64,000 bases of DNA from NCBI RefSeq assembly GCF_021134715.1, contig NC_060025.1, positions 8,060,001-8,124,000 on the forward strand, read 5' to 3'. A program made the position numbers and the translations under genes. The stretch is from Daphnia pulex. Taxonomy: Eukaryota; Arthropoda; Branchiopoda; Diplostraca; Daphniidae. Shown here piece by piece: positions 1-64,000 of the stretch (position 1 is the stretch's first letter; every line of letters begins with the position of its first letter). The notes beneath the pieces are model-generated. The model ran no database searches and was not told the DNA's origin. It was given only the letters and a program-made list of their open reading frames with translations.

Positions 1-199
1 CGTCTTTAAAACTTCTGTCATCATAAACGATTGTGTAACTGCAATTTGAGTGGGCCCCATAGAGTTGAATTATCTTTTCGAAGACCCCAATTTCTCGAGG
101 ACGTAATCGGAAATCCAAATCAATATGGTACAATCCATTCCTTATTTCTTTCACTATGACTTCTGGTGTAAAATTTTCTTTGTCAGAGGATTCGTCCAT
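1..199 (-). CDS. MATH/BTB (SPOP-like) protein, N-terminal part, cut by window start
   Basis: The first 66 codons of a second MATH/BTB gene, starting at the ATG at 199 and running off the window edge. The protein begins MDESSDKENF and continues with VKEIRNGLYHIDL, which closely matches VKEMRNGLYHIDL in the complete gene at 928-2091. It is therefore a tandem paralog on the same strand. Only the N-terminal, MATH-like part is present; the BTB domain would lie beyond the left edge. By family, such proteins are adaptors that bring substrates to CUL3 ubiquitin ligases; that role is inferred. The start is supported because it aligns with an internal ATG (2070) of the neighbour. Confidence 0.75.
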   Translation of the reverse strand, partial: MDESSDKENFTPEVIVKEIRNGLYHIDLDFRLRPREIGVFEKIIQLYGAHSNCSYTIVYDDRSFKD

Positions 200-325
200 T
201 TTATTGGTAGCAATGTAACAGAATAATTGTACAACACATGTAAAGACTAAAGAGAACTTGTACTGCAAAACCACGGAAACTGTTGTGATGGTTTTTTTTT
301 TCGCGGAGAATCGTCGACAATTCCA

Positions 326-348
326 GCGTTGCCACTTGCGACGTTGCC
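326..348 (-). promoter_or_regulatory. Upstream motif shared by the two BTB paralogs (copy 1)
   Basis: A 23-bp block containing two GTTGCC half-sites around CACTTGCGAC lies about 127 bp upstream of the partial BTB gene. It recurs almost unchanged at 2287-2309, upstream of the second BTB gene, whereas the surrounding sequence is poorly conserved. It may be a promoter element; its function is inferred. Confidence 0.35.
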
Positions 349-927
349 GCAACGGCACAAGCGCAGGGATAGATTAGATTCATTAAAATTACAATTTACA
401 GTTCCATATTTGGTTCCATAGTAAAAGCAGAGTGATGGGAAATTTCTAGTTTGTCCATTTTCTTTTCACTTCTCGCGTTCGGTAAACCTTCAAAGAGATA
501 AAATTTTCATTAAAACTATAAAAACAACGAATATATTCAAAATTGTCACCTATTCCGGATTTAAGCCGTTTTCGTGAATGCAGTACTTTTAAACGATACA
601 TGATAATTAATCTCCCATATCTGCAAATAAATTGATGCAACTCTTGTGTAAATAAGACACTTTTGGTACATGGAAGGTTAGAAATAGCTTCATACCAATC
701 CAATCCGTGAAAATAATTTAGCACTTGACAAAGCTATTCTATGCAATAGTAAAATGACGTAGGAGTTTACAATAACATATACCTCTACATTCTATTTTCT
801 GCGTAAAACATTTACAACAAGTACACTAAATGAAATGGTTGGCCGCGAATGAGAAGTTAACATAAGTAAAGGGGGGTAACACAAATTTTACGTGTTTCTC
901 ACATGGAATCCGAAAGGGAAAATGAAA

Positions 928-2091
928 TTAAGTCGATTTAGCAGTTTTGTTGGTTATGTTTAGCAGTTTTGACATGTGCTGCGTAGCCAGTAGGCACAAT
1001 TCCGGGTAGTTTTTAATCAAATCCATCCATTCCGGCTGAGAGAAAATTCGAAGACTGTTGGCAGCCAAAAACTTCAAGGTTGCTTCCTTAAGCTTTGCTA
1101 CTGAGTGGATATGAGACCAAACCAGTAAACGGATGGCATTGTCGAGATTCACACGTTTCAGCAAAACATCGGTGCATTCGGTTTTGAGGTTGTCGATGTT
1201 ATATTTGTCCGCGGCCTCGAAGAGCAACTGCGTCATGTTTTCCTGGGCCAGTTTGGGGGCGCTGCCCGTGTACAGGTAGATGAGGAGCTGCCGGAACACT
1301 TCAATGTCAATGTCAGTGATGGTCACTTTTTTGGTTTTTGATTTCAGAAACTCAGATCGAAACATAGCGGAGAATACTGGGCTGCCGGCCGATAGAATAA
1401 CAACGTGAGCACCAACAGTCTGGCTGTCTTTAAAGTCGAAGTGCACGTCACATAAATGTTGGCTGTAAAACATTTCAGCCAGCCCATCCGACATCATGAT
1501 CACATTCCTTTCTCTTACCGGAGTTCCAAGATCTATCAAAATGGTTATTGAACAAGGATAAATCCTGTAATAGTAGCGATTATCTGGATCTATTGGATTT
1601 GTTACTTCCATTCTCCATTTGTTTGATCCATACTTCACCATTGGTAACATTGAAGATTTAGAACTTGCAGCTTTCTCATAATTAGTTTTAATCCACACTT
1701 GGACTGGACATGATGGTTTGGCTTCCAGATCTTCTGAGAGAAAGGACGTTTCACCAAACTTTTGGCTTTTAGTTTGTGGTTTTTCTTGATCATCAATTAA
1801 ACTTGAGTTAGCTGTGCTCATTTCAGAACCACTGATGGGTGGCATTTCTTCGACAGTAAGCATGAATGCAAATCTGTAAGTATAACATTCATCATTATAA
1901 ATGATTTTATATCTGCGATCTGAGTGAGACCCGGGGAGTTGAATTATCTCTCTAAAGATACCAATTTCTTCATCAGGAGGATATAAATGCAAATCAATAT
2001 GGTATAAGCCATTCCTCATTTCTTTCACCATGACTTCTGAAAAAGTTTGTTCGTTACAATATTCACACATTTTTAATGGTAGTAACATCAA
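928..2091 (-). CDS. MATH/BTB (SPOP/TDPOZ-like) protein
   Basis: Single-exon gene of up to 387 aa. Residues ~8-200 form a divergent MATH-like substrate-binding region. Residues ~205-310 are a clear BTB/POZ domain, with CDVHFDF, GAHVVILSAGSPVFSAMF and the YLYTGSAP segment typical of SPOP. A BACK-like helical tail follows (AADKYNIDNLK, then SHIHSVAKLK), and the protein ends about 70 residues after it. By family this is a CUL3 E3-ligase adaptor, probably nuclear or cytoplasmic. The ATG at 2070 aligns with the start of the neighbouring paralog and may be the true start (380 aa). Absence of introns and tandem placement suggest local duplication, as in arthropod TDPOZ families. No SPOP-type C-terminal nuclear localisation signal is obvious. 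Confidence 0.9.
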   Translation of the reverse strand: MMLLPLKMCEYCNEQTFSEVMVKEMRNGLYHIDLHLYPPDEEIGIFREIIQLPGSHSDRRYKIIYNDECYTYRFAFMLTVEEMPPISGSEMSTANSSLIDDQEKPQTKSQKFGETSFLSEDLEAKPSCPVQVWIKTNYEKAASSKSSMLPMVKYGSNKWRMEVTNPIDPDNRYYYRIYPCSITILIDLGTPVRERNVIMMSDGLAEMFYSQHLCDVHFDFKDSQTVGAHVVILSAGSPVFSAMFRSEFLKSKTKKVTITDIDIEVFRQLLIYLYTGSAPKLAQENMTQLLFEAADKYNIDNLKTECTDVLLKRVNLDNAIRLLVWSHIHSVAKLKEATLKFLAANSLRIFSQPEWMDLIKNYPELCLLATQHMSKLLNITNKTAKST

Positions 2092-2812
2092 TCACATGTG
2101 CAGAGCTTACTGGCTTACTGGCGTTTACAATATTGCACTACAGATATATCAATGGCTTTCATATTTTAGATGAAAGGCCTGATCAACTATTTATCGTACT
2201 TTAAATTTCTCTACTTTAAACCATGTCCATGTGAAACACGGTTTTTTCCGCGCAACTGAAATATCGACAACAATTTCGGGTTTTCGGCGTTGCCACTCGT
2301 GACGTTGCCACGGCAGGACGACTCAGCGAGAATAGGAAAAAGAATTTTGAAAAGCTAACTTTTAGCTTTTCAAAGAGAAATCACCTCATAATTGAAAGTT
2401 AATGATTAACTATAAATCCAAATTCTTTGGCGATGACGGTGTGTCGTGTGCAGTCTCCCCATGCAAACAGACTTTTCAAGTGGCTGTAAACATTTCATAA
2501 CTAATAAGTAATAATATAAGCTTTTCAGCAGTCTTAGGCAAAAATGTATAATGATTAATAAACTAGAATATGATAAGCAGACAAAAAAAATATAGGTGCA
2601 TGTCTATTGTCTCAGTCTCAGTGTACTTTTTTTTACCACGTAAAGTTGAACATTATATTAGCTAATCAAACTTGGGAACATTGTTTGAATGTGAAATAGG
2701 TAAAAAAATCAAGCCCTCTTTAAAAATTTATTGATAATAAAAAATCTAAATTAATTTTTAATTCCGTTTAGTCTATCTCTATGTCAGACACCCTGCCTGT
2801 TATCGGTACAGG
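2092..2812. other. Spacer upstream of BTB gene, no gene seen
   Basis: AT-rich spacer. It holds the second copy of the BTB upstream motif (2287-2309) and resembles bases 280-365 around that motif. No coding stretch, RNA gene or repeat was otherwise recognised. Confidence 0.5.
2287..2309 (-). promoter_or_regulatory. Upstream motif shared by the two BTB paralogs (copy 2)
   Basis: Second copy of the block with two GTTGCC half-sites around CACTCGTGAC. It lies 196 bp from the longer start and 217 bp from the start at 2070. It differs from copy 1 at two central bases. It may be a promoter element retained after the duplication. Confidence 0.35.
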
Positions 2813-3060
2813 TTAATGATCATCTCTCGCCTCTTGATTGGCACTTGATTGACTACCAATTCCCTTCCCTATTTTGTTTGGCGCAATTCTAGGGCAACCT
2901 CTTTTAAACTTTGTGATCCTTAAATAAATATTTTCGCTAACGAAGACGATGAAAGAAATTACGTAACCGATGAACAAGACGTAAAATGCACCCGAAAAAT
3001 TATTCAAGGTTATTTTTGTTTTAATGTCGGATACCTTTTGCATTTTACCTTTTTCGGCCA
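2813..3060 (-). pseudogene. Ionotropic receptor last-exon remnant
   Basis: The reverse strand encodes a stretch like the last exon of the receptor at 3370-5403: KITLNNFSGAFYVLFIGYVI here, ITLAHFSGAFYVLVGGYFIS there, followed in both by a basic tail after the last membrane segment. No matching upstream exons were found between 3060 and 3360; that interval has frequent stops in all frames. This is a broken tandem copy of the receptor 3' end, or less likely an alternative terminal exon of the neighbour. Confidence 0.6.
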
Positions 3061-3369
3061 ATAATTTGAATAACAACAATCCCGAAGTGAATCATAATAA
3101 ATTCATATGGATTATCATATATTCCGTACCTATTATTTAAACAACAGAAAACAAAGAAAAAATACTAGCACCGGATACTGCTATCAACAATTTGTCCCTG
3201 ACTTTATGGGAGGTTCAACATCAACCATTCAAAGGACCAAGAATCTGCCAAAAAAATAAATGAGAATATAAACTAGAAAATATTTGCTAAGGTTACTTAT
3301 AGCTGTACTATAGAGAACTGGTTTTTTACCAAGACTTTTTTGTCGTTATCGTGAATAAGCGATTATCCA

Positions 3370-5403
3370 TCAAGGCAAGGGCACATTGTTTCCTTCATCC
3401 ACAGGTCCTTCAACAATTTCATTTTTATTCGGTCTCTTAAAATACCTCGAGACCCTAAAATAAACGTTTTCGCGGATGAAACTAACAAAGGAAATGAAAT
3501 AACCTCCGACCAAGACATAAAACGCGCCAGAAAAATGTGCCAGAGTGATTTGGATTTGATTGTCGGGTGATGCCTTGATTTCCTGCCTTTTACGAGCCTC
3601 GTTCATACAAAGAGTGGCGTTTTTGCGCTTCTTCTGTTCACTTTCAATCCATTCGTCGATCAGACCGGCTTCGTGCAACTCCATGAACCTGTGCCACGAA
3701 ATTTTTTTGTTTTACAGACAGAGATTTAATCAATGGCTCATTATTAGTTATCAAGAAGAAAATTAATGACATTAATATTACCCTTGGCTTAGGAGCTTAG
3801 TATAGGGACTTCTTTTAGGCAGAGCCCAGGCAAGAGATCCAGGTACGGGGTCGGTTTTTCTGGCCAAGGCCAGATTACATTCACCGGTGGTCTTGTAATC
3901 TTCTTCGATAATATCGATTGCCACAAACATGGTCTTAAAACAGGGAGAAAATTATTTTCCCCGACGCACATACATACTAAAAAAAACTAATAATTACATG
4001 TAGATAGGCGTAGGATTCAAATTTCACTAGGTTAATACATTCTTGAGTAGTTTCGCAGCGGGATTTTGGATTAGCACGCAGTCTATCACCCAGATTTTTA
4101 TACATTCCGTCTTGCGCCGACTGAAATTTTGTCGTTATAATGACAAATGTAGCAAAATTAAGCTTGGAATTGAATTACCGAAAGAACGATATCCACGCCA
4201 TTCCCTTTGTTGACGGCAATCTGAATTTTAGAATTTTTGGCAAGATCTTCGGGGGAGACCACTAGAGCCTGATAATTAGATCCCAAGATGTAAGATATCA
4301 AGAGACTGTTGTAGGCACAGCCGAGTACCAAAGCGCTTAGACACCAAGAACCCACAATGAAAAATAACGCAGGCCGCATTGCTGGAAAAGATCCACCTGT
4401 TTAGAATGTTTTATAAATGGTTGAATACTCTTTGGTATTCTAGCAAAAATCAGCTCTCACCTTGATTAAAAAGAATTCCAAAAATCTGGAAAAAAGCTTC
4501 AGCAAGGCCAATTTGGGTCGTAGTTTCACGACGAATTATTCCACCCTGCGTCTCGTTGATTGAGGCAGTATCGGAAACCGATGCAGAATTAAACGGGCGT
4601 AAGAAAAAGTAGATCGCTACAGCCGTAATGGGCGTTACTAATAATAACCCGATCCAAACCTGTTTTCAACATTCGAGTTAAAATTTCATCAGAATAACTA
4701 AATCAAGTGTTCTTTATACCGAAACCTGGAAAGGTTTGGCTACGGCGTATGAATTATCTAACAATTTCGGCATTGGAATCACGATGGCGACGGATGTGTA
4801 CGTGTATCCTCCTGCAAAGTCTACAACGGCGAAACGGCCTGGCGTCATCACGATGACTCCTAGAACCAAGTCACATTTCTGTAAAAGGGAAAAATTTTGA
4901 ATACATCAATTATCACTTATATGCAAAATGCCTATCTGAAAAGTTGTAATATCTCAAATTGTATTACTCCTTTCTCCATGTAGTAAGCAAGTCCAGGTAG
5001 AGCGTCATTTTGCTTCTCCAATCGAGTATCATTAACTTGAAGGATTGAGTACCTACACGTCAAATGAATCTCTAATAAAATTTACTTTTAAATAAAACAC
5101 CTGAAAAAAAACTTACGTAAAGTTAAATCGTTTGGATAGCGCATTGAGAGTCCTTACTGCTACACCATCGATCTTGAGAATGTAGCCGGAACTGTTTCTT
5201 GCCGCGTAGAGATGAACTGGTGAAACCTTTAGAAGAGACATGCATTAAGTACTCGAAAAAGTTAGATTTTTGGCCTGTAAAAATGGTTTGAAATTATTAA
5301 GGTGTCGCTGTACTTGCAATCCGACGACGAGATGTTTTCCACTGAGATATGAAGAATCGCCTAAGACAACTCTGGTCAAGACGAGTAAAACCGCCACCTT
5401 CAT
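3370..5403 (-). CDS. Ionotropic receptor (IR), nine exons
   Basis: Nine exons (5' to 3'): 5403-5314, 5226-5117, 5052-4968, 4878-4720, 4659-4461, 4396-4179, 4120-3998, 3933-3782, 3688-3370, giving 484 aa. All introns are GT-AG and 46-93 bp. A signal peptide (MKVAVLLVLTRVVLG) precedes a short S1 ligand lobe. S1 keeps the iGluR-type arginine in MTPGRFAVVDF. TM1, a pore region (FFQIFGILFNQGG) and TM2/M3 follow, then S2 and a last membrane segment (FSGAFYVLVGGYFISF). There is no large amino-terminal domain, as expected of divergent arthropod IRs. By family this is a ligand-gated cation channel subunit of chemosensory neurons. Five exon lengths (85, 159, 218, 123, 152) equal those of the plus-strand IR at 8474. 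The ligand cannot be predicted. Confidence 0.85.
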
Positions 5404-6775
5404 TCTGTTTACAGCTCAGAAAGGTAAACAACAGCAAAATGCTAATGTGGTTATGACAGCCGTTCGGGGAAGATATTCTTCTTTTCATCGCAAGGATATC
5501 AGCATAAATCGCTCGAGTTGTCAAGGATACCTAGAAAACACAACCAAAGTACGACAATAAATATTTAACCTGTAATAAAAAGTTCTTTTATTGAAAACAA
5601 AAAAGGTTTTAAAAATAAGTTGAAAAGGTGATGACGCCCAAAACATCTTTTCAAAAATGTAACGAATAAATAAGAATTCCGATTTTAGACAGGGAAGTCT
5701 GCCTAATATATTATGCATCGAAATCTGTAATAATAGAAATGAATTAACTCCATCAAATAGATCAAAATTTTCATGAACATTCAGTTAAAAAAACAATACA
5801 TTATATTAAATCGTCATTCACCTTGACGCCATACTCTTTCACTATTACCTTATTCTCCACATTACCTTCTTTATTTTTAATTGAACCGACAAATCTCATC
5901 AGGCTCGCCATCCTCTTCGTTCTCAAATTTTACGACCGTCTGAAATACATCATTCTCTAGCAACTTCATCGTCAGGTTCCAGATAGGATTTGTTGTTGCC
6001 TATAACAAATTATTAGCATCCTTTATGATAAAAAATAGGAAGTTTAATTTAAGGCACCAACCCGGACGAAACCACCACCTTCATTCTTTTACGCGCTACA
6101 GCTCATTAAGATAAACAACAGCAACAGTAGGCTACATCAACAACAAAATGCTAATGTGGTTATATGACAGCAGTTCGGAGAAGATATTCTTCTTTTCATC
6201 GCAAGGATGTCAGCATAAATCGCTCGAGTTGCCAAGGATACCTAGAAAACACAACCAAAAGTACGAAAATAAATATTTAAATCTGTAATTATTCTATTGA
6301 ATACAAACTATGTTTTCAAAATCAGTTGAAAAGGTAACGTCCAAAACATCTTTTGAAAAATGTAACGAATAAATCAGAATTCCGATATCTATAGACAAGG
6401 AAGTCTGTCTAATATATCGTATGCATCGAAATCTACAACAATAGAATGAAATATTCCATCAAATAATGAAATAGATCAATATTTTCACTTCAGTTAGAAT
6501 AACAATAGATGACATTGTCATCAACTTTAACGCCATATTATTTATACCTTCCGCATTACTTTCTTTGAGTTTTTTTTTTAATTGAATCGAGAGATCTCAT
6601 CAGGCTCCTCTTCGTTCTCAAATTTTACGACCGTCTGAAATGTATCATTCTCTAGCAACTTCTTCGTCAAGTTCCGGACAGGATTTGTTGCTGCCTATAC
6701 ACCAAATTATTAGCATCCTTTATGATAAAAAATAGGAAGTTTAATTATAGGCACCAACCCGGACAAAAACTGCTA
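5393..6775. repeat. Tandem duplication, two ~0.69-kb copies
   Basis: Copy A covers about 5393-6073 and copy B about 6074-6775. Shared blocks include the sequence around the IR start codon (5393 and 6078), a stretch at 5440-5560 repeated at 6140-6270, and a terminal coding exon at 5877-5999 repeated at 6578-6694. Each copy ends in ggcaccaacccggac. The left boundary lies inside exon 1 of the IR, so copy B carries only a start-codon stub (ATGAAGGTGGTGGTT, then stop). Indels are scattered through the non-coding parts. Confidence 0.75.
5877..5999 (-). CDS. Duplicated terminal exon of an unrecognised gene (copy A)
   Basis: A 41-codon terminal exon, acceptor just above 5999, beginning ATTNPIWNLTMKLLENDVFQ and ending CRFN-stop. 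It is the paralog of 6578-6694. The copies differ by a two-codon in-frame insertion and several substitutions, yet both stay open to the same stop. No separate upstream exon was found for this copy. It may be an alternative last exon for the gene at 6578-6895 or a leftover of the tandem duplication. Confidence 0.4.
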   Translation of the reverse strand, partial: ATTNPIWNLTMKLLENDVFQTVVKFENEEDGEPDEICRFN

Positions 6776-6895
6776 GCAACTGATGTTTGAAATTATGGTT
6801 CTTCCCGGATGGCAGTTTCTTCGACAACGATGCGTCTTGCAATGAACCACAGGGTTTCGTCCATACGGCGGTCGTAATAACTTGCAATCCGGAGT
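6578..6895 (-). CDS. Unrecognised gene, last two exons (5' end not found)
   Basis: Two exons: 6895-6759 (45 codons plus two bases, containing SGLQVITTAVWTKPCG and FKHQLLAVFVR) and 6694-6578 (39 codons including stop, containing NLTKKLLENDTFQTVVKF). The donor is GTTGGT and the acceptor TATAG, in phase 0. Conservation of the reading frame in the duplicated last exon argues for real coding sequence. The family is not recognised and no signal or membrane segment is visible here. Upstream exons were not identified; a possible coding block on the same strand at about 6994-7170 ends in a stop and could be an older relic. Confidence 0.4.
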
Positions 6896-6989
6896 CTGAG
6901 AAGAGAAATAAGGAATTCCATTAAAACATGCCAAAAATGTTACCCTCACTAATAGAATACACAAAATCAAGAGTTGCAAAAATCTTACT

Positions 6990-8260
6990 CAAACTTTTTT
7001 GTAGCTCGTGATGTAGGATTTCTGCACATCAGTCCTAGAGGAAATTTGTTGCCTGATGTGATCCATGTTGATTTCCATTTAGACTTGAAATTGGAATTCT
7101 TTCCATCCCAGTCAAAACACATTGGGACTGGTAGTTCACGTGGGAAGGTGCGACTGACAGCACTGAAATTGTTGAGCTCACTTCATCAGATGTAGTACAG
7201 GCGATACAACTTTAACAGTTACCATACCTAAAAGCCTTGGACTTATTGTTGTTGCATTTGAGCTAACTGATGGACTCATGGAGTGACTTTGGGGTGATAC
7301 ATAAAGAGCAAAGTTGTCTTCTAGCACTATCCTCCTACTTCAGCATGGAAAGACTGCAAGTCCATTTCAGGTTTAGCAATCCATGTCTCTCTTCTTGAAA
7401 CTTGGGAAATCCTAGGCTGTTTTGAGCATTTCATTACTTATTGGCTGATTTGATTTGTTTCAACCACGCGAGTAGATCTGGAGGATCATGTGGGTAACAG
7501 TGACACATATACAACGATTGGGCAATAGAGACTAAAGATAACTTTATGTGAACGGATTTATTCGCAAAAGTTCACTATAATCAATCATTCAATCAATTCA
7601 ACGGCTGACACTGTTTACTAGGCGATCTCATCCTTAGCCTGCGGTGGCCTTGGGCTTTTGTTCCCTCATTCCCTGTGACGTCGCATGTCGATGTTCACTT
7701 GTTAATTTTTACTTTTTAGGCAGCTGATTGGCTGGGATCTGTTATTCCGGAACTGGTTTTGAACTTTTGATAATATCACTATCCAAATCATCTCTTAATT
7801 TCAGCCATTTTGCACGTACCTGATTGGGTTGGGGGTGATTGTTATCTAATAGTCTGATGGGGGTAATGGTCATCTGTTAACTGCCTCTCCGTGTCTGAAT
7901 TTGATAATGTCGGTTTTAAGGTCTATTAAATTAATTCACCGCCCCTCAGATAAGGCTTTTCTGTAGAGCCCACGTTAACAATAGATCCTTTGTGCTATCA
8001 TATATACACAATACCGCATTTCATATAAACCGCACATTAATCAATAGCCCTATATGCAGATATGCATATTGCATCAAAGGAAGAGAAAATGTCAAACATA
8101 TGGACCACATATGAAGTAGAATCTCATACTTATTTATTACACAACGATGAATAATTTTCTTTCTTAATAATGTGATGTCCAGTTGCTATGGCAGTGAGTG
8201 CAATAGCAACACGTACGTAGCACACATCCTGTATTGGCAACCAGCAACAACAACAATTCC
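6990..8260. other. Spacer between receptors, no supported gene
   Basis: Contains short open stretches on both strands (for example plus 6974-7195) without recognised motifs or clean exon structure. A GC-rich patch at 7480-7960 has the look of old repeat DNA, but no ends or domains were defined. Confidence 0.35.
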
Positions 8261-8263
8261 CTC

Positions 8264-8276
8264 TTGGGTATATAAA
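8264..8276 (+). promoter_or_regulatory. TATA-box promoter of plus-strand IR gene
   Basis: GGGTATATAAACC about 200 bp before the IR start codon at 8474, a reasonable core promoter. A GTAAGTAA donor-like site at 8319 suggests a spliced 5' UTR. Confidence 0.45.
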
Positions 8277-8473
8277 CCAGGTTTGGAAAATTTCGCTGTT
8301 ATACAGCGGAAATTTTACGTAAGTAATATTTAAGGCTCTCAACCAGTTTAACCTGTAATATTTCAGCTTGTATTTCAGATCGGCCCAGAGTTTGACATCA
8401 ACCTGCCGAGTTCATCTGGCTCTTATTATATTGTTTTGTCATTGTTGTTTGGTCGATAAGATACCTGATTAAA

Positions 8474-10551
8474 ATGCAAATTTCGTACAAGACAAAACGA
8501 TTCACGTTAATTGTTTTAGTGACGCTTATTTTAATAATGAGCGTTGATTTCTCTTTCTCAACTGAGCTTGATTTAAACGGTCGACTCTTGACATTCCTCG
8601 CCTTAGATGTGAGTATCGACTACACTTTTCCGCATATCTTCGTGATTTTGCCCAAAATTGTTGATTAAAGTAGACAAAATGATGCCAACCTGAAATAATT
8701 TAATTTAATCCTTTAGTCTTAGTAAATATAAATTATGTTTCTGTCTATAATATGTTGTATAATATTGTTTGCTTGTCTTTTACCTTTACTCAAGCAACCT
8801 CCCTACGATAACTTGATCCGAGGGCCGAATGGCACTTTCACGTTCACTGGTGTGAACTATAACTTGATTTCTTGGATGTCGAATAAATTCAATTACACGT
8901 AGGCCAATATTGAACATTATGTTAACTTAATTTGAATTAATTTCTTTATTATAATTATGGGGAAATGGACTACAAAAAATACATAGGTTCCGTTTGCTTC
9001 TGATTAACCAATCTCTTGTCGAGAAATACGGTATGCATGGGGCTGCTCATTACCAACTGGCTAACCAAGAGGCAAAATATAAAATTTATTTGCTGCGATA
9101 ATCCAAACAAATTATTATAAACTTTTAATGCTTGCCATAGGATGTTGACAGTATAACGTCTACTTTCTACTTGACTGCCGATCGAGTAGCGAAAAATGAT
9201 CCAACGTCCTTTATATGGACTGAAGGAATGAAACTTATCGTGCCAAGACCTGAAGAAGAAAATCGTTTATTCGCTTTCATCGGACCATTTCAACCGTTGG
9301 TATGCTATATTCTTTTATCACTTTTTCTTCCAATTGTGTTACTAATGTTGTTTTAATGATTTCAGGTTTGGTTGCTGATTTTCATCAGCCTTTTCCCTGT
9401 CATTGGCGCGATGACTTTTTTTACGTGGCTCTACCAACATCTTCATTGGAATAACGATGCCACTAGGGGCACCAATTCCTTTCGATGGTTTACTACTATC
9501 TCTAGTTCCCACATGATTTACGTGATTAACACCCTGACCAATCAAGGTAAACGATTTTTTGCGATATTTTCCAATTATTTCAGCTTAAATGTTTTTCCGC
9601 TAATTTTCTTAACTTTATATAGGGGGTAGAGAAGCATTTGATCGCTTCTCATTTCGGGTCCTGACTGGAGTTTGGGTTTTGTGCGCTATGGTTTTGGTCA
9701 ATTGTTACACTGGAATCGTCACATCTTCACTCACAACGCCAAAGATGAAACCGACCATAAACTCATTTGAAGATTTGGCCGCAAGCAAAGAAGTTAAAAT
9801 AGTTATTCGAGGTGATACGTCGATGGGAGATCAAATCCTGGTAAAATTATTTTAATCAACTCCCCTTAACCTGATCCTTAACTAATATTCCTGAACGAAT
9901 TAGAGAGCAACATCCGGTGTTTACAAGGTTTTTGGAGATCAAGCCCGTCGCAATCCTAATCAACTAGTTGATAATCCTTTCAAATTGACCACAGCATTAC
10001 AAACTGGTCGCTACGCTTATCCTTATGTAAGCGGAAATTGATCTCAATCCTTTGTCTACTTTGACCTTTTTCTGTTCCCTTATAGCTTCACTCTTTATGC
10101 TTCGCCTTTATCAGTTCTCAATATGAGAAAGATGGGGAGTGTCGGTTTAAATTATCGAAGGTTTTACCCGTTTCGATTGGATATACTTCGTTGTTTTTCA
10201 AAAAAGGAACTGCCTTTACTAAAGATATGAGCAAAGGGTATGACATCATTTAAGCACAGTCAATTTAAATATTGAAATTAATTTAGTTTGTGGTTTACTT
10301 ACAACTTACAATAACTCGTGCCCAGACTGATGGAACTGTGGGAGAGCGGACTCGTCCGTTTTTGGGTTAACAACATCCCTTCTAATCCAAAGGCGCGAAA
10401 ATGTTTGGCCGACACTAAACGCGAAGTCACCGGATTAGTCCCCATTAAATTGTCTGACTTGATTAGCGCGTTCTTCATCCTGGGCATCGGACTTGGATTG
10501 GCGACGCTGAGTTTCTTATTGGAAATAATCCAATCTAAATTTCGCCCTTAA
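8474..10551 (+). CDS. Ionotropic receptor (IR), nine exons
   Basis: Exons 8474-8608, 8795-8898, 8987-9071, 9141-9299, 9366-9546, 9623-9840, 9904-10026, 10086-10237 and 10326-10551 give 460 aa. A signal peptide or anchor (TLIVLVTLILIMSVDFSFS) is followed by the S1 lobe with the ligand arginine in YLTADRVAKND. TM1 (VWLLIFISLFPVIG), a pore loop ending LTNQGG, the M3 segment (VLCAMVLVNCYTGIVTSSL), S2 and a final membrane helix (DLISAFFILGIGLGLATLSF) come next. Intron 3 must use a GC donor (GAG|GCAAAA) to stay in frame; all others are GT-AG. Five exon lengths equal those of the minus-strand IR, so both come from one ancestor. By family it is a chemosensory ligand-gated channel; the ligand is unknown. 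Confidence 0.87.
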
Positions 10552-11086
10552 TGCAAAACAAAATTTATAAACAACTTTTAATTATTCTTTTTCGGTGTTT
10601 ACTTGGCACTTAAGGAAAAAACGTAACTTAACACATTTTCTTACCTTTGATGTTGTTGTCGATTCGTTGGGGCAACACTGGATAATTAAGTTCTTCACTA
10701 ATCACTATTCATTTCGTAACTGTGATGAGAGAACTAACGCAATATCCGTCTTAATCTGCACTCTATATCTTAGTCGTTAAACAGGTCAACAACCTGATTT
10801 GTTTTTGAATTATCGCGATTCCGGCGTATTTAGACCTATCCTAAGGTAAATAATCACTGTTGTCAAGGAAACCAGCTTCTTTTATTGTTTTGAATTATTC
10901 AGTGATGTGGAAACAACATTTAATTGAGCAGATAACATGCATTGTAACGTTCAATTAATTGGCTGAGTAAAAAAGTGGGTATAACTGTAAGCGGGTGATG
11001 AAAAGTAACAAATAGTTCTAATACTACGAAGCTTGATGATGATTAAACAAATGAAACGTGAATCAACCAGTGAACTCACGTCATGT

Positions 11087-12537
11087 TTAGCGGCCATAGC
11101 CTTGCTGCTGGACCGGATAGGCGGATTGCTGGGGGGCCTGGGGAGCGTAGACTGGAGCGGGAGCCGAGTAAGCCGGGGCTTGATAAGAAGGAGCTGGAGC
11201 CTGATAAGAAGGAGCTGGAGCCTGGTATGAAGGAGCTGGAGCTGCATAGGACTGCACTGGGGCACCGTACGATTGCTGAGGTGCTCCGTAGCTGGACTTG
11301 GGCTTCTTTGCGGCCTTGGGAGCGCCATAGCCTGACTTGGGTCGCTTGAATTTAGGGGCTTTTGGGGCTTTAGGAGCTTTAGGGGCACCATAGCTACCCT
11401 TGGGCTTCTTGCCTTTTGGAGCTCCGTATGACTGTTGAGGTGCTTCGTAAGACTGTTGGGGGGCTTCATAGGACTGAGCTGGTGGGGAGTAGGAAGGAGC
11501 TGGGGCATTGTATTGAGGTGAAGGAGGACTGTAAGAAGATGCTGCTTGGGTCGGGTACGCCTGTTGAGCAGGTGGTGAGTAGGAAGGAGCAGGTGGGCTG
11601 TATTGAGGAGCAGGAGGACTATATTGAGGAGCAGGCGGGCTGTGTTGAGGAGCAGGAGGACTATATTGAGGAGCTGGAGGAGCTTCATGATGTTGAGGAG
11701 CAGGTGGCGAGTATTCAGGAGCCGGAGGATTATATTCGGGAGCTGAAGAACCGAAGAAAGGTGGAGCTTGGGCTTCATATTCTTGAGGTCCCTGTGGAGC
11801 ATCGAAAGATGGTGCAGCTTGCTGGGCATCGTAGGAGGGAGCAGACTGCTGGGCATCGTAAGAAGGAACAACCGGTTCAGCCGAAAAGGCATGCTCTTCG
11901 AAATGCTCTTGGGCTGGTTGCTGTGCATCGTAGGAAGGTTGGACATCATGTGATGAAGCAACCGGTTGAGCTTCGTAAGTCGGAGCCGATTGGTGCTGAT
12001 GATCGTGGTGGTGAGCCTGTTGATCAAAAGTTGGAACTGCTACTGGGCCACCATAGGCTGCGCCAACATCGGGAGTGTGAATAGGAGCAGCACCGTGGTG
12101 TCCGTGATCGTGATGTCCATGATGTCCGTGTCCATCCGCTGTAATTGAGAGAAAGTTAGTCATTTAATATCGGCCTAAGTGCCCATTAAGAAACCCATTT
12201 CACTACGGGACAGAATTTTATGTTTGTTTTTTCCCGGTAGAAATTTAAACTTTCTCCTACTCAGAAAACTTCATTAGCACGATATGCTTCAATAAGAACC
12301 GTCAGAATGTTTGTTTTTTAAGGAAGAATGAATTTTTAAAAAATATTTAAATTTATAATTATTCAAAAAAACTAACGAGATCTTTTTTCGCGGTTGAATT
12401 CAGCCAAAGTAGTGGCTACGAGAAGGCAGATGACCAGGAGAACCTAGAAAGAAGATATGGGCCAAAGTTAAAAATGAATTCAATAAAGAAATAGGTAGTT
12501 GGGAAAAAATCCAGCTTACAGTTCGAGAGATTGCCAT
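11087..12537 (-). CDS. Secreted Pro/Tyr/Ala-rich cuticle-type protein 1
   Basis: Three exons (12537-12520, 12443-12377, 12138-11087) give 378 aa. The signal peptide (VLLVICLLVATTLA) is followed by EFNREKRS, a basic processing-like site. The mature protein starts with a His-rich block (GHGHHGHHDHGHHG), then YDAQ repeats, a long tract of YSPPAPQ-type repeats, SYEAPQQ, lysine-rich SYGAPKAPKAPK repeats, and a C-terminal YQAPAP tract ending QQQGYGR. Such Tyr/Pro repeats are typical of cuticle or other extracellular structural proteins that become cross-linked through tyrosine; that role is inferred. The His block could bind metal. Paralog at 23776-25143 with the same exon layout and promoter. The antisense frame is also long and open, a by-product of the repeat composition. 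Confidence 0.85.
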
Positions 12538-12587
12538 GATTAGCTGTTGCTAGCTGCTGGATGTGTGTTCTGGAACAGCGACGCCGA

Positions 12588-12600
12588 CGCTTATATACGT
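12588..12600 (-). promoter_or_regulatory. TATA-box promoter of cuticle-type gene 1
   Basis: On the minus strand CGTATATAAGCG lies about 55 bp upstream of the start codon at 12537. The downstream stretch with GGAACAGCGACG-like sequence is shared with the promoter of the paralog at 25214-25226. Confidence 0.6.
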
Positions 12601-14837
12601 CGGGACTCGAATGTGGCGGCATATCGGTGGAGGAGGGATCTAAAAAGGAAGAGAAAGGGAGAGAAACTGGACAGCATAACTGCCAACACAAATAAAGGAA
12701 ACGACATCAAGATGTCGTCCATTAACCGCGAAGAAAATAAGAAAATAAAATATTAAGCAACACACGCCATCTGCTCGGCCCAATCTCCTCCTTTTACGCG
12801 TTAGCGCACGGCAAGTGACCGCAAAAGAGACCTACTACTACTACACACTGGCGCTCGGCGGGACCACGAATTTATCAACTCCATCCAGTAAAAGCAAATT
12901 CCTTCCTTCTTTATCGCTTCCTTAATTCTTCCAACTGTTTTTCTTTCAAACTCTCTTTCTCTGGTAATTGTAGTCCCGGGATTACCCGGCCCATTCCAAA
13001 TTCAAACACCTATCAGCGGGAACATATATTTCTCTTTCTCCTGTTGCCATCCTGTGGAAGCTCGTCATCGCATGTCCTACACGACGACAAATATGACCGA
13101 TTTGTTTGCCGGTGATTTCGGTGGTGAGAGTTGTTCGTAGGCTCAGCTGCTGAAAGAGAAAAGTTGCCTAAATGAAACGCCCTACTCATTCGAGTTACCT
13201 GTCAATCATGCTGAGAAATGAGGTTTTGCAAAGTAATGGCAAATGACACAGAAAAAAATTACATTTCTGCCTTATTATTAGTACTGGGGAAATTAGAATG
13301 ACGGTGATTTCTGTATGGAAATTCCCCAAATGAACATTAGCTTTCTACGTGGCCCTTATTAAAAATAGGTCACAGATATGAAAAATAAAGGTAATTTTTC
13401 TTTTCTTTTTTAGGAATAATTTCTAAAAGGTTTGTTCCGGCGTTTATTAACCCGGTGAAAATTTTGTTTAAAAAAAAAAGTACAAGTGCTAAACTGGTAC
13501 ACCTGCCACCCAACGATGAGCTGTTTTCCATTTAAGTGAAATCGCTTGAAAGCGTTTCGCTAGGATGAGCAATAGCAATAAGAGGTCTTTTCTTCGTGTG
13601 AATGTTTCGAATTTGTTGATTCTACTGTTGGATACGTTATGGAAAGTCAATTTAGTCTAGATACAACACTAGTTTTGCTTCGTTTCTACCAAGAATTTAT
13701 GACAGTTCGTACACAACACACTACTAGGCCGGTAATCGAAGAAGAAAAAAACCCCGGACATGTGGGGAATATCGCAAATCACATAAATTGTTAAAGATAA
13801 AATTTCCCCAAATTGTTCTTTATATTAGCTCGTAAACAACGCGCTCATAACCAGTCGCAGTGTTTTCTTCAAAAGCTGTTAGCGCGACACAATTACTTGG
13901 GTGGCAGATAAAAGCTCTTGAAAAAGACAAAGTTCTTCGCAAGTCTATAGATTCTAGAGAGCGGTGTTTCGTTACTCTCATGGGAATAGAAATATTCCAT
14001 TATCTATAGGTGAAAATGAATTACAAATTCTTAAAAAAAATGGCAATAAAGTTGCAAACTACAAGAAACCGGAACGTACCGTTAGCTACAAAACAATACC
14101 GAGTAACAATCTATTTTAAACTTCGAATACGATCGCTATACACGAAAGTTTTTAATTATCAACCAAAGCAATAGGTTCTACTGGTACGAGTTTTCCCAAA
14201 TCCCGCTGATAATTAGTCCCACATAAAATAATGACTCATTGACTCGCATTAAAAAAAATAATAAATATTTTTGAAGTTCACGGAAACCACAGGGTCCATA
14301 TTTGAATCGTTACTTTGGCTAGTTATATAGGCTTGATTCCGCAAACATCCGTAATCTACATGTGTTTTTACAGTATACGCTATATTGACTTTACTTTAGT
14401 GAAAGTGGTTTAGTGATCCAGTTTGGCAGCAAAAGCATTTGTTGCCAAGCTGTTATAGCACTCTGAATAACTAAGTCTACTTTTACTGTGTTTTCTCCTT
14501 ACATTAATTTTACATACCGTAGCTACTGCACAAAGTCTTTCTAAAAATGCAGAGGGCAAGCAGGATGAATGAATTAATGTACTCTTTTGCCATTTAAGTT
14601 TTAAAAAATGTTAACAAAAACAAGGAAAAATGAAATGGGAAAATAAGAGTGATAAACAATTGATTTCAATAAGAAATTCCAGAAGAGATTAATAGGAGAA
14701 AAGAACAGTCAAACGAATATTTCTAAATCAAGCCGACTAATTGTCGGGCTATACGAAAACCTTATGGTTGTTCTCTTTGGACTTTCCCTACAGAATAACT
14801 TAAGGGGTCTTAACAAAAAAATAGCGGAATAGAGAAT
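12601..14837. other. 2.2-kb spacer upstream of cuticle-type gene 1
   Basis: AT-rich sequence without a supportable gene, RNA or repeat. It separates the cuticle gene promoter from the 3' end of the coiled-coil gene and may hold enhancers; none was recognised. Confidence 0.4.
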
Positions 14838-16216
14838 TTACTTTGGAAAAGTGGCAGATTGTTCCGGGCAGATTGGACCTTGTTGCTCGACGTTGCGTTG
14901 AAAAAGGTAGACTTTTACATTCAGCTGGACCCATTTCTGTAACAATTCTGCAAAAATAGCAAACCAATAAAGCAATGAAATGGAATAAATATCACTATTT
15001 TACGTACGTTTGACAGATGTCACAACATTATCATTAGTGCTGCTGTCAGAAGTTTTCAAGCAGGATTGAATAGATTGGAGGTACTGAATATTAGTGTCGC
15101 ACGCTTCCAGCAGTTCAGTCTAATAAAAATGATTAAAAGAAATCGTTAAAAAAGTTTAAACACGAAACTTGCAAATTAAGATCAATACCAGTGCCTGTAA
15201 AGATTGAGTGTGTTCTGATCTCCATGAAGAGTTCATCAATTTAAGGTAGATACTGGACGCAACAAAGTGTTGAGAGGTAGAAGTATGAAAAATTAGCCAT
15301 ATGTTCTTGCTTTCTTCTGCATTCGACAGATGCAATTCACTCAGACTCAGTACTGCCACATCTTCCACGTCATATCCAATGGATGCCACATCAGAATGAC
15401 AACCGGATGACTCTGATGAAAGGTTTACAAGTTGTGTTGTTTCTTCCTGATCCAGTTGCTCAGCAGACACGATGGCACCACAAGTCTTGCATTTGAAGAT
15501 GTCATCTTGTACTGATTCTTGTTTTTCTTTAGACAACTGTTGAACCATTTCTTGTAACTGATCTCGTTCTTCAGTCAGTTGATTGACATTAGTTTCAAGT
15601 TCAGTGATGCGGTTATCCAAAAAAAGTCTTTCCGTGTTTTTACACTTGACGAGCTCCTCGAAGTCCTTCTTCGAAAACTCAATGGCAGATTTTAACGACG
15701 AATTTTCACGTTCAAGTTCGAATCGAGTTTGATTGTTTAAAGCTTTTTCTTGTACAGTAACTGGGAGTGTAACATTGTACTGGGAACTTTTAAGTTTATC
15801 TTCCAATTCGGTGATGTATTTCGACTGTTTATCGATTTTTTGTTTCCTCGCTGTCAACAGACATGTAGCTTCGTTCAGCTTTCTGATAAAATCTTCGATT
15901 TTGCATTGAAATTGCGACTGTAAATCGAGATGAATCTGCTCTAAAGCTTTTTCGCGATGAGACTCGAATAATTTCTTATCAGACTCGAATTTTGCAGATT
16001 TCTCAATTAAATTATTGCGGTAGGAGTCCAAATATTGCCAAACGGCATTGACGCCCTCCAACGTTTCCGCCTGAAAAAGAAACGAGAACGCCACAATAAT
16101 TATTACACTAGCAAATACCTTTCAGATGACTCGTAACTTACTTGCATACAAGGGAATTTGACTTCCCTTCGAGTGAAATTTGGTTCCACAATTGCTTCAG
16201 GAAGTATAGACTCCAT
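14838..16216 (-). CDS. Coiled-coil protein with a CxxC pair, family not recognised
   Basis: Four exons (16216-16142, 16070-15189, 15119-15008, 14947-14838) give 392 aa. It starts MESILPEAIVEP at the only ATG that reads into exon 2. Residues ~26-220 are charged heptad-rich helix (for example ELEDKLKSSQ, ITELETNVNQLTEERDQLQ), predicted coiled coil. A short CKTCG motif follows, then an acidic Ser-rich linker. The C-terminal part (LLQKWVQLNVKVYLFQ, then EQQGPICPEQS) is not repetitive and may be a small folded end. There is no signal peptide or membrane segment, so it is probably cytoplasmic, cytoskeletal or centrosomal. I do not recognise the family. All introns are GT-AG in consistent phase. Confidence 0.7.
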
Positions 16217-16876
16217 CTGACGATCTGAGTACATGAAACACTTTGTGACTGGCAAGTCACAAGTCAGAAGTTAGAAGTCAGGTAACATCAGCTAGTGTGG
16301 GCAGGTCTGACAGAATCGATGAGTTCGGCGTCGTTTGACTTGAGCAACAAAACCGAGACTGATTCAATCAACGTTCTCTGTGGCTGTACATAACTATGGT
16401 GAAAAATATTCGTCCTTGATCATAAGAAATAAGATCCCCTTCCTTTCCCACAGGATTCGTAGAGTCAATTGACACGTGGTAGCTATTGGAAAACGATTAT
16501 GGTGATTTCAAGGCAACAGTTCTCAAATAACAATTTGGTAATTAAAGACGGCGATTTACAAACCTGGTCAAAACTCAAAAACCTTTATTGATATTTGGAA
16601 CTTGGATCGTAACAGGACACATCCGACTGGTGCAGATGACACAAAAAACTGAACGATCAAACCGTTTTTGAACGTTGCCAATAAATAGATCAACGAATAT
16701 TTATTTTAGTCGACTGAATTTGTGAAAGTAAATTTTACAAAGCACTAAACAATTAAATTTTCTATGTTTATTTCGAGTGGAAGTGAATTACAAATCTTTC
16801 GTTTGAAATTAAAATCTGAATTAAAAAAGGTGGCGCTAGAAGTTCAGCAACAATACGATCCTCACACAAATCGATC

Positions 16877-19624
16877 TCATTCGTTAGTACCTGAGAAAAA
16901 ATATTGTAAATTAGCATTACATAGAATTAGTTAAATAAAAGCTCGCGTGTCTTATTACGTTTTTCCAGAAGGCCACGAGTGTATTTATCTCCAGTATATT
17001 TATCTTCCAGCACGGCTCCGGGAAGTTGTTCTTTCAGATGTTTGACGTCTTTATTAGTCATTGGGACTGACAGCTCAACTAAAACAAAAATTAAATAAAA
17101 TACCATTACAGTATAACCAATTAAGAATGTATAATTTACCTCTCTCCTTGGTCAAGATGGCTTCTCTTCCGACTTCTCTTCCGGTCTCAGCTGTCGCGGT
17201 GGAAGCACGAGTTGATGTCAGCGGTTCCTTGATTACAGTCTGGAAGCTGGGCACTACAAACAAATATGTTTTAATTAAAAATGACTGCAATTAACATTAA
17301 GTTGCAAATTCATCTCACCATTTTTCACCGTAGTAGAAATTGGTTGTTGAGCGGCTTGAGCCAAATACGGACAAGTTTCTGCAGTAGTTACATTGTACAC
17401 AGTTCGTCCGGAAGAAGGATCATAAACTAGAAATAAAAAGATAATGAAATCCAATCAAATTCAACCCGATATTAAAAAAACACGTTTACCAATTGGAGGC
17501 TCGCCGGACAAGTTCCCAGTGCGGACTTCATAAGCCGACGGAGTCTGAGTCCTTTCAGGAACCGCTACACGCACAAACAAAAATTGAATCAAAGTGAATT
17601 AAATGAAACTAAATCCGATTTAAGAGATATTATTACCTCCTCTTGCTTCGTAAAATTTCTCTTGGGGTTGCGTCAAACGTTGAATATACTGCTGATTTTG
17701 CTGCTGCTGCTCGTATTTCCTTTGCATTTCTTCTTGTTCCTTCTGCTGGGCACGCTCTCTCTCCTCTTCCACCAGCGACTTGTCCCTGACCAATTCACCT
17801 GGCTCAGGTAATCCCAATTTGTTCAGGAACGGCTTCTGGTCCCAGATTCTCTTCTTCACGTTCTTCTCGGCGATGGCGTAATAGTCGGGAATTTCCGTCG
17901 TTTCTCTGGACTCGGTCGGATTCAAAATGATTTTGCCGATTTGTCCGTGCTCCTGCATCCGCTGCAACGCTTCGTTCAGCTAAAATTTGGACAAACTTAA
18001 ATTATTAGATGAAATTATTTCCTATCAATATCAATTTAAGCTTACATCATCGAACAGAAGAACGTCGAAATCAGGTTTGATGGAACCTTCTTGCCACATT
18101 TTACAAACTCTGCAGAATACTTCACGGACGTAATCGCGATCCTTTTGGAAGTAGAGCAAGTTGCGCAAGTTGAATCCGCAGACGCTCTTGTTCTCCTCGT
18201 AGAGTTTCAGCGGTGAAATTTTATCTTGGCCCCACCACTGCGAAAAATTGAATTCAAAAGACTATCACATTGTGTAATCATTATTTAATTAAAATGAATA
18301 ACTCACGGTTCTGGCGCTATCGAAGAATCCGCGATGAACGGCCGCCTGAGTCCCGAACAGGACGTATTTCCCCATGGGTCTCAGAAGATTGAAATCACGA
18401 TGGAAATTGTCCTCGTATTGACAATCGAGAACCAGATCGACGCCGTGGGGAGAACTGTGCCGGATCTCCGTGACGTAGTCGGAATCGTGATCGATGTAGT
18501 GGACGTTTTGATTCGTGAATTTGATCTGTCCCTCATTTTCCATCGCGATTTTAAAGAGGATGGTTTCTGGCACGGTACGAACCATTTGGGTCACCATTGA
18601 GCCCTAAAACACGCCCAAAATTAAATCTTAAAATAATTCTCAGAGAAAATTCGACTTTTTAATTACCAATCCGCCCGGAGTGGAGTGCAAGAGGACAGCT
18701 TTGCCAGGGTAGAGAGATCCCATTTGGAAGAGCAAAGAGTAGGCCACGATTCCGTCAACGGTCAAAGCCACTGCGTCGTTGTAGCTCATCTCTTCGGGAA
18801 TTTTGAAGCAATGCTCGACACGACACACGACATATTCACTCCAAGCTTTGCGTTCTGGTAGACACATGACTCGATCACCCAACTAGAAACAAAATAACCA
18901 TTAGTAATAATCAGTTGAAAACAATTGGATAGGTAATAAGAACTTACATTCAGTTCAGTGACATTTTTGCCAAGTCCGATAACTTCACCTGCCACTTCAC
19001 TTCCCATGATGAAAGGTGCCTTCAATGAACGAACCCAGTTGTCCAGCATACCATTACGAGTCATAACATCATCAAAATTAACTCCACTGAAAAACAACAA
19101 TGAAATTAATTAAAAATCAAACGTTTTGGGAAAATTTGAAACTTACCAGGAATGGGCGCGAATGAGAACTTCGTGTTTCAACGGTAGTGGAATGTGAACT
19201 TTGGCGATATTGATGTTCTTTCCCAGTCCGAATCCAGTGAGTTGAACGGATCTCACTTCGGTGGGAACCCTTTGCTGATTCAACAGGTAAGACAAGTCTC
19301 CACCATTCTGATTGAGATGTTGTTCGATTCTTTTCAAGGCTCCCAGATGCTTGCGACGAATCTCTTCCTCGTCACGTCGACGAAGTTCCCTCACCTCCTC
19401 TGCAGACAAACAAATGAAAATAAATTTTTAAAAATTGAAACTATACAAACACAGGATTATAAAGTGACAAACTCACTTTCGATCTCATCCGCTTCGTTGA
19501 TCGACTTTTTTCGCTGACGTTCTGCAGCGGTTGGCGAAGAGGTTTGAATAGTTGTCGGGTGTTCACTCACCATCTCGCTGACAGTTTTGTGAGCAGCAGG
19601 CTCGTTGTGCTTTTCGGAAAACAT
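16877..19624 (-). CDS. VAT1-like zinc-free quinone reductase homolog with long extensions
   Basis: Twelve coding exons: 19624-19477, 19399-19147, 19086-18948, 18882-18667, 18603-18307, 18237-18046, 17979-17637, 17564-17490, 17426-17319, 17253-17140, 17078-16959, 16890-16877 (672 aa). The core matches VAT1 of the medium-chain dehydrogenase/reductase superfamily: RAHSCGVNFDDVMTRNG, GSEVAGEVIGLGKNV, LGDRVM, the nucleotide-binding STPGGLGSMVTQM, ISP/SSPHGVDLVLD, LLRPMGKYV and a closing GKIILNP. VAT1 proteins bind NADPH and act at synaptic vesicle and mitochondrial membranes. Here the N-terminus has ~90 extra residues, including an Arg/Glu-rich helix, and the C-terminus has ~230 extra residues with a Gln-rich coiled coil (QQKEQEEMQRKYEQQQQNQQ), well over the ~400 aa usual in vertebrates. 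A 5' UTR intron (acceptor just above the ATG) is likely. Confidence 0.88.
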
Positions 19625-19789
19625 AGTTGCAGCTAATCAATTTAAAAAAACAGTTGACAATTAGGTTAGAAATTCGGTTTACATAAGCAGTAGAAAAATA
19701 CGGTTGAATGTTTAACTTACTTTAGACAATGCAGACGCTTGAGTTGTTCTCTACTAGACCACCAATGATGGAGTGTGTCGTTTGCAAGG

Positions 19790-20690
19790 TTGGACCTCTG
19801 GTTTTATGAGGTCGAATCAACGTTGAAAAGGACAAAAATAATACTGAGAAAAAAGCGAGACTTCCGATGAACTTGGTTCTTTTTCCATTTCGCTATAGAT
19901 GTTTATACCGTTATCTTATCGCAATTTAATTCGACGTTGCTCGAAGAGTGAAAAAGTGTTTTGCGAGAACTGTTGGCGGATGGAAACCAAAAGAAATGGC
20001 CAAATTTTACATTTACATTTTACAACGCGCTACGAACGTTTAAATCGCATCAATACAAATTTTCAATTCCAAGAAAGAAGACGACGTTGCAACTCGGAAA
20101 TATATGTGTTCTACTTTCTACTGAGTCGGGCTCAACTGACTCATTCAGACTAGATTTGTCCCCGGTGGTTAGGTGTGTGATGTTCGACGTCGATTAGTTT
20201 AAAACCGCGTTAGATGGACAAACTGGAATATTTGTTGACAGTTCTGGTGATGGCAAACATTTTCGATTTTCCCTTTTTATTCCGAATGAAGATCAACCGG
20301 AACGCCCCAAGGCTTGCGGAGAAACTCTTCCTCATCTTTCATCTATATCCATCTTTAACTTTATTGCGAATGAAATAGATGATAAGAATATTGCAACCGA
20401 AAGCACCGTTTTATTATAGAGACCCGAAATGATGCGGCAATATAATGCCGCTATCAAAATGTTGTAACAAAAAAAGAAATACAAGGAATAGAATTAACGA
20501 TAAAATAATGAAGCCACCCAGAATGGACTGTGATAAATTTGAGAATTGGAAACAAGGAAATCATAAAATGTCAAACTAAAAACGAAAGTATAACGAAAAG
20601 AAAACCATAATCCGTATTAATATTATTTTTAAAACGTCGTTATCGATAGTTTTTTAAAACCAACGATAGGGAAACAGTCGGAGTAACTTT
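19790..20690. other. Spacer with the VAT1-like gene 5' region
   Basis: Contains the probable untranslated first exon of the VAT1-like gene (about 19728-19790) and AT-rich sequence. Open stretches at 19899-20197 on the plus strand show no motif or partner exon. Confidence 0.35.
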
Positions 20691-20691
20691 C

Positions 20692-21399
20692 TTAGCCTAG
20701 CTGGGCGACTGGAAGACCGCGGAAATCGATCGCACCTTGCTGGAACAATCCTCCTAGGCCGGGCAGAGAAAATAGTGTTTTTTGATCAGCCTGTGAGGGA
20801 ATAACTCTTCCTTGTCCTAGATTTGCACCTACTGCTCTTGAAGGGGGCGCCGGGGGCGCGTTTGATGGTCCGGAAGCGGGTGGGGGTGTAGGTGCGTCAG
20901 TAGCGGGTGTAGGAGCGTCAGTAGCGGGTGGCGCTATATTTAATTGCCGTACACAGGAACGGGAATTAATAATACGTTCGCATATTAGAAGATTTGAATA
21001 AAATAATACCTGGCGATTGGCCCAAGAGGGAACTCAGAGAATTTAAAAGCCCCGAAAGATATTGCAAATTTAAAAGAAAATTTGAATTGACTGAAGGAAC
21101 TACCAGAGTAGATTCAGCTCTGCAAATCAATTAAATCAAATAAATCATAAAAATTAATAATAAATAAAATAAAATAATTAAGTATATAGCAACAGCATGG
21201 CACAATTTGAAGCGACATTTTACCGTAAACCTGTAGGTTGTGCAGCTTCAAACCGGAATAATTCCGGTTGGTGTTGGATGGCGAAGGCCATCGAAGCTGC
21301 ATCTCTAATAAATACTGGAACTGCAATACTAAGATTAACCTGCAAGCCGATGCAGAACAATAGAGAGACAATCGACATTTTAGAAATAGAAAACTGCAT
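20692..21399 (-). CDS. Small secreted Pro/Ala-rich protein
   Basis: Three exons (21399-21224, 21119-21010, 20933-20692) give 175 aa. A signal peptide (MSIVSLLFCIGLQVNLSIA) leads into PVFIRDAASMAFAIQHQPEL. The middle is Leu/Ser-rich (QYLSGLLNSLSSLLGQSP). The last exon opens with a PATDAPTP repeat and Pro-rich stretch, then a tail with SLPGLGGLFQQGAIDFRGLP. The start was chosen because a TATA box at 21477-21486 places transcription start near 21455, below the in-frame ATG at 21462. No family is recognised; an extracellular or cuticular role is only suggested by composition and neighbours. Confidence 0.65.
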
Positions 21400-21476
21400 T
21401 TTTCGCAAAGTGGAATAGACAACTGAAGCGACCAAAGTGAGTGGAAGACAATGTTTTTCCATCGCATCTTCACGCT

Positions 21477-21486
21477 CTTTTATAGC
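21477..21486 (-). promoter_or_regulatory. TATA box of the small secreted protein gene
   Basis: CTATAAAAGA on the minus strand, followed about 30 bp later by a TCAGTTG initiator-like site. It decides for the start codon at 21399 over upstream in-frame ATGs. Confidence 0.55.
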
Positions 21487-21584
21487 GAACGATAATAAGT
21501 CGATAACACTGCGCAATTTTACCCACCAGATTCAGCGTGTTCAAGGTTAGGTTGCTGATTATAGAAAATTCATTAGGGAACTAT

Positions 21585-22005
21585 TCAAACGGTCGGAGTA
21601 TAGTGCGGGTCAAAATTGCGAAAAATAATAAATGAGCGAACATCCTGTCAATCTTAATGTCAATTATAACATTCCTGTGATCATTAAATTCGTATACAAC
21701 AAACTCGATTCGCTGATAGCATCACCTATCAAGAATAGTTTTTTCAGATGTTAGTAGTAACTTTACTTTCCCTCGTTGTGAACAAATAAACATCACCCCA
21801 GGTAGTACTGTAAAATTGCATCATACAAATAGGGAATGCTTCCACACAGTCGTGATAAAATCGTGACAAGGTCATCAAAACAAAAAAAATTACAACTAAA
21901 TATAAGTCCTGATTAAACTAATTAACATATTTCTTCGAAACCCTGCTAGTTTTTGCTGAATTGATTTTTAAATGATTTAAAATTGAAATAAACTCTATGT
22001 AGATA
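21585..22005 (+). repeat. Direct repeat, left copy, flanking the orphan gene
   Basis: About 0.42 kb, beginning near GTGCGGGTCAAAATTGCG and ending near GATTTAAAATTGAAATAAAC. Repeated in the same orientation at about 23056-23482 with small indels and substitutions (by eye roughly nine in ten bases equal). Confidence 0.75.
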
Positions 22006-22275
22006 CGGTCGAAGACGTTGTTGTTCAATATGGATACTGATGTAGTATACATATTGCGCAATAGGGGATTGGCAGGGATGGCAGCCGCATGGGATTTTTA
22101 TTTTCGAATATATTTCGATCACTATTAATTAAAAATTTGATTTCTTTTTTGAAATACACGCGTAATACAATAAAGTTTCAGATTAACTAAAGTTTAATGA
22201 AACTAACTTTTACTTTTTTAAAATATAATCGAATAACTAATCCAAACGGCTGTTGCGAATGTCGATTGGCGATCG

Positions 22276-22287
22276 AAGGCTATATAA
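22276..22287 (+). promoter_or_regulatory. TATA box of orphan gene
   Basis: GGCTATATAAGG about 75 bp upstream of the ATG at 22358, with a TTCACAGTT initiator-like site about 30 bp downstream. Confidence 0.55.
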
Positions 22288-22357
22288 GGAACCCCAGCAC
22301 CCAAGGTAGTTCACAGTTTTCTCTGAGGTACCTATAGTCAAATCTATAAAAGCCAAA

Positions 22358-22963
22358 ATGTCGAATCTATTTGCTTACATATACACTTGGTGCTGGCATT
22401 TTGTCTACAACTCAGACGACGCGAAGAAGTTGCAAAGGCCTAATCAGCCGACGCAGAACTTGAACGAATTACTCGTGAATATCGATTTCGAACCTGATAC
22501 ACGAATGCATTCAAACTACCAGATTAATCAATCAGACTATCCAACTAACCAGACTGCTAGCCATACTCAACCCATGGCTCAGTCTGGTATCCCGATTCCA
22601 TCATGGGTTACATCACCTCTCCAACTGGTGTTGTACCCGATGTTTGAGAAAGTACGTGATTTACTAACGTACGAAACGACTAATAGCCATACTCAACCAA
22701 TGGTCAACAACTCAAATCTCCTGATTCCTTCGCTTCCGCCACCTGCCCAACCGGTGGAGGAACCAACATTCCTGAACAACCACCTCTTATTTCTTATTAT
22801 AATATTTTTATGTTTTCAATTAGCTACATATATAATAGATATTTTATATTTTATATTTAAAATATATGTTTTTTTTTACATATTACATGTATGTTATAAG
22901 TTCTATATTAAATCATCCCGTGAACAAAGCTCAAAGGACTTAAAGGGGCAGGAGTTATTATAG
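22358..22963 (+). CDS. Orphan protein with C-terminal membrane segments
   Basis: Single-exon gene for 201 aa with its own TATA box. The N-terminal ~130 residues are polar, Asn/Gln/Pro-rich, with repeated SHTQPM (two copies) and possible N-glycosylation sites (NQS, NQT, NNS). The C-terminal ~70 residues are strongly hydrophobic and aromatic (LLFLIIIFLCFQLATYIID, then FIFKIYVFFYILHVCYKFYI), enough for two membrane helices, followed by a charged tail. No signal peptide and no recognised family. The gene sits exactly between two ~0.42-kb direct repeats. It could be a young, lineage-restricted gene; the very AT-rich membrane part is also consistent with de novo origin. Confidence 0.6.
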   Translation: MSNLFAYIYTWCWHFVYNSDDAKKLQRPNQPTQNLNELLVNIDFEPDTRMHSNYQINQSDYPTNQTASHTQPMAQSGIPIPSWVTSPLQLVLYPMFEKVRDLLTYETTNSHTQPMVNNSNLLIPSLPPPAQPVEEPTFLNNHLLFLIIIFLCFQLATYIIDILYFIFKIYVFFYILHVCYKFYIKSSREQSSKDLKGQELL

Positions 22964-23055
22964 TTAGAGTAGAGTAACAAGTTAGAGTAACAAACTTACA
23001 AACATGTTTGTAAGTCCGGATGGGCGGGGGAACTAAATTCAAATAATTCGGCCGG

Positions 23056-23482
23056 AGTAGTAGTGCGGGTCAAAATTGCGAAAAATAATAAATGAGAGAA
23101 CATCATGTCAATCTTAATGACAATTATAACATTCCTGTGATCATTTAATTCGTATACAACGAAATCGATTCGCTGATAGCATCACCTATCAAGAATTCTT
23201 TTTCCAGATGTTAGTATGCTTATAGTAACTTTACTTTCCCTCATATTATGAAGAAATAAATCTCAACCAAATCAGGTAGTCTAGAATATTGCATCATACA
23301 AATTGGAAATGCTTCCAAACACAGTCGTGATAAAATCGTTGACAAGGTAGCGCGTCAAGTTGTCATCCAAACAAAAAAAAATGCAACTAAATAAGTACTT
23401 ACTAAACTAATTAACATATTCCTTCGAAACCCTGCTAGTGAAGGCTGAATTGATTTTTAAATGATTTAAAATTGAAATAAAC
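23056..23482 (+). repeat. Direct repeat, right copy, flanking the orphan gene
   Basis: Second copy of the repeat at 21585-22005, 1.47 kb downstream in the same orientation. It ends a few hundred bases below the 3' end of cuticle-type gene 2. Confidence 0.75.
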
Positions 23483-23775
23483 TATAGATGCGGGCGAACA
23501 CGAGTTGATCATTCAGCTGTCGGTTCGTTGTCGAATTTTCCCAAAATAATAATTCATGATAATTAAAGATAAGGTAAAATTTAATTGAGTGGTCAACGTT
23601 AGTATATTGTAACATTGAAGTAACAGCTTTAGGCTTTAAAAAAACAAAAAGAAGCATAGAACTCTAAATGTGTGCAGATAAGCGATCAGGTATGCAGTGC
23701 AACAAAGCTTTTGATGAAGGTGATATGAAGGTGAAATGTGGACCAGCCAGTGAACCAGTGAACTCACATCATTTT

Positions 23776-25143
23776 TTAACGACCATATTGTGGAGGATAG
23801 GCCGATTGGGGAGCAGCCTGGGGAGTGTAGGATGGAGCAGGAGCTGAATAAGCCGGGGCCTGGTAAGATGGAGTTGGGGCCTGATAGGAAGGAGCTGGAG
23901 CCTGCTGGTAGGAAGGAGCTGGGGCAGCATACGATTGTTGTTGAGGAGCTCCATAGCTGGACTTGGGATTCTTGGCCTTTGGTACGCCATAATTGCCCTT
24001 TGGTTTCTTGGCTTTAGGAGCTTTAGGAGCTTTGGGGGCACCGTAACTGGACTTGGGCTTTTTGCCTTTTGGGGCTCCGTATGACTGTTGAGGCTCTTCG
24101 TAAGACTGTTGGGGGGCTTCATAGGACTGAGTTGCTTGGGAGTAGGAAGGAGCTGGGGCATTGTATTGAGGTGAAGGAGGATTGTAAGAAGATGCTGCTT
24201 GGGTCGGGTACGACTGTTGGGCAGGTGGTGAGTAGGAAGGAGCTGGTGGGCTGTATTGGGGAGCAGGAGGACTATATTGAGGAGCTGGAGGAGCTTCATG
24301 ATGTTGAGGAGCAGGTGGCGAGTATTCAGGAGCCGGAGGATTGTATTCAGGAGCGCCGTGGTGAGACGTTTCTTGGGCCTCATACTGTTGAGGAGCTTGG
24401 AAAGATGGTCCAGCCTCATAGGAAGGAGCAACAGGCTGGGCATCGTAAGTTGGGGCCGATTGATGATGATGGTGCTGGGCCGGTTGAGCATCGTAAGTTG
24501 GGACTGCTACTGGACCACCATAAGCTGCGCCGGCATCGGGAGTGTGAATAGGAGCAGCACTGTGGTGTCCGTGATCGTGGCTGTGGTCATGGTGTCCGTG
24601 ATGTCCATGATGTCCGTGTCCATCCGCTGCAAAGGAGAGAAAGTTATTTGACCCATATTTCATATTGGACAGATTGTAAGTCAGCAGGTAAGAAGTACAG
24701 CAGACAGCAGATCTTCCGCTCTGTTATTAAGAGCTCATTTCACTAGTGGTAGGCACTTTGGATTTTCCCGGATTTTCCAAAGTAGATTTTCCCTTTTTGA
24801 AGTTATACCCGCAGTTACCAGAGAACTTTATGGTATATCCAAATTTCATTGCCTGCTGGGCTACAATTAACACACTGAACAGGGTTTTTCCGGATTTCCA
24901 GGGTTTTTTTTTTAGCTCAGTACAATCATCAATAAACTAAATACTGAATGATAAATAATAATTTGAAAGAAACAATAATTACGTGATCGTTTTTCGCGGT
25001 TGAGTTCAGCGAGGGAAGTGGCCAGGAGAAGGCAAACTACGAGGAACTGGAAAAAATAATACAGAAATTTATGTTATGTACTACTTAAATTAACCGGAGA
25101 GATGAAAAATTAAATTAAAGCTTACAGATCGGCTGATTGTCAT
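23776..25143 (-). CDS. Secreted Pro/Tyr/Ala-rich cuticle-type protein 2
   Basis: Three exons (25143-25126, 25046-24983, 24626-23776) give 310 aa. The exon layout and phases equal those of the paralog at 11087-12537. Signal peptide (FLVVCLLLATSLA), LNREKRS processing-like site, His-rich block (GHHGHHGHHDHSHDHGHH), YSPPAPQ-type repeats, SYGAPK repeats with KAPKAKKPK, and a C-terminal YQAPAP tract ending PPQYGR. It is ~70 residues shorter than protein 1, mainly through fewer YDAQ and YSPPAPQ repeats. Structural cuticle role inferred from composition. Confidence 0.85.
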
Positions 25144-25213
25144 GATTGCTTTAGCTCGAGCTGCTGCTTTTGCTGCTGGAAGTGTAGTGTGTGTCTTTGG
25201 AACGTCGACTTCG

Positions 25214-25226
25214 ACTCTTATATACC
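25214..25226 (-). promoter_or_regulatory. TATA-box promoter of cuticle-type gene 2
   Basis: GGGTATATAAGAG on the minus strand about 75 bp upstream of the start codon at 25143. The adjoining GTCGAAGTCGACG-like stretch resembles the promoter of gene 1. Confidence 0.6.
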
Positions 25227-25489
25227 CAAAGTAGCAGCAGCAGGACTATACTCGGTGGTGGTTGGGTAATGAGGAGAAAAGAAGAGAAACTAAGCGCAGC
25301 ATAACTGCCAACACAATTAAAGTAAACATCTGATCGGGGGAAAAAAAGATGGAACAAAAAAACCCTAAGAAAAAACAAACATTCCACCTGTTCGAAACAA
25401 TGGGCGGTGACCACAACACAACTGGGCGGAACCAACTTCTTATATATACATTCAGTATTGTATCTTATCCTTATTCAATATCTTGTACT

Positions 25490-25740
25490 TTCTTCCTTAT
25501 AATTTCTATATATCGTCTTCATTTAACTCTCTTTGAGCTTTTTTTTTGTTCGTTAGAATTCCGATATATCCGCGAATTTCCCCTTCAGAGGGGAGAAAGT
25601 GCTTTTCTCTTGCTGCTGGTTCGTCCACCTGTTTTACTTCCTCAAGAAAAATACCCAGCATATGCCGTCAGCCCAAATGCTAAAAATGCAGATATAGTGA
25701 GAGCTGTTTATTAAGGAAGCGCATATTTACCTTGCATTCA
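25490..25740 (+). repeat. Duplicated block upstream of receptor 1
   Basis: About 250 bp containing GAATTCCGATATATCCGCG, repeated at about 30970-31190 with moderate divergence. In both places it lies upstream of a TNFR-like gene copy, so the duplication carried 5' flank and gene together. Confidence 0.7.
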
Positions 25741-26501
25741 AATGGCACAGATGTCGACTTGAATGTTCAGCGAATGGAAGAAACTCTATGCATTGATTCC
25801 ATTTCCCACAGTGATTAGCACTGCAATATTATTAATTCATAGACAACTAACCTAATTTTTTCCCCATTAAAATTGGCTGTCAATTGACACTACCGTAGCC
25901 ACTCTTATGTGTTTTAAATCTCTGGTGGCGAATTATGGGACTAGGCGTAGAGGAATGTGAAGATATCATTTAAAACTTACGCGCTATCCACAGTCTTGAA
26001 ATTATCTTTTGGATGTGGGCTGATTTGAGCGAGCTTATCTCTAAGAGATGAATCAAACACGTATGTGATGTTATAGTTATAAAAGGTTAAAAGCAACTTT
26101 CACGATCGCGCTAGTACAGATTGCACTTTTAGTCTGTGTGTTACACGTATTCATGCACAAGTTGCGTCAGCCTAAGAGACGAGTTACAGTATAACTTACG
26201 TGTATTTAGTCTGTGCCAAGATGTTTAATTTTCTATTGCCTCCCATCAACACAGCAGCGTTAGGTGCTCCGTGCTACCTAATGAAAGCTCTTACAACTTA
26301 GGGCTATATTGTAATTAAGTATGCAATTCAATTTTTATAAATTTCACGTTAGTTTTAAATTTAAATTTCCATTCCTCGCGGCATTGTAATTTCAGTAATA
26401 GTTTTCTAAGCTTATTTATGTTTCTCGTTGATTGCGTCATCTGTCTGTTGCATTTAATACAAATGTATGTGTAATTTAAGCAGGAATTTCATCCGGCAAT
26501 T

Positions 26502-27236
26502 ATGAATTCGCAGTGCTTCAAGTTCCTTTTACTTCTTTTCTCTGTGCTCATGCTGACAGAATCCCAATCCAGAGAAATTTCTATTTCCGTAAGTAAAATC
26601 GAAGGCGATATTTATTTACTAACTTGAAACTTCATTTCGTTTTATGATGCTGTGCTATAGTGCGCTGAAAATATGCCTTGCAAAGCCGGAGAGTATTGCA
26701 TGGAATCTTACTGTGAACGATGCATCCCTTGCGAGTCCCTTTATCATCGCCAATCATCGTCGACGAATGGCGAAGCATCTTGCGCAAGAAACACGACCGA
26801 ATGCGGACCGTGTCTACCAGGGTATAAAAAGCTGAACGCATTTTGTTTTAATTTTATTCATACCGTATTAGCCTATAACCTTGATCGAATTTTGACAGAT
26901 ACCAGAATCACAGTACAACCGACGGAAGCCCTTCCAGGGATTGTTTCCCTCTGATTCCAATAGCTGTTTCGACTTATTCTATCGCCGACTGGAAGTTGAT
27001 TGTCGTATTTCTGTGGCTATCAATTATTTCCATTTACCTCGTCGCAAGGAAATTCGATTTACGGAAATGTAAGATATGCCGTTAAATATTTAATCGCGTG
27101 TAAAAATATAGATGCTAATTATTAGCTGATTCATTCAGGTTGCACTCGTGTTGGCTCTGTCCTGGCGGTGAATAAGGAATCGGAGTCATTCACAAACAGA
27201 GCAGTCCAGTCAGACGACACAGATTGTCAGGATTGA
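26502..27236 (+). CDS. Small single-pass receptor with TNFR/Grindelwald-like cysteine domain (copy 1)
   Basis: Four exons (26502-26588, 26661-26821, 26899-27068, 27139-27236) give 171 aa. Signal peptide (FKFLLLLFSVLMLTESQS). Exon 2 encodes a compact domain with spacing C-x5-C-x5-C-x4-C-x2-C-x2-C-x16-C-x6-C-x2-C, containing CKAGEYC and CERCIPC. A short stalk with an NHST glycosylation site precedes a membrane helix (LIVVFLWLSIISIYLV), then a ~40-residue cytoplasmic tail. The layout (signal, one CRD, one helix, short tail) recalls small TNF receptors such as insect Grindelwald; that assignment is by pattern only. No death domain. Paralog with identical exon phases at 28180-28898. Confidence 0.7.
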
Positions 27237-28179
27237 GCTGGGATTGACGACGAGGGAAAAAACCCTATTAACTATTGTGCACAAACAATCTGATTTCTTC
27301 TTATAGGTATGTCCTCATGTAGGCTATAATATATCGTATTTTTTCTTTACTATTTCGTTTTTCTTACTTTGATTTGCCAAAGTTGCAATGCGAACACAGT
27401 TGTCGGTTGTTATATATATATATCTTGTTAACGTTGTCTGTCTGTTATCTCTGGAAACGGATGTAACACATACACACACGTACGACTAGTGGCAGCACAC
27501 GGAAGGGTAGCAAAACAGAAATCTCTGCAAAATCAGCTGTTTCATTTCTCAGTTGTTTTCTATTACATGTAATCCCCTGTGTGCTTCTTAATATTTGATC
27601 GAATAATGTTTTAATTTGAGGACAAACTTACTGCGTACATTTTGGGACCATGTAAAACTTGTCATCGTTGCATCCGGTTGCATCACTACAAATAAGACAA
27701 AACTTTTCTCTTTTTTGTCGCTCGTTTGACGGATATATAATACAACAATGCGACTGCTGGCACTCGTTTTGTCCACGAATGGTTCAAAGTCTGGCCAGAT
27801 TAATAAATTTGATATCTTGTACCAATGACAATGAGAAGCACCCACTCTATTAGGCTACTTGTGTCTTATCACATAGAATTGATAAGAATTTTACATCATT
27901 GCTACACACGGAGTTTTCCACGTTAGTTTACTTTTACTTTTGTATTTACAGTTGCATGCAGTCGCAACTCAACAACGACAGCAGTCGGTGATGCTGCTGT
28001 GCTGCCTAACTCTTCGTAACTCTTGCAACTTATTGAAGTCATTAAATTTCAGGATTTGAGTTCGTTCAATCAAACTGTTCAGTTCTTCACGGTATTGTAA
28101 TTCCAATTATAGTTTCTTTAGCTTATGTGAAGCTAAAGTTGAATTTCGTGTCATCTTACAGAAATTTCAGTAAAAAATC

Positions 28180-28898
28180 ATGCATTTGGGGTTCCCAGTT
28201 TTTCTCGTCCTCGTGCTCATGTCAGAATCCAGGTGGATTCCAGACGATCCGGTCCCCGTAAGTGACAATGACTCATCGCTAATCTGTTCGAATTTATGTC
28301 GCAATAATAAGTTTTAATATAGGCTTACTGAATTAATTTTGTTTCCTTTTCTGTCTGTGTAGTGTACTAATTATGAAGATTGTCAAGATGGAGAGTTTTG
28401 CTCCCATTCTTACTGTGAACGATGCATACCTTGTGAGACCTTTAATCGTCAACCAGCCAGTAATAAAGCATCTTGCGCAGAAAACTGGACAGAATGTGGA
28501 CCTTGTCTAACAGGGTAAACTTCTGAAAGCCATTTTTTAAAATACAAATTGTTACGATTTCATTCCTGTCGGATATTACAACCTTGATTTTACAGATACA
28601 ACTATCGTAATACAACTGTGGGTCACAGTTACCAATGTTACCCGTCGACGGACGAGCGCCCGCCGAATACAACTCCCGGCGAATGGCGATGGATAGTCGT
28701 ATGGATATGGCTATCAACTATTTCCCTTATTCTCATCTTCATGAAATTCAATGTTTTCTATTGTAAGAAACTCTTGATCTAGTAAGGATGATAGCGTGTT
28801 AATAAGCTAAGTTTCAATTGTGTTCTACAGTTCTTCGTACCGGTAGTTGTACTCGTACGAGTACTCGTAGTAGTACACGCACCAGCATCAAGCTTTAA
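28180..28898 (+). CDS. Small single-pass receptor with TNFR/Grindelwald-like cysteine domain (copy 2)
   Basis: Four exons (28180-28257, 28363-28514, 28596-28762, 28831-28898) give 154 aa. Signal peptide (FPVFLVLVLMSES). The cysteine domain keeps all nine cysteines of copy 1 (C-x5-C-x5-C-x4-C-x2-C-x2-C-x13-C-x6-C-x2-C) and the central YCERCIPCE. The membrane helix is WIVVWIWLSTISLILIF. The cytoplasmic tail is short and Ser/Thr/Arg-rich (TRTSTRSSTRTS), unlike copy 1. Intron phases match copy 1. Tail divergence suggests different signalling partners or relaxed constraint. Confidence 0.7.
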
Positions 28899-29239
28899 AC
28901 GATCAAGCAAACGACATGGATGATACGGTTCGGAATTTTAATTCGACAACACGGCCTTTGTGAGTATTCAGCTTTTAAAACATCACAGTCTGAAGCCTAT
29001 CAAAGATTCAAAGGCATAAATCGCTGATCAAATGTATCATTACGATTGTTTTTTTCTTGTGTGCCAAAATCGGCCAAAATATGTAAAGCCAATGAAAGAA
29101 TTGCAAGCGACAACCTCGTCGCAAACTGTGAAGTAAAAATGCGTGTTTCATGTTATTTGATTCCGTTTCTTTTTTTATTTTGTATTTGTATAGTAGCTAT
29201 TTCATTTGTCATTCATTAAAACTTAACACCATTTTGAAA

Positions 29240-30950
29240 AAGCCGCAATATTTATTCTTTACTGGACACCTAGTGGAGGAATTTTAAACTGCGCTATCGA
29301 ATCATGATTGCTCGTTGAGTTGTTGTCGTCTGCGTTATTTACGCGTGGCGTTTGGTGTTGTTTAACTGTTAACTCTGTTGGTTGGGCCAAATGACCGTTG
29401 AAGAAAAGGAACTTTGATCTTATTTCATGGAATATTTGTTTTTAAAACTATGTAAAATGGAAAGAACATCGACAAACAGAAAGTTCATTGTTCAAGATTA
29501 AATTCTGCTTGTTTGGGGCACAAAGTGCATCAACAAATTTTTGAGTTAACAAGTTTTTGTGTTGGATTTTAGTTAGGAAACTAAAACTGATGGTGTTGGG
29601 TAGCTGCAACTATAACCTTAAATCACCACTAACTGTGATAGAATGAATGTTTTTCCGTGCACATGCACTGCTTCATGGAGTTGAACAATTAGCTTTAGCG
29701 TAATTATTGCCAAGTTTTTTTTTTCCCTTGGCCCTTTACTAAACTCTTCATTTATTAATTTACAGATTAGCAAGGGGGCACACAAATGACATGCACACAT
29801 CATGGATGGAAATATTTCGAAATAGGATGTTGATTCAAGCTAAGTATTGAAAGGAATGAATTATACTTCAGTTTTATCTCAAGAGGTCACACTATTTTAT
29901 TTTTACTGCATTTATCATCATTATCATTACCTAACTGAGGAGCTAAAGGTATCTTTTTCGTAGGTCTAAATGCCATCTCAGGTTTACCCATCCTACAACC
30001 GAATGACAATCAACAGGCAATGAGACAGCAGTTAGGCCACAACATCTCCACCCATTTGTGTGACCACTGAGTCAAGTGACAGCATTTGAGTTGTTTGTTT
30101 CCCCTTTACGACGACATCAAGACCAGACGTAAAATGATTTTACCTCTCGTTCCATTTGGTTCAAGGAATCGGCCTGAATCAACTACCAAAGCGCTTTTAC
30201 TTAAGGTTTGATTTTCTCAACGTTTTTTCTTTTTCTACGTCTTCACGAAATCAAAAAAATAATTCAGCACAAGTACGAATAATCACGTTGGTAAGGTGAG
30301 TTAAAATTAGTAGTTGGTAGTTGAGGTAAACCAAGAAGAAGAAGAACCAACCATCATATTCAAAATTTCTTTAGAACTTGTTAAGTGTAGTTTCTTAATC
30401 ATATACAAGATGGAGAATCAATGTTTGCGCAAGGCGCAATTACAGTTGAGAAAAAAGGAAATAAAAGATGGATTATGCTAAATTTCGCCGGTTGACCGCC
30501 CATATCATCGACAATCTGATGCCCTTGCCAATAAAAGTAAAATCGTAGGAGGGACAACAATGAGCAGTAACAGAGGCCTGGTAGAGGAGAGACAAAATAA
30601 CTGACAAGGCTGTTCGCTACCAAACGACGGTGAGTTCAAATTGGGTCAATAAAGTATACTCCTCTCTTATTCAATTTGCTCTATTTTCATCTGATCTTGA
30701 ATACTTAAAAATATCTCCAGCGTTTTTGCTGCGGGTAATCGACGTGCCGATGGGCATTCTAGGGGCCCAAAAATGCTCAGTAGTCCACGTATTCGCACGG
30801 TGTGCACTTGTTTCTAGTTTGCTGCTGTAGTGTTGCACTTCTACGCCTTTACGTAATTTTTTAAAATTTAAGTATCTAACCTTGCTTTTTTTATGTACAG
30901 TACTCTATATGGGCCCCAACACAGAAGAAGATCGCCACCGCTACAAGATC
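29240..30950 (+). repeat. Segmental duplication, copy 1
   Basis: About 1.7 kb related to 39160-40870 in the same orientation, with many substitutions and indels. Anchors include GTTTGGGGCACAAAGTGCATC (29513 and 39495), GACAATCAACAGGCAATGAG (30006 and 39978) and AAAATGCTCAGTAGTCCACG (30770 and 40768). No coding frame is conserved between the copies; a conserved non-coding transcript is possible. It ends with a single exon-B-like block at 30890-30960. Confidence 0.8.
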
Positions 30951-30960
30951 GTCGCTTTCG
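30890..30960 (+). other. Single diverged copy of the array exon B
   Basis: Acceptor-like TTTTTATGTACAG, then ATGGGCCCCAACACAGAAG, GATCGCCACCGCTACAAGAT and CGTCGCTTTCG before GTAAAAA. This matches exon B of the tandem array at 41.4-46.6 kb, including the intron 3' end (CTAACC, T-tract, ATGTAC). It is the unamplified counterpart in the other segmental duplicate. Confidence 0.75.
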
Positions 30961-30969
30961 GTAAAAATT

Positions 30970-31190
30970 CTAATTTCTATATCGTCGTCATTTAACTCTC
31001 CTTTCTTTTTTTTGTTCCTTAGAATTCCGATATGTCCGCGAATTTTCCCTTCAGAGGGAAGAAAGTGCTTTTCTCTTTCCGCTAGTTCGTCCACCTGTTT
31101 TACTTCCTCTAGAAAAACCCAGCATATGCCATCAGCCAAAATGGTAAAAATACAGTAGTGAGAGCTGTTTATTTAGGAAGTGCATATTGT
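30970..31190 (+). repeat. Duplicated block upstream of the decayed receptor copy
   Basis: Partner of 25490-25740 (GAATTCCGATATGTCCGCG, CAGCATATGCCATCAGCC). It joins directly to the exon-B-like block, so the breakpoint of this duplication lies near 30960. Confidence 0.65.
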
Positions 31191-31370
31191 ATTTATTCGT
31201 ATTTATTTGTAGCTACCTTGCATTCAATTGGGACTAAAAACTTGTTGAGTAATTTATATGTTTTAATATATTTCGTGATAGTTAGTTCAATAGATATTCC
31301 AAAGCACTGTAGTTATAGTTTCCTACTTTCTTATGTAATTGCGCCATCAACTCACCTGTCATCATCTTAC

Positions 31371-31756
31371 ATGGATTTCAAATCCAAAAATTATGGATAT
31401 GGAAATGCCTTCGATTTCTTTTTCGTTCTCGTGCTAATGTCAGAACGACTCAGAATCCAGAAAAATTTTAAAGTAGCGCCGAGCCGTCACTCATCGCTAA
31501 TTTTCTAGTTCAAACATGTGTGTGGCGAGAGGTTCCGCATCTTTATATCTAGCTTTTGATTGCATTTTAAAAAATGTGTGTGTGGGGGGTATGATAACTA
31601 TATTTAAACAAAAGCTAAACTTCAATTCGTTTTCTGTGTAGCGCTAAAAAAAATGCCTTGCAAAGCTGGAGAGTCTTATACTTTGAACGATACACACCAT
31701 TGCACACCTTGCGAGTTCCTTCATCGTCAATCATCGTCGACGTGTCTACCAGGTTA
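31371..31756 (+). pseudogene. Decayed third copy of the TNFR-like receptor
   Basis: A first-exon relic at 31371-31470 encodes FFFVLVLMSE, matching copy 2 (FLVLVLMSE). A cysteine-domain relic at 31643-31754 encodes MPCKAGES, CTPCE and HRQSSST as in copy 1, followed by CLPG. The relic lacks most of the middle of the domain: the span between HRQSSST and CLPG is deleted, two cysteines are lost, and the block opens with a stop just after the acceptor. No membrane exon was found downstream. Confidence 0.7.
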
Positions 31757-32214
31757 AACTGCTGAATGCTTTATTATTTCATTCCAACCATATCAAAAGG
31801 TGGCGCATTGTCTTTGTAGACGGACCACTTCTACTTTATTGACCATCGCTCTTTTCGAATTTAACATACATCGGGTTAATTTAGTAAATGAACAGAATAA
31901 CTAAACAAGACTTTTCCCACATTTCCATCGAGCTTACATTTTGAGTTGGGTAATATGGGTATGGCAGCGAATTTTAAATTGATAGTTTACAGTTCTGTCA
32001 GTTAGCACGTAACTTGCATGTCTAAATATTTAGCAAAACGGAAAACTAACAAAAAGTCTAAAAGTTCAAAAACAAGAAAACAAATTTGTGAAAACATGGA
32101 GGGAACAGAAAGTTCAAAAACATTGAGGGAAAAAATTTGTTTAAAAATTAGTTACTGGATGGTGGACCGATAAATGACTAGTCTATAGTTCGACAAAAAT
32201 CCAATCGATTTGAT

Positions 32215-33839
32215 TTAAAAATAGAATAACCCGCCGGGCTCCTCTTCTTCGTTGCGATTGTTGATTTCCCTTTCTTGTTGGTGTCTTCGCTGCCCTTGCT
32301 GTTCACGTAATCTACGGGAGGAAATTATCGGGCGGAGGTAGAAAAGCGACCTGGTTGAGCGCCTCGCGTTGATGTTCCGGAAAACGTGGGGCCCTGCAAT
32401 ACAAAAATAAAGACATGTTTAGTTGTATGTGTTCGACACCACGCACAGTAAAATTACTTACCCAATCGTGGCAATCGACGTGGTAACTGAACAGCAAGGG
32501 CAGGAACATTTTGAATGGGAGCTGGATAGTAGAAATGTTTAGTTGTATGTAATTGTAAAAATGCACGGCAAAAATGATACTTACCCAATCGACGTGGTAA
32601 CTGGACAGCGGGGGCAAGAACATTTTCAATGGGAGCTGGTTTGTCGATAAAAAGTTCATTGAGAATTTCCATTAAACTGCGTCCGTCACCGTCATAAAGA
32701 TTTACTTTTTGGGAAAGTTCGCACTCCTCTACCACTTCTGCCGTTAGGTGAGTAACCGAGTTCACTAGGGAGGAAAACAGATCAAACAAGCCTTCTAGTC
32801 CTACCAGTTCTTCTGAACGAAACAACGATGCACGGTATGCTAATGAGTGTACCACAAGCAATTGGTCTGGAATGTCAAAAACTTGTAAGGTGTCGACGAA
32901 TTCGCGAATCCCAATATCAGGCAAAAAAACCGCGCACCGATTTCCAATTTTAGGCTTGTAGATAGATCCACGATGTAAAAGCTTGTCAACTGAAGAAACA
33001 GCAGTGCAAACCGTTCCTGGTTCATAAACTCCTGTGTAGGGTAGAGGGATTTCCGCGCTCAGACCTTCGCGTAACTCCAAAATGTCGCCCGCTTCACTTT
33101 TCAGCTGCAGATAGAAATCTGAAGGTCCTTGAGCAACATGCGATATGATGACATCATGACGTCCATTGGATATCTTTTTGTTTCTGAATGAACGGGGGAG
33201 GCTTGGAGAGAATTTCGGTGGGGCTGTGATGTGTTCACAAGGGAAACTTTTGTCAGAACTGGAAAGATTTACAAACTGATTATCCCCAATATCAGATGGG
33301 CATAGACTGGCACAGATGGGCACAGCTTTCCAAGTATGGTTAACCAGTTTAGACTTCACAGTGTTCAACATTTCTTCGGTCCACAGGGTCCCTTTAGCAA
33401 GGTATTCAGTTGGTGCGAGGCAATACTTTGTAGCCAAAGCAGGCCATTCCCTTATATCTTCAACCATAAATTCCCAAAAATCAAGAGATCGCACTGCACT
33501 AAATAGAACTGGGCTGGTCACTCCTGAGTCCAAGAAAAAAGCTTCAACCGTCCAAGCATGGCTTAACTCAGGATCAATGATTCTTGCTCGCTGCCACTGA
33601 TCATCTTTCAAGACACAACATGTAAGTTGCTCCAATACATCAAGTGCAGTCTTTGAGTTTCTAATTGTTAAACGGGGATGTTGGTTCACTTCCAGACCTT
33701 GCTGAATACTGGCTATGTTTTTTTTAATTAAAACATATGCTGCCCAATCAGATTCCTCTATCCCCCAAAAGGTGCAAGTTTGTTCGGGCTCGGTAACAGA
33801 ACTGTCGAGATGAGTGATGAAAACAATGGATTCGGACAT
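32215..33839 (-). CDS. Tudor-domain protein with duplicated mini-exon
   Basis: Three coding exons (33839-32585, 32521-32462, 32393-32215) give 497 aa, starting MSESIVFITHL. An acceptor at 33872 shows an untranslated first exon upstream. Two Tudor-like regions: residues ~75-130 (DDQWQRARIIDPE, AFFLDSG) and ~255-330 (LHRGSIYKPKIGNRCAVFLP, then IREFVDTLQ). Tudor domains of this extended type bind methyl-arginine on Piwi/Vasa-type germline proteins; that role is inferred. The 60-nt exon 2 repeats the end of exon 1 (PAPIENV..AVQLPRRLG versus APIQNV..AVQLPRRLPRLG), and the following introns share ACATACAACTAAACAT, so exon plus intron was duplicated. The last exon is Arg/Gln/Glu-rich. Confidence 0.75.
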
Positions 33840-33872
33840 CTTCAAGTTGAGTAGGATTTTCAGAGTGTACAC

Positions 33873-35220
33873 TGCAATAAGACAAACTTAAATTAGAACA
33901 GAATGTTGGTTTTCAAATAAGAACACTTAACGACGTACCAATAGTATAATCAATGCAATTTTCAGTGCAGATAAAGAGGCTATTGAAACCCTAAAAAGGA
34001 AATAACATCACCGACAAGTCCAAATGACTGGAGTTCACGAATCAAATGATTGAAAATTGGAAATATGAATGATCAACGGATTTTTCATTTCAGTCATGCA
34101 ACAATGCCAAGTTACGAATATTCGCAGTTAAGTCTGAAATTAATAATAAAAAATGCGACTCGCATAATTCGTTTTAGATATAAAATTGTTTTGAATTAAA
34201 GTCTAATTTCATACGCAAACTTAATTTTATACAGTTGTGTTTTAGTTTGTTGCAGTCGTGAGAATTGAGTCATGACGTCATGAGTTGTCAAAGATGGCGG
34301 ACGCCTTGTGTTATAATTCGTCTCGTGTTCGTAACGTTGATGCGTTGATGGCGGTTTTTACGGGTTTTTACGAGAGTTTTTGTTTCATTTTGTCATTATT
34401 ATTGTGCCGGGCCGACACAATCTTTAGTTGTTTTCGTCACTTTTTCCCTCACACTATAAAGATAAATATGTCTTTTTCACAATTCAATTTCTGTTGGTTG
34501 GAAGTTGGAACTATTTCATTTAGTTTTGCTAACTGTAGAATGAATTAAGAAAATTTTTGTGCTGACGCATTTTTGAAAAAGGGCCGGAAAAGGGTAACGG
34601 CATATGATTGTCCTATGCATTCGGTTTTGGAGTTATAGCTGGATTGCTTGGCAGATGTTTCCTTATAATTTGTGATAATGTCGGATAATGTGTTCATTTC
34701 CAGCCTAATCAGCAGGGTAGTGTTGGTGAGTGTGTTTACTATTCTTGGTTTTATAGATTCATTTAAATTTTATTGCACATGGGGTAATCCTGAAAGTGAT
34801 AAGTTATTATTTTTTATTTGTAGAAGAATCTTGAAGATTAACGAGTTTCAAACCATGCTGTCTAGACAGCATCATGATCATCCAAGATCCACCACATCCA
34901 AAAACCGAGTAGCATTTTACATGTGCAATGTTCTTAAATGTAAAACTATTGATTGGTATAGGCCCAAATTGATTTCGACCTCCCGACGGACTCCCGAGTC
35001 CGCCTGCTGCTCACTCCCATTACACAATATTGGCCTGGGAAATCAACCCTGTCTCAACTCTTTAAGTCGCCAACAAATTTTAAATGAAAAATAATTTGTT
35101 AACTGAAACTGTAAAAGTAGGTTAATGAATAATACTACAATTTAATACGCCAGCATCGTTATATACGCTGGACAGGATCAGTATTAGCCTATAAAACGCT
35201 TCATAAACAATATAACTATA
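33873..35220. other. Spacer with palindromic CRE-like site, no gene
   Basis: Upstream region of the Tudor gene. A 12-bp palindrome CATGACGTCATG (34271-34282) contains the CREB/ATF site TGACGTCA. Plus-strand open stretches (34285-34548, 34672-35094) have no motif and no clear splice partners; a divergent non-coding transcript is possible. Confidence 0.35.
34271..34282. promoter_or_regulatory. CRE-like palindrome
   Basis: CATGACGTCATG, a perfect palindrome holding the consensus cAMP-response element, about 430 bp upstream of the Tudor gene coding start, within the probable promoter region. Confidence 0.35.
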
Positions 35221-35222
35221 AC

Positions 35223-35695
35223 GGGTCGGGAGGGCGAGTCGGATAAGGCGTCGTTTTAGGAAACGATAGGCACCATGAGACCAGGGTTCGATTCCCGTAG
35301 CATGCATAATTTCTCCCTGACCTGATAACACCCCATTTAAAAAAAACAAAAACAATCCATGGATGCCTAATAACGTGAAATGCAATGATCCTTAAAGTAA
35401 ACGAATTTACAGATTAGAGCGACCACTAGGTCAAGAGATCACACAATATGTAAGCGAGTATGCGGTTGCGTGTACCCCGAATTACTATAAGTCAATTCCA
35501 ATTGTGTGAGATACACTCGAAAATCTAGCCTCCCAATTGATATTGTTGATATGCCAAATATCTTACGTCAAACTTAATTGATATTCTGGCTATACCAAAA
35601 ATATCTAAAGTCAACCTTGAAAATTTATCCGTTTACCGAAGGGTTCACCATAATTTTTTTAAATACCCTGCCCTGCTGGTACGTGCCAACGACCA
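35223..35695 (+). repeat. tRNA-headed repeat, left arm of an inverted pair
   Basis: Begins with a tRNA-like head (A-box-like GAGTCGGATAAGGCGTC, B-box GGGTTCGATTCCCG at 35285-35298) and continues with a body through 35695. The same sequence recurs inverted at 36250-36730. The head cannot fold as a normal tRNA: its anticodon loop has six bases and the ends do not pair. It is SINE-like, or one end of a foldback element. Confidence 0.65.
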
Positions 35696-36249
35696 GACCA
35701 GGGCTACGTCGAGTTGGTTTATTAGATCCCGCGCCTCGATTCCCGCAAATGCAACATTCCAAATCCCCGGATGAGAACGACCTCTTTCCATACCATAAAT
35801 TACCGCGAATGGCGTCACAGCTAGCGTATCTTTAATTGCATTTATTAATATTACAGTATATTTAAATTGTGTATAAATTTTGCATCTCGTTTCATACGAT
35901 AAATTGGAACCGATTAATACCTTTTGGACCTCGAGTAATCGAATTAAATTTTTTTATTCCTTAAATTAAAAATTCTGAAATTAAAAATGCCTATTTATGT
36001 TAATTTAAATATAATGCCAAGTCCACGTTACGGCATTATACAGTATAAATGAAAGTTAAAGAAATCCCTGGCGAAACTCAAGAACTTCTTAGGAATAACT
36101 TAAATAACACAAAGACTGAATGAAAGGTAAAACAAATGAAAAGGGCAAGGGGTTCACCACTGAAGTCATAGCTGTTGAAAAATTTGCATATTTTACGTGA
36201 TTTTTGCGTATTTTGCTTTAATTACACGTGATTAAACAGGCTTACTGGT

Positions 36250-36730
36250 ACTGGGCTGGCACTGGCAGGGTGTAGTATGAAAAAAAATTTAATGGTGAAC
36301 CCCTCGGTAAACGGATAATTTTCAAGGTTGACTTTAGATATTTTTGGTATAGCCAGAATATCAATTAAGTTTGACGTAAGATATTTGGCATATCAACAAT
36401 TTCAATTGGGAGGCTAGATTTTCGAGTGTATCTCACACAATTGGAATTGACTTATAGTAATTCGGGGTACACGCAACCGCATACTCGCTTACATATTGTG
36501 TGATCTACTGATCTCTTGATCTAGTGGTCGCTCTAAGCCTCTAATCTGTAAATTCGTTTATCTAAAGGTTCGAATTGCATAATCTTTTAGACACCATGCA
36601 TTGTTTTAATGTGTATTTTTGTTAAAGGGCGTGCCCGAATCTGGGAAAAACTGTGCTTACCACGATAATCGATCTCAGGGTCTTATGGTATAGTAATCAG
36701 TGAACGACGCCTTAACCGTCTCGCAAACCC
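36250..36730 (-). repeat. tRNA-headed repeat, right arm of an inverted pair
   Basis: Reverse complement counterpart of 35223-35695. The tRNA-like head (GCGAGACGGTTAAGGCGTCG) is at 36702-36723; its B-box is eroded. The best conserved part, about 35390-35650 against 36290-36565, is near-identical apart from a short insertion in the right arm. Confidence 0.65.
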
Positions 36731-36896
36731 AACCCTTTCAATTATTTTGTTTATCAAGCAGTTTATAGTTTATACCTGTCCTCCGTAAACAACGATGCTG
36801 CCGTATTAAATTCTAGTTTATTTAATATTCACTTAATAACTTTTACAGTTTTAGTTATTCAAATTATTCTTAATTGCAAATTGTTGGCGACTGGAG

Positions 36897-36980
36897 CAAA
36901 TTTGTGTCCAAAATGGCCAAACAGCGTACAGCATCTTTAAAACGCTGTACGCTGATTGGGCCATTTTGGACACAAATTTG
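36897..36980. repeat. Near-perfect 84-bp hairpin
   Basis: Outer arms 36897-36918 and 36959-36980 (22 bp, perfect) and inner arms 36923-36932 and 36944-36953 (10 bp, perfect), separated by 4- and 5-base internal loops and an 11-base terminal loop. The structure resembles a short MITE or a microRNA precursor. Confidence 0.8.
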
Positions 36981-37284
36981 ATAGACTGCTCCCTTAATTA
37001 AGACTAGGAATTCTAGAGACCACCAGACATCGCGTTTCGCGTTTTGGAGACCGCCAAAATCGTCAGATTTTATCTGGACGTGGCAACGCTGCGAGAGGAG
37101 TAAGGGATTTGGGAACGAAAGGCGGAGCTCCTTTAAGAGATTTTTCAGAAGAACCGCTCGTACCTCGCTTAATATTGTGTCACATGTTATTTGCTGTTTG
37201 GTGTAACCGTTCCTTTCGGCTTTTAATAGAGTGGGAGTCTTTTGCCTTGGAGAGTTTTTTCGTCTCGTGATACGCTATTTCGCT

Positions 37285-38075
37285 GGTTGTACGTTTCATT
37301 GTATGCTGAAACAAGTAATTATGTGATCAATTTTCTACCCTAAAGATCATATTGATTTACTTGACTAATCATGATCTTGCAAGTTGCAACTGCCTTGTGA
37401 TGTTTGTCAGATGTTTAAGCAATTTTTAAGGACTGTATATTTACTTTATTGTTGCAAATGTGTTATGACATGAGAAAGTGATAACCTCAATAAATAATTT
37501 AAGTTTGTTAAATAGGTTTACCATCTTGGCGGAGTTTGAACCACTGCATTGCTGTATGATGTCCAACAGTTGAGCTGAATGGTTGATGGTGAAGTCAACT
37601 TCAGTCTGCAGTGTGCGGTATTGATGTTAAATTTTACTTTAAATATTTTTTTCTGTTGTGTTATTTGTTCGTTCACTCATGCAGTTCAATCCCTGGCCGT
37701 AGTGGCGAATTATTTAACTGATGCCTTAGTGCTGATCCATGTCCAAAGATTTCTACTTGTGGTAATCTACTTGGCTACCTGTACTGGCTGTATGTCTCAT
37801 TCTATGCTGAAACAAGTAATTATTTGACCAATTTTTTTTTAAGACCATTGGTTTACTTGACTCATCATGATCTTACAACTGTTTTATCCTCGTCACATGT
37901 CAAAGTAATTTTGAAGGACTATTTTTACTTAATTGTTGCAAATGTTGGAATTACTACATTGCTGTTTGCTTTCCAACAGTTGAGCTGAACGGTTGATGGT
38001 GAAGTCAACTTGAGTGTAGTCTGTGGAATTGGTGTTCGTGATGATTTGAAACATTTTTGTCTGTTAAGACGTCGT
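37285..38075 (+). repeat. Diverged tandem duplication
   Basis: About 37285-37660 is repeated at about 37790-38075. Anchors are GCTGAAACAAGTAATTAT (37303 and 37808) and GGTTGATGGTGAAGTCAACTT (37580 and 37991). No conserved frame was found. Confidence 0.6.
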
Positions 38076-38485
38076 AGGGAAGATCAACAGAGCGCTGGCC
38101 GAAGCGGGAATAACTGAACGTACATTCAGTCGATTGCATGCCGTCTCGGTCGGAAAATCCAACGCCACCCGCGAAATATAAGCTGGAACGCATCCGCAAT
38201 TTCTTCAAACGCGTCGAAATTCTTTATGACGACGGCAGTGACACGGCTCGTACCGACACGGCGGTACCATCGTAATTATAAAATCTGGCTGGACTAATAT
38301 TTGGAGAAACACTACACCTGCAACAGTGGCAACTCGACCGAAGCCGTAAAATTCTATCCTGATTCTATCTATTTAATAGTTAATAAATTTAAATCTTTTA
38401 ACATTACATTTTTTGTTCCAGTCCTCGTCTTTATCGTCCAGTAACGCCACACTTGGATATCATTCGATTAATTACGGTATAGAAT

Positions 38486-38673
38486 ATGGAAAACATGGAC
38501 TCGAAAGAAGATGTAATTTTCAATAAAATTTTCTTACACGTCATTTACTATCAAATCCCGCGAACTTTTTTTATTTCCTCTAGGCAAATAAAGACAGGAA
38601 CTTTCCTTTTAACATGCCGGTAACCATCATGTCACTCACAATAGTCATGGAAGCGTTCGGTTCATTGATAAAG
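38486..38673 (+). CDS. Possible small gene fragment, two exons
   Basis: An ATG exon 38486-38512 (MENMDSKED) and an exon 38584-38673 (ANKDRNFPFNMPVTIMSLTI, then VMEAFGSLIK), both flanked by proper GT and AG signals in phase 0. No continuation was found after 38673 and no family is recognised. A nearby GC-richer stretch (38090-38275) looks like older coding sequence. Weak support. Confidence 0.25.
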
Positions 38674-39159
38674 GTAATTTACGATTTGTGTGCGGCAGAC
38701 TAACTTAATCTGCATGTATCGTTAATTGTACCTACGCCACTTGCTTGTCGTTGCAAATTGTCAATGCGTTTTTTATAGTTTGTATCAATATCGATGAGCG
38801 TGTGAACTTGTATAAATTTAAGGTGTTAGCATATTAAATCTTCCTTGTGGAACAGTTTCAGTTTTGATTGCTATGATGGATTGGAATGGGCAATGGTATG
38901 TTGAGAACACAACCTTTATCAATTAATTTGTCTTTAAGGTTCAAATGTTCTTTTTCTCATTCTTACTAGTTGTAGTTTTCCCTTGATCTGAAATTGTTTT
39001 TTAGTAAAATTAATTGTCTAACATTTTCGCTTAAATAGATCAATAACTGAATAACACTTCGTTATTTGTCTCTTGGGTTGATTATAGGATAAATATCTTT
39101 GATTATAAGTAAGGTTTATCTTTGATTATAAGTAAGGTTTAAATAAACCGTACGTTTTG

Positions 39160-40870
39160 TTAGCAATTATTTTTTATTGGCCATCTAGTAGAGGAATTTT
39201 GGACTGCTCTATCGAATCCCAATCGCTTCTTGTCGTCAGTCGCGTTCTTGGCGTTTGGTCAGTTTTGCCGTTTTGGCATGCTTTTGCCTTTTGGTGGATG
39301 CTGGATGTTAAGATTTGTGGATGATTGGAAATTGGATGGATTGGATTTGTTGGTTGGTAATGAAGAAAACAATCTTGAGACTACTTTTATCTTCTTATAA
39401 GTATGCAATATAATATTTGTTTTTAAGACTGTAAAATGGAAAGAACATAAGAATAACAGTAAGTTTATTGTTTAAGATTAAATTCTTCTGTTTGGGGCAC
39501 AAAGTGCATCAACATATTTTGAGTAAACAATTTTTTTGTTGGTTTTTAGTTAGGAAACTAAAACTGATGGGTAGCTGCAACTATAACCTTAAATCACCAA
39601 TAACTGTGATAGAATGAATGTTTTTCCGTCCACATGCACTGCTTCATAAAGTTGAGCAATGAGATTTATCGTAATTATAGCCAAGTTTTTTGTTTCCTTT
39701 CACTAAATTAAAATTCATTTATTGATTAACAGATTACTAGAGGAAATAAATATAAAATGCATACATCATGCATGAAAAATATTTCGAAACAGGATGTTGA
39801 ATTGGCTAACTTTTGAAAGGATTTATAAGGAATGCTGCAAATACTTCAATTGTATTCCGTCTGAAGAGGTCACACTATTTTACTACATTTATCAATATCA
39901 TTACCTAACTGTGGAGCTAAACCTATCTTTTTTGTAGGTCTGAATGCCATCTCAGGTTTACGAATCCTGCAATTGAATGACAATCAACAGGCAATGAGAC
40001 AGCAGTTAGGCCACAACATCTCCAACCATTTGTGCGACCACTGAGTCAAGTGACAGCATTAAGACCAGACGTAAAATGATTTGACCTCCCGTAAATGTTC
40101 ACTTATTTTTACTACGTAGGTAAGGGCTAGGAGAAACATGTCAAAATTGTCGAGGATTACATGTCAATCAGATTTTTCACAGGGCTTTTTCAGCCGCAAC
40201 GTTGGTGGAAGAATAACGCTGGACAGATCAAGCCGAACTAGCCACACGGGGAAAACATCAAACGAAGAAAAAACAAAACATATTGTTGGAAAATGTCTAG
40301 TGACTGTATTCTAGGTAATTGTATTTGTGCAAATTGTTAAGCTAATAAACTATCTTTATCTTTTGTGATAACGAATAAGCTAGGTGCATTATCTACGTTA
40401 TCTCCATTAAAACCAAATTAGGTCAAGATTTTGGCATTAGATTTTTCTACCTCGTCATGCTTGAAGCAACAATTGAGATTAACACACTTAGGCTACACCT
40501 ACTAATTTGAGTTGACTCGACACTTTGACGACGCATAATTGTGAGATGGTGTTGTCAAGCCAGCGTCATAACAAGGTTAAAGGGGAGGAGAGACAAAATA
40601 ACTGTATCAAGGCTGTTCGCTACCAAACGATGTTGAGTTCAAATTGGGTCAATAAAGGTTACTCCTCCCTTCAATTGCTCCATTGTCATCTGACCTCGAA
40701 TACTGAAAAACACCTCCAGGGGTTTTGCTGCGGGAAATCGGCGTGCCGATGGGCATTACAGAGGCCAAAAAATGCTCAGTAGTCCACGTATTCGCACGGT
40801 GTGCACTTGTCTCTAGTTTGCTGCTGTAGTTTTGCATCTTCACGCCTTTGCACTTGGATTAATTTCGTTT
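39160..40870 (+). repeat. Segmental duplication, copy 2
   Basis: Partner of 29240-30950, same orientation. It leads, through about 0.5 kb of unrelated sequence including a short TTAAGCTAAGG-type low-complexity stretch (41040-41160), into the 18-copy exon array. Confidence 0.8.
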
Positions 40871-41390
40871 TATGCATTGCCTACACAATTTGTCGTGGTT
40901 TCTCTGTAGTGTTTTGTGTCGTTGATGGTCGTAGATTTCGTTTTACTATCTCATCACTATATCAGCACAATTGCATCTGCACTGTAATAGTCTTGTAGTG
41001 TTCGTAGATTGATTCACCTTCTTTGTTGTCCACACCAGTAGCTACTTAATTAGAGTAAGCCAATCTAGATAAGGTTAAAGCTAAGCATAAGTTAAGGATA
41101 TTGTAGGTTAAGCCGTTAAGCTAAGCTAAGGCTATTGTAGGTTAAGTTAAGTTAAGGTTTAAGTTCACGATAGAGTTAATTGCAAATTTACTGTGGTGCC
41201 TCTGTGATGTAGAAAATTCGTCTTTAGCAATCCCCAACCCTAACGTGTCAACTAATAACTATTTTTCATTCAGGAAATTGCAATCTAAATAGATGTTTTA
41301 GCTGTATATATTCTGTTTTTGCTTAATTGATTATGGTTTAAAAAAACTATAAAGTTTATCCATCATTTGTCGTTGATGTAATTAGGATCA

Positions 41391-41450
41391 TGGACCGGAG
41401 AGGATCGCCGCCGCCACTGCAAGATAGGACCCTGGCCCACGGGTCGAAGG
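41391..41450 (+). other. Probable first exon or upstream junction of the array
   Basis: ATGGACCGGAGAGGATCGCC opens a short frame that joins exon-B-like sequence (GATAGGACCCTGGCCCACGG) and ends at a GTACATT donor at 41451. Spliced to the next exon A it continues only to an in-frame TAG, about 40 codons in all. It looks like a fusion of exon A and exon B sequence. Confidence 0.45.
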
Positions 41451-44400
41451 TACATTTTATTTGATTCTGAATGCCTTTAACTTCTTTTATTAATGTTTTT
41501 GGATTTTATTTAGACTGGAGAGGATCGCCGCCGCCACCACCACCGGAGCCGCTTCAAGATCGCCGCACGCTAGGACCTTCGCCAATGGATGTCAGGTATA
41601 TTTTTTAATTCTAAGTGTCTAACCATACTTTTTTTATGTACTTTAGATGGGACCCAGGACCAAGGAGGATCGCCGCCGCCACTACAAGATCGTCGCTTCA
41701 AGATAGGACCCTGGCCCACGGGTCGAAGGTACATTTTATTTGATTCTGAATGCCTTTAACTTCTTTTATTAATGTTTTTGGATTTTATTTAGACTGGAGA
41801 GGATCGCTGCCACCGCCGCCGCCACCACCACCGGAGCCGCTTCAAGATCGCCGCACGCTAGGACCTTCGCCAATGGATCTCAGGTATATTTTTTAATTCT
41901 AAGTGTCTAACCATACTTTTTTTATGTACTCTAGATGAGACCCAGGACCAAGGAGGATCGCCACCGCCACTACAAGATCGTCGCTTCAAGATAGGACTCT
42001 GGCCCACGGGTCGAAGGTACATTTTATTTGATTCTGAATGCCTTTAACTTCTTTTATTAATGTTTTTGGATTTTATTTAGACTGGAGAAGATCGCCGCCA
42101 CCGCCGCCGCCACCACCACCGGAGCCGCTTCAAGATCGCCGCACGCTAGGACCTTCGCCAATGGATGTCAGGTATATTTTTTAATTCTAAGTGTCTAACC
42201 ATACTTTTTTTATGTACTCTAGATGGGACCCAGGACCAAGGAGGATCGCCGCCGCCACTACAAGATCGTCGCTTCAAGATAGGACCCTGGCCCACGGGTC
42301 GAAGGTACATTTTATTTGATTCTGAATGCCTTTAACTTCTTTTATTAATGTTTTTGGATTTTTTTTTAGACTGGAGAGGATCGCCGCCGCCACCACCACC
42401 ACCACCGGAGCCGCTTCAAGATCGCCGCACGCTAGGACCTTCGCCAATGGATGTCAGGTATATTTTTTAATTCTAAGTGTCTAACCATACTTTTTTTATG
42501 TACTCTAGATGGGACCCAGGACCAAGGAGGATCGCCACCGCCACTACAAGATCGTCGCTTCAAGATAGGACCCTGGCCCACGGGTCGAAGGTACATTTTA
42601 TTTGATTCTGAATGCCTTTAACTTCTTTTATTAATGTTTTTGGATTTTTTTTTAGACTGGAGAGGATCGCCGCCACCGCCGCCGCCACCACCACCGGAGC
42701 CGCTTCAAGATCGCCGCACGCTAGGACCTTCGCCAATGGATGTCAGGTATATTTTTTAATTCTAAGTGTCTAACCATACTTTTTTTATGTACTCTAGATG
42801 GGACCCAGGACCAAGGAGGATCGCCGCCGCCACTACAAGATCGTCGCTTCAAGATAGGACCCTGGCCCACGGGTCGAAGGTACATTTTATTTGATTCTGA
42901 ATGCCTTTAACTTCTTTTATTAATGTTTTTGGATTTTATTTAGACTGGAGAGGATCGCCGCCACCGCCGCCGCCACCACCACCGGAGCCGCTTCAAGATC
43001 GCCGCACGCTAGGACCTTCGCCAATGGATGTCAGGTATATTTTTTAATTCTAAGTGTCTAACCATACTTTTTTTATGTACTCTAGATGGGACCCAGGACC
43101 AAGGAGGATCGCCGCCGCCACTACAAGATCGTCGCTTCAAGATAGGACCCTGGCCCACGGGTCGAAGGTACATTTTATTTGATTCTGAATGCCTTTAACT
43201 TCTTTTATTAATGTTTTTGGATTTTTTTTTAGACTGGAGAGGATCGCCGCCGCCACCACCACCACCACCGGAGCCGCTTCAAGATCGCCGCACGCTAGGA
43301 CCTTCGCCAATGGATGTCAGGTATATTTTTTAATTCTAAGTGTCTAACCATACTTTTTTTATGTACTCTAGATGGGACCCAGGACCAAGGAGGATCGCCA
43401 CCGCCACTACAAGATCGTCGCTTCAAGATAGGACCCTGGCCCACGGGTCGAAGGTACATTTTATTTGATTCTGAATGCCTTTAACTTCTTTTATTAATGT
43501 TTTTGGATTTTATTTAGACTGGAGAGGATCGCCGCCACCGCCGCCGCCACCACCACCGGAGCCGCTTCAAGATCGCCGCACGCTAGGACCTTCGCCAATG
43601 GATGTCAGGTATATTTTTTAATTCTAAGTGTCTAACCATACTTTTTTTATGTACTCTAGATGGGACCCAGGACCAAGGAGGATCGCCGCCGCCACTACAA
43701 GATCGTCGCTTCAAGATAGGACCCTGGCCCACGGGTCGAAGGTACATTTTATTTGATTCTGAATGCCTTTAACTTCTTTTATTAATGTTTTTGGATTTTA
43801 TTTAGACTGGAGAGGATCGCCGCCACCGCCGCCGCCACCACCACCGGAGCCGCTTCAAGATCGCCGCACGCTAGGACCTTCGCCAATGGATGTCAGGTAT
43901 ATTTTTTAATTCTAAGTGTCTAACCATACTTTTTTTATGTACTCTAGATGGGACCCAGGACCAAGGAGGATCGCCGCCGCCACTACAAGATCGTCGCTTC
44001 AAGATAGGACCCTGGCCCACGGGTCGAAGGTACATTTTATTTGATTCTGAATGCCTTTAACTTCTTTTATTAATGTTTTTGGATTTTATTTAGACTGGAG
44101 AGGATCGCCGCCACCGCCGCCGCCACCACCACCGGAGCCGCTTCAAGATCGCCGCACGCTAGGACCTTCGCCAATGGATGTCAGGTATATTTTTTAATTC
44201 TAAGTGTCTAACCATACTTTTTTTATGTACTCTAGATGGGACCCAGGACCAAGGAGGATCGCCGCCGCCACTACAAGATCGTCGCTTCAAGATAGGACCC
44301 TGGCCCACGGGTCGAAGGTACATTTTATTTGATTCTGAATGCCTTTAACTTCTTTTATTAATGTTTTTGGATTTTATTTAGACTGGAGAGGATCGCCGCC

Positions 44401-46606
44401 ACCGCCGCCGCCACCACCACCGGAGCCGCTTCAAGATCGCCGCACGCTAGGACCTTCGCCAATGGATGTCAGGTATATTTTTTAATTCTAAGTGTCTAAC
44501 CATACTTTTTTTATGTACTCTAGATGGGACCCAGGACCAAGGAGGATCGCCGCCGCCACTACAAGATCGTCGCTTCAAGATAGGACCCTGGCCCACGGGT
44601 CGAAGGTACATTTTATTTGATTCTGAATGCCTTTAACTTCTTTTATTAATGTTTTTGGATTTTATTTAGACTGGAGAGGATCGCCGCCACCGCCGCCGCC
44701 ACCACCACCGGAGCCGCTTCAAGATCGCCGCACGCTAGGACCTTCGCCAATGGATGTCAGGTATATTTTTTAATTCTAAGTGTCTAACCATACTTTTTTT
44801 ATGTACTCTAGATGGGACCCAGGACCAAGGAGGATCGCCGCCGCCACTACAAGATCGTCGCTTCAAGATAGGACCCTGGCCCACGGGTCGAAGGTACATT
44901 TTATTTGATTCTGAATGCCTTTAACTTCTTTTATTAATGTTTTTGGATTTTATTTAGACTGGAGAGGATCGCCGCCACCGCCGCCGCCACCACCACCGGA
45001 GCCGCTTCAAGATCGCCGCACGCTAGGACCTTCGCCAATGGATGTCAGGTATATTTTTTAATTCTAAGTGTCTAACCATACTTTTTTTATGTACTCTAGA
45101 TGGGACCCAGGACCAAGGAGGATCGCCGCCGCCACTACAAGATCGTCGCTTCAAGATAGGACCCTGGCCCACGGGTCGAAGGTACATTTTATTTGATTCT
45201 GAATGCCTTTAACTTCTTTTATTAATGTTTTTGGATTTTTTTTTAGACTGGAGAGGATCGCCGCCGCCACCACCACCGGAGCCGCTTCAAGATCGCCGCA
45301 CGCTAGGACCTTCGCCAATGGATGTCAGGTATATTTTTTAATTCTAAGTGTCTAACCATACTTTTTTTATGTACTCTAGATGGGACCCAGGACCAAGGAG
45401 GATCGCCGCCGCCACTACAAGATCGTCGCTTCAAGATAGGACCCTGGCCCACGGGTCGAAGGTACATTTTATTTGATTCTGAATGCCTTTAACTTCTTTT
45501 ATTAATGTTTTTGGATTTTATTTAGACTGGAGAGGATCGCCGCCACCGCCGCCGCCACCACCACCGGAGCCGCTTCAAGATCGCCGCACGCTAGGACCTT
45601 CGCCAATGGATGTCAGGTATATTTTTTAATTCTAAGTGTCTAACCATACTTTTTTTATGTACTCTAGATGGGACCCAGGACCAAGGAGGATCGCCGCCGC
45701 CACTACAAGATCGTCGCTTCAAGATAGGACCCTGGCCCACGGGTCGAAGGTACATTTTATTTGATTCTGAATGCCTTTAACTTCTTTTATTAATGTTTTT
45801 GGATTTTTTTTTAGACTGGAGAGGATCGCCGCCGCCACCACCACCGGAGCCGCTTCAAGATCGCCGCACGCTAGGACCTTCGCCAATGGATGTCAGGTAT
45901 ATTTTTTAATTCTAAGTGTCTAACCATACTTTTTTTATGTACTCTAGATGGGACCCAGGACCAAGGAGGATCGCCACCGCCACTACAAGATCGTCGCTTC
46001 AAGATAGGACCCTGGCCCACGGGTCGAAGGTACATTTTATTTGATTCTGAATGCCTTTAACTTCTTTTATTAATGTTTTTGGATTTTATTTAGACTGGAG
46101 AGGATCGCCGCCACCGCCGCCGCCACCACCACCGGAGCCGCTTCAAGATCGCCGCACGCTAGGACCTTCGCCAATGGATGTCAGGTATATTTTTTAATTC
46201 TAAGTGTCTAACCATACTTTTTTTATGTACTCTAGATGGGACCCAGGACCAAGGAGGATCGCCGCCGCCACTACAAGATCGTCGCTTCAAGATAGGACCC
46301 TGGCCCACGGGTCGAAGGTACATTTTATTTGATTCTGAATGCCTTTAACTTCTTTTATTAATGTTTTTGGATTTTTTTTTAGACTGGAGAGGATCGCCGC
46401 CGCCACCACCACCGGAGCCGCTTCAAGATCGCCGCACGCTAGGACCTTTGCCAATGGATGTCAGGTATATTTTTTAATTCTAAGTGTCTAACCATACTTT
46501 TTTTATGTACTCTAGATGGGACCCAGGACCAAGGAGGATCGCCGCCGCCACTACAAGATCGTCCCCGCCGCAGCAAAGGACTTCGAAGATCTTTAAATGG
46601 TACGGT
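41391..46606 (+). repeat. 18-copy tandem array of a two-exon, two-intron unit
   Basis: Head-to-tail array with a typical period of 288 bp. Exon A is usually 91 nt (starts ACTGGAGAGGATCGCCGCC, ends GGATGTCAG), intron 1 is 51 nt (GTATATT to TGTACTCTAG), exon B is 82 nt (ATGGGACCCAGGACCAAGG to GGGTCGAAG), and intron 2 is 64 nt (GTACATT to ATTTAG). Exon A copies start near 41514, 41793, 42081, 42370, 42656, 42944, 43233, 43519, 43807, 44094, 44382, 44670, 44959, 45248, 45527, 45815, 46094 and 46383. Copies are almost identical; differences are mainly in the CCG/CCA triplet tract of exon A (82, 88 or 91 nt) and the T-tract before its acceptor. The first copy starts with an ATG-bearing variant (41391) and the last exon B diverges after CAAGATCGTC into CCCCGCCGCAGC and a GT at 46600. 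The frame analysis in the findings argues against a protein. It could be a multi-exon non-coding transcript, a repeat-expanded UTR, or a minisatellite that captured splice signals. Confidence 0.95.
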
Positions 46607-46809
46607 ATAACTATTTCTTGCCTAAAGTTGTGTGAGTGTTTTATCGTGTTAAATGTGTGTGTGTAAGTATGGATTGGTTGTTTATTCCCTATCCAATATA
46701 AGCTTACCTTCGCAATTACGGTATATCATTATGGTCTAGAAACAGTAGTCACTCCATTACCATAATCCTATTTTCCTTTCGCATCACTCTTTTGGTTAGC
46801 CAAGGTAAA

Positions 46810-47050
46810 AATTTAGTTTTGTTGGTCTAGTTTTAGTTTAGTTATAGTTTTAGTTTAATATAAGCTTAGTTTTAGTTTAGTTTTTTAGTGTTCTAGACGG
46901 TGGATAAGTGTTTTAATTTAGTTTTAATTTAGCTTTAGTTTTAGTTTAGTTTGTTTAGTGCTTTAGTCTGGTTTAGTTTTATTACAGTAGATAATTGCTT
47001 AATTGGTAACCATCTAGGTAGTTGTTATTGTAGTTTAGTTTTAGCTTATC
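46810..47050 (+). repeat. TTTAG-rich low-complexity stretch
   Basis: Irregular repeats of AGTTTTAGTTTAGTT over about 240 bp, just downstream of the exon array. It is not a regular TTAGG telomere repeat. Confidence 0.6.
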
Positions 47051-47059
47051 AATATAAAA

Positions 47060-48280
47060 ATAAAAGCCGTTATTAAAAGTGGAAATTGATAAACATTTCA
47101 CGTTTTCCTCTTGGTGTAAATTCTGGCAAGGCTATTCAAGATTCATCGGCGTTTATGTTCGTTGTTTGATTAATCAGAGGGAACATTGAGGCATTGAGGC
47201 AATATCGACTACTGCGCTTACTTTTTTCGCTGAGCTGTCAGCTGTGTTAGTCTTTTTTTTATTATTATTATTTTTTTTTTGCTGAAATCTTGAAAGTCGT
47301 ATCTCGAATCTGAATTCTGATTATCATAATATTTCACAAATCTGAAGTATTTTGGTTTCGCAACGTCATACAAATAATTGATCGCATGTTCCATCTCCAT
47401 CATTCGTCATTTCGTCTGCTGTGGCGTGGTTTGGTCTGATCTGGTCTGTTAGCTTATGGTTTCTTACAACAACATTGGGAAGACTGAGTGATTTACGCTG
47501 AGTTGATAGTACTCAATTAATCATTTAAAAAATAAACATTTGTGTGTAGGTAATGTAGCAAGAAAGTAAAAAGTGATAAAATTGCAGTTTGAATAATATG
47601 GTTCAGACATGGACACATGAAGATCCTAAAGTTTAAATTTAACTAGGTAATATTTACCAGCCTTCACATTCAAATTATCCTCAATGCTTATAAATTTCTT
47701 ATGATTCTAATGATTCTAATGATCACATGGGAGGAAGAAAGAGCTTGTGGGATACAGGCTAAAGATGAAATACAAGATTGGTGTTGACGTCCAAAGCAAT
47801 CAGCAGTATATAATGTGATTCAAAAGAACTGATCGTAACATCATCCAAACCAAGTAATAAAATTATTATTGTAGTTAAATATTTCCCCCTGATTTCATGA
47901 AATATTTCTGTTTGCAGCCAAAGTTTTAACTAGACAGCTTTAGACAAGTTCGTCTTCATTGAAAGTCAAATCAAGCTTCCACAAATTGGAAATTGCAGCT
48001 CATAAACATTGTGTTGACTCCACCCAAGTTGTAAAACCAGAAAACAGAATCTCTCATTCTCATGCAGTGGCAATAGTTGAAGAAAAGTTCTCCGAAGATC
48101 TAAATGACACAGAACTTTACACTTGTAATTTCAAGTATCTGTTGGACTTCGGTAACCAAGTTTGAAAAGGATTGCAATAGGTTTGAATAAAGAAAATTCA
48201 AAACGTTTGAGAAAGAGTTGGAACACGAAAAATCCAATGGGTCATTACTGGAGTAGAGATCTCATTCATTGGTGCCTACC
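47060..48280. other. Spacer, no supported gene
   Basis: AT-rich sequence with T-tracts (47250-47280). The open stretch at 47959-48165 shows no motif or conservation with anything else in the window. Confidence 0.35.
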
Positions 48281-48289
48281 GTGACTTAT

Positions 48290-48950
48290 TGGTCTAGCTC
48301 CACGGCGGTAAAAGAAAATGCTGCTGATGTAAGACGTTGATAATGTTGCACTCATCCCCTGACGGCAGAAGAACAAGAGATCCAGGTCCTCTATTTAATG
48401 GCATCACGCATCACCCCATTGGTTTCACGTGACACGAGTCGACACAAATTGCTGGATTAGATTGACGACTCGTTTTTTAATTTAAAAAAAATGGACGACT
48501 ATGCAAGCGGACCTCAGGCGAGAGATTTTGAAAAAGGAATCCCGACTGCTAATCCAGACGAATCTTGATTTCAAATTTGATAACATTGCTGGACCGTCAT
48601 AAGCCTTCCATTAATCCCTGCTGAAAGATGAAACTTTTTTCTGGACCTACGTTAGAAGAATCTTTGCAGATCGATTGCTCCTCGCCCTTCTCTAGAATTC
48701 GCCCGAAAAAAACTGGCCGACTTTGACGAGTCTTTATACGCTCACGTGTTCACCCAAGAAGTGGATCGTTTAATCTGTCATCGCGTGATCGGCAGGCAGT
48801 GCTATTGCAGAAGATATTGCACGTGATGTGATCCCCGAATTTGTTTTCAAAGATGACGTGGAATCGGGTAATTCTCTGGTGGTTCCTGAGCGAAAATCGG
48901 ACGTTTGGCAGCCATCGTCGCTTCCACCCTAATTACAAGAACTCATCCTT
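48290..48950 (+). pseudogene. Decayed coding region, family unknown
   Basis: Plus-strand blocks in different frames look like former protein-coding sequence: FARKKLADFDESLYAHVFTQ at ~48700-48760, running on into EVDRLICHRVIG, then VIPEFVFKDDVESG around 48830-48870, each interrupted by stops or frame changes. GC content is higher than in the flanks. No intact frame or exon structure was found. Confidence 0.4.
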
Positions 48951-49596
48951 TTCGATTTTCTTGGTATGTCACAATTTAAAATTACGTGGTTGTTTCTCTT
49001 ATCTGAATTTATATTTTTAGAACTACAGGAGAAAAACTGAAGTTTGTCCGATCCACTTATCATAAGCAAAGTGCGAAATCATTCACACTCACATTTCCTA
49101 ATCTGAAATTAGAAACAAAACAAAACATTAATCAGGTTAGTAACTTAGTACTGCAACTACCCTTTGTACTTACTTTTACCATCGAATTTTAACGCCACTC
49201 TCATATGAGCCAATGATAAAACCCATAGGCAATAGGAAGATGCGGAGTGAAGGGCTTTCTTTCCCGTTCGGAGCAGAATATTTTTTGATAAACTTCCCCT
49301 GTATAAGATTTGAACTTGCCCCGTTGGCATGTGGTGGTTATCAATGCCACTGCTCAGTGATCTTACAAACGAATGCACATTACATGTTTGACACATGCAT
49401 ACGCTCTGTCACTGTGCCATCAAGTCCCACCAAGTCTCACACGCAAAGGCGTATGTATAGGAATACGGAATCATTCCATTGCTGCTCAGCTACAGAGAGA
49501 ATAATACCGTTTTTTTTACTATCCTAGTTTATCTATCTTCATTCCGATTCCCTCACTACGCTTCTACTCAACTGTCAACACCTTTCATTCGTATAG

Positions 49597-49662
49597 TTGA
49601 CCATTTGAATCACGATATAATAGACTAAGACTTTCCTATTATATCGTGATTTGAATGGTCAA
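49597..49662. repeat. 27-bp-arm hairpin
   Basis: Arms 49597-49623 and 49636-49662 pair at 25 of 27 positions around a 12-base loop. MITE-like or precursor-like structure. Confidence 0.75.
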
Positions 49663-51169
49663 ACAAAATCTATCAAAATTTGAAGCAGAAATACTACCAG
49701 AGGAACTAGTCCTTATCGGTTAATGAAAGTGGACAACAAGACGCTCTCAGTAGAGGAACTTGTGTTCCGTTTGTATTGTTAACTAGAAATGGTTGGTATG
49801 TGATTCGCACCTGCGTTGAACACTTGCATAGACGACTGCCTTTTTCATTCACTTGTTTGTTAGTCTTGAGATCCCGTGTCTTTTTTGTGTGAAAATGTAA
49901 CGATGAACTAAGTTTAATTTTCGCTTTATCTTTCTTTTTTTTTTGTTCGTTTAAATATCATAACAATTATCAAGGGCTCAACAAAACCTATTTTAATTTA
50001 CTTACCAGCTGGGTAGTATTTTAGGGCTTGTATTAGTATGACAAGTAAATTTAAAAAAAATGTTCGTATGCTCGTACTGCTAAAAATCTAAACTCATATT
50101 CTCCAGACCCCAGGTGGCACGAGTGTCTTCGTGAGTGGGACTAAATTCCGCCATTTGTTTCTCAGACACTGAGTGAAAATGTATTCCAAATGCATTACGG
50201 ATTTACGGGCGTCGTTCTTCATTTTCAGTCAAGAGATTATAAAGGTAATTCCAGTTTGAATGTCTAAATTTACTGAATGTTAAATTAAAGCAATTTTGTT
50301 TATCAATTTCCCTTCAATAATGATATGCATTGTTTAGGAAGGAGATCCCTTTACTTTACTATCGAAGAATTTGAGAACACGCAAAATCTGAACTTCATTG
50401 CTGTCTTTCGTGCTAATGATTTTGTTGCAACCAACTGGTGAAAGGTGTGATCAAGTTGAGCTGCAGCTGCTGCATCTATTTAGCTACCTACATTCATCAG
50501 TCTATAGTGTTATCCTGAAGTGTGGAAGCATAACCCAACTGCAATTGGACAAAGATTTATTGAAATGGTAATTTGATTGAGATTCTTGACTTGCTTATCT
50601 GATCTCTTTTACATCTGAAGTTCTATATCTTCATTGACATAAATTTTTCTTTTTTTTTTTCTCTGAGGAGTCTGTGGCAAGGTGTTTTCCAACTGTATGA
50701 TGCTGTTCAATATGCAGTGGTTTTTCAGCCATTTCCAGTTCAAGCTGTTGCATGCTGTCTGTGGTGCTGGTGTTATCCTGAAAATGTGTTGATTGTCAAT
50801 ATCTAAGTGTGTAATGCCTGTGGGACGTACCGAGATGATTGGACGCGACTGAAGAAGAGTTTATGATGTAGATGTAGACAAGTGCATATCTGGGCTCCCT
50901 TCTTTTCTGTGGCCCCGTTTCCCTAACTAACCACTAACCAACGCCCGCCGGTGGTCACTCACCCGCTGTGAAACCAGGAGGAGGGGAGGGCTCTGGTCGA
51001 ACGGGGACTTGGAAGGCGCATGATCCGATGAAAACTTTTGGAGGGTCATGAGTCTAACCCGGAAGCCTAGTATGACTACATCTCCCCGGAAAAACTTGCC
51101 TCGTACTTCTCTCTTCTTCTCGGTCCAGATACTATCTCTGGGGGCCGTAGACAAAACCTACAACAGCAT

Positions 51170-51344
51170 GCGCGAGTTTAAACAATGCATCCACTACCCA
51201 ATGAAACAAAAAGCCATGGTTAATTTTTTGTGGAAATCTCCGTCAGTAAAGTTACAAAGACTGACGCAGATTTCCGAAAAACTAAACCATCGCTTTTTGT
51301 CTCATTGCCGCAGCGGTGGTGGCGGGTTGCGTTTAAACTCGTGC
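51170..51344. repeat. Imperfect foldback, ~80-bp arms
   Basis: Left arm 51170-51247 and right arm 51260-51344 are imperfect inverted copies. The outer ends GCGCGAGTTTAAAC / GTTTAAACTCGTGC and inner ends GGAAATCTCCGTCAGT / ACTGACGCAGATTTCC pair well, the middle loosely. The loop is 12 bases. Confidence 0.65.
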
Positions 51345-54205
51345 AGTAGTAAACCGTCTTGAACCGGACGCTCTGTTTATTGAAATTTTTGTATATATAA
51401 TAAAAAAATAATAAATAACAGCTTAATGTATTAAATGTTTTATTTATTACAGACATCATATTGTTAGGGTTTAACATTGGTTTATGTGGTTCAGGGTATA
51501 AATTTGAGGGTTGGTAGGTGCATGTTTATGGGGTCTGAAGAATTGGAAGGTATAAGTTTGTGGGGTTTGGAGATTAATTGGTGTGGATATGTTGGTAGGG
51601 TTATAAATTAACTGTTTTTTATCCAAACTTGAATTACCCCTCCCTCAAACATCCTCCACTTTCCTTTCCCAATCCCGAAAACATGTTTATTATTTGTTTG
51701 ACATAAACATCCCATATTTGTTTTTGTTGCTTCTTAACAACGGGAACAGATTAGACACAATGACAATTTAACAATATAATGATGCAATTCTGGTAACACA
51801 ACACGACCACCAAGGAACGACCAGTTGAACTTGATGCAGAAAGATCTTTCACCAGACAACATAGGCTGCAACAACGTGCCACATCGGACTGCAAGTCTGC
51901 AACTACACGAACATAAACGCTAAACCTACAACCAAAATTAAATGAATTAATCTTCAGCATCAATGGAAATGCTGTCAATGAAAAGACAGATAAATGTCAC
52001 TTTATGGTATTTACAAGAGTCAAGCCTAATCATAATTTTACCAAAAAGAAAATTGTACATGTCAAATTCAACAGACCGGCTGAAAAAATCCATGTGTGAA
52101 TTTGACTGGAACGAAGAAGAAGGTGAAGCTAAGACTTAAACTAGCTGTAAATCTACAGACATATAATGCAAATTGAACAAAATACTGCCTGCAACTTCCA
52201 TAACAAGACACCAGCAACAAGGAACAGCCACAGGTTAACTTGATGCACAACAATCTTTCACCAGCCAAGTGGGTAAACAAACAAAGAACCTTGTTGACCG
52301 TGTTGGTGGTGTTGGCCTTTTCCTGATCCTTGGATGGGCAACAAAATGGTTCTCCCTTCGGTCTATAAAATGAAAAAAACTAAAGCAAAATTTAAATTAG
52401 AAATAAAAATAATTAAACCTGTTGCACACAAAATTATGAATTCTCTTTCTCGTCAGCAACAAAGAATTGGATCTGGCGAAGGCATCAATATCTTGAAGAT
52501 TTACAACTTGAAATGGAAAAGTTAACGTGAACATTATTGTCTTAAAGAACACAGTAATTCAAAATATTTTTGGTAAAATAACTAACCTGCAATAGACTTG
52601 ATTTTTCTTCAGAAGACATATTAGGTTGTGACTTGTGAGCTGCATTATTGGATTAGACCATTTCATTTCTATTGTCACAACTCATGAGCACCTATAGTTG
52701 GCAAGGTACATGAAAATTTCAGCTGAAATTATCTGAAAACATTTAGTCAAGAATGCAGTAAGAATTATTAGCTAAAGATTGTTTTATCTATTAGTCTATT
52801 ACTTAAAAGCAGTTAACTTGTTATCCGATCTCCGTTGTTAAACTTTTTAAGTAACTTATGAAAGTTACGAGTACGACGTGTAATGTCATGTCTGTCTGTG
52901 ACTGACTGTGCAACCAACTTAAGATTCAAAACTGATTACTAGATGTCGCCAGTGTCGCCGATGTTATTCTTTCATGGTGAAAAGAGGCGAAATGAGCAAA
53001 ACAAATTGTTGTTAATATATACTTATTCCTGTGATTTCAAATACCAAATTTAACTTCGTATCATATGTAGGTTTATCTGTACCTGATTTCCTTATTTTTA
53101 TACTACCAACTTATTTCTTCAAATTTTAGATGCACACTGTCAGTCAATCCAACACGTTGACTTGGTGCTCAGTCAATTTCCATCCATTAGATCCTCATGT
53201 TGTCAAAAGCCTAAAACTCATGTGTGAAGCTCACATATCGTGGAATACAAATGTGTGGAGACAAGGTATTCCCATTACTGCTACCACACCAACCACACCA
53301 CGTCAAATGCCTTACTAAATTAAAATCACCACACAACTGTAATACTTCATGACAATTTCTTTAGCATCAGGAAATTTACCTCAACCTAAGGAGTAAGGCT
53401 GTTAGTTGCTGTGATTTCCATTTTTGCGGTTTTTTATCATGAAAACTTCAGCGTGCTTCTTAGTATAGGTAAAGATTGAAATGCTTTATTAACTGTTATA
53501 TTTTCAATTCATTAATGCAATACATTTTTTTTTACAGAGCATGTTATAGATCCTTAAGCCAATGCTGACCTTTGTCCATGAAGGAAGAGGGACATCCAGC
53601 AACGTTCTGCTCCATCCTTATCTTCCCGACGTACGCTCATCTAGCTTCACAGCTTTTGCTGCTACAACTTGTCTTATTTCACTGACGAGTTGGAACACTT
53701 CAGTGGTCGCTTCCGTGCCGCTGTTACACACCTGCAGTCACTCACCACGGGATTATGCCCAGGTATCCGACAATTTACTTATTTTCGTAGATTATCTATT
53801 CTAGTAGTATACTTACTTGTGTGTGTAATAATTCCGAAATCAGGCCCAACTTGCGCGCAAACGTATTGTTACTTAGACGTTTTTTTTCTAACGCTAGATG
53901 ACTTTTCGATAAATGTCAGCTGTTAAAACAGTCAGTTTCAGTTACTCTAAAATCTCTTTAACCATGTATCGGCAGCTGTTGTATGGAAATTTTTTAGTGA
54001 AAACTGACGATGACTATTCCACCAACAAAGTTCACTTGTTAGATTTTTAAATAATGTGTTTTTTTTCTACTTCCGGTTTTCTGATTTCAGTCAGTAGTTC
54101 AGTAAATTTTCATTCCACGCACAAAAGAACCACAAATTCGTGATCCTCGTCAAATTTGTGGTAAAGTTCATGTTTTTTTTTGTACGTTTTCGTACTTCCG
54201 GTTTT

Positions 54206-54241
54206 GAGAATTTTCCTGAACTATAGTTCAGGAAAATTCTC
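54206..54241. repeat. Perfect 36-bp palindrome
   Basis: Two perfectly complementary 18-bp halves with no spacer, centred between 54223 and 54224 (half: GAGAATTTTCCTGAACTA). Confidence 0.9.
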
Positions 54242-54677
54242 GATTTCGGCCAAATTTTGGATTTCGTTTAAATCACATCTAATCGACCCCAAATTTCATG
54301 GGGATCACGAATATGTGGTTTATTTTGACGACAGCTCAATTGTTGAGGCGCTGTGGTTACTTCCGGTATACTTCCGGAAAATTTTCAAAAAACTAGCAAG
54401 TGAGCTTTGTTCCGTTTACTATTCTCAATATTGCAAGCTTGATTTTATGTTTAAAAAATTGCATCTTTAAATCTTTGAGCTGAAAAACCTGATTATTGTT
54501 TCTATCTGTATTATATAACTTTTATTGGCATTTCACTGAATAACAACTGTTTTGTCTTTATTCAGGTAATGCAGAGGAGACGTCGAGAAGATGGACACTA
54601 AAACATCTCCGTTATCTCCAAAATGTCAGCGCGGATCATCATTTGTTGTTGGTAATATTTGTGTTTGTGTTAGTTAA

Positions 54678-54882
54678 CCCGTTGTCTGCCACGCCTTTGT
54701 TCTCCCCCATCTCCTTAGCACGGGCCTCCTAGAGGCCTCCTTGAGACGTGCATTCCATCTTATCCTGTGTCAGCCCGGACTTGTCAGCAATGGCAAGTCC
54801 CACCTTGGCCATGGATCCTTCAGACATGGCGCGTAGAGAGTAGAGAACAACCTACGGGTTGTATGGCGTGGCAGCCAACGGG
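54678..54882. mobile_element. piggyBac-type MITE, 205 bp, TTAA target duplication
   Basis: Terminal inverted repeats CCCGTTGTCTGCCACGC and, inverted, GCGTGGCAGCCAACGGG, with one mismatch, flanked on both sides by TTAA (54674-54677 and 54883-54886). TIRs starting CCC next to TTAA are the hallmark of piggyBac transposons. No coding capacity, so non-autonomous. Confidence 0.85.
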
Positions 54883-56429
54883 TTAACTTAAGTGTATGTA
54901 TGTATGTGTGTTATTGTAAAAAGTGGTGGAATTGTGGGTGGAGGTGGGACAATAAAGCAATTCCTTTTAACTTTCTTGTTTGCTGTGTCTTAAAACTTAT
55001 AATAAAGTCATATTCAGCACTTCACTTTTATATTTATTTCAATGAGGTTTTACATAAGTTATAGGCAGTGACTGATCATCTCCAGACTCTTTAAATAAAC
55101 TTCTATGAGGAACCAACAGTATCTGCAACTCCTATGGCACAGCAATTTCAGGAGAACACCAGCACAGCTACTTCAGTTCTTTTTCTTCAATCGTGTATCA
55201 GCTGCATAATCACATCTCTCAACTGGAAATAGGCTGCAAAACCACTGCACATTGAACAGCATAGTTTCACCAAGTCCTATGGGGGGAAAAGGAATATTAT
55301 ATTCCATGATCAAACTAACATGCAAAAGAAATCATGTAAAACAAATGACAGACATTTTCCCAAGATTCCATTGGCAAATGAAATTTTAAATGAAGATTAA
55401 ATCCCAGGAAAAGAGAATTCTGTACACCTAATTCTTTAGTGTTAGAAAAAGTTTGCAATACAGAGTGGAAATTTTTGTTCTAATTTGATCAGAAGAAAGT
55501 TGTTAACTCAAAGGATTGCTATCTGATATCATTCACGGAAACTATTAATTGGAAGCAAGAAATAGCACCACTTATTGTCTACATCAATCAGATTTACTTG
55601 TCAGTTGAATATTTAAAAAAAAAAAAGACACAAGACTTCCCAAGTTACAATCAATAAATTAAATCAACTTACCATTTCAAAAAGTCTTCCTGCAATGACA
55701 CTTCAGGATAACACCAGCTCGAAAAACTGCATGCAGCAGCTGCAGCTCAACTTGACTTTATCACGCCTTTAACCAGCTGGCTGCAAAAAAACCACTGAAT
55801 GATGCCAGCCATGGAGCTCAGAATTTGTTGAGTTCTCACATTCTGCAACAGTTAAGCAACGGGATCTCCAACCTGAACACCAACTAATAAAATCTATAGC
55901 ATCATTGCAGGGAAATTGATCAACAAAATTACTCTACTACCTCTGTATTGTTTCTGCGTGAGATGAGACGTACTTCCGTACAGCTAACAACGGACGACGT
56001 TTTGGCAAAATGGAAAGCAGATTTTTTCAGCCCACGTGATCGAATGTTCCCCACCAAGGCACCAACCAAGTGGAAATTATATGCTAGACTGTAAATTCAG
56101 ACAGCAACATCTAGGATTAATTACATTTTACATTTAAGAAATCCAAACTAGAATTTACCCATTAAATTTCAATGCTGAAAATGTAGATCGACACCGCAAT
56201 TCCGTAACGAATTTGGGATACCTTTTCACTTGGCGTTTCGGAACAAAATGGCGAAAATTTCGTCCTCTCCAGGACACTCGCGTCATCTGGCGGCTGAGGG
56301 ACAACTTGATTTTAGCCACCTACTGACGGAGCCAAAAGATTCCTCCACCATTACCACGTTTGACTCTGACTGTACGGAAAGGAATCAAGGATGGATGGAT
56401 CGGATGGATTGTCGGACATTTAAAATTCA

Positions 56430-56614
56430 ATGGAGTTCTATTGTCGCGTAGTGGAGTTCTACTGTCGGGCACTGGAGTTCTATTGTCGGTATTTTTTTAC
56501 AATATTTAAATAATGAGTTCTTATGTCTTTGGAGTTCTACTGTCGCACACAAAGAAATTTTTTGAAATTATTTAAAATATTGGAGTTCTATTGTCGGTGG
56601 AGTTCTACTGTCGC
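56430..56614 (+). repeat. Cluster of six alternating 16-mers
   Basis: TGGAGTTCTATTGTCG and TGGAGTTCTACTGTCG alternate strictly (T, C, T, C, T, C) at about 56431, 56453, 56472, 56540, 56580 and 56597, with a degenerate copy near 56514. Spacing is irregular. Confidence 0.8.
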
Positions 56615-56639
56615 AACCCTAAAGAAGCTGTCTGAGTGT

Positions 56640-57329
56640 TTGAATCAAATAACGGAATTGTTGCAGAGTGCACGGGAGGCTGCAGCCACGAATTTCGTAA
56701 CTGAATCAAATGGTCCGTCGATAAGATTTCTACACAAAATTGTATTGATCGTACAAAAAGCAAACGGTGAGAAATTGTGTTCGTTCAAAAGCAAACGAAT
56801 GATACACACACAGCAGTGACTTGACAAATTTCAATATTATATAACATAGCACTTGATAAACACCATCAGATGCAAATTCCATCTCAAGGAGCCAAAAAAT
56901 AATAATAATAATAATAAACGAAAATAGCCAAATGGTCGGGGTAAATCGCTCTAGCGCGGATTTCATAATAACTGTACAAATTGTCGATTATCCTGTCCAT
57001 TCCGCACACTCACTCAAACACAAAATAGATGGGCAAAACACAAACATTGGGCATCAGAATATGCGTCAAGAGTATTAAACACACACACAAAGAGAAATGA
57101 TTTTTCTTTTCAAAAAAACGATCCATTGATTACAAAAAGCGACCGACTTACACACATACACACACCTGAAAAGAGCACCATGAAAGCAGATACGTTGTTG
57201 TTGGATAGTCATCTGTTTTTTCTTATTTTTTTCAAGATGGTCACGTCAAGTCACGACCGTCGACTAGAAGATCTTTCCGTATTTACACACACAGCCCCCT
57301 ACATCCGGAGAGGTGGTTCAATTGATTTT
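56640..57329. other. 3' flank of the CLCA gene, no gene
   Basis: Contains an (AAT)n microsatellite at 56898-56917 and CA-rich tracts (57005-57170). It probably includes the 3' UTR of the CLCA-family gene. Confidence 0.4.
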
Positions 57330-60300
57330 TTAGACTTGAGTGACGTTGCGCTTTTTGCGTTCGGAGGCCAACGACGTGAAGGATCCGTGGAGCGGCAGGT
57401 GGGACAAGAGTCGACCCGTCCCGTTGACGGAAGTCGGTTTGGGGAACGTCGGCGGACGTGATTTCGTGTTGTTGTTGTGAGCGGCCGCTGTTGTTGTCGG
57501 ATAGTAGCCGCCGTCCTGATCCACCGAGGACGATCCTTCGTAGTCGACCGAGTACGGCCGGTAATCGGCCGACGGTGGCGTGGCCGAGGCCGACGATTGG
57601 GTGTAGATGTTCTGCTGGTCGGGATGGATCATTCCGCCGTAGATGGCGCTGCCGGAATTCAAGTGGTAGCTGCCGCTGATGAAAGCCGAGTCGTTGGGCG
57701 CCGTGAAATGATCCGAGGGCTCGTTCTGGCCGCAGGGGCTGTGACGGCGCTCGTGCTCCTGAAGGAGCTGGGAAGCGCTCCAGTGGACCGGAACGGTGCG
57801 TCCGTCGTAGATGGTGACGGCCCCCGATTGGTATTGGCTGAGAATCTCCTTGTTCTGGTCGACGGAAGCCAAGTCGATGGTCGAGACGCTCTTGTTCTCC
57901 GGCGCCGGATACAAGGCGCTGCTGACCGTCGTGGGGACGTAGGCGAATTTGGGCGGCCCGGATTTACTGTTCTGCTCCTTGTCCTTGCGTCTCTTGGCCG
58001 CGATGACAAAGTAAACGGCCAGGACGAGGATTAGCAAAGCCACGCAGATGCCGGCCACAATGGCCGCCCAGTGGACAGTGCTGAGACCGCCGCCGGCGAA
58101 CCACTGAGGCGGAACGTCATTGACAGACAAGGAAGTGGCCGGCCAGACGGGCGCTGGCGTCGTGGTGGTGGTAGGTGGACTGGGCATCCACAGTTGAACC
58201 AAATTGGAGACTCGGCCTCGATTGCCACGTCTGTCGACGGCCCGGATGGCGGCGTAGAACCAGCGATCGTAACGGTCGAAATCCATCAGAGTCAAATCCA
58301 TCGGGTCGCCACTGAGACGCGGAGTCGGGGCCGGCAGAGCTTCGGCTTGCTGGAACGTCGACGGCACTTTGAGCCAAGTTTTGTTTGAGGCCAATCGCAG
58401 TTCGTACGTGTAAGCTGCAATGAATCAGAAATAAATTTAATTTAATTGAATTCAAGTTAAATTGAAAAGGGGGAAATGTTTTACCTGTGCCAATGTCGAA
58501 ATCGTCGCCGACGGCGGTCCACTGGAAAGTGACTCGCTGAGTTGTCGGTTCGACATGAACGCGCAGATCGGTGACTCGAGACGGTGGAAGGATGTCCAAA
58601 GCTTCCGGCTCTTGTCCAAAAGTCGTCGAGTTGGCTGTCGAGGATGGAGAGCTGACAAATTGGCTACTTCCGGCGCTGATAACTTCACCCGGAACCAGTC
58701 GACTGAAGGCTCCAGTCAATTCACGGCGTTCCAGTGGCACTCGAATCACGCTTCCGCAGCATTCAACCGAATCTATTGACGTGGGAAAATTCAAGTTTTA
58801 GAAACTGATTCAATTTTAATCAAATTAAATCTAATTCAAAAATTACCAATTTGTTTGGAGGTCGGAGATGTGCGGATCGTGTAGGCCCTTCCGTCCATGG
58901 CATCGACGGACAGTGTGATGGAATAGGTTCCAGTGCCTCTAAAGTATTTACCGAAATAACGAGAGTAAACTCCATCGCCTCGAGTGATATCCGGATCTGA
59001 ATAAAAATCCAGAATGTCGTTTCAATTAAAAAAAACTGTCGAAAATGAAATATGTTTAGTGATTAATTAATACCTGCGTTGCCGTTGTCAAACAGGTCCA
59101 GGACCAGTGTGTTGTTGCTGGAGGAATCTTGATTGGCTGGCGTTCCGGTAAATTGAATAATGGCCCGAACTCTGGCGTCCAAAACTGGCAATTCACCAGA
59201 TTTCACCTGTTAAAATCAAATAAAACAAAATGTTGTTGATTCGATTGTCCTGGACTATCAAATAATTTTGTTTTATTTCATTACCGTTGCCAATAGAATG
59301 AAGGGGGCATCGCCGACGGCCGGAGGAACAATGCGAAGTTTGGCCGTCAAAGGTCCCCGCTGTTGTTGCAGAGATGCGGATGTTGTCGACCGGGCCTTCA
59401 GTTTGGACGTGACTTTCACGAAATGCGATTGGTGACTCTGCGATCGCCTGTCGAACGAATAGCGCCAAACTCCAGACTGGGCAGAAAAAAAAAATGAAAT
59501 GTTGAAAGAATAAAGACATTGTTGTTGTTGTTGTTGTTGTAAAATAAAATAAACCGTGAACAATAAAAGTCCAGGGGGAAAAAAAGAGGAAAATTTTGAT
59601 TACCTTCTCGATAGGTTCAAGTGGCGTGACGTAAAGGCTGGCCATGGCCGTTTCAGAGATGCCGCGGTGCTCGACGCCGTCAGGGGAGACGAGTCGGATG
59701 TCTCCGACGTGCGTGTTGAAGTCGCGGGAATAAAAGTAGACGGCCATGACGGTGTCCCGGCCCAGGGAAGGGTCCATGTAAAAAGTTCCGTTGACCCAGC
59801 CGCTGGCCGACTCACTGCCAAATTCTTGCTCGTGCACCTGTAACAACAACAACAACAACAACATTAGAAAAAAGATGAAATAAAATTATACATGTAGTCA
59901 ATAATAACGCGTATAGCTCTCAATCAAACATTGCCTGCACACACATAGTCCAAATAATTTCAGAATAAAATAATTCTTATTGACTTTTGATCCGCTGGAT
60001 CGACGTTGGTAATTATCGACCGTGTTTCAAAAGTTGTTGATGTTGGCGGCGCACGCCCTTCTAACGAGAGGATCGCGTGTACTTGATGTGGGGGGAAATA
60101 AACAAAACCGAATAAAAATAAAAAAAGATAAAATCTAAATCATTTCGGAAAAAAAAATTTGAAAAAATGAAAACTACGCCAGTTCTATCGATTGCGAAAC
60201 CGGAAGTGAACATGGTAGCAGCTCTATTACAAGAAAAATAATTGAATAACATCTCTATTAGATATTTTAGAGAAGGGGGGGACTGGATTGTTCGTGGTAT

Positions 60301-63126
60301 GCGAACGAACCGCATTCTTTCGTCAAACAAGTTCACCGCCAAACAATAGGAGGTAGTACATAAGATAATATACTGCATCCAAGTTATCCAAGAAACTTGA
60401 AAGAAATTCCCTCCATCTTTAAAAGAAAGAAAGAAATATCTTTCGTTGCTATCTGTCGAACCCTTCAACTAATACAATTCCCCCCAGTTTTCTTCTCTCC
60501 TTTTCTTCTTCTCTATTTTATTATTCTACGGTCATCCGCCCGTTTTAAAAGAAGAAGGAGCCCCTTTTATTCAAATTTTCTCATCCATTCTTTTTGGGGG
60601 TTTTCTAAAAGGAGAATTCAAATATAAAAAAGGGACGCGACGAATTGTTGGAATTTTGGTGTGTGTGGTTATCGCCCACTAAAATGTGCTGACGTGCGTT
60701 ATTATCTGATGGGCAATCGGTAGATGGCGTCGATGGCCAATCAGCGGTCGTAAATTTCCGACAAAAAGGTCCAAAGGAAATAAAAAAGAAACAATGGGCC
60801 AACTGTTTAAAAAAGATTAAAAAGAAAAAGAAAAACTGACCAGAGTCGGGACATTGTCGCTGCCTTGGTGGAAGTCCAGGGTGGTCAGAAGAGCGTCGCC
60901 CAGTTCGATGAGCATGGAAATGTGCGACATGGTACCAACTCCTTTGCTGGCGACGGCCGTCATCCGACCGCCGGTGGCTTCGGCCAGAGATTGGAGATTG
61001 CGCAAGGCTCCCGCCCGGTGGGTTCCAGGCGTCGGGACGTAGGCGAAGGCCACCACCGAAACGCGAACTTGTTTGCGGCTGGCCAGGGCCAGAGCGCTCT
61101 GCACCTGGTCGCCGCTCGACGAACCTGTCGTTATCAATACGATAACGTCGCCGGCCGACGAAGCTCCTCCACGTTCCAGCATCTGGGAAAATGAAAAGAA
61201 AGAAAAATTGAATATTGAAATTAATTTGTGAAACGAAATTAAAAATGTGACAAAGATATTTTTATTTACCGCGATGGCTTCGGCTAAAGCGCAAGTTAAA
61301 CAGGATTCCTGGACGGAACCCGTTGCCGATCCGCCGTTGGACGGCATGGAAATGAAGACGGGAATGGCCGAGGCGACTTGCTCACGACTTCCGGGACTGC
61401 CCAGCCGCACCATGGGCCCATTTTGGCCTTCGGTATGGATCTGGACCGAGTCTGCAAAGCTCAAAATGCCCAGTTCCGTTTCGTCGGCCAAATCGTGCAG
61501 CACCAATCTCCTGGTGGCGCTCCTCACGTACTTCCAGTGATCCTATGAAAAACAAAACAAATTTGCATACATTAAACCAATCACGACCCAAACTAGGGGG
61601 GAGATAAAACAAAAGCCCAGTTCACGTTTCAAAAAGTGAGTCATTGATACAGTACGCCGAAAGCTCAAAAAACAAAAACAACAACGGCACGTAATAATTT
61701 ACGGCTCAAATTTCTTTTCAGTCAGAAAATTACAAAAGTTTCATCTTTCCACCAAGTTGTCGGCGGGAGTGATTAATCTAGATAAAATAATGGATGCCGT
61801 GTGTTTTTCTAATAATCCCGATCAAGTAAAAACAAAGAAGTTTGGCAAAGACAAGATGATCGCCACTTAGAAACCAAATAATGGAGAGACTTGTTTAACC
61901 ACTTACTCGTTCGTCCATCGGTGAGCTCTTGTCCAAGGCCAAAACGTAACGTGGCAGGGCCGCTTGTTTGTAATGGAAAACAGTTTCCAGCCGGTTGAAC
62001 ATTTGACCGTTCCTGAATGTCATCCGACAGAAAAAATAATAAAACCATCGGTTAGAAAAAAACAAAGAAAGAAATTCCGGAATTCCAATTATATCTTCTC
62101 GATTGATTTTTCACATTAGGATGTCGTCGACCCAAATGAACCGAGAGTCAATAACACTGCCAATTGAAATTTAAAACAAAAACAAGTTTGGCCAGTTTCT
62201 TCTTACATTGTTCTCAAGTCCTGGTGGCCGAAAACGACGTCCCGGACGCTCTGGCCGAAGCAGAGGAGGTTCTGCTGGGTCGGCGCCATATCGTCGTGCA
62301 GCGAAGCGTCGCAAAAAGCGGTCGCCTAAAAATGATAACATTTTTCCAAGGTTAAAAAAAAATGTCTAATTTCAAATAAGTTTAAGCTAAAAACCATCAA
62401 ATTAAGCGGTTCTTATTGTGCGGTTAAATTGGGAAACGCTCTGACGCGCATTTTCGATGTAGCGGGAAAAGTTTTGAAATGTCAAATTTTCCCGCTGAAT
62501 CATCGCGAAATTTGAAAACCAAAAAAATTATTCAAAAAACTTACGGCGGTGAACGAAGTGGATGAGGTGGTTGTATTAAGGCAGTTGGATGAATTGTCGC
62601 AGTCGGAAGAGCGGGCGGATTGGATGGATCGACCGGTGGCATTGGATGCGGAAGCCGCCGCCGCTGGTGAAGACGGTCCACCGACGCAGAAGAAATCGGG
62701 AAAGAGTCCGTCCTGATCGGCGGCCGCTCCTGTGCGTTCGTTCAGGTCGAACACTCCGTATCGATACTTTGCGAATTCTCTGAGGAAGCGTCGACCTCTG
62801 ATCCAGACATCCGAGACGTTGGCGGAGGCGGAAGGCGTCGTGGCTTTGAAGAAGAAATCGGGTCCGGCCGAAATGTAGTCGCCCATTTGTCCGCAGTCGC
62901 GCGACTGCTGGGTCCAAAGGGCGTCGGCTCCGCCGGTGAAGAGCGGATGAGCCGTCGCCGAGACTTTGACGTCGGCCTGTCCGTAAGATTCCAGACGAGT
63001 GCGGCTAACATTTCGGCCGCAGTCGGCGCTGGTCCATCCGGTCGGCAAGACGACGGATACGCTGCGGATAAAAGCCCGTCCGTCCGTCGCTTGATGAAGC
63101 AGCCGTGACGATTCCCTTATGACCAT
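57330..63126 (-). CDS. Calcium-activated chloride channel regulator (CLCA) family protein, 5' end not resolved
   Basis: Eleven exons: 63126-62545, 62325-62207, 62012-61907, 61542-61270, 61182-60841, 59837-59604, 59476-59285, 59206-59074, 58996-58847, 58772-58485, 58414-57330. All phases fit. Order: CLCA N-terminal domain (VVLPTGW, GPDFFF, KYRYGVFDLNE), Cys-rich link, VWA domain (YVLALDKSSPMDER, LGILSFADSV, DVIVLITTGSSSGD), beta-sheet region (GVWRYSFDRRS, DNGNADPDITRGDGVYSRYF), fibronectin-III-like domain (PPSRVTDLRV, WTAVGDDFD), membrane helix (AAIVAGICVALLILVLAVYF) and a ~230-residue Ser/Tyr-rich cytoplasmic tail. CLCA proteins are secreted or membrane-bound, self-cleaving modulators of TMEM16A-type chloride currents. 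Here the HExxH position reads REFAK and the MIDAS reads DKSSP rather than DKSGS, so protease and metal binding may be lost. An acceptor above 63126 implies an upstream exon carrying the signal peptide. Confidence 0.9.
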
Positions 63127-64000
63127 CTATCGGGAAAAATAAAAAGGAAATATGAAAAATGTTTTTAAAAAAATAAATTTGTATTTGATGTCGACTCATC
63201 AAAACGGGCCAAAAAGGTGCAATCAAATTCGTTTTTACGACCCATTTGAGGTCCCACCAATTAGCCCCGTCGAACCGCTCCCCATCTTCTCTGTCGAATT
63301 TCACCAAATGTGTTTTTCTCTTCTTCAAAAACATTTTTATTTTCTTTTTTTAGAAAAAGATTAAAGGGCTGCTAATATTCTTCTCTTCAAAAAAACCCAC
63401 ACCGGGGCTGACGGGTGGGTTGCTACCTGTCGAAAAACCTCTTGCTCTTTTTTCAGGATAAAAACAAATGAGTAAATATCTACGGGGGTGTTTAAATGAT
63501 AATTATAAATTCCTCCAAGTAAAAATTTCTGGGGTTCTATTTAGCCAGCGAGAGATAAACAGGTATATGTAGGTCTTAAAAGGGAGGAGCTGGAATCCTA
63601 TATATTCCGGGTCTAGTTCTCTCGTTAAAGCTGCTAATGAACTCTCTCTACTCTCTCTCTACTTTCCGCTTGTGTCGAACCGAATCAGCAGCGGCACAGC
63701 TAAAAAGAAGAAAGAAAAAAAAGACCATTAAAGCTGAGAGCTGAGAGAGACTAGAGCTTCAAATTGATTTTCCAACGCCGGTCCAAAGAAGAGAGAGAGA
63801 AAGTCTCTTGTTGTTCCAGAACGCATCAATGTATCGCTGGAAACAGAAGAAACAAAAGAAGATGAGGAACGCAGTTGTGTGGCCGAGTCTCACGTCGTTA
63901 CGCTGGGCTGAGCGTTTCATGATGATGATGACGACTCGAGTCGACGGAGCGCAATTCCGGTTGGCTCTTTTGTTTTCTTCGTGGACAACGCACACACACA
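63127..64000. other. 5' region of the CLCA gene, start exon unresolved
   Basis: No exon matching the conserved CLCA N-terminus was found here. A minus-strand ATG at 63920 opens MKRSAQRNDVRLGHTTAFLI, followed by a hydrophobic run (FFCFFCFQ), possibly a signal peptide exon, but the join to 63126 could not be shown. Also present: a TATA-like ATATATAGG on the minus strand near 63600 and (GAGA)n tracts. Confidence 0.3.

What the first reader, a model, noticed from the sequence alone, without database searches (positions are those of the whole stretch)
41391..46606. Eighteen-fold tandem amplification of an exon-intron-exon-intron unit with intact splice signals
Seen: a ~288-bp unit is repeated 18 times almost without change. 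Every copy keeps two exon-like blocks (about 91 and 82 nt) and two tiny introns (51 and 64 nt) with GT..AG ends and pyrimidine-rich 3' ends. A plain minisatellite would not be expected to preserve four splice sites per unit over 36 exons. Inference: the transcript could be built from dozens of near-identical micro-exons, giving variable copy number, circular RNA or combinatorial splicing. High copy identity indicates recent expansion or ongoing homogenisation.
Basis: partly seen in the sequence, partly recalled or inferred. Interest (0 to 1): 0.9.

Follow-up and report, generated by a model that had tools for sequence, protein, structure and literature searches.

The report
Runaway tandem array carrying splice sites
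In a probably arthropod genome, a short stretch holding two exon-like blocks and two tiny intron-like blocks has been copied eighteen times in a row; it appears to descend from the start of a neighbouring gene-like copy, looks able to be spliced but not to code for a long protein, and no RNA data were available to show that it is used.

Summary
In detail: 41420-46563 is a 288-bp unit x18. All 36 intron-like blocks (18 of 64/65 nt, 18 of 51 nt) keep GT..AG. The signals are better than chance: with recalled splice matrices plus a branch motif, exactly these 36 pairs are found in the array, none on its other strand, and 5 in the remaining 58.8 kb, both strands.

The inference that uniformity shows selection fails: the units differ so little that missing all eight GT/AG bases is expected (about 0.78).

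New here: the window holds a single-copy paralogue (blocks within 29431-30957). Upstream blocks match the array's flank (84-89%), and 30853-30957 matches intron 2 + exon A of all 18 copies (78-79%), starting at the intron's first base. So the introns were probably inherited from one leader intron and multiplied by tandem duplication.

All 35 internal exons are 1 mod 3, so the frame rotates and stops follow; the longest ATG-started ORF is 83 aa. A long protein is unlikely with these sites.

Best reading: a recently expanded, probably spliced, probably noncoding copy of a gene leader. Precedents: LPA KIV-2, SNORD116 host exons, intron gain by tandem duplication. Expression is unshown.

The parts
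41390..46606 (+). Whole array: leading A-like block, 18 x (intron 1, exon B, intron 2), 17 x exon A, trailing A-like block
   Evidence: TRF 41420-46563, 288 bp x 18.0, 97%; block parse
41390..41449 (+). Leading A-like block starting with ATG, ending at the first intron 1; shorter than exon A
   Evidence: sequence; parse
41450..41513 (+). First of 18 copies of intron 1 (64/65 nt, AAG|GTACAT ... TTAG). Other starts: 41729, 42017, 42305, 42591, 42880, 43168, 43454, 43742, 44030, 44318, 44606, 44894, 45182, 45462, 45750, 46030, 46318
   Evidence: 5' score 6.0, 3' score 7.1
41514..41595 (+). First of 18 copies of exon B (82, 88 or 91 nt)
41596..41646 (+). First of 18 copies of intron 2 (51 nt, CAG|GTATAT ... 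CTAAC ... TAG). Other starts: 41884, 42172, 42458, 42747, 43035, 43321, 43609, 43897, 44185, 44473, 44761, 45049, 45329, 45617, 45897, 46185, 46465
   Evidence: 5' score 6.5, 3' score 8.9; matches 30853 onward
41647..41728 (+). First of 17 copies of exon A (82 nt, starts with ATG or, in the terms of one variant, ATGA, directly after the AG). Other starts: 41935, 42223, 42509, 42798, 43086, 43372, 43660, 43948, 44236, 44524, 44812, 45100, 45380, 45668, 45948, 46236
   Evidence: frame 0 MGPRTKEDRRRHYKIVASR-stop resembles MGPNTEEDRHRYKIVA at 30909 (76% of 17)
46516..46599 (+). Trailing A-like block; unit similarity ends about 46563; a GT with donor score 6.7 follows at 46600
40585..40849 (+). Conserved upstream element, 89% identical to 30584-30850; candidate promoter/leader with TCAGT at 40776; 63 columns with one difference from 40768
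   Evidence: column shuffle p 0.03
40850..41389 (+). Stretch between the upstream element and the array with no counterpart found elsewhere in the window
   Evidence: flank query, E up to 1e-3; similarity ends after CGCCTTT
39412..40060 (+). Upstream part of the segmental duplication, 84% to 29431-30086
29431..30850 (+). Single-copy paralogue, upstream part; matching blocks are 29431-30086, 30115-30150 and 30584-30850, the rest does not match
30853..30957 (+). Single-copy relative of intron 2 + exon A; the array's AG is AT here, and another AG (TACAG, ending 30900) lies 8 nt further upstream, in a 5-bp insertion
   Evidence: 18 rows, 77.6-79.3%, E 5e-7 to 7e-11; alignment

Best explanation
The array is a degenerate copy of the start of a neighbouring gene-like unit. 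Blocks of upstream sequence, a leader intron and the following exon exist twice, about 10 kb apart (29.4-31.0 kb and 39.4-41.7 kb). In the second copy, the piece made of the leader intron and the exon was duplicated into an A/B pair, the two halves diverged, and the pair was then multiplied to 18 copies, probably by unequal exchange. Each copy carried along a complete set of splice signals (GT, branch-like motif, pyrimidine tract, AG, high-G+C exon against low-G+C intron), so one ancestral intron became 36. If transcribed from the copied upstream element, the RNA would be spliced into a roughly 3-kb product of repeated 82-91-nt exons, with exon number free to vary by skipping; because all internal exons are 1 mod 3 it would be noncoding or carry only short ORFs. 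Shown: repeat structure, splice-signal quality, paralogue, frame rotation. Inferred: order of events, promoter activity, splicing, noncoding role.
For: Array and 36 of 36 GT..AG blocks. High-scoring intron pairs: 36 in the array, at these blocks, 0 antisense, 5 in the remaining 58.8 kb on both strands. Paralogue: 29431-30086 to 39412-40060 (84%), 30584-30850 to 40585-40849 (89%), 30853-30957 to intron 2 + exon A of 18 of 18 copies (77.6-79.3%); local scores far above 500 letter shuffles for intron 2 (60 against a maximum of 37) and exon A (59 against 29). A and B exons are related (48 against a maximum of 31). Exon A frame 0 resembles the paralogue exon (76% of 17 residues), with 3 synonymous and 2 other codon changes in frame 0 against 0/5 and 1/5 in the other frames (the A variant used is the one closest to the paralogue, found in 4 of 17 units, and one 3-nt gap was set aside). 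All 35 internal exons 1 mod 3; 12, 13 and 13 stops in the three frames of the spliced array (19, 26 and 24 with flanks). Intron gain by duplicating an intron-exon boundary is documented in potato (PMC4974935, Results section read).
Against: No RNA data: neither transcription nor splicing is shown. The paralogue's 5' site is weak (2.5; 17% of all GTs in the rest of the window score as high), so the ancestral intron itself is not certain. Between the upstream element and the array lie 540 bp with no counterpart, and the paralogue's GT is not kept at the end of the upstream element. The relation of intron 1 to intron 2 is only suggestive (33 against a shuffle maximum of 37); exon B barely exceeds shuffles against the paralogue exon (28 against 27); intron 1 does not match the paralogue's next intron (22 against a mean of 21.4). 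An open frame through the array exists if weaker sites are used (125 of 598 two-intron models; 18 one-intron models, of 122 by the recount).
Confidence: 0.6

Rival explanations
1. Silent satellite: the array derives from a gene leader but is no longer transcribed; the splice signals are fossils copied by homogenisation.
For: Near-identical copies make signal retention uninformative; no long ORF; the paralogue's donor is not kept next to the upstream element.
Against: The upstream element keeps 62 of 63 columns around a TCAGT, more than its own average predicts (column shuffle p 0.03), as a working core promoter would, though this is weak.
Confidence: 0.25
2. Protein-coding repeat gene spliced at weaker alternative sites, for example intron 2 starting 5 nt earlier, giving 56 codons per unit in one open frame.
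For: Such models exist (donors at unit positions 82 and 232, 168 coding nt per unit, open); exon B lengths differ only by multiples of three.
Against: The needed donor scores 2.6 against 6.5 for its neighbour 5 nt away; open models are common here (125 of 598) because the exons are poor in stops; multiples of three are what CCN slippage gives anyway; Pfam finds nothing up to E 1 in the two array peptides tried, one of them read through a stop.
Confidence: 0.08
3. Splice-like signals are chance features of an A+T-rich/G+C-rich alternating satellite.
For: Only two independent introns; matrices recalled, not trained on this genome; thresholds set from the array itself.
Against: In-place shuffles of the intron blocks recreated an intron-like pair in 1 of 2000 trials each and never both; only 5 comparable pairs in the rest of the window; intron 2 has a relative with a strong AG site in the paralogue.
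Confidence: 0.07

Closest known systems
LPA kringle IV type 2 repeat (human)
   Same: Tandem unit of exon-intron-exon-intron, 1 to more than 40 copies (passages seen in PMC4378929)
   Different: 5.5-kb unit with 4-kb and 1.2-kb introns, part of a protein; here 288 bp, introns of 51 and 64 nt, frame rotates
SNORD116/115 host exons (IPW-A, IPW-G)
   Same: Tandemly repeated noncoding exons in a spliced host RNA (passages seen in PMC4742849; start of the abstract of PMC9369261 in the listing)
   Different: Those introns hold snoRNAs; no Rfam family matched 40500-42400 at E up to 1, and 51-65 nt leaves little room (recalled)
[quoted passage not shown]
   Same: Duplication across an intron-exon boundary passes on branch site, pyrimidine tract, AG and G+C contrast (PMC4974935, abstract and Results section seen)
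   Different: One new intron there, confirmed by reads; here 36 presumed introns, no reads
Polyubiquitin gene UBC with dual-specific splice sites
   Same: Tandem array in which splicing can change the number of units (PMC10809524, abstract and one section seen)
   Different: UBC units are coding and one site acts as donor or acceptor; here intron blocks separate the exons
Internal tandem repeats in human segmental duplications
   Same: Repeat expansion changes exon-intron structure of duplicated genes (PMC2812944, outline and first part of Results seen)
   Different: Those units average 30 bp and 4 copies

Membership tests
Tandem exon-intron copy-number array (LPA KIV-2 kind) | Head-to-tail unit holding two exon and two intron blocks | tested here: met
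   (by sequence; splicing not shown)
Tandem exon-intron copy-number array (LPA KIV-2 kind) | Unit codes for an in-frame protein domain | tested here: not met
   with the strong sites: 35 of 35 internal exons 1 mod 3, stops in frame 0 of all A and B; weaker sites can give an open frame
Tandem exon-intron copy-number array (LPA KIV-2 kind) | Copy number varies between individuals | not testable with these tools
   one sequence only; no genome held
Repeated noncoding host exons (SNORD116 kind) | Transcribed, spliced, noncoding exons | not testable with these tools
   no RNA data; lack of a long ORF fits
Repeated noncoding host exons (SNORD116 kind) | snoRNA in the introns | tested here: not met
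   no Rfam match
Schistosome micro-exon genes | Short exons (3-81 bp) between long introns, making secreted proteins (start of the abstract of PMC10526429) | tested here: not met
   exons 82-91 nt, introns 51-65 nt, no open frame with the strong sites
[quoted passage not shown]
   for intron 2: 30853-30957; for intron 1 only a suggestive likeness to intron 2
[quoted passage not shown]
   no relatives available; two exact-pattern scans of viral contigs found nothing
[quoted passage not shown]
   no RNA data

The most novel reading that the evidence does not exclude
Runaway intron gain: at a single locus one leader intron has been turned by tandem duplication into 36 working introns in one transcript, spliced into a noncoding RNA whose exon number varies between molecules and individuals.
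Probability: 0.3. Interest if true: 0.6.

Novelty: new variant of a known kind. Interest (0 to 1): 0.45.

Why it matters
[quoted passage not shown] If spliced, this locus would give dozens of gained introns with their presumed single-copy source about 10.5 kb away, and a natural test of how tandem duplication multiplies introns, how splicing pairs 36 near-identical donors with 36 near-identical acceptors, and how such an RNA is handled.

Tried and rejected
Tested and dropped: (1) one open frame through the array with the strong sites - closed; (2) open frames with weaker sites - exist, but common by composition; (3) selection on splice sites inside the array - no power; (4) known RNA family in the window at gathering scores and in 40500-42400 at E up to 1 - none; (5) tRNA - none; (6) Pfam on four conceptual peptides - none for the two of the array; (7) relatives in viral contigs by two exact 33-base patterns - none; (8) inverted repeats of 16 nt or more in 40200-41450 and 40200-47400 - none; (9) similarity of intron 1 to the paralogue's second intron - none. 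The own genome is not held. Eight literature searches; only listings were seen except for six papers fetched (PMC2812944, PMC10809524, PMC4378929, PMC4742849, PMC3152781, PMC4974935).

Rows set aside: the truncated first copy was left out of the unit alignment; its intron 2 ends CTTTAG where the other 17 end CTCTAG. In the 7 of 173 and 1 of 115 tally (typed by hand into) columns 173 and 176 and the CCN gap columns were left out, and columns 137 and 142 counted once; adding columns 173 and 176 or the first copy gives p 0.05 to 0.32.

Species was not established: 'probably arthropod' rests on gene content (CLCA, TUDOR, BTB, dehydrogenase domains), short introns and recall of cuticle-like repeats. 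A Daphnia-like crustacean was suspected from recall only.
Full report
Observation. The array is real and regular. TRF finds 41420-46563 as 18.0 copies of 288 bp at 97%. Parsing gives 36 intron-like blocks that all start GT and end AG: 18 of intron 1 (12 of 64 nt, 6 of 65 nt) and 18 of intron 2 (51 nt), with 17 exon A blocks of 82 nt and 18 exon B blocks of 82, 88 or 91 nt between them (recounted from exon anchors). Seventeen full units fall into 8 distinct sequences, the commonest shared by 7 (the truncated first copy was left out). Variants recur at spacings of two and three units (lowest mean differences at lags 2 and 3), which fits exchange of multi-unit blocks and, by inference, speaks against a simple assembly stutter.

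Are the splice signals more than chance? With recalled generic animal matrices, the four sites rank in the top 1.5-3.6% of all GT or AG in the rest of the window. Intron blocks are 22.5% G+C against 64% for the spliced product. This supports splice competence of two intron types, not of 36 independent ones.

Does uniformity show selection? No. With about 8-10 substitutions in the aligned units, missing all eight GT/AG bases has probability 0.75-0.80 (the number of events is my tally). Exons vary at 7 of 173 columns and introns at 1 of 115 (p 0.15); other tallies give p 0.05 to 0.32.

Origin. A self-comparison of the window shows a second, single-copy version: 29431-30086 matches 39412-40060 (84%), 30584-30850 matches 40585-40849 (89%), and 30853-30957 matches intron 2 plus the first part of exon A in 18 of 18 copies (77.6-79.3%, E 5e-7 to 7e-11). 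The last match starts at the intron's first base. In the paralogue the array's AG reads AT, and a 5-bp insertion supplies another AG 8 nt upstream with a similar score (8.9). Frame 0 of exon A (MGPRTKEDRRRHYKIVA) resembles MGPNTEEDRHRYKIVA there, and the few codon changes favour frame 0, so the exon may once have begun a coding sequence. Exons A and B are relatives; introns 1 and 2 only perhaps. Downstream, 30968-31188 has a further relative at 25497-25727 (88%), amid Cys-rich receptor-like genes ('receptor-like' is recalled) for which Pfam gave only Dickkopf_N at E 0.98 in the one tested.

Coding potential. Every internal exon is 1 mod 3 (35 of 35), so any inclusion or skipping shifts the frame; frame 0 of all 17 A and all 18 B blocks holds a stop, and one A copy also has a stop in frame 1. 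The spliced array has 12, 13 and 13 stops in the three frames and stop-to-stop stretches of at most 88 codons (19, 26 and 24 stops with flanks to 41300 and 46900); the longest ATG-started ORF is 83 aa. Weaker sites can give an open frame (125 of 598 two-intron models; 18 one-intron models, of 122 counted), so coding is unlikely, not excluded.

Mechanism. Most likely a duplicated gene leader whose intron-exon piece went into tandem expansion, so that one intron became 36. That such duplication can hand on working splice signals has been shown in potato. The upstream element, with 62 of 63 columns kept around a TCAGT (read as an initiator from recall, p 0.03), may still drive transcription, but 540 bp without counterpart lie between it and the array. 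Function beyond this is not shown; a spliced noncoding RNA is my first choice and a silent relic the second.

Comparison. LPA KIV-2 has the same unit plan on a 5.5-kb scale and codes for protein. SNORD116/115 host exons are repeated noncoding exons with snoRNAs between them, which were not found here. UBC shows that splicing can change unit number in a tandem array. Internal tandem repeats reshape duplicated human genes. A survey of Daphnia pulex repeats (PMC3152781, passages seen) reports long-unit repeats, including a 276-bp class in coding regions, but no such array in the passages seen. I found no description of a sub-300-bp array with two complete introns per unit in the listings, which is a limited search.

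Noticed in passing
10951-12163 and 23769-24723: Two related repeat-rich ORFs on the minus strand (YGAP/YSPPAP-type, cuticle-like by recall), 82-95% alike in pieces.
   Followed up: no
26661-26849, 28363-28515, 31647-31742: Three Cys-rich receptor-like relatives on the plus strand (57% to the first); the 28.2-kb one has no Pfam family (best Dickkopf_N, E 0.98).
   Followed up: partly
35065-35666 and 36275-36892: Inverted pair of about 600 bp at 81%, possibly ends of a mobile element.
   Followed up: no
5429-6071 and 6138-6768: Direct duplication of about 640 bp at 83%.
   Followed up: no
46812-46949: TTTAG/TAGTTT-rich simple repeats just right of the array; a GTTAAG-rich stretch lies left of it at about 41070-41165.
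   Followed up: no
57333-63126: CLCA-type gene pieces on the minus strand (CLCA E 1.8e-16 at 62503-63126; a VWA hit below cut-off at 60820-61542).
   Followed up: no
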